IMG/VR virus record: IMGVR_UViG_3300024346_000320
Span: 1 to 31,551 of that record
Source of the DNA: a virus
DNA length: 31,551 nt
Strand: one strand, 5' to 3'
Within the stretch, counting starts at the first letter, position 1. Every line of letters begins with the position of its first letter. Under the pieces are notes generated by a model, which was not told the DNA's origin, did no database searches, and worked only from the letters and a program-made list of their open reading frames with translations. Both the position numbers and the translations under genes were made by a program. Shown here piece after piece: positions 1-31,551 of this stretch.

Positions 1-2
1 TT

Positions 3-3000
3 TCAGTTAGAGAAAATAGATTCCAATCAAATCATTTAGAAAACTCTGGATGGCATTTTTCGTTTTTTGTGTCACCTGAAGAAATTCAACATAAAATACA
101 AACATACGCTCATCAAGAATATAATATTCCTGAAATTGTTAACATAGAAACGATTAAATCTAAAATTTATAACGGTTTGGATGTATTAAACAGACCTGAC
201 GTTATAATAAAAAAATTGAACAAAATTAGTGAAGATTTCCCAATAGAATTTTACAGACACGAAATATTTTTTAGAAACACTTTTGATAGACTTTATTTAA
301 AACCTGAAACCAAAAGAAGACGAAATGGTTCAATGCAAATACCTTTAGAAATTGAAAACCTACAACTAACGGTTGCGAATCATCAACCTAAAATTATTGT
401 TGAGATTGGAACTGCAAACGGAGGAACATTAGCGAGATGGTTTGAAATTCCATCGTCAGAAATTATTATTAGTATTGATTATCCAATAGGTAATCACGGA
501 GGGCAAGGATTTGAGGAGAGAACTTATGTTATTTCTGACGCTTTGGAGCAAGCAAATTTAACTAATAAACAATTCTTTGCAATTAATGGAGATTCAAAAC
601 ATCCTTATTTAGTTGAACGGTTAAGAGAGATTTTAGACGGAAAGAAAATTGATTTCTTATTTATTGATGGTGACCATACCTACGAAGGTGTTAGAGGGGA
701 TTTTGATATATATGAACAATTCTTAAATGAAAATTCTATTGTTGGATTTCACGATATACTTGATAGTGAATTTCACTCAGAGTTTAATTGTTTTGTTTCA
801 ATATTATGGTCGGAACTTAAACAAAAATACGAGAGTGTAGAATTTATGTATCCTCAATTATTAGACAAAAATATTTTAGAACTTTTTTATAATATGTCGT
901 ACCACAAAGGAGGTTTTGGGGGTATAGGTTATATTAACCACTCAAAAAAAAAAGTTCAATCTAAAAACATTTCTTTAGTTGTTCCAATTTATAATAATGT
1001 TGAAGACACAATAACAAATGTTAAAACAACTTTATTAACATCAAATCATATTGATGAGGTTATATTATATTCTAATGGTACAGATAATCAGGGAAATCAA
1101 AAATTAAAATTATTTGCTGAGTCCACTCCAATTATTAAATTAATTATTGTTGATGAGGCTATTGGTTTTGTAAAGGCAGTTAACGAATCATTTAAACTTT
1201 GTAAAAACGAATATATGCTTTGTTTAAATAGTGATGCGGTATTATATGATAATTGGGAAGAACAATTACTTAAATTATGTGAAAATGAAAAGAATGGGTT
1301 AATTGGACCGGTACTATGTGATGAGTTTATATTAGGTTGTTGTTTTATTGCAAAAAAATCCGTTTTAAATAAAATTGGGTTATTAAATGAGGGTTATGGT
1401 TTAGGTTATTGTGATGATGAAGATATATCTATTAGAGTTACATCTAATGGGTATGATTTAGGATATAGTTGTACTAAAACTGGATTTAATTGGGATGACC
1501 AATTTGTTAATTTTCCAATTATTCATCAACAAGGAAAATCATTTGGTTTAATTGATGGTGATTTTGTGTCTAAACAATTAAATTTAAACCAATTAAAAAT
1601 GAAAAAATGGAAGGAAGACACTAATAAAGTTGTTGTTTTAAAAGATTTAAGTTATGATGATGTAAAATCTTTATTAAACGAGGAAGAAGTTTTTGTTGTT
1701 ATTAATAAATCCGGAGATAATTTTGAAAAAATTAGATATGATGAGGATATTGTTAGATTATCTCATATTTTTGAATGTACAAACGATATGGTTATTGAGG
1801 ATATAATTACCTCAACAACAAAAGGAAAAGAAGTTGAGTTTAGAAAAAATGAAGAAATTAAACAAATAAATAACACAGTAATGACAAGAATTGATATTAT
1901 AAATTTATTAATTAGTAAACATAATTATAAAACCTATTTAGAAATTGGTGTTAGGAATCCAGATGATTGTCTTAACCATATTAAATGTGAATTAAAACAC
2001 GGGGTTGACCCTGGTGTAGAGGGTGACTATCCGGTAACTTTTAATATGACCTCTGATGAATTTTTCGAGATTAATACCTCAACCTACGATATCATATTCA
2101 TAGACGGGTTACATATTGATGAACAAGTTGAAAGGGATATTATTAATAGTTTAAAATTTTTAAGTGGAAATGGGACTATTCTTTTACACGATTGCAACCC
2201 CCCTGAAATATCTTATGGTAGAGAAGATTTTTATGATTACTCAACACCGGCTGGTATGGCTTGGAATGGTACTGTGTGGAAAGCAATTGTTAAAGTTAGA
2301 AGTGAAATTAATAATATATATACAAGTGTTGTTGATATTGATTGGGGTGTTGGGGTTATTCAAAAATCTAAAACACCAAATATGATTGTTAATGATAATA
2401 TGTACTATTCATATACTAAATTTGCCCAAAATAGAAAAAATTATCTAAATTTAATTTCAACTGATGAGTTTATTCAGAAATATATAAATGAAGATATTGA
2501 TAAAAAAAAAGCATTAACGTGGTTAGCTAAATATGACGATTATGCGTCAATGGGTATTTTATCTCAAAAAATACTTGGGAATTTAAAAACAACTAATGCT
2601 TCTTGTAAAGAAATTATTGGGGTTACTGAAACCAAAAATGAGTTAATCCACAATTTAATTAAAAAACCAATTAATCACGATTTGGGTATAATGTTTGCAT
2701 ATCCTGATATGGTTGGGGAATTAAAAGAATTTAAAATCAAAGTGGTTTATACCGGAGTTGATACCACAGGTGGTTATAGTCGATTTGTTGAAAAATCTAA
2801 AGAAATTGATTACATCCTAACACCATCCAATCTATCAAAAGATAGGATGATTAAAATGGGTGTGACAAAACCAATCTTTGTATTTCCTCACGGAATAGAA
2901 AAAAATGAATTCACATACAAACCAAGAGTAATGGGTGATAAGTTTAAATTCTTATATGTTGGTGAATGTAGTGATAGAAAAGGTATTTTCCACTTATTAA

Positions 3001-4265
3001 GAGCGTTTACTGAACTATATAAAAATAACCCAAATGTTGAATTACATTTAAAATCAAATACCGCAATGTTGTTCTATGGTGGTAATGAAGTTCAAAAATA
3101 TGTTGATGAGAACTCAAATATATTTTGGGATAAATCCGATGTTGGTCACGAAAAAACTTTAGAGTTATACAATGAATGCCACGTCTACGTTTACCCATCA
3201 AGAGCAGACACTTTTGGTATGACAGTATTAGAAGCAATGGGTTGTGGGTTACCGGTTATTTCAACATCAGAGCCGGGGTCAACAGAATTAGTTAAAGGGA
3301 TGTATTTTGAAATACCAACAAAAGAAATTCCTGTTATTGGTCATCCTTGGATGACTGGGAATTGGGGTGAACCAAACTTTGAAATGTTAAAACTTCAAAT
3401 GAAAACTATTCAAGAAAATTATGATTCATTAACAAATCCTCAAAAATTACAACAAATCTCAGAGTTTGTTAATGAAAATTATTGTTGGGAAAAAATAACT
3501 GAAAATTTTGAGAATAATATATTACCAAAACTAACTAAAGAGGTTAAAATTGTTACATTATTAACATCATATAAAAGACCTCATCATATTAAAAATATAA
3601 TTAATTGTCTTAAAGATATTAGAGAAAATGGTTATTCAAATGATGTGTATATTGTTGACAATACTAATGATGATTCAAAAGACGAGGTTACAAAAGTTAT
3701 TAATGAAAACATTGATGATAAATTCACTTTATATTCGTCAAGTTTTAATTTAGGTCAACGAGGTGCCCTTCTTCAGATGTTAGATGATATTAACATTGAT
3801 GATTATGATTTCATTCAATTCACTGACCAAGATAATTTATTATTGGAACCTTTGAGTACCTATTGTAATATTTTAAATGAGAATCCGGACATATTTTTTG
3901 CAACCGGTTATATGAGTAAAGAACACGGAGAACTTGGGTGGAAAAATACAAGGTTTGGTAATTTATGTGAAAAACGTTCATTAAGAGCGGGACATATGTT
4001 TATGAGGGTAAGTGATTTAAAAAATATGTTACCAATTCATTTAGATAGTCAATACGGACAACCACATAACTCATCTTGGTATGCGGGATTAGATTGGGAA
4101 GTTTCATATTGGAACCCAATGTCTCCGGGAAAAAGAACTAATGAAAATTTTGTATTATGTGTTCCGGGTGGTGTTTTACATAAAGGTGTTGATAGCACAT
4201 TCTATGAGTGGGATGTTGACGCCAATGAATATACTTTAGAAGAGTTGATAAAATTAAGGAATTAA
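3..4265 (+). CDS. Giant multidomain glycosyltransferase/methyltransferase protein (5' end outside window)
   Basis: The reading frame is open to the left edge, so the gene is partial. Residues are counted here from the GTG at 69, which is not the true start: codons before it encode GWHFSFF, and AHQEYN follows at residues 14-19, together resembling the C-terminal end of GT17 N-acetylglucosaminyltransferases. Next come a SAM-dependent methyltransferase resembling the CmcI/Methyltransf_24 group (about 86-292; VEIGTANGGT, FLFIDGDHTYEG, GFHDI), a GT2 domain (300-500; SLVVPIYNN, NSD at 387-389), a second methyltransferase (604-765; YLEIGVR, IIFIDGLHIDEQ, LLHDCNPP), a GT4-like domain (about 855-1150; FPHGIE, YVGECSDRKG, TFGMTVLEAMGCGLPV) and a second GT2 domain (1158-1380; LLTSYKRP, DQD at 1253-1255). 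Residues 500-600 and 766-850 are unassigned. No signal peptide or membrane segment is visible in this part. The protein probably assembles and methylates a glycan on virion proteins or a host surface. The domains are clear; the substrate is inference. Confidence 0.88.
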   Translation, partial: SVRENRFQSNHLENSGWHFSFFVSPEEIQHKIQTYAHQEYNIPEIVNIETIKSKIYNGLDVLNRPDVIIKKLNKISEDFPIEFYRHEIFFRNTFDRLYLKPETKRRRNGSMQIPLEIENLQLTVANHQPKIIVEIGTANGGTLARWFEIPSSEIIISIDYPIGNHGGQGFEERTYVISDALEQANLTNKQFFAINGDSKHPYLVERLREILDGKKIDFLFIDGDHTYEGVRGDFDIYEQFLNENSIVGFHDILDSEFHSEFNCFVSILWSELKQKYESVEFMYPQLLDKNILELFYNMSYHKGGFGGIGYINHSKKKVQSKNISLVVPIYNNVEDTITNVKTTLLTSNHIDEVILYSNGTDNQGNQKLKLFAESTPIIKLIIVDEAIGFVKAVNESFKLCKNEYMLCLNSDAVLYDNWEEQLLKLCENEKNGLIGPVLCDEFILGCCFIAKKSVLNKIGLLNEGYGLGYCDDEDISIRVTSNGYDLGYSCTKTGFNWDDQFVNFPIIHQQGKSFGLIDGDFVSKQLNLNQLKMKKWKEDTNKVVVLKDLSYDDVKSLLNEEEVFVVINKSGDNFEKIRYDEDIVRLSHIFECTNDMVIEDIITSTTKGKEVEFRKNEEIKQINNTVMTRIDIINLLISKHNYKTYLEIGVRNPDDCLNHIKCELKHGVDPGVEGDYPVTFNMTSDEFFEINTSTYDIIFIDGLHIDEQVERDIINSLKFLSGNGTILLHDCNPPEISYGREDFYDYSTPAGMAWNGTVWKAIVKVRSEINNIYTSVVDIDWGVGVIQKSKTPNMIVNDNMYYSYTKFAQNRKNYLNLISTDEFIQKYINEDIDKKKALTWLAKYDDYASMGILSQKILGNLKTTNASCKEIIGVTETKNELIHNLIKKPINHDLGIMFAYPDMVGELKEFKIKVVYTGVDTTGGYSRFVEKSKEIDYILTPSNLSKDRMIKMGVTKPIFVFPHGIEKNEFTYKPRVMGDKFKFLYVGECSDRKGIFHLLRAFTELYKNNPNVELHLKSNTAMLFYGGNEVQKYVDENSNIFWDKSDVGHEKTLELYNECHVYVYPSRADTFGMTVLEAMGCGLPVISTSEPGSTELVKGMYFEIPTKEIPVIGHPWMTGNWGEPNFEMLKLQMKTIQENYDSLTNPQKLQQISEFVNENYCWEKITENFENNILPKLTKEVKIVTLLTSYKRPHHIKNIINCLKDIRENGYSNDVYIVDNTNDDSKDEVTKVINENIDDKFTLYSSSFNLGQRGALLQMLDDINIDDYDFIQFTDQDNLLLEPLSTYCNILNENPDIFFATGYMSKEHGELGWKNTRFGNLCEKRSLRAGHMFMRVSDLKNMLPIHLDSQYGQPHNSSWYAGLDWEVSYWNPMSPGKRTNENFVLCVPGGVLHKGVDSTFYEWDVDANEYTLEELIKLRN

Positions 4266-4450
4266 TTTTTAGGTAAAAGATTATTTTCTCGTTTACCTAA
4301 ATTTTCATATATCCTTAGAAGTTTTAAGGATTCGTAATAGTTTTTTTCTAACCTATCAAGTTCTTTTTCAGGAACACCTTTGTCACAAGCTTTTTCATAA
4401 GCATCTTTAGCTTCTGTAACAACATTTGATATTGTATTAATAAGTTTCAT
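4262..4450 (-). CDS. Small hypothetical helical protein (62 aa)
   Basis: I do not recognise this protein. It is short, charged and alanine/leucine-rich, with a likely amphipathic helix or coiled coil (VTEAKDAYEKACDKG, then LDRLEKNYYESLKLLRIYENL). There is no signal peptide and no membrane segment. The start chosen is the ATG at 4450. An in-frame ATG at 4477 would add nine residues (MVSWLIFID), but the octamer TATTTATA lies three bases before the inner ATG, the same arrangement as before the gp25-like gene at 30641. The stop (TAA, 4264-4262) overlaps the TAA of the giant gene, so the two genes converge with a four-base overlap. It shares a divergent promoter region with the fibre cluster at 4554. 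It could be a small regulator or accessory protein; nothing in the sequence decides this. Confidence 0.6.
   Translation of the reverse strand: MKLINTISNVVTEAKDAYEKACDKGVPEKELDRLEKNYYESLKLLRIYENLGKRENNLLPKN
4268..4305 (+). terminator. Candidate terminator of the giant glycosyltransferase gene
   Basis: A perfect 10-bp inverted repeat has its left arm TTTAGGTAAA at 4268-4277 and its right arm at 4292-4301, with a 14-base loop and TTTT straight after it on the plus strand. It begins three bases after the stop codon of the giant gene. It lies inside the last codons of the opposing small gene, because the two genes leave no intergenic space. The stem is AT-rich and the U-run short, so termination may be weak. 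Confidence 0.45.
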
Positions 4451-4453
4451 ATC

Positions 4454-4461
4454 TATAAATA
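4454..4461 (-). promoter_or_regulatory. TATTTATA motif before the small gene
   Basis: The octamer TATTTATA reads on the minus strand and is followed by GAT and then the ATG at 4450. The same octamer with a three-base spacer precedes the gene at 30641, and with a four-base spacer the gene at 8817. It may be a phage promoter core, giving a nearly leaderless transcript, or an AU-rich translation start element. I see no clear -35-type partner. Confidence 0.35.
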
Positions 4462-4526
4462 TCAACCAACTCACCATTTATTAACAACAAATGTCAATTA
4501 TATTTTAATAAAATCAAACTTTAGAT

Positions 4527-4534
4527 TATTTATA
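4527..4534 (+). promoter_or_regulatory. TATTTATA motif before the plus-strand fibre cluster
   Basis: The octamer TATTTATA, followed by G, lies 19 bases before the ATG at 4554, in a 103-base noncoding gap between two divergent genes. With the minus-strand copy at 4454-4461 it makes this gap a likely divergent promoter region. No Shine-Dalgarno sequence lies between the motif and the start; the leader is AT-rich, ending CATATAATG. Confidence 0.4.
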
Positions 4535-4553
4535 GTAAAATAAAATTCATATA

Positions 4554-5216
4554 ATGGCACAAATATATTATTTTAATCCGTGTTGCGGAGGTTTAGAACC
4601 ATTTGGGATTCCAAATAATTCAAAACCATTCACACTTTTCCCTGGTTTTACCGATACTGTAGGAACTCAGTATGGTTTAGTCATCGGTTCATATTCAGGA
4701 TGTGTAACATATAGTGGTAGTTCAACAACAAATTTAGGATTTGAAATAAAAAACTACGGAGCCACTCTTCCAACATTTTCATCATATGATTGTGATGTTT
4801 GTTTAGAATATATTTATCCTTGTGATGAACCACCTGTTATCACAACACCAACAATTATTGGGTATAAAAACGAATGTGGAATTATAACAATTTTACCAAT
4901 GGGTGTAGTATGTAAAATATCTAACCCAACATCGTATGATGCTCAAGATGGTGAAGTTTCTGTATCAATAACTGGAGGGACCGCTCCATACACTGTTACT
5001 TGGTTGAATAATGGAAATGTCTCACCAGCATTAAATGGTATAGGTATAGGCTCATACACAGCAACTACTGTAGATTATTGGGGAGATTATACTGCGACAA
5101 CAGTTTGTTACCTTGATGTTGAAAAAAATTGTTCATTTAATGCAACTATTGTGGAACAAGATATTAATAATTGTTTACCAACCGCTATGTCCGGATACAC
5201 ATTTGATTTAACATAA
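4554..5216 (+). CDS. Fibre/adhesin-like protein with one SprB-type repeat (220 aa)
   Basis: This is the first gene of the plus-strand fibre cluster. Residues about 122-187 form a SprB-type repeat, with DGEVSVSITGGTAPYTVTW, a short loop, then GIGIGSYTATTVDYWGDYT. The same fold family is found in Bacteroidota surface adhesins. The first 120 residues are unassigned and cysteine-rich (NPCCGG near the start, CDVC at 80-83). There is no signal peptide, as expected for a virion protein assembled in the cytoplasm. It ends seven bases before the next gene. A role as a tail-fibre or fibre-tip component is inferred from the repeat and the neighbours. It could also be a head decoration protein, as such Ig-like repeats occur on both parts of virions. 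Confidence 0.72.
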   Translation: MAQIYYFNPCCGGLEPFGIPNNSKPFTLFPGFTDTVGTQYGLVIGSYSGCVTYSGSSTTNLGFEIKNYGATLPTFSSYDCDVCLEYIYPCDEPPVITTPTIIGYKNECGIITILPMGVVCKISNPTSYDAQDGEVSVSITGGTAPYTVTWLNNGNVSPALNGIGIGSYTATTVDYWGDYTATTVCYLDVEKNCSFNATIVEQDINNCLPTAMSGYTFDLT

Positions 5217-5223
5217 AAAACAT

Positions 5224-7488
5224 ATGCCAGCAACATTTTCAGCATCAACCTGTATATCCACTAATAATACTTCACCGGGACCATTTAATATCTATTTGGA
5301 TAATAGTTATTCAACACCATTTTCTTCAGCAACACTTAATCAATTAATTAATTGCCCCTTTGTTATTGTAGTTCCAACAGGGACAACAACCTTATATTTT
5401 AAAGATACTATTAAAAATTTTTGTTTTACTACATCAATTCAAGATAATAACATATGTAGTAATTGTAAGTTAGGATTATCAAATTATTCTGCAACAACTA
5501 CATCAAGATTATATTGTGGATTTTTAACCGGGTCTTGTCAAAATATTACAGATTACGTTATTCATTGGTATGGTCCAAACGATACAACAACATTAGTAAA
5601 AAGAACCGGATTTGGTTCAGTTTTTTCAGGAGAATATGATATTCAACACCCATTTTTAGGAACATCCTCAATACCTTTATCTGAGGGTATTTATACTCCT
5701 GTCATTCAAAAAGTAATTGTAAGTGGGTTAACTTTTTCAAATACAGGTGGAACAGGTAATGTGTTATTTAGTGGTAGTTGTTTACCAACAACAACCATAC
5801 AACCATTAACTTGTTTAAATAATACTAACACAAACACCAAATATTGGTTAAGTGGTTATAACCATAACCTTAATTTTAATTCAGTCAGTCAAGGAACCCC
5901 TCAACCGGTTTCTGCAACATATGTAATATCCGCAAATACAAAATTTATGGCTTGGAGATTTAAAGGTAATTCAGTTCCTGACACATTTAAATTATCATTT
6001 AGTGGTAGTAATTATGGTGGTAATATAATTGGGTTAGAAAATTACGTAATTGGGTTAAATGGAAATACAAATTCATTTACACCATCTTTAATTTCTAAAT
6101 CATCAATAACAACAAATTATTTTACAAAAATAACTTGTTTAACAGGTTTAACAGTAAATAATGGTGATAAAATCAAAATAGATATAATACCTGCAACTTC
6201 AAACACTGATTGGGACTTATTTATAACGTGTTTAGATAGTTATAATTGTAATAGTTGTGCGTATACTAATCCATATAAAATTATTGGTTCAACCATAACA
6301 GGAATTACAGGTAATTGTCAAACGTATGTACAATTCTCAGTATCAGGTTGTTCTTTAAATTCTCTACATAATGAAGATTATTTTAAATACTACAATTTCC
6401 CATCTAATGAGGGGTATTTACCATACCAAACCACCAATGCGGTGCTAAGCCCAAATAGTAATACAAATCAATGGTTAGATATTGAGAACACAAACTCAAA
6501 TAATCAAATGCTTTATAAAAGTAACCCTCTTTTTTATTTTAATAGTAAATCTTGTTATTTTGCATCTCTTGCAATTCCTGGAGGTGGTACTACTTCGTGT
6601 CAGTCCGATACAAATGATACAACTTATAATAAAAAACAATTAACTGATGGTACTAATAGAGGAGTTTTTGGTATTACAGGTTCATCAACGGTAATATCAA
6701 CATATTACAATTCTTGGACAAATATTATTAACTATTCTAACTTACAAGGTGGAAGTTCTAATAATACAAATTTAGGGTATTATCGATATTTTTATATGAG
6801 TTTACCTAAACCTATTCATCCCCATAATTGTGGTGATAGTAGTGGAAGAGTTCAAATCCAAATTCATCCAACATCAACAGTATTGACCGGTATAACGTCA
6901 AGTGGTAATTACTTTTTTAATCTCACCGCAAATACTATAACAACCGGTTATACTATTTCTAGTTGTGATATTGATTGTTCATCAAAAATTAATAGTTTAT
7001 TAAGTGTTAACAGCGCGTCAACCGGAACAACAACTCTTTATAATCAATATTTCTCCGCCAACACAAGTTTTGGGTGGTATGGTATATATTATTCTAACCC
7101 ATTTGAACAACTAACGATTTTAACCGCCAGCACACAAACTATGTCGGCACAAACAATTTATTTAAGTGTTGATACTAATCAATGGTCAACAAATACATAC
7201 CCATATTCAGGAACATCACCATCAATAATACCATCATTTTCCGGTACTATATGTAACTATAAAAATCTTGGTATTAGTACACCTATTTGGGGGTCTTCTT
7301 ATAATACCTCATATCTTTGTTATTACACAATAAGACTACCTAACTCCGCAGATACCCGTAGTTTTGAAATATGGTCAGCACCTATAGTCAATTATAGTGC
7401 TAACACAAATTTTAATAACGCAATTTTAGCATACAGATATTCAGGTGGAAATGTCACATATTCATCATCAACATATATAATCGGATAA
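5224..7488 (+). CDS. Large Ser/Thr/Asn-rich virion protein, unassigned (754 aa)
   Basis: I do not recognise a family for the whole protein. The first 75 residues (NNTSPGPFNIYL, then VVPTGTTTLYF and a Cys at 67) match the N-terminus of the next gene product, pointing to a shared attachment or folding module. The remainder is dominated by Thr, Ser, Asn, Gly and Tyr, with beta-strand-like patterning and scattered cysteines (NCNSCAY near 345, SSCDIDCSS near 575). There are no membrane segments, no signal peptide and no enzymatic motifs. The composition is typical of trimeric phage fibres and of secreted beta-rich adhesins. It starts seven bases after the preceding gene and ends two bases before the next. 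The short leader AAAAAACATATG resembles the one before the gene at 11259. Confidence 0.65.
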   Translation: MPATFSASTCISTNNTSPGPFNIYLDNSYSTPFSSATLNQLINCPFVIVVPTGTTTLYFKDTIKNFCFTTSIQDNNICSNCKLGLSNYSATTTSRLYCGFLTGSCQNITDYVIHWYGPNDTTTLVKRTGFGSVFSGEYDIQHPFLGTSSIPLSEGIYTPVIQKVIVSGLTFSNTGGTGNVLFSGSCLPTTTIQPLTCLNNTNTNTKYWLSGYNHNLNFNSVSQGTPQPVSATYVISANTKFMAWRFKGNSVPDTFKLSFSGSNYGGNIIGLENYVIGLNGNTNSFTPSLISKSSITTNYFTKITCLTGLTVNNGDKIKIDIIPATSNTDWDLFITCLDSYNCNSCAYTNPYKIIGSTITGITGNCQTYVQFSVSGCSLNSLHNEDYFKYYNFPSNEGYLPYQTTNAVLSPNSNTNQWLDIENTNSNNQMLYKSNPLFYFNSKSCYFASLAIPGGGTTSCQSDTNDTTYNKKQLTDGTNRGVFGITGSSTVISTYYNSWTNIINYSNLQGGSSNNTNLGYYRYFYMSLPKPIHPHNCGDSSGRVQIQIHPTSTVLTGITSSGNYFFNLTANTITTGYTISSCDIDCSSKINSLLSVNSASTGTTTLYNQYFSANTSFGWYGIYYSNPFEQLTILTASTQTMSAQTIYLSVDTNQWSTNTYPYSGTSPSIIPSFSGTICNYKNLGISTPIWGSSYNTSYLCYYTIRLPNSADTRSFEIWSAPIVNYSANTNFNNAILAYRYSGGNVTYSSSTYIIG

Positions 7489-7490
7489 TT

Positions 7491-8789
7491 ATGAATAAAT
7501 ATTATACAATAACACTGACACCGGGAACAACATCTCCAGGACCTTACACAATTTATCTTAACGGAAACCCACCGGCAGTAATCCCATTACTTTACCCTGA
7601 ACTAACACTTGCACAAAATATTGAAATAGAAATATTACTTGCTGGCGTAACAGTTGAGGTACCGGATAACACTACATCTATTGTTGTTTATAATACATAT
7701 TGTGGTAGTCCCTTATCTTTAATACCTCCAACAATATCAACATATTCTGATTTTTGTTTATCAGTATCGGCACCTAAAAAAGGGGGAACAAATGTAAGTA
7801 ACACCCATTTTATTTATAACGGATTAGATTCTAATAATAAACCAACTTGGATAGACGAAAATGAACTTAACCCAAACTCAACAATTAATTGGGTTGGAAA
7901 TCAGTGGTTATTATCTACAACAATATTTGGAAACTCAATATTTTCAACATCAGAATTAACATCATCAATAACATTCCCGAGTTCTTGGCAATGGACTAGT
8001 GCAGGACCGGGTAGTTTAATTTTAACATCAATTAATGCGATTGAAGGTAATTGTGGTATAGTAAGAAAACAATTATCTCCTGTTAGTGTGAATCAACCAA
8101 CGTGTTTATGTGATGGTAGTATTATTTTTAACGTTACTTTAGATAACCCCCCATTTAATTATTCAATTGATAATGGTGTGACTTATTCTTCATCACCAAT
8201 TTTTACAGAACTTTGTAGTGGAATTTATAGTATATCAGTAGTTGATTCATTGGGTGATGTTTATTCAAACTCAGTTACTTTAAATAATCCGGAACAATCC
8301 ATTACTTATGAGATTTCTTTAAATACAACAAATACCACACCGGTTATTAATAATGTGTCAATTGTAAATTCTTATGAGACAACTATAATAGTAAGCCCAC
8401 CACTACCTGATGGAGCAACAGTGGTATTTGATATAATACATAACAATAGTTTTTATTCATCACCAAATAGTGGAACATCAATATTAACTACATCAACAAT
8501 TTTATATAAAAATAATAGTCAAGTAATATTAACAAACACGTCAAACAGTAAAAATGAATCCATCAATACAAATGCAGGTTGTCAAAAAGAATATATTTAT
8601 CAATCAAACATTGATGACGTTTGGAGTTCATTAACAATAACTAATAACGATACAATTACAATTAGTACATCATCAAGAGTTGATAAAACAACATCGGGAG
8701 AATGTGTGGTTGGTTATAGTACAGATAGTTTCTCAATTAGTAATCCGGTTATTAGTGGATGTGATTGTTGTTCAATAAAAATTAACTAA
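7491..8789 (+). CDS. Fibre/adhesin-like protein with a SprB-like repeat (432 aa)
   Basis: The N-terminal 75 residues (GTTSPGPYTIYL, then VEVPDNTTSIVVYNTYC) are a paralogue of the N-terminus of the protein encoded just upstream. Residues about 200-267 form a SprB-like repeat: CLCDGSIIFNVTLDNPPFNY, then LCSGIYSISVVDSLG. Residues 268-400 are Thr/Ser/Asn-rich beta-type sequence, and the protein ends in a cysteine cluster (SGCDCCSIKIN). No signal peptide or membrane segment is present. It follows the previous gene after two bases, so the two are probably co-translated. A role as a second subunit of the same fibre is the simplest reading; the receptor or partner cannot be told from sequence. Confidence 0.68.
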   Translation: MNKYYTITLTPGTTSPGPYTIYLNGNPPAVIPLLYPELTLAQNIEIEILLAGVTVEVPDNTTSIVVYNTYCGSPLSLIPPTISTYSDFCLSVSAPKKGGTNVSNTHFIYNGLDSNNKPTWIDENELNPNSTINWVGNQWLLSTTIFGNSIFSTSELTSSITFPSSWQWTSAGPGSLILTSINAIEGNCGIVRKQLSPVSVNQPTCLCDGSIIFNVTLDNPPFNYSIDNGVTYSSSPIFTELCSGIYSISVVDSLGDVYSNSVTLNNPEQSITYEISLNTTNTTPVINNVSIVNSYETTIIVSPPLPDGATVVFDIIHNNSFYSSPNSGTSILTTSTILYKNNSQVILTNTSNSKNESINTNAGCQKEYIYQSNIDDVWSSLTITNNDTITISTSSRVDKTTSGECVVGYSTDSFSISNPVISGCDCCSIKIN

Positions 8790-8804
8790 TAATAAAACAC
8801 AGAA

Positions 8805-8812
8805 TATTTATA
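8805..8812 (+). promoter_or_regulatory. TATTTATA motif before the 8817 fibre gene
   Basis: The octamer TATTTATA is followed by CAAT and then the ATG at 8817. It lies in the 27-base gap after the 7491 gene, the largest gap inside the plus-strand cluster, so it may start a second transcript covering the 8817 fibre gene and the resolvase. The position so close to the ATG matches the copies before 4450 and 30641. Confidence 0.35.
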
Positions 8813-8816
8813 CAAT

Positions 8817-11249
8817 ATGGCATATATAGTTAAAAACACATCAGCATTAATTAACACAAGATTAACCGACACAGGTAGAAAAAAACTATCTGAAGGTAAT
8901 TTTAACATTTCATATTTTCAAATTGGAGATAGTGAAGTTTCTTATAATACATTAACCGGAACATCTTATAATCAATCCAGTAACAATATATTAGAACCTA
9001 ATTTTAATTCTCAAAATTCGGCACCCGGTCAAACTAATAAACAAAATGTTAAATACCCTATTTTTGTTAATTCGGGAAAAAATAGTGATTATGGTATTCC
9101 ATTTTCAGAACCACTTGTTTCTCCAATATATAACAGAGCAACAATGAGAGGTTTTTTTAGTGGTAACACAACCACACCACCATCTAGTTGGAGTGCTTTA
9201 ACTAGTACCGACTATGTCATCAACTCCAATTATGTTGTTGATATTTCAACATTTACCGGTGGGACACAAATTAAAATTATCTCATCTGCGTGTACCTCAA
9301 CTATTGTTAGGTTACCTATGAAAGGTGATTTAATTACAATATATTTTGATGGTAGTTCTGTTTATTGTAGTACAGGACCAATATCAGTTACCCCAACATC
9401 AACACCAACGCCAACCCCAACACCATCATATGATGCTTGTATTATATACCCAACCCCAACACCATCCTCAACTTGTTGTGTTACAACACCAACAGGATGT
9501 ACTCCAACACCTGTTGTAAACACTTTTGTTAATGTTAATAGTTGTTATAACATATTAACATATAGAATTGTTGACGTTTGTTTAAACATTATAACATTAG
9601 ATAGGGTAACACCTAACTATTCATATATAGCTTCGGGATGTACATATGTTAGAACATTAGTATATCCTCCAAATATGACTAACTTATATGATAGTGTAAC
9701 ACCAACACAACATTGGAATACTGATGTTATTAACTTTGAATCGATATGTAATACAGATGAGTTTGATGTTAAAGTTTGGAATATGAACATTCCTTGGTCT
9801 GAAAATCCCGCTGGTTTAATTGAGACCGGAACAGTTTCTCCATCACAAGGTTATAAAACTTTTAACTCTAAATCATATATTGGAACTAAAGAATATTTAG
9901 GTTATATGTCTAATAGCGGGCAAACTTTTGTTGATTTAAATGGTAATACAGAAGAATCTGTTTATTACTACGATTCTTTTTACAATAAAATAAATGTAAC
10001 TCCTGAAGAACAAAAATCTATTGGGATTATACACTATACAAATCAATCAATCGATTTCTATTATGGTGAGAAATTTGCTCTTGAACAACCAATTGCTGGA
10101 ACAATAGCTGAGGATATAACAGGTGACGCTAGAAATTTTAAATTACATTTACCTTGGCTAATGTGGCATAAAAATTCTGATTGTTGTGTTGGGGAAACAT
10201 TCTATGTTGTTCCACCTCAAGATAACTTTACAAGTGATGTGTCAACATTTTTTAAACCTCATTATATTAAGTCAACTAAAAATAGTGATATGAACACACC
10301 TGGTATTCGTTATTATTTTTTATGGGATGCACACCCAAATGCCTCTAATGGACGACCTAATAGAGTTGGTAAAGTATTTCCTGACCAAAAAATAATTGTT
10401 ATTGATGATGAAGAATTAATCGCCGCGTTATCATATAAATCAAATCGTAATTGGACATTACCCGCACCAACAACATCATTAATTGTTCCAAATAGTTGTA
10501 GTTCAGATGATTCATCGTTTAAAGGCGTTTTAACAGGTGCTAACGAAACTATGTATGTTAGTTATTTATTAACTAATGTATCATCCGGAGCAACTAATTC
10601 ATTACATTGTAATTATTATTCAAAAATATCCGGACCAAACGTTGATTGTGGGACACCAGGTAGTCAAAACGTTGCTGTTAGATTTGGTGGAGAATTTAAT
10701 TGTTTAAACCAAATAACAAATAACACACTTTTTGATGGTTATGTTGCAAATAAGTTTCAACTGATTTGTCAACTAGTCACAGACGGAAGTAGACCACTGT
10801 CAAATGCTTGGAAAATAATTGATTTTACAAGTCAATTAAGCGCAACAACTATAAATGGATATATTACACAAAACGGATTAACCGGTAACACATTTGTCAT
10901 AACAAACAATATGTATACAACCGCAACAACATATAACTTAAATAATTATATTTCACTACCTACAGTGGGTCAAACAGGACAAACCCTTAATTTTGGTGAT
11001 GAATATTATTTTTATGGTTCATTAGAAACAGATATTCAAGCAACCATTTATGAAATGAGGTATAAGATAAATCTTGGTCAATCAGAATTTCAAACATCAT
11101 CAAACCCAAGTTGGTCTCAAGGTGTTTCACCATATATTTCAGAAATTGGTCTTTACGATGATAAATTCAATCTTATGATTGTATCAAAGCTACAATCTCC
11201 TGTACAAAGACAGGGTATTCAACAGTTTTTAGTTAAATTTGATTTCTAA
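8817..11249 (+). CDS. Putative baseplate-attached tail fibre protein with Thr-Pro linker (810 aa)
   Basis: The N-terminus (LINTRLTDTGRKKLSEGNF, then FQIGDSEVSYN) and the C-terminus (SPYISEIGLYDDKFNLMIVS) resemble the two halves of the N-terminal attachment domain of phage tail-fibre proteins. That family typically has a T.tG...L..G...I....iGd pattern followed by an EIGLYDE.GNLI stretch. Here the halves are separated by about 700 residues, as if a large insert had been placed in the domain. Residues 192-233 are a Thr-Pro linker (TPTSTPTPTPTPS and PTPTPSSTCCVTTPT) like the long stalk in the gene on the opposite strand at 11887. Residues 300-550 hold Trp/Tyr-rich sequence (LPWLMWHKNSDCC, RYYFLWDAHPNAS) of unknown function. 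No signal peptide is present. The gene is followed after nine bases by the resolvase gene. Fibre or baseplate attachment is inferred. Confidence 0.66.
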   Translation: MAYIVKNTSALINTRLTDTGRKKLSEGNFNISYFQIGDSEVSYNTLTGTSYNQSSNNILEPNFNSQNSAPGQTNKQNVKYPIFVNSGKNSDYGIPFSEPLVSPIYNRATMRGFFSGNTTTPPSSWSALTSTDYVINSNYVVDISTFTGGTQIKIISSACTSTIVRLPMKGDLITIYFDGSSVYCSTGPISVTPTSTPTPTPTPSYDACIIYPTPTPSSTCCVTTPTGCTPTPVVNTFVNVNSCYNILTYRIVDVCLNIITLDRVTPNYSYIASGCTYVRTLVYPPNMTNLYDSVTPTQHWNTDVINFESICNTDEFDVKVWNMNIPWSENPAGLIETGTVSPSQGYKTFNSKSYIGTKEYLGYMSNSGQTFVDLNGNTEESVYYYDSFYNKINVTPEEQKSIGIIHYTNQSIDFYYGEKFALEQPIAGTIAEDITGDARNFKLHLPWLMWHKNSDCCVGETFYVVPPQDNFTSDVSTFFKPHYIKSTKNSDMNTPGIRYYFLWDAHPNASNGRPNRVGKVFPDQKIIVIDDEELIAALSYKSNRNWTLPAPTTSLIVPNSCSSDDSSFKGVLTGANETMYVSYLLTNVSSGATNSLHCNYYSKISGPNVDCGTPGSQNVAVRFGGEFNCLNQITNNTLFDGYVANKFQLICQLVTDGSRPLSNAWKIIDFTSQLSATTINGYITQNGLTGNTFVITNNMYTTATTYNLNNYISLPTVGQTGQTLNFGDEYYFYGSLETDIQATIYEMRYKINLGQSEFQTSSNPSWSQGVSPYISEIGLYDDKFNLMIVSKLQSPVQRQGIQQFLVKFDF

Positions 11250-11258
11250 AAAAAACAT

Positions 11259-11858
11259 ATGAAAAAAACATTAAAAGAAAGCCCTAAAGTTTTAGGGCTT
11301 GATGTTTCTACCAAAACTATTGGATGGGCATTATTTGACATACAAAGTAGAGAATTATTAGAACTAACCCACGTATCACCAACTCCAAAACCAAAGGAAG
11401 ATAACAAAATAAAAGAATTACTTCTTAAAGGTGAAATTTTTAGAACTAAACTTTTAGAATATAAAGATATGGGGATTACTAAAGTAATTATTGAGGAACC
11501 TTTATTAAACTCAAATAACGTCTACACAGTCCAAACATTGTTAAGGTTTAATACTTTGGTCACCAAAGAAATTTACGATGTTTTAGGGGTGGTTCCTGAC
11601 TTTATATCGACATACAACTCTCGTAAGTTTGCCTTCCCCGAATTAGTTAAAGAAAATGATAAAGGTAAGTTTGTATTATTTGGTGGTCTTCCAAAAGACA
11701 TTGATAAGAAACAAATTATTTGGGATTTAATAGCCAAAAAAGAACCACAAATAACTTGGCAATACACAAGAAACAATACCCTCAAAAAAGAAAACTTCGA
11801 CCAAACAGACGCTTATTGTTGTGTCTTAGGTCATATGAGACAAGAAAATATATGGTAA
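11259..11858 (+). CDS. RuvC-like Holliday-junction resolvase family protein (199 aa)
   Basis: The protein has the RNase H-fold signature of RuvC-type nucleases. VLGLDVSTKTIGWALFD at residues 11-27 carries the first acidic residue (D15), VIIEEPLL at 76-83 carries the central glutamate (E79 or E80), and FDQTDAYCCVLG near 180-191 carries the last acidic residues (D181, D184). The length fits RuvC-like proteins of large phages. Such enzymes cut branched DNA during replication, recombination or before packaging. The ATG at 11259 is preceded by AAAAAAAACAT and no Shine-Dalgarno sequence. It sits nine bases after a fibre gene and directly before a terminator, an unusual place for a DNA-processing gene. 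A Thr-Pro-like stretch (SPTPKPKEDNK, 40-50) is probably a surface loop. A non-resolving RNase H-fold nuclease is a less likely alternative. Confidence 0.85.
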   Translation: MKKTLKESPKVLGLDVSTKTIGWALFDIQSRELLELTHVSPTPKPKEDNKIKELLLKGEIFRTKLLEYKDMGITKVIIEEPLLNSNNVYTVQTLLRFNTLVTKEIYDVLGVVPDFISTYNSRKFAFPELVKENDKGKFVLFGGLPKDIDKKQIIWDLIAKKEPQITWQYTRNNTLKKENFDQTDAYCCVLGHMRQENIW

Positions 11859-11863
11859 AAAAT

Positions 11864-11888
11864 AACCCCCTTAATTGGGGGTTTTTTT
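11864..11888. terminator. Two-way intrinsic terminator between convergent clusters
   Basis: The stem CCCCC at 11866-11870 pairs with GGGGG at 11877-11881 around the loop TTAATT, extended by flanking AA/TT pairs. Seven T residues follow on the plus strand (11882-11888). On the minus strand the hairpin is followed by TTATTTTTT. It lies between the stop of the resolvase gene (11858) and the stop of the SprB fibre gene (11889-11887), with which the T-run overlaps. It can end both transcripts. Confidence 0.85.
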
Positions 11889-14800
11889 ATTTATCACATA
11901 TATGACTTAATGATAATATATTATTTTTTGGTCCACAACCAACTTTATAGAAATATTCATAATCAAATATTTCACCATCAATTATATTATTTGTGACACT
12001 CAATGAGAATCCATTATAAGTTGTAATATCTCGAACTAATGAATAACCATCCCCAATATAGGTCACTAAAATAGTGATTACATCATCCTGAACAACATTA
12101 TATGATGTAGAATAAGTGGTTATTAAATTATTATTCCAAGAATAAAGAAGTTCATTATTTAACAATACCTTACCTTGTCCTTCACCTCTACATTGATTAG
12201 AAAATTTAAAATCTAATTTACATTTGTCACCACCAATATCTATCAATATATTATCAAGACATTTTTTACAATCACCATATAAGTTACCGTCCCAATTAGT
12301 AAAATAATTAACAGTACCTGAATCAAAAGTGTTTGAATATATACCTAAATACTGATTTAACGTTAATGTATTTCCAATTAATTCCCAACAAGTTCGTACA
12401 CCTCTTTTGTCGGTAAATAATATTGTATTACCCAATTCCATTCCTTGAGTAACCAACATAGTTTGAAGAACCACAAGTGATTTTTCATTACCACCACACT
12501 CTCTGTAAGCGTAATACGTTGTTAACGGAGACGGTGTTGGTGTTGATGTTGACGCAGGTGTTTGAGTTAACGTAGGTGTTTGAGTTAACGTAGGTGTTGG
12601 TGTTAATGTATTAGTTGGCGTTAATGTTAGTGTTGGTGTTAATGTTGGTGTTAATGTATTTGTCGGAGTTAATGTGTTTGTAGGTGTTAATGTTGGTGTT
12701 GGAGTATTAGTTTGAGTTAATGTTGGTGTTGGAGTAACCGACGCACCCGGTGTTGGTGTTAATGTTGGTGTCGGTGTATTAGTTTGTGTCAATGTTGGTG
12801 TTGGAGTAACCGACGCACCCGGTGTTGGTGTTAATGTTTGAGTTAACGTAGGTGTTGGTGTTAATGTATTAGTTGGCGTTAATGTATTAGTTGGAGTTAA
12901 TGTTGGTGTTGGCGTTAATGTTGGTGTTAATGTATTTGTAGGTGTTAATGTTGGCGTTGGGGTAGGCGAAGAACTTGGTATCGGTCCACAATATTCACAA
13001 GAAATATCATAATTAATAGTTGTACTAACTATTACAGTTGTGTTATGTAAAGATTCCGGGTCACAATTAGTTTTAACATAAATTGTATTATCCGGATAAG
13101 TTTCAACATTACCCGCACCAATTTGTGGTGAACTTTCAATTAATGTTGTAACCCAACCATAAAAATCACTATCCGTTGGGTATTCATCTAACGCGTACCC
13201 TGTGTAAATTACGCTAGACGTAACAAAAGTCCCTGCAGTAACACTAAGAGTAAAAATCGCACTATTTAAAACACAATTTGTGAACCCTGATGTTAAATCA
13301 TAAAAACCTTCATTTAACATTTCTCGAGGACCTGTTTTGACAATAACAGGATTATCACCCAACGTTAAATTACCACTACAAACACTATAAGTTCCTGAAC
13401 CATTATAAGTATTTATACCATCAATAACAATTTGTTTTGTTTTTGAGAAACCATCCGCATCAACTACTCTAAGAGAATAGGTGCCCGCAGATAAATTATT
13501 GACCGTCATACCAGTATCCCCATTTGACCATATAAAATCAAAAGGCGGTTTACCATCTAAAACATATGCAGATATTTCACCATTTGAATTTATCGCAAAC
13601 TTATTACTCGATAAGTGAAAATCAACCGCAACTGAATTGTCAATTGTAAAAGGTAATGATTGATAACATTTAGTACTATCTACTACACTAGCAAGATAAT
13701 TTCCTGAGGCTAAATTGTTAAAGGTATATGACATTACCGAAGTTGTCACTAATTGTGAGTTAATACTATAAGTATATGGTGGTGTACCTCCACTAGTTAT
13801 ATACAATGTCACACTTCCGTTGTTTTCACCACCGGTAGTTCCGGTAGTTGAGGTAGTTAAACCAAATAAAACATCATTATTAATTGTATATGTATTTGAA
13901 TAAGTACAAGGGCCTAAATCTGTTACACTTAAAGTATAGGTCCCTGATGATAAATTTTCAAATCTCCAAACATTACTATCTATGATATTTGTTGTAATAT
14001 TACCATTGGAGTCCGTTAAAATGTATGTGTATGGTGGTGTTCCACCTAATACAGTTATTGGACCTAATATTCCTGACAAGTCATTACATTTTGAATTGGT
14101 TGTATTAACAAACACGCTCGATATACCTGCGGGTGTTAATAATGTTGTTGACGAACTTGATTTACATAAACCGGCATCTGTAACTTCAACTGTAAATCCG
14201 CCCGGAGATAAACTTGTAAAAATAACCGTTCTATCAAAAGTAATTATTGACTCACCATTAGAGGCTAAATAATAAAATGGTGCCGTACCATCAACAACAA
14301 TTACAGTCACTTCACCATCAGCGGTAAAACAACTTGGTTGAGTAACAAATAATGAACCAATTAAAACCGGACTTACTATATCCACATTAGCACTTTTAGA
14401 AACCCCACAACCACTATTATCAGTTACAGTCACACTATAAGTTCCTGCGGTCAACCCTGTTAATGAATCACCAATCACTCCGTTTGACCATAAGTAAGTA
14501 TATGGTGGGTTACCTGTTAAACCACTAATAAATATTTTCCCTGAGTTTGTTGTACAACCAGCATCATTAACCACAAATAAATCATAATTTATTGTTGTTG
14601 AAGTTTTTACAATACAAGTTTCTGACATACCCGTACATCCGGCACCATCGTCAGCAATTACATAATATGTTCCAGCACTTAACGATGTGAATTCCGCAAC
14701 ATTTGAATATGGTGATGATGAGTCAATAAACCCTGATGTATTTTCATATAAAAAGAATGTTGCATTCCCATAAGAGTATGTTGTGGATGCAGTTATTGAC

Positions 14801-15117
14801 CCGTTATTCAAACCACATAAAGTATCTGTGTGACTATCAATTGAAGTACAAGTACCACTAGATATTAAAACATTTACAGGTAAAACCGTGTTAGGTGAAC
14901 AACTATCAATTATATTTAATGTGTAAGTTCCCGCACTTAAGAATATTTTGTTATAAGTAGTCACATCAACACCAAGCGGTATTACATCCGTAATTGGTGT
15001 TAACCATTGTATAGTATATGGAGGTGAATCTCCAATTATATCAAGAGTAAATCCTCCCGCAAAAGAGTTAGTACAATCACCTGTTATACTAATATTATAT
15101 GTTAAATTACACGCCAT
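11887..15117 (-). CDS. SprB-repeat tail fibre with Thr-Pro stalk (1076 aa)
   Basis: This is the last gene of the baseplate cluster. Residues 1-566 hold about seven tandem SprB-like repeats of 65-90 residues. The clearest is at 180-245 ([16 protein letters not shown], then [17 protein letters not shown]); others recur as GGTPPYTY at 358-365 and 443-450 and [16 protein letters not shown] at 521-536. Residues 567-710 are a separate Thr/Ser-rich region. Residues 715-863 are a Thr-Pro stalk of TPT and NTL units. Residues 866-1076 form a cysteine-containing C-terminal domain ([17 protein letters not shown]). There is no signal peptide. SprB repeats are known from Bacteroidota gliding adhesins and other surface proteins. 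The position at the end of a W-J-...-I order suggests the P2 H (fibre) role: N-terminal repeats toward the baseplate and a C-terminal receptor-binding tip. Which end binds is inference. The start lies one base after the upstream stop. Confidence 0.82.
12529..12975 (-). repeat. Thr-Pro stalk coding repeat (about 447 bp)
   Basis: On the minus strand this stretch encodes residues 715-863 of the SprB fibre, made of degenerate TPT, TPTL and TPTNTL units. It is the most repetitive DNA in the window. Pro at nearly every second position predicts an extended rod-like stalk, and the dense Thr residues are potential O-glycan sites. Copy number is likely to vary between related phages. Confidence 0.9.
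12688..12831 (-). repeat. Two tandem 72-bp units inside the Thr-Pro stalk
   Basis: Two adjacent 24-residue units (residues 763-786 and 787-810) both read [20 protein letters not shown] followed by TPTL. The DNA copies are nearly identical over 72 bp, with shared features such as the GGAGTAACCGACGCACCCGG segment seen on the plus strand at about 12731 and 12803. They look like a recent tandem duplication. Confidence 0.88.
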
Positions 15118-15118
15118 T

Positions 15119-18100
15119 TTATGAGCAACTAATTGTAAAGTTTATTCCTACATCTATTTTTATATTCCAACCTAAATCTTTGTTAGCACAGTTTGTGTTA
15201 AATATTGTAACTGTTGTATTAGTATCATTAAAATAATAACCAAGACCTAGTGGGAGTAAACCATCTAAAGAATATCTTAAAGAAGTTTGCCATTTTTGAT
15301 TAGTCGGCGCACTAAAAGTTTCATTAACCGCCGAACCACTAAAGAACCAATCGTGAATTATTAAAACACCATTAAACGTTATATCAACGTACCATTGTGA
15401 TATTACACTAGTATTATCACAATTCTCTAAGTCATTATTTTTTATATAAGAATTAATAACAGAATTAAGAACACCATTAAAATTAGACACACTCTTCCCA
15501 AACGGATAAACATTACATTTTTTTGATTGACGAGGACAATCGGTATTATATATTGTAGTCGTTAATTCACACGGTTTACAAGGAACCGGAACAAATTGAC
15601 AACCTCTTTGTCTTCTCCAAACAAATTTTTGTCTGTGAAAAATTGAATTTTCTAATTTAACACCTGTATTCCAAATAGTACTTGCCGGTATCATTTGCTC
15701 CACTAAACGAATCCAATAATCCCCCATACCATCGACATATTGTGTCATAGTCTCATAGGTAAAATTATCATTAGCAATACCAACAATATTTTCAGATTCT
15801 AAGTATCTCCAATAAATTGATTGTAATGTTGGATAACCACTGGTACCCCCATCTGTCGCAAATTGTCTATTTCTAACATTGATAGTATTCTTCCAAAATG
15901 TTTGAGCAAATTCAAAAAATGATTTATTTTTTGGTTGTGGATTAATCACTGTCCAATCCACATCACCTTTACTAGGATATATTGAAACCGGATTAGGGTC
16001 ACAATATGTTGGTGGAACATAATTTAAACCTTCATTAGGAATTGGATAATTATATTGATTTGACATAGTCCAAACATCATATAATAACCCCTGACTTGGA
16101 TTTAAAAACAAATCAACATTTTTAACATTAATTACTAAATTATCGTTATCTGTGTTATAAAAAGAATCAAACCCTCCATCAAAATTAGACCTAGTACCAA
16201 TTTCAGTATCTACCCAACTTTTATTATTATCAATTGCCGGTCTTAAGTTAAACCCTAATGTAGTGTACGGTAATTGTCTATAAACATTTAAAAAATCTTG
16301 ACCATAACTAAATGGGCTTAATTTAGTTTGATAGTTAGGGTTAGACCCTGTAAACACACTAGTTGTTAAATCAACTTGTTCCAAAGACCTATGTTTAGGT
16401 GTTGATTCAAACCAACCACTACCCATTTGAAAGAAATAAGAGTCCGTATTTACCGGAGATTTTGGATATCCAAAGTTATCAATAGGATAATCCGTAAGGC
16501 TCACATTTGAATCACTTAATTTTGTACTTGTTGTAAACCCTGTATAACCACTTCCTTGAATAAAAAAAACATATGTTGGGTCTAAAACAGGAACACTTTT
16601 TGAATATGTACCTCCCGAAATATTAGCAAATTGAGTGTTAAACTCATTTATATTGATTTTTTGGTCGGCTAAGTAAATGTATTCATTAAATTCAACTAAA
16701 GCATCAGGGGCACCAATCATTCTCATTAATGTTTCAATTGATTTTCTAGTACCTTTTGATTTAAACAAGTAAGCCGAATTAAGTATTAAATTGTTATAAT
16801 AATTGTAATTTAATTCATCAGGTGTTTGAGATTGTGAAACACCGGCAAATGACGAAGTATCGTTATTTTTTTGACCAAAAACTGAGTTTAAAAAATCATC
16901 ATTAGAAATTGGTGTTATATTTGTTGTCCAACCTAATGTTTGCGCCAAGTTTTTTAATAATTGAGATGGAATATCATTTCCCGAATTATAATTTACGGAA
17001 TTCATATACGCCAAAGCATTAATGAATTTTTTAGTCTCATCAAAACTTCTACCATATATTTGTAAAACTTTTTGCACCTTTTGGTCAACAGTATCAAATT
17101 CTCTAAACGAATCTGTTGTTAAAAATCTTGAAACAAGATTTGTTTGGTAACTATCAAAAGACGCACTAATATCATTTAATGTTGTTAAATAAACCGTAAA
17201 CGAATTTGTTAAAATATCTAAATTCCAAACACCCATTAAAGGCCAAGTAACATTTTCATTATTAATATAATATGAACCATCCTCACTTTCCATTGGAACT
17301 TTAAACACTGCCGTGTATATTGGAGATATATTTCTATTTAACAAAAATCGTTGTACCTCATCTAAGTCAACACTAAATATACGATTAACTTCGTGGTCAT
17401 TAGGCCTAACTATAATATCATCAGTAGAACTTGTTTGTCCTGAAAATGGATTACCATTTACAAAAATCTTAAGAGTACCTGAAGATATTGAGCTAGTTGG
17501 GACAATTTGTTTAACGTCATACCCAACACCATTATAATATAAAGAATACTTAGCGTATTGAGTGGTCATATTACGTAATTCTGAAACTTGTATTTCTCTT
17601 AATTGTAAATTTCTTGTAGCGTTAACAGAAAAATCAATATCAAAAGGGTTTCTAATTCTACTAACAATTAAATCAAAATTAGTTTCATTTGTTATCTGAT
17701 TATAAACTATATTTGTCGCTGTATCACCAGTCTTATAACTTTCATCCATAAAAGTGACTTCTAAAGCCGCAGGAAATTTACTAATAATGGTCTCAACAGA
17801 TGTTGAAATTCTTTTAACCATTGACCCGTAAGTTGTAAAATTTGTAACTTCGGTTAAATCAAAATTAGGATAAACTTTAAAGTTGTTTTCAAATATCGCT
17901 CTTGATTGGTCAACACTCGAAAGTCCTAAACCCTCTAAATTAACCGGACTTGAAAATGTTCCTGTTGAAAATGTTCTATTAACTTTTTCACTTAAAGCTG
18001 TGGTAAATTCAAAATTACCTTGCGTTAATCCACCTCCAGCAATTAGTTGAAATCCAACTAAATTATCTGAGAATGTACCAGCACCTGTTGCCGGTTGTGG

Positions 18101-18127
18101 TGGACAAGTAAAATTTTGATTTGCCAT
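15119..18127 (-). CDS. Large baseplate/tail protein with a tail-protein-I-like region (1002 aa)
   Basis: Residues about 340-485 look like the core of P2 gpI-type tail proteins: [20 protein letters not shown], then [15 protein letters not shown] at 386-400, then [20 protein letters not shown] at 455-474. In that family a 'mature' tail module is followed by a helix with a GT..(A/S)I..LL..IGAP-like pattern. The remaining sequence is unassigned. A Trp-rich region ([20 protein letters not shown]) and a cysteine cluster ([19 protein letters not shown]) lie near the C-terminus. No signal peptide or membrane segment is present. The position between the J-like gene and the terminal fibre gene agrees with a gpI role, which is to link the baseplate wedge to the fibre. 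It is far longer than the P2 protein (about 176 aa), so the match can only be regional. The start is one base after the upstream stop. Confidence 0.6.
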
Positions 18128-18128
18128 T

Positions 18129-19037
18129 TTATTGTGTTATATTTGTAAAGTTTTTACTGAAATCAATATTATTTCCTCTATCTTGTCTAACTTCATATAA
18201 TAAAGTATTAAATTGGTCTCTAATTTCGTATAAGTTGTATTGTTTGTAAATGTTATTACTTGTATCGTATAGAGTGTAGATACCGTCATCAATAGATTTA
18301 GTTTGATTACCATATAGAGCAATAGCCAATGTTGAAATGTCGTGTTCCGCAATCTCAATATCCAAACTGATAGGATTAAAGAAGGTATTAGTGATTATAA
18401 TATTTTGATTTGGCTGTCCAATGTAAGGTGTTGCGTTTGGATTATTTGTTGGCGACGAAGACGGTGACACAGTACAAAACAATAAATTTGTATTGTTGTT
18501 AGTATAACGATATCTAATAGCTTTTTGTGATGAATTTGTTAAATTTTGAACAACCGGTTCACAAAAGAATGATGATGTAATTATTCTAAAGAAATTAGGT
18601 ATTTTTGTACCATCCGAATTTAGATATTCAATTCTAAACCCAACTAATCCTTGACTAACAAATTTGTTTCTATAGTTTGATGGAACCGCATTTAAATCAA
18701 TTATTAAACCTTTAACATTAGGTAGTGAAGATAACACACCACAATCCAATATAGTGGTTCTAATTTGAGCTGGTCTAAGAAATAAAGTATAAATACCTAT
18801 TTTGTTAAATTGTTCCGCAGGTAGTCTTAAATTGTATAATCCCCCTAAAATTTCAATATTAGAGTTAACGCCTGTCGCGTCATTATTATAGTAAGGTGTT
18901 AATACAGATAACGCATCCAATTTTGTTAACACAAAGTTGTTTGTTTCATCTCTTGTTGGAGTATAATTCAATATTATCTCTACATCTTCCGGACTTACGT
19001 CTGCCGGTCTTATCGTTCCATAGGTTCCTGTTGCCAT
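18129..19037 (-). CDS. Unassigned virion-cluster protein (302 aa)
   Basis: I do not recognise a family. The N-terminal part has mixed alpha/beta composition (RPADVSPEDVEIILNYTPTR; NIEILGGLYNLRLPAEQFNK; IGIYTLFLRPAQIRTTILDC). A Ser/Pro/Asn linker (SPSSSPTNNPNATP, about residues 193-206) separates it from a C-terminal domain with ISLDIEIAEHDISTLAIALYG. There is no signal peptide, membrane segment or enzymatic motif. It lies one base from both neighbours in the baseplate cluster, so it is almost certainly co-translated with them and is probably a virion component. A role as an adaptor between wedge proteins and fibre is possible but unsupported by motif. Confidence 0.7.
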   Translation of the reverse strand: MATGTYGTIRPADVSPEDVEIILNYTPTRDETNNFVLTKLDALSVLTPYYNNDATGVNSNIEILGGLYNLRLPAEQFNKIGIYTLFLRPAQIRTTILDCGVLSSLPNVKGLIIDLNAVPSNYRNKFVSQGLVGFRIEYLNSDGTKIPNFFRIITSSFFCEPVVQNLTNSSQKAIRYRYTNNNTNLLFCTVSPSSSPTNNPNATPYIGQPNQNIIITNTFFNPISLDIEIAEHDISTLAIALYGNQTKSIDDGIYTLYDTSNNIYKQYNLYEIRDQFNTLLYEVRQDRGNNIDFSKNFTNITQ

Positions 19038-19038
19038 C

Positions 19039-20223
19039 TTATGTTGTTGCGTTAATTATGTTAAAAAATTTATATCCGTACTTTTCTAAACTACCGATAC
19101 TGTTAACCTCACCAAGTCTTTCAATACTTTCTAAGGCGGAGTTTTTGCCCCTTTCAATAAATACATTGCTTTGTACTTCTGCTTCATCAATTATTCCTAA
19201 TAATAGCTCATTTTTTACAATTGGTTGACAAACTACCGTATCAGTGGTCAAACCTGAGGATTCAGCAATGAAAAGTGTTGTACCATTGTTATAATCATAG
19301 TAGGTAATATCGTTAATTGTATAGGCGGTATATAACCCACCATCAAACACACCCAAGTATCTACCAATAAATCCAGTGTTTCCGGTTATATCATATGTAG
19401 TTACCGAATAAGGTGTAGGTCCATATTGTTTTAAATCAGTTAATGATGATGTTGTATATCCTGTAATTAAAAAAGGTACCGTTGTAAATTGAGTAATATC
19501 TTGAGTTGTTGAATCACAGTTACTATCACCACTGAATATATAATCATAAGGAACTAATATACCATTCCAATTACCCCCCATAGGAGTAAAGAATGCCTCA
19601 CCTTTCGGATTAGATATTGTTGTTCCTGTAAACGGAAGTTGAACTGTTTTAGTTATTGTATTTGTACCCCACGGACTCATACCCGACATAGTAATTTGAG
19701 TTTCACCTGTAGAAGTATAATCGTGATATATTTGAGCCGTTGATGTTATAGATTGAGGTACTGAACCATCCCCCCAATCAACTTTATATGTCGAAAACTG
19801 TAAGTATTTCTTAAATTCAACATCAGATGTATTATAAAAATAAACTCTTTGGGGGTATAAAGTTGTCGCAGAAAATAAAAAATTTAACATTGTATCTTTT
19901 TGTACAACCATACCATCAAACACTGAATAATATCCAATATCCACAGTATTCTCAGTAATTAAAATAGGAACCGTTAAACCTGTTAATAATGAATCATATT
20001 GTGTGGTACCTGTATTGTATGTACCTCCCGATAACACTTCAGTCATTGCGGAATACGCATATGTTGAACCTGTTACTTTTATCTCAATCATTTTTGATGT
20101 AAGAACACAACATTCCTTAGAATATGATGTTCCCGTAATAGTGGCTCCGTTATAATTAACTTTAAATATGTCCCCACTAATCACACCAGGTGAAATCTTT
20201 ATACTATAATTTTTATCTATCAT
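19039..20223 (-). CDS. Virion-cluster protein with a PKD-like domain (394 aa)
   Basis: Residues about 145-197 resemble a PKD domain: YKVDWGDGSVPQSI, then QIYHDYTSTGETQITMSG, then TITKTVQLPF. The WGDG and HDYTSTGE-type motifs are characteristic of this Ig-like fold, which is common on bacterial surface proteins and some phage fibres. The N-terminal part (NYSIKISPGVISGDIFKVNY) is beta-rich, and the C-terminal 60 residues are more helical and charged (IIDEAEVQSNVFIERGKNSA). No signal peptide is seen. It starts two bases after the upstream stop and ends one base before the next start. A peripheral baseplate or fibre-network role is inferred from the fold and the neighbours. Confidence 0.7.
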   Translation of the reverse strand: MIDKNYSIKISPGVISGDIFKVNYNGATITGTSYSKECCVLTSKMIEIKVTGSTYAYSAMTEVLSGGTYNTGTTQYDSLLTGLTVPILITENTVDIGYYSVFDGMVVQKDTMLNFLFSATTLYPQRVYFYNTSDVEFKKYLQFSTYKVDWGDGSVPQSITSTAQIYHDYTSTGETQITMSGMSPWGTNTITKTVQLPFTGTTISNPKGEAFFTPMGGNWNGILVPYDYIFSGDSNCDSTTQDITQFTTVPFLITGYTTSSLTDLKQYGPTPYSVTTYDITGNTGFIGRYLGVFDGGLYTAYTINDITYYDYNNGTTLFIAESSGLTTDTVVCQPIVKNELLLGIIDEAEVQSNVFIERGKNSALESIERLGEVNSIGSLEKYGYKFFNIINATT

Positions 20224-20225
20224 AA

Positions 20226-21110
20226 TTAAGGGTTAATATATTCATACCATTTTATGGAACTTACATCTCCAATTCTATTACCACCATTATCAAATATTTT
20301 ATAAGTGTAATCGGTATAATCCAACACAACTTTATAATAGAAAAAATTTTCAGGTACAAATTGAAATAATGACGGAACTAACGGTAATACTTGAGGTGTT
20401 GTCATCATTTTAACAAAAATCCCCAATCTAGCATCAAAAAATTTAGCCGTCATATAAAAAGTTTCCGTAGTATTTGTTGAGTTAGGGTTAATATTTAAAA
20501 AATTCTTTTTTCTTAACCAATACAAGAAGAACCCTTCTTTATCCCCAACATAATCTAATTTAAATGAGGGTATTTTAATGTTAACAGGAGGTTTAGATGT
20601 TGATGTTAATCCTGTAACAGTAAACCCTTGTTGTACGGGTATAATTACACTAAAATAATTAGTCTGAGTTGTCGCTGATTTAGTGTCATAAAAATCCAAT
20701 TTAAAGAACGATTTTGTAAAAGGTTTTATATAATAATAAATGTCTTTAGTTGTAAAACCTTCAGGTATATAACTTATTTTCCAATCTGTTGGAAGAGCTG
20801 TTGTTATATCTGAAGATGGATTAGGTGGGACTGTTGGAACTAAAACGTTATCATCATCAGGTAATAACACACTAAAAAAATGAAAATCATATTTAACGTC
20901 AGTTTTTGTATTACTACTATACGATGCGTGAGCAAATCTTAAAATTTCAAAATCATCCGCAACACCGGTAATTCTGTCAACAGCATATTGTTGATATTCA
21001 TCAACAGCATCCGTTCTTCCTAAGAAATCCCATTTGATTTCTACAGGTAGATTAATATATTTGTCGTCACCTTTCGGTAATGTAAATTTAAATTTATTAT
21101 TCACAACCAT
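20226..21110 (-). CDS. Unassigned virion-cluster protein (294 aa)
   Basis: I do not recognise a family. The start chosen is the ATG at 21110 (MVVNNKFKFTLPKGDDKYIN), which overlaps the upstream gene by only 14 bases (ATGGTTGTGAATAA). A further in-frame ATG at 21146 would overlap by 50 bases and add an atypical MQHFTVLLNLKT. The sequence is rich in aromatic residues and looks like a compact beta-type structural domain (VEIKWDFLGRTDAVDEYQQY, YYIKPFTKSFFKLDFY, FFYYKVVLDYTDYTYKIFDN). There is no membrane segment and no enzymatic motif. Tight linkage to the baseplate genes suggests a virion component. Confidence 0.68.
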   Translation of the reverse strand: MVVNNKFKFTLPKGDDKYINLPVEIKWDFLGRTDAVDEYQQYAVDRITGVADDFEILRFAHASYSSNTKTDVKYDFHFFSVLLPDDDNVLVPTVPPNPSSDITTALPTDWKISYIPEGFTTKDIYYYIKPFTKSFFKLDFYDTKSATTQTNYFSVIIPVQQGFTVTGLTSTSKPPVNIKIPSFKLDYVGDKEGFFLYWLRKKNFLNINPNSTNTTETFYMTAKFFDARLGIFVKMMTTPQVLPLVPSLFQFVPENFFYYKVVLDYTDYTYKIFDNGGNRIGDVSSIKWYEYINP

Positions 21111-22944
21111 CGTTTTTAGGTTCAGCAGCACCGTAAAGTGTTGCATAATAGTGCCTATCGCTCTCTCTATAATTAGTTCCTTCCGGTGTTATTCTAAAAA
21201 TAAAATTACCGTAAGGATAATGTGTACCATTTAAAAATGGGTAATCAACACCATTAAGTTCAGAATCTTTAAATCCGTATTCATATATGTCTCTCCATAT
21301 AAATGAATTATAAGTTGTTGAGAAATATGAGTAATCAGGTATATCAGCAGTATTTTTGACTTCACCAGTTTCAATATAATCAGAAAAAACTCTAAGCGTT
21401 AATTTTCTATGTGGTTGATAATAATAACCATATCGACCTACAGTACCATTATTTTGATTTAAAACATTTGGAACTTGGAAAACATCACCATTATACGTAA
21501 TTTTATGATAATTTTCACTTAACAATCTTTCTTTTTGTTCAAAATTATTCCATTCATAAAAACCACCATCTATAGTGTCACCACTTTGAAGTGACCTCAC
21601 ATAATTAAATTGAATTGTACCAGGAGTGGTCACATTGTAATTAGGCCCCACATAATTATCTATTGGAATACTTGTTATGTTTGATAAAGGATTCATCCAC
21701 CAAGTATTAGGTGCAAATGAAGGTCTTAAAGGTAAATTAAACTCATAACCCTGTTTTAATTTGGTAACAGTATTACCCACAGTATTAAACATTAACCCAA
21801 AATATCCTTTCCACACAGTAGTCACAAATAATTCACTAATAGGTCTTTTATGATTATCCCTTAGTGGTTTAACATCAATATCTTTGTTAAAAGATAAAGA
21901 ATAAGATTTAGCTCCTTCTTTGACTGAAACACGACTAATTTTATTAGGTGTGTATCCCGAACTTTCGTATTTTTTATTATCGCCAAAAACGTTTTGTTCA
22001 AATCCTGCATTAGTTAAAACACTATCATCAACATTTGTAATTATTTTATGTCTTAAAACATAATACTCTGATATAGTATCGTCAGCATTTTCATTATTAA
22101 TTATCCGTTTAAAATTACCAAAATCGTCATTACTAAATATTGCAGTACTAAATCCAATATTATATATATTAAAAATATATTCATCATAATCAGGTAACCC
22201 ATTTCCTAATGAATAAACTTGGAAAGTGTCTTCAAAACCGCTAAATGAATTTTTAATTTTAGCGTACTCACCAACAGATAATCCGTGTTTAACCGGACAT
22301 TTAAATTGAATAACTCTATTACCATTAACCATTAAATCATTACCATTACTATCGCTAATATTTAAAATAAATGGAATCCCTTCGAACGCATAGAACTCAT
22401 TAGCCGTTGAAGATGCCTCATCGTTAAAAAACAATTTTTTACCAGGTAAGTTTAAATAAGGATAACTAATAAAATGATTCCAATTATAAGTGGAGGCACT
22501 TTTAGTCACAAAATTAACGTGAACCATACCATTACTATCCGGTGTAGTATAACCTGAAGTATTATAATCACTTCTTATAAAATCAAATTCATTATATTGA
22601 GGATACCCTTCCCACTGCTCGCTATCAGGATTTGTTCGACATTGATTAACAGTATTTGTTGTTGAGTTTGTATAATATAATGTATTTTCTAATGGTGTAT
22701 AATCACATTTACCCGAATACGCATTATCAAATAATAATACAAATTTACACACGGGTCTAAAAACTGTTGATTTCTCTCTCTCATCGTGAAATAATTGAGC
22801 TAAATTAATATCAATACTTCTATCAAACTCCTGTAAAGTTTTTGCCGTTTGAACCAATGGTGTTGGTATTGATAAATTAGTATCTGTAGCTGTCTTATAA
22901 CGTAATGAACCTAAAACTATTCTTATTTCGTCTCTATTACCCAT
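21097..22944 (-). CDS. Unassigned virion-cluster protein (615 aa)
   Basis: I do not recognise a family. The N-terminus (MGNRDEIRIVLGSLRYKTAT) is followed by a helical stretch and RPVCKFVLLFDNAYSGKC. The middle holds beta-rich sequence with many Asp, Asn and aromatic residues (IQFKCPVKHGLSVGEYAKIK; NKDIDVKPLRDNHKRPISEL). The C-terminal part contains YGNFIFRITPEG and ends in a short Cys-containing tail (NDGCE). There is no signal peptide or membrane segment. It starts one base after the stop of the 1773-residue gene, and its stop overlaps the next start, so translation of all three is probably coupled. By position it may be a wedge or peripheral baseplate protein like those encoded after gene 7 in T4, but I see no motif proving this. 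Confidence 0.7.
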   Translation of the reverse strand: MGNRDEIRIVLGSLRYKTATDTNLSIPTPLVQTAKTLQEFDRSIDINLAQLFHDEREKSTVFRPVCKFVLLFDNAYSGKCDYTPLENTLYYTNSTTNTVNQCRTNPDSEQWEGYPQYNEFDFIRSDYNTSGYTTPDSNGMVHVNFVTKSASTYNWNHFISYPYLNLPGKKLFFNDEASSTANEFYAFEGIPFILNISDSNGNDLMVNGNRVIQFKCPVKHGLSVGEYAKIKNSFSGFEDTFQVYSLGNGLPDYDEYIFNIYNIGFSTAIFSNDDFGNFKRIINNENADDTISEYYVLRHKIITNVDDSVLTNAGFEQNVFGDNKKYESSGYTPNKISRVSVKEGAKSYSLSFNKDIDVKPLRDNHKRPISELFVTTVWKGYFGLMFNTVGNTVTKLKQGYEFNLPLRPSFAPNTWWMNPLSNITSIPIDNYVGPNYNVTTPGTIQFNYVRSLQSGDTIDGGFYEWNNFEQKERLLSENYHKITYNGDVFQVPNVLNQNNGTVGRYGYYYQPHRKLTLRVFSDYIETGEVKNTADIPDYSYFSTTYNSFIWRDIYEYGFKDSELNGVDYPFLNGTHYPYGNFIFRITPEGTNYRESDRHYYATLYGAAEPKNDGCE

Positions 22945-22945
22945 A

Positions 22946-25900
22946 TTAATTTACTATAATTTCTGTATTAATCCATTTACCTTTAAATCTATCAAAAGAT
23001 GAAGCTCCTCGTTTTAATCCAAAATAAAAATGAAATGGTGCGCCAACAGTTACTAACTGTTTATCAGTAGTTTGTGTATTTTGCGACCAAGCCGATGGCG
23101 CTGCAATTAAATCACCAGCACCATCCACTGCATAGATAAAACCTTTATCATCAACAATTGTAATTCCATAATTTCTAAAATATCTTGAGTTAACTTCTAA
23201 TCTATCTAATGATTGATATTTAGATGAATATACATAACCGACATCCCCCTCGGCATACCACTCATTTCCATCCGTTCCAAAAATACTTGGACCATTTTCT
23301 ATCTTCCATTGTGATAACGGTACTTCTTGAGAATAGATTGGGAAATTACTAAATGAACACCCTTGATTACTAATTAAACCTGTTGGGTCAATTATAGTTC
23401 TCTTTGGTGTAAGAAAATCTCTAGTTTGAGTATCCGACGAAAAGAAAATACCAATCTTCGCTTCACAACTAATAAATATTGGACTTTGTTTTGGTGCAGG
23501 TTCGTCCGGATAATTTGTTGATTGGAAAGCCGCTACACCTAATTCAGAACTAATAGAAATTAATTGAGAATAATCAGAATCAAACTTTAAATTCCTTCTT
23601 GTGTTAAAATATTGTAAAATATTTAAACCAAGTATGTTCTCTATTAAATCATTATTTAAAAATCGACTAATAATAAATAAATTAAGTATTTCATCTACCT
23701 GAGAAAAAGAAGATGAGTCCAATTTATTAGCAATATACCCATCATATTCATCAGACATTATAATTTCTTGTAAAAAATTACTTCTTGGGCCTAAATCCAT
23801 TATTGTTGTCGGATATTTAATTGACCCAATAAATTGTTTACTATCACCATCATAACCTGCACATCTATAATAAAAGTTTCGACTACTTTTGTGTTGAATA
23901 ACAACTTGTGTTGGATATTTAAATATCGGAACATTTGGTGTTGGAGATGTAGGAGACGTAAAACCAATGGTGTCATTTTTAAATGACATAACATATAAAT
24001 TACCGTTAACCCAATTGTTACTGAATGTATGTGAAAAAACATTTCTACAAGCACCTAACATAACCATATTTCTTGCAATCCATTCTGACATTAACGCCCA
24101 ATCATTTAACAATGATAAAAACATTGTGGTCACAAATTTATAACACCCTTTACTAAAAATTGATTTACCTAAAAATCTAGAACAACTTCCTTTGTTAATT
24201 TTAATTATCGCGTTATTTACAGTATTACGGGGGAGACAGTCTTGGCCATAACAATCTAAGTTTGCTGAACCATTACAGGTAAATGTTGTAAATAACCCAT
24301 TAATATTTTTTTGATTTTGTAACTCATCCGCAATATCCGAACCAACCCCTGAACCAACCGTTCCTGTTGAACCTAGTGTTGATGTGATTCCCACAACACC
24401 CTTATCAGGTATTAGATAAGCTTGAAAGTTGTAATTTTTTTGTAATACCCAAGAATTACAACAAAATTCTGTTGGTACTGTTGAGGTCGGTAATCTATCA
24501 CCTCTCATTATTTTTACTTTACCTGACGAACCAGTACTAAAATTTAAAGTATTTCCTGTTGTATTATATGTTGGTGAAAAATAATAAGATTTTATTGTAT
24601 CAGTCGCATTAGCAACCGGATTAGCACTAATATTACGCCATCTGTTCCAACCACAATTTCTTCCTAAATCACAGTTATGACTTGCTCTTTCAAAATAACC
24701 AAACATTGCCATAATAGAATTTCCTTCAACAATCTCATTAGGTAGATAACCTTGATTGTTATTTATTAAATCGTATGATGGCCCATTAAATAGAAGACGA
24801 AATAAAGTACCATTAGTACCACAACCACCACAACCACCAGTCAAACGACTATTTCCATCAAAACTAAATCTTTTAGTAAATAAGTTAGTCGGAGAAACTG
24901 AAATTCCTAAACTATTATTTACATTAGCAACACCACCACTATTAACACGAGGATTAGACGTAGTCCCTACATTAACACAGCCAGGCGTAAAAGAACCTGA
25001 CCTTCTATCTAACGATGAATAATAACTAATTAAATTAGACTCAAACCCACTATAACCCGCGGATATTAATACATTAGGGGTAGAAATGATTGTTGTCATA
25101 TCCTCACTATACCCTGTAACAGTACCTAACACATCATTTGCTTGCGGAGTAAATAAATATGAATCATAATACAACTTATTACCCGTATAAGCATCACTAC
25201 CAAGAGCATCTCTGGTTGTAACACCATTTACTGTAATTGAGGGATAATCCGTTTTTAAATGACTAATATTTTTAAACCCTTTCTGAATAGGGATATTCAT
25301 TCTACAATTAGTTGATATTTTAATAGCGTCTTCATTAGCAAAACCAAATAGTTTACCTAACCCATACTCAATTTCAATTTTATCCGTATAAGGGTCGACA
25401 CCTCTATTTAATATGATAACCCCCATAGCATCTTTATTCTTAATCGAATCTATTGGTCTTAAATAATAAGGTGTTGTGTCAGCCACCCCATTTTCAAGGT
25501 CGTTAGTATATTGAGTATTATATAATGTTGTTACATTCCGAATATATCTTTCATTTAATGAACCAGCAATTGGTGTGGTACTACACATTGAGGTAAACGC
25601 ACTATATGTCATTCCTGTAATTACTTGGAAATACTCAACATCTGTTGGGAATCGATAAAGTTCATTATACTTAGTATTACCTGTTAGACTAACATTATAA
25701 GTTGAATTAGGTCCTGAAACAGTTGAATTCCCGTCAAAGCTAGCGTAAGATACCGGTACTGTTATTGCTCCCGTAGCAGTAGTCCCTGTTAATGGTCGAA
25801 CTAAACCAGTTGTTCCCGTAATCGCATAATTACCAGCATAATTAAGAATAGGACTATTAGTATTAGGGTCTTTACTAAATGATGGGTTTTGAAACGCAAT

Positions 25901-28267
25901 CATTTGACCTGAAGCATATTTTTTAATAGTTGTCTTATCACAAAGAATAACAATAGTATTATCGTAATGTTTTTTACCAAGGTTACTTTGTGGTTGATAG
26001 GTCACTCTAACTCTATTTACACCACCACCAGGATTAGTTGACCCACCATCAAAATATTTTGCTTTAACATTAAACAAATTAATTCTATCAGCAATTGGTA
26101 GTCCTGTTGTTATCCAAGTATACGAAGGAAGACCTTGTTCAGGAGATGGAAATGGAACCCCATATCCAGGATTCCCTGTTTGACCATCAAAATATAGACC
26201 CGTAAATTCATAATTAATTGCTAATCGTCTTGATGATTTTAATGGATATGAGTATGAAGTACCATTATAGACCGTAGTTGCAGTTTTTGGCATTTTCCAA
26301 GGGCCTAACGAAGATACTGTTAAAATAGGGTTGGCGATACTAAGTGCCGAACTTGATAAATCGTCTTTAATAATTGTTGGGCAAGGCACAATTTCTTCAT
26401 TTTCGGTAGTTAATTCTTTATCACCATTATCTTCATCCGGATTTTCATTAACAGGGTCACCTTGTTTACAATCACACATATTACAATCAGGGTATGTTAA
26501 TAAAGGTACCGATATACCACTTAAATCAATTTTCATTAATTGAGCAAAAATATAAACACATAATGCCGCAAACAATAAGTAAGATGCTCCTAATAGAATC
26601 TGTCCCCAAATAATTACCGGTCCAGTTATACCAACCCCAATAGAAGCAATAAAATGTTGTATTGCCACTACAAAATAATAAATTGAAAGGAAGAGAAAAT
26701 ATAACCTTAATATCCATACAATAAAATAAACAATATGTAAAAGAAGTATTATCGCATAAAATATTGGTGTTAATATTATACTTAAAAATGAAAATAACAC
26801 ATAAAAGAAATCAAACCTAAAATATCCGTCATTTGTTGGATATCGGTTATTTTGACTTTCACACACATTGTCCAATATGTTTTTAATACCTGTAAATCTT
26901 TGATATGACCCTGACCTGTATTCATCAATAAATTGTGAGACAGTATAAACTTTGTTATATTGCATCATATAAAACCTATCTTTACAATCGATGGCTTCTT
27001 GTATCATTTCCGGATAAGTTGTGTCATCACCATAATCATCCCAATCAAGACTAAACGCATATGATTTTTGTTGGAGAAGTGGGTCAGTTTCGACCCAATC
27101 TTTAATATTTGGAACTAAATAGTTTGCTCTTTTAGTTGACGCTGAAGCTGATGGAGATTGAGCCCATTTAATTTTAAATCTATATTTACCTTTTGTTGGA
27201 ATTCCTTTGTCTGGGTCAGGAGATAATACTTGTTCCCCAAATTCATTAGTTATGTAATAATCCAAATTCATTGGGACATCTACCATCCAAGTCCCATTTT
27301 CATCAATAATTGTTCCACCTCCTTCTAAACCATATGATTCTAAAATAGGTCTTCCAATCGAATCTTCCTGTATTGTTTGTCTAATCGCTAATATTTCACC
27401 GGGACCTGTTGTTACATTACATAAAAAACCAGAATCTCTTGTTGGTTTATTATTTGCTCTAATTGCATTACTATCAGAATCTGAAATAATTGACCCCATA
27501 AAAATAGCCGTAGGTCGTATATCTATATTAGCTTCTCCCGTTAAATCAAAATCAGTTCTAGTAATACCTAAATTACATATTTCAGGTTGTCCCCATAATG
27601 GTTCTATTTCAATAGTTCTTTTAATATTAATAATTTGAGGTAATTCACCTAAATTGGTTGAGGACCTAAATTTGGTACCATCAACTTGATTTTCAGTTGC
27701 GACACCCATTCTAATTAAATCTTGAGGGGATAATGAAAATTCTCCAATATCAGATAAATCAATATCCACAACGATTGTATGAGAACCAACGGGAACCCCA
27801 AAAATCATATAGTCACCACTTTGATTGGTTACCGCATTATATTTAAAATATTTGTCATAAATGTCACTAAGAACAGGACTTAACAATACGTCTCTACGAG
27901 TAAAAAAAGTACCGGTTGGTACGTGAGCACTATAGGAAGGTTTATAAGGTAATAGATTGTATCTATACCCATCATCATTAACATCATACAAATTAGTGTA
28001 TGGATAAATATTTGAGGTTACAGGGTCTTCTTTATCGACAGCATCTAAAGGAATAAAGACAGATACTTTAGCGTTTGGGATACCAAAACCATTGTTTACA
28101 CTAATTCTACCAACAATAACACCGTAATCGGCACATTGTCGTGTGTAGATATCACTTTGAAGGATTTTTAAGGATAGAATTTCTAAATACTCGAACTCTT
28201 GGTCAATCATCACCTTTAATGAGGTGTCTACACCGACTTGGGTTCTTATTCTATAAGAATTTGACAT
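22946..28267 (-). CDS. Giant baseplate-cluster protein with an internal membrane-spanning region (1773 aa)
   Basis: This is the largest complete gene in the window and directly follows the J/gp6-like gene, the place held by the big wedge protein gp7 in T4. Residues about 47-170 resemble a carboxypeptidase-regulatory-like beta domain (GVIVGRISVNNGFGIPNAKV, then TNQSGDYMIFGVPVGSHTIV). Residues 484-577 are almost entirely hydrophobic (FYVLFSFLSIILTPIFYAII, then IVWILRLYFLFLSIYYFVVA, then ILLGASYLLFAALCVYIFAQ), enough for three or four membrane helices. A cysteine motif (CNMCDC, 595-600) and an acidic segment (NPDEDNGDKELTTENEE) follow. Further cysteines occur at 1146-1149 (CGGC) and 1199-1205 (CDLGRNC). 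A second weaker hydrophobic stretch lies near 1380-1407. Membrane helices inside a virion protein suggest a part that inserts into a host membrane during infection. This is inference; the start lies 72 bases after the J-like gene. Confidence 0.75.
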   Translation of the reverse strand: MSNSYRIRTQVGVDTSLKVMIDQEFEYLEILSLKILQSDIYTRQCADYGVIVGRISVNNGFGIPNAKVSVFIPLDAVDKEDPVTSNIYPYTNLYDVNDDGYRYNLLPYKPSYSAHVPTGTFFTRRDVLLSPVLSDIYDKYFKYNAVTNQSGDYMIFGVPVGSHTIVVDIDLSDIGEFSLSPQDLIRMGVATENQVDGTKFRSSTNLGELPQIINIKRTIEIEPLWGQPEICNLGITRTDFDLTGEANIDIRPTAIFMGSIISDSDSNAIRANNKPTRDSGFLCNVTTGPGEILAIRQTIQEDSIGRPILESYGLEGGGTIIDENGTWMVDVPMNLDYYITNEFGEQVLSPDPDKGIPTKGKYRFKIKWAQSPSASASTKRANYLVPNIKDWVETDPLLQQKSYAFSLDWDDYGDDTTYPEMIQEAIDCKDRFYMMQYNKVYTVSQFIDEYRSGSYQRFTGIKNILDNVCESQNNRYPTNDGYFRFDFFYVLFSFLSIILTPIFYAIILLLHIVYFIVWILRLYFLFLSIYYFVVAIQHFIASIGVGITGPVIIWGQILLGASYLLFAALCVYIFAQLMKIDLSGISVPLLTYPDCNMCDCKQGDPVNENPDEDNGDKELTTENEEIVPCPTIIKDDLSSSALSIANPILTVSSLGPWKMPKTATTVYNGTSYSYPLKSSRRLAINYEFTGLYFDGQTGNPGYGVPFPSPEQGLPSYTWITTGLPIADRINLFNVKAKYFDGGSTNPGGGVNRVRVTYQPQSNLGKKHYDNTIVILCDKTTIKKYASGQMIAFQNPSFSKDPNTNSPILNYAGNYAITGTTGLVRPLTGTTATGAITVPVSYASFDGNSTVSGPNSTYNVSLTGNTKYNELYRFPTDVEYFQVITGMTYSAFTSMCSTTPIAGSLNERYIRNVTTLYNTQYTNDLENGVADTTPYYLRPIDSIKNKDAMGVIILNRGVDPYTDKIEIEYGLGKLFGFANEDAIKISTNCRMNIPIQKGFKNISHLKTDYPSITVNGVTTRDALGSDAYTGNKLYYDSYLFTPQANDVLGTVTGYSEDMTTIISTPNVLISAGYSGFESNLISYYSSLDRRSGSFTPGCVNVGTTSNPRVNSGGVANVNNSLGISVSPTNLFTKRFSFDGNSRLTGGCGGCGTNGTLFRLLFNGPSYDLINNNQGYLPNEIVEGNSIMAMFGYFERASHNCDLGRNCGWNRWRNISANPVANATDTIKSYYFSPTYNTTGNTLNFSTGSSGKVKIMRGDRLPTSTVPTEFCCNSWVLQKNYNFQAYLIPDKGVVGITSTLGSTGTVGSGVGSDIADELQNQKNINGLFTTFTCNGSANLDCYGQDCLPRNTVNNAIIKINKGSCSRFLGKSIFSKGCYKFVTTMFLSLLNDWALMSEWIARNMVMLGACRNVFSHTFSNNWVNGNLYVMSFKNDTIGFTSPTSPTPNVPIFKYPTQVVIQHKSSRNFYYRCAGYDGDSKQFIGSIKYPTTIMDLGPRSNFLQEIIMSDEYDGYIANKLDSSSFSQVDEILNLFIISRFLNNDLIENILGLNILQYFNTRRNLKFDSDYSQLISISSELGVAAFQSTNYPDEPAPKQSPIFISCEAKIGIFFSSDTQTRDFLTPKRTIIDPTGLISNQGCSFSNFPIYSQEVPLSQWKIENGPSIFGTDGNEWYAEGDVGYVYSSKYQSLDRLEVNSRYFRNYGITIVDDKGFIYAVDGAGDLIAAPSAWSQNTQTTDKQLVTVGAPFHFYFGLKRGASSFDRFKGKWINTEIIVN

Positions 28268-28281
28268 ATATTATCTTTTTT

Positions 28282-28289
28282 AATAAATA
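28282..28289 (-). promoter_or_regulatory. TATTTATT element before the 1773-aa gene (weak)
   Basis: In the 72-base gap between the J-like gene and the 1773-residue gene the minus strand reads CTATTTATTAA, a one-base variant of the TATTTATA octamer, 14 bases before the ATG at 28267. The gap is the largest inside this cluster and is very AT-rich, so the match may be chance. It could allow separate transcription of the genes downstream. Confidence 0.22.
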
Positions 28290-28339
28290 GTTTATACACT
28301 ATTTTTAAAAGATAATTCATTATTATTTAAAATAAATTA

Positions 28340-30178
28340 TTATGAGAAATTAACCGTTTTAAGATTTTTAACTCTAATGTTAATATCTTTGTTAGAATAT
28401 CTGATTTGATAACTCTGTGTTGGTTCCGCATAAATGGTCTCATCAATCAACTGAATTTGTTTTGTTGTTGGGTCTGAATACCTTTGAGATGTTTGAGATG
28501 AAGAATATTGTCCACCAACGTTATTAAAGAATTGTACGTCAGATATAGTTATAACACCATTTTCATTTTGTAATAATCTTTTTAAATCAGAAACATTAAC
28601 ATTTTCACCCATTTGTCTATTTGACGGACTAAAATAATCAGAAACTACCGTTATTAACTGAGATATAACTGTTCCTTGATTTTGAGAGTTATCTAATACA
28701 ACATCCACATTCACACTTAAATCAATTACATTAGCACTTTGAACTGAAACATAATCATTTATCATTCGATAATTTGATAGATAATTAGCGACATTATTTT
28801 TTAAAGTGTTTGAAACAACCTCTGTTAATGCCCCGGATTCATCATACGATAACATCTGTACAATGATTTTATTGTTGTTTTCCGTAATTGAAACTTTTGC
28901 GGGGGCACCATATTGAGATGGCATCGTTCTAATAATAGACTCATAGTCATTAACTGTAACCGCTCTATTTTGAGAAGAAAAATTATAAGAAACTAAATTT
29001 CTTACTTCTTCCGTTGTTGGGAAGTCTGCACCACCTATAGCCGCCACAACGTTTGTACATCTTAATGAGTTAACTACTGTTGTGTTCATACTCTCAGACG
29101 GACCATTAACAAAAAATGATATTGTACCTACTTGAGTAATAGTATTAACCCCTAAGTTACTTCCTGTTCCACCACCAACTCTATATTGAACAAATAGTGT
29201 CGTGTTTGCTTTCAACGTACTACCTAAACCTAAATTATTCGAGTATTTGTTTAAATTTAATGTAAACCCATTTGCCGCAAATTCTCTTAGTTGTTCGTCA
29301 GCAGATTGATTACCACCACCAAAAGTCATTTTTAAAAATCCTTCCGGAGTAAATTCCGAAATAAATTTATTACTTGTCTGAACATATTTTCCAACTTTTA
29401 TACCAGGACTATCCGATACTTTTGTCGGGTCTTCAATGAAAACTCTGTCTTCCGCTAACGCTTGAACCTCGTACCATTTATTGTCTGTACTTAAAAATTC
29501 TTGAGATGAAGGTACGTTACTATATTGAGTTCCGTCTTTTAATAAAACACCTGTAATACCTAACACATTTTTTTCAGGTAAAAATAATTCATAAAAAGGT
29601 CTAACATCGTTTGGTGTTATAACTTTTTTAAATACTTTAGTCATTCCATTAACAACAGTTTCTCTCTTAGTTATAGTGTAATTTAATAACTTATTATTTG
29701 AATCAAAATTTGGTATTTTTAATCTATTTGGGAATCCTTCTGAATTAATTGGTGACGCAAAATCAATTTCATATACCGTTTCAAAAACTTGTCCAGCACC
29801 ATTAAATTGAGACCCTCTTCTTAATACACCACAATAACTTAAATCTTCTTTATCACCATAAGCCGGAACCGTAATTGAAAAGTCAACCAAAGAAACCGAT
29901 GGTCTCATTCCCGGTATTTTTAATCCATAAGTTTTTGCAATATTAAATACTGAAGACCTTTGTTGAGCATATTGTAATACTGTCTCTTGAATACTTCTAT
30001 CAATATTAAATTGTAAGTTATCTGTTACCGCGGCATTAAGGTCTAATAAAACCGAGAATACCGATGCGTCATTAAAATTCTGAACAGTTTCAGGATAATA
30101 AGTTTTAGTGAAATTTATAAGTTCCGTTCTTATTGATTGGAAATCTCTAGTTGTATATGAAATCTTTTTATTAGCCAT
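28340..30178 (-). CDS. Baseplate wedge protein, gp6 / Baseplate_J-like (612 aa)
   Basis: The N-terminus (ISYTTRDFQSIRTELINFTK, then YYPETVQNFNDASVFSVLLD and RSIQETVLQYAQQRSSVFN) has the pattern of T4 gp6-type baseplate wedge proteins. Residues about 150-480 correspond to a Baseplate_J-type core, including FVQYRVGGGTGSNLGVNTIT, FPTTEEVRNLVSYNFSSQNR, AVTVNDYESIIRTMPSQYGA and ISQLITVVSDYFSP. Length is close to T4 gp6 (660 aa). In contractile tails this protein forms the wedge core that connects the central hub to peripheral proteins and triggers sheath contraction. The neighbour upstream is the gp25-like protein, its usual partner, four bases away. No membrane segment is present. The start ATG at 30178 is preceded by AATATATAATATT with no Shine-Dalgarno sequence. 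Confidence 0.9.
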   Translation of the reverse strand: MANKKISYTTRDFQSIRTELINFTKTYYPETVQNFNDASVFSVLLDLNAAVTDNLQFNIDRSIQETVLQYAQQRSSVFNIAKTYGLKIPGMRPSVSLVDFSITVPAYGDKEDLSYCGVLRRGSQFNGAGQVFETVYEIDFASPINSEGFPNRLKIPNFDSNNKLLNYTITKRETVVNGMTKVFKKVITPNDVRPFYELFLPEKNVLGITGVLLKDGTQYSNVPSSQEFLSTDNKWYEVQALAEDRVFIEDPTKVSDSPGIKVGKYVQTSNKFISEFTPEGFLKMTFGGGNQSADEQLREFAANGFTLNLNKYSNNLGLGSTLKANTTLFVQYRVGGGTGSNLGVNTITQVGTISFFVNGPSESMNTTVVNSLRCTNVVAAIGGADFPTTEEVRNLVSYNFSSQNRAVTVNDYESIIRTMPSQYGAPAKVSITENNNKIIVQMLSYDESGALTEVVSNTLKNNVANYLSNYRMINDYVSVQSANVIDLSVNVDVVLDNSQNQGTVISQLITVVSDYFSPSNRQMGENVNVSDLKRLLQNENGVITISDVQFFNNVGGQYSSSQTSQRYSDPTTKQIQLIDETIYAEPTQSYQIRYSNKDINIRVKNLKTVNFS

Positions 30179-30182
30179 AATA

Positions 30183-30641
30183 TTATATATTAATTATTAC
30201 AAAATCACTAGAATTAAATACATCATCAGTAATAACATAATCAATTCTAACTTTAGCGGTATGTTCTAATTGAGCAATACCAGGTACTCTAAAAACTCTA
30301 TCGTTCTCACCATTAACATAAGACCCTTTATCTTCTTGTCCGTCTGACGCCGCTGTTATATTAATACTTGTAAGTTTTAAATTTGGCATATATAGGTCAA
30401 CAGCGTCACGTATTTCAGATTCTATTTGTGAAAACGTAGGTGCGTCCAATGGGTCAAAAAGAAATTCATATAATCTTGTTCCAAAATCCGGTAAATAATA
30501 TCTTGTACCTTTTCTTGTTAACAAAAGATGTATTAAATTATTTCTGATTTCTTTTTCCGTTGTATTAGATAAATCTAAATATTTCCCTTCAAAAGAATCT
30601 CTGAAAGGAAAAGTCAAACCGTATGTTGTTCCATCTGCCAT
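30183..30641 (-). CDS. Baseplate wedge protein, gp25 / W-like (152 aa)
   Basis: This is the first gene of the minus-strand baseplate cluster. Residues about 27-95 match the GPW/gp25 family: TTEKEIRNNLIHLLLTRKGT, RYYLPDFGTRLYEFLFDPLD, and EIRDAVDLYMPNLKLTSI. The LLTRKGTR and PDFG motifs are hallmarks of this fold. The length is close to that of T4 gp25 (132 aa) and P2 W (115 aa). The protein sits at the sheath-baseplate junction, where it seeds sheath assembly and binds the gp6/J protein encoded next. Residues 96-152 are a longer beta-type tail with GSYVNGENDRVFRVPGIAQL. Two TATTTATA octamers precede the start, one only three bases away. Confidence 0.93.
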   Translation of the reverse strand: MADGTTYGLTFPFRDSFEGKYLDLSNTTEKEIRNNLIHLLLTRKGTRYYLPDFGTRLYEFLFDPLDAPTFSQIESEIRDAVDLYMPNLKLTSINITAASDGQEDKGSYVNGENDRVFRVPGIAQLEHTAKVRIDYVITDDVFNSSDFVIINI

Positions 30642-30644
30642 AAC

Positions 30645-30652
30645 TATAAATA
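30645..30652 (-). promoter_or_regulatory. TATTTATA motif before the baseplate cluster (proximal)
   Basis: On the minus strand CTATATTTATAGTT runs directly into the ATG at 30641, with the octamer ending three bases before the start. The arrangement is the same as before the gene at 4450. It is the best placed of the octamers to drive the long baseplate transcript, since a terminator lies just upstream. Confidence 0.42.
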
Positions 30653-30671
30653 TAGTGTCGTAACTATTTTT

Positions 30672-30679
30672 TATAAATA
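30672..30679 (-). promoter_or_regulatory. TATTTATA motif before the baseplate cluster (distal)
   Basis: A second octamer TATTTATA (minus strand, context GGGGTATTTATAAAAAATAG) lies 30 bases before the ATG at 30641, right after the T-run of the nrdA terminator. A promoter here would give a leader of roughly 20 bases. It may act together with, or instead of, the proximal copy. Confidence 0.35.
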
Positions 30680-30682
30680 CCC

Positions 30683-30717
30683 CTAAAATAAAAAATCACG
30701 ACCTTAAGTCGTGATTT
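30683..30717 (-). terminator. Intrinsic terminator after nrdA
   Basis: A perfect 10-bp stem has its arms at 30693-30702 and 30708-30717 (AAATCACGAC and its complement) with a five-base loop. On the minus strand it is followed by TTTTTATTTTAG. It begins about ten bases after the nrdA stop and separates nrdA from the baseplate cluster. The run of T residues is on the side expected for minus-strand transcription. Confidence 0.85.
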
Positions 30718-30726
30718 ATATTCTTA

Positions 30727-31551
30727 TTAAGAACCACATCCGAAACATTCAAATTCCGTATCTGTTGGTTTTTGAGTTAAATCAACTGTTGGTTTTTCAA
30801 TTTGTTTTGGTTGACCTACTTTTGAAATGTCCACCGCCAAGTGTTTAGCTCCGGTTGATATTGCCTTTGTTCTAACATAATAACAAAGAGTTTTTAACCC
30901 TTTACCCCACGAATGGAAGTGTGATGATGAAATTTTTGATAATGTTGGATTAGACATATAGATATTCATTGATTGTGATTGGTCAATGAATGGTGCTCTG
31001 TCAGCCGCCATATCAATTAATTCTCTTTGAGATATCTCCCAAATTGTTTTGTACTTTGGAATTAAATGTTCAATTCTTTTAACTTTCTTGTTGTAATTTT
31101 TATCTTCTTGGTCAAGATAATTATTAAAGTTAATATTTTGAATTGACCCTTCATTCATAATAATTTCGTTTTTCAAATCTTCAGACCAAATACCTATTTT
31201 TTCAAAATCATTAATTAAGTATTTATTAACAATTAAAATTTCACCCCCAACTACACGACGATTAAATAATGCCGAGTGAGCCGGTTCTGTCATTTCAAAT
31301 GAACCTGTAATTTTAGCTGAAGACGCAACTGGCATCTGAGCCGTGAATAAAGAGTTACAAACCCCGTGATTGGATACATCTAACTTAAGTGAGTCCCAAT
31401 CCCACATTCTCCCTAATCCTTCGTAATCTAACCCCCACATATCAAATTGGAATATACCTTTTGACATTGGTGAACCTTTAAAGAATTTGTATGGTTTGTA
31501 TTCACCTGATTTACATAATTCCATACTCTCGGTGATTGCCGCAAAATAGAT
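30727..31551 (-). CDS. nrdA: Class I ribonucleotide reductase large subunit, C-terminal part (5' end outside window)
   Basis: The frame stays open to the right edge: before the Met at 31524 it reads IYFAAITES, which fits the family, so that Met is internal. The visible 274 residues are the C-terminal third of the enzyme that reduces ribonucleoside diphosphates to deoxy forms for phage DNA synthesis. Counting from the Met at 31524, visible motifs are MPVASSAKITG (64-74), the FNRRVVGGEILIVNKYL stretch (87-103), and LKTLCYYVRTKA (210-221) with the adjacent tyrosines of the radical pathway at 215-216. At the end, ECFGCGS provides the C-terminal CxxC pair (260, 263) that accepts electrons from thioredoxin or glutaredoxin. 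The catalytic cysteine region lies outside the window. A radical-carrying NrdB partner would be expected to the right. A strong terminator follows. Confidence 0.9.
   Translation of the reverse strand: MYFAAITESMELCKSGEYKPYKFFKGSPMSKGIFQFDMWGLDYEGLGRMWDWDSLKLDVSNHGVCNSLFTAQMPVASSAKITGSFEMTEPAHSALFNRRVVGGEILIVNKYLINDFEKIGIWSEDLKNEIIMNEGSIQNINFNNYLDQEDKNYNKKVKRIEHLIPKYKTIWEISQRELIDMAADRAPFIDQSQSMNIYMSNPTLSKISSSHFHSWGKGLKTLCYYVRTKAISTGAKHLAVDISKVGQPKQIEKPTVDLTQKPTDTEFECFGCGS

Follow-up and report, generated by a model that had tools for sequence, protein, structure and literature searches.

A modular glycosyltransferase–methyltransferase fusion of T4-like phages that may decorate their own fibres

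What would a phage do with several glycosyltransferases and methyltransferases joined in one polypeptide, and on which acceptor would they work? The question is raised by the window, that is, the whole stretch of DNA analysed here, an IMG/VR record, classed as linear, that comprises 31,551 bases. ORF analysis reveals a frame at positions 3-4265 (plus strand) that is open for 1420 amino acids and ends in a stop codon; no stop is found on its 5' side, where the contig begins, so the fusion gene is 5'-truncated. We consider it probable (roughly 60%) that its product is a soluble multi-enzyme making a partly methylated oligosaccharide, likeliest on the phage's own fibres.

Modules of the fusion protein

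A preliminary description had placed six glycan-active modules in this frame, in the order GT17 end, methyltransferase, GT2, methyltransferase, GT4-like and GT2, and this order is borne out by Pfam, by PHROGs and by the GT17 modules of relatives. The GT17 part (3..242) is identified through these relatives, being 92% identical to the C-terminal part of GT17 in L004, a full-length relative of 1598 aa that is 79% identical to the window fusion and whose GT17 module matches PF04724 (Pfam, E 6.7e-23), and 39% identical to that of L003. The earlier reading is to be corrected in that merely the last ~80 residues are present and the DXD active site lies beyond the contig edge; because the module is incomplete there, the window coordinates fall ~180 codons short of the full gene. 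The second module, MT1 (309..896), is a Methyltransf_24/RMNT_CmcI-like SAM methyltransferase (PF13578, E 9.4e-20; PF04989, E 7.3e-6), followed by the family 2 GT-A glycosyltransferase GT2a (960..1667; PF00535, Glycos_transf_2, E 4.5e-15) and by a linker subdomain (1668..1880), which blastp and alignment place after every GT2a copy. MT2 (1881..2492), a second Methyltransf_24-like module, matches phrog_27561 in the PHROG search (E 6.5e-12, residues 686-791). The two parts of the conserved core come last, namely GT4 (2502..3536, GT-B; PF00534, Glycos_transf_1, E 2.1e-20; phrog_2170, E 4.4e-39) and GT2b (3543..4259, GT-A), all modules lying on the plus strand. Pfam finds Methyltransf_24 in two stretches of the fusion and Glycos_transf_2 in two stretches. 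A match to PF20706 (GT4-conflict) overlaps the ordinary GT4 region, where Glycos_transf_1 scores far better, and was set aside; a defence role of the fusion was likewise rejected, as no PADLOC model for anti-phage defence matched.

Nearly all modules that could be judged have kept their catalytic motifs. Alignment shows that MT1 keeps EIGTANGGT and IDGDH in the relatives and MT2 keeps EIGV, FIDGLH and LHDCNPP, so that both combine a Methyltransf_24 profile match with SAM motifs. The SD and the ED-motif Asp of GT2a are invariant across relatives, as are DQD (1275-1277) and D1364/E1366 (DWE) of GT2b, and both modules join a GT-A fold to a metal-binding acidic motif. R992/K993 and D1069-x7-E1077 of GT4 are invariant in the 17 sequences, in agreement with GT4 and GT-B membership, with an acidic motif that reads D-x7-E against the E-x7-E of the type. 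Loss of catalytic residues across relatives, the adverse outcome named beforehand, is thus not what we see for MT1, GT2a, MT2, GT4 and GT2b. The GT17 DXD is present in L004, L023, L028 and L030; in L003 and L029 another residue stands in place of the first Asp, an exception to the general motif conservation.

Structure prediction, which had been proposed as a check, returned GT-A folds for both GT2b and GT2a. The AlphaFold model of GT2b (pLDDT 69, pTM 0.75) has SpsA among its Foldseek matches (E 8.4e-8), along with TarS and COLGALT1; the last was set aside as a sign of collagen specificity, being a generic GT-A match. The GT2a-linker-MT2 model (pLDDT 82) consists of a GT-A domain, which resembles heparosan synthase and polypeptide GalNAc-transferases, and a second alpha/beta domain. 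PDB sequence profiles gave nothing useful for MT1, MT2 and GT17. By hydropathy analysis, the fusion has no segment that would pass convincingly for a membrane anchor, the sole stretch scoring 1.8-2.1 lying within the GT2a domain. Assignment of the product to this class of enzymes is well supported, and it is predicted to be a soluble multi-enzyme; we infer the catalytic activity and the donor sugars of the modules from their sequences. Methyl-sugar chemistry, as suggested earlier, is the likely activity given the module content.

Module architectures and exchange among relatives

Scans of IMG/VR contigs yielded 16 relatives, in which modules were mapped by blastp. They fall, together with the window, into six architectures of 596 to 2287 aa that share one module order and all end in GT4-GT2b. 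The core stands alone in L033, L034 and L044, the last of which carries MT2 as a separate overlapping ORF. It is preceded by GT2a in L032, L040 and L043, by MT2 in L002 and L025, by GT17-MT1-GT2a in L003, L028 and L029 as well as in L021, L030 and L031 (the first two of these cut by contig edges and L031 cut further), and by GT17-MT1-GT2a-MT2 in L004 and the window. The longest protein, L023 (2287 aa), has nine modules in the order FkbM-MT24-GT17-MT1-GT2a-GT2a-MT2-core. Since many independent contigs have the same module order, the fusion is not an accident of assembly, and an assembly artefact or frameshift as its source was ruled out.

In L004 and the window alike, MT2 opens with the Met used as start codon in L002, L025 and L044, and GT17 of L023 likewise retains its own start Met at the junction; the retained start residues mark these proteins as fusions of formerly separate genes. 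Identity also switches sharply at module borders. L004 shares 92% and L003 39% identity with residues 1-80 of the window protein, and from residue ~81 this closeness reverses, with up to 98% identity to L003, while the nearest relative of the window MT2 (80%) is L002, which lacks the N-terminal half. In a tree of the GT4-GT2b core the architectures are scattered, and parsimony counted by hand on this tree requires a minimum of three changes for MT2, four for GT17-MT1 and five for GT2a. Because of these border-sharp switches and the scatter on the core tree, recombination exchanging modules at their borders is the simplest reading.

Fibre genes, sugar genes and the likely acceptor

The window encodes a gp6-like (28340-30178, minus strand; phrog_219, E 1.8e-24) and a gp25-like baseplate wedge protein (30183-30641, minus strand; phrog_261, E 4e-16), and its minus strand also carries a ribonucleotide reductase fragment, on which grounds we assign it to a T4-like phage. 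Phage DNA polymerase, helicase and PhoH-like proteins are found in further records belonging to this group; an ORF in G002 that had been read by eye as a large terminase had no phage match and was dropped as evidence. By gp6, the nearest isolates share 26-28% identity at best and include Flavobacterium phage immuto, whose gp25-gp6-fibre block has no annotated glycan genes. SprB repeats in two window proteins point to a host that we infer to be a member of the Bacteroidota. One of these proteins (220 aa; PF13573, E 2.9e-7; Hoc-like phrog_2973, E 7e-4) is encoded by the first plus-strand gene past the fusion, at 4554..5216.

Immediately downstream lie three fibre-like ORFs rich in Ser, Thr and Asn (5224-7488, 7491-8789 and 8817-11249, plus strand), which are candidate acceptors. 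These residues make up 31-38% of the three proteins, with 38% in each of the first two against 20% in the fusion, and Thr-Pro dipeptides number 16 in ORF 8817-11249 and 37 in ORF 11887-15117. Composition and dipeptide counts thus confirm the earlier description of a fibre cluster with Thr-Pro stalks adjoining the fusion. ORF 5224-7488 is ~30% identical to an ORF at 27479-30127 of another record, G003.

Ten of 15 records proved to contain collagen repeats. On the strand of the fusion, and 0.8-6.1 kb from it, a collagen-like ORF lies in nine of the stretches examined, with such ORFs on both sides of the fusion in five of these nine. Their triplets are mostly Gly-Leu/Ile/Thr/Ala-Ser, with Ser/Thr at 57-100% of Y positions and proline at about 1-3%, and one such ORF reaches 3990 aa. 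No collagen-like ORF is found in the window, where the upstream side lies beyond the contig edge, or in the fragmentary L021, L028 and L044 stretches and the L002 contig. Many phages possess collagen-like fibres without glycosylation. Judging from their composition, the Ser/Thr arrays could serve as O-glycosylation substrates. A sugar on threonine is a known means of collagen stabilisation (Bann et al. 2000, as cited in PMC3368898). Against such decoration stands the finding that EPclA, a collagen of an EHEC prophage, was unglycosylated when made recombinantly in E. coli (PMC3368898).

The islands of L002, L003 and L004 variously contain sugar-supply genes (for an HldE-like kinase and adenylyltransferase and for a nucleotidyltransferase) besides GT9, GT60 (PF11397), GT25, GT10 and YibB-like genes, and that of L029 has a hexapeptide transferase and a further sugar-supply gene, which is 4,6-dehydratase-like. 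The sugar-supply genes speak for oligosaccharide synthesis by the phage, and the GT25 and GT60 transferases for fibres as its target, since in eukaryotes these two families act on collagen hydroxylysine and on Skp1 hydroxyproline, respectively. The GT25 and GT60 assignments come from Pfam only, however, and an unsystematic look identified no prolyl or lysyl hydroxylase.

Modules are thus added, dropped and swapped, in a fixed order, beside collagen-like fibre genes, for which reason we think it probable that the virus makes a sugar coat of its own and varies it. The GT4-GT2b pair at the C-terminus would add core sugars, and the optional N-terminal modules (GT2a, MT2, GT17-MT1 and FkbM-MT24) would lengthen and methylate the chain, so that gain, loss, duplication or swap of whole modules at their borders would alter the glycan. 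The likeliest acceptors would be the phage's own Ser/Thr-rich fibres, in most relatives the Gly-X-Ser/Thr collagen-like ones, which would receive their sugars in the cytoplasm of the host while virions are assembled. Self-decoration of the virion, as suggested before, accordingly stands as the leading target by virtue of the collagen-like fibres beside the gene, with the acceptor deduced from this neighbourhood; a benefit in adhesion tuning, fibre stabilisation or masking is presumed in the same way. The notion of a "complete" assembly line is not supported, as some relatives manage with GT4-GT2b alone and larger islands hold many more separate transferases. More speculatively, and in our view doubtfully, collagen-like and Thr-Pro fibres might bear a methylated oligosaccharide whose sequence is set by a protein-encoded glycan code, namely the module order and content of the megaenzyme, module swaps between phages rewriting the fibre glycan much as modular polyketide synthases do a polyketide. 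Some relatives differ by exactly one module, such as L003 and L004 (MT2) or L033 and L032 (GT2a), so each module's share in a virion glycan would be readable by mass spectrometry.

Alteration of a host surface polymer remains the main rival to fibre decoration, although we regard it as rather unlikely. The fusion and its island would then remodel the LPS outer core or O-chain, or the capsule, in the course of infection, for example blocking competing phages. The heptosyltransferase-like GT9 and the HldE-like genes are of a kind typically seen in LPS core synthesis, and their position adjoining the fusion favours a host polymer. A host polymer is also the reading given to glycosyltransferases in the fibre-region account of T4-like pelagimyophages, in which glycosyltransferase and sugar genes (rfaE) lie among tail fibre genes (PMC7029224). 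However, the undecaprenyl-phosphate sugar transferase PF02397, a lipid-carrier transferase, occurs in 0 of 15 records, an absence that is weak in such fragments; the fusion lacks a convincing membrane segment and is tightly linked to fibre and collagen-like genes on its own strand, and a neighbourhood of virion genes is an odd site for early host takeover.

It is improbable that the N-terminal modules are passengers in a drifting pile of captured genes, the GT4-GT2b core alone being of importance. The core is indeed ever-present and the other modules are often lost, the DXD of GT17 has changed at its first Asp in two relatives, and GT2b of L021 lacks its final ~44 residues; frames of 4-7 kb nevertheless remain open, and MT1, GT2a and MT2 show no variation in their catalytic motifs from one relative to another. 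Very improbable is glycosylation of hypermodified bases in the phage DNA that would block restriction, since, even though phages do modify DNA with diverse glycosyltransferases (Pyle et al. 2024, cited in PMC12619734), a hydroxymethylase of the thymidylate synthase fold (PF00303) is seen in 0 of 15 records (weak evidence in fragments) and such systems do not typically have modules for a methyl-sugar oligosaccharide or lie next to fibre genes.

Precedents and rarity

Fibre decoration by a multi-domain enzyme would have its functional precedent in chloroviruses, where PBCV-1 A064R contains two rhamnosyltransferases and an O-methyltransferase and A111/114R three glycosyltransferase domains (PMC7826918). 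Both are viral multi-transferase proteins making a virion glycan, A064R pairing glycosyltransferase with methyltransferase; the window protein, too, is predicted to hold several transferases, including methyltransferases, in one soluble viral polypeptide. They belong, however, to an algal giant virus, have three domains and act on a capsid N-glycan, whereas the fusions are from phages, comprise six to nine domains and are shuffled between relatives. On account of this precedent, we regard the fusion as a larger, combinatorial phage version that is not wholly new: multi-domain viral glycan synthesis is already known in algal giant viruses, and new here are the T4-like phages, the up to nine modules and the natural series of deletions and swaps.

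Mimivirus L230, which acts on a viral collagen-like protein (PMC9614988), and the glycosyltransferase and glycosyltransferase-methyltransferase proteins of Moumouvirus and Catovirus are likewise multi-domain viral glycan enzymes; L230 differs in pairing its glycosyltransferase with a lysyl hydroxylase, and no module order shared with the fusion is apparent. In BFVD, the fusion resembles viral glycosyltransferases at fold level, and the structural neighbours of the GT2a-MT2 model include multi-domain giant-virus transferases and long glycosyltransferase proteins of uncultured Caudovirales. In mycobacteriophages, phage glycans sit on the virion itself (Freeman et al. 2023, as cited in PMC12619734), at the C-termini of the subunits that form the capsid and the tail tube of these actinobacterial phages. 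Bacillus BclA, a collagen-like spore glycoprotein carrying sugars (PMC8968730), is similar as a sugar-bearing bacterial collagen-like fibre and different in belonging to a bacterial spore; that paper mentions no multi-enzyme fusion. The pelagimyophage genes differ in being read as host LPS modification, and no fusions were noted in the description of their hypervariable fibre region (PMC7029224). If true, our reading would mean that collagen-like fibres bear sugars in a phage as well.

No description of a fusion like this in a phage came up in a literature search that covered few subscription papers. In a search of 50,697 phage records, the matches listed cover at most 26% of the fusion and none covers 80%, confirming its rarity among sequenced phages. 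The view that phage glycosyltransferases are usually single-domain holds for the named phages matched, but not for giant viruses and uncultured Caudovirales records with long multi-domain glycosyltransferase and methyltransferase proteins. A pattern scan of 84,980 prokaryote genomes returned no relative of the GT4-GT2b core, so no cellular source of the fusion is seen at this sensitivity. Relatives of MT1 do occur in cells, where 73 of 75 ORFs have at most 400 aa (median 252 aa) and represent stand-alone enzymes.

Fibre-like proteins of the relatives

On contig G002 of the related group, a collagen-like ORF of 3990 aa (19536-31505, - strand; stretches L009/L010) contains more than 1000 Gly-X-Ser/Thr triplets at a proline content of about 1%, and its length is very great for a phage fibre. 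The same contig encodes a fibre-like protein of 974 aa that has Thr-Pro stalks (32843-35764, - strand; L010:12843-15764); read by eye only, its C-terminal end looks like a papain-like cysteine protease segment. A little past the fusion on the contig of its relative L004 lies a 1010-aa Ser/Thr/Asn-rich protein with DUF285 repeats (L013:13175-16207).

Additional glycosyltransferase genes

A GT60-type protein (PF11397, E 9.8e-71) is encoded at L003:13813-15078, and those of L002, L004 and L021 are further islands with such a protein; this family includes the Skp1 hydroxyproline GlcNAc-transferase. In L044, GT9, GT4 and another GT-like segment are fused in one 1268-aa protein (1589-5392) 5' of MT2 and the core, a second case of such fusion.

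Variation within the fusion and its surroundings

Between close relatives, identity falls locally to 39-54% at residues 501-540 of the window protein (GT2a), and at residues 901-940 (GT4) to 55% with L004, against 92% with L003; both stretches are perhaps specificity regions. In the L021 fusion (2-3649), the GT2b module ends about 44 residues short, representing a broken copy, a natural variant or an assembly error. Elsewhere in the window, a RuvC-like resolvase gene (11259-11858; phrog_159, E 1.2e-5) is flanked by fibre genes on one side and a convergent baseplate block on the other.
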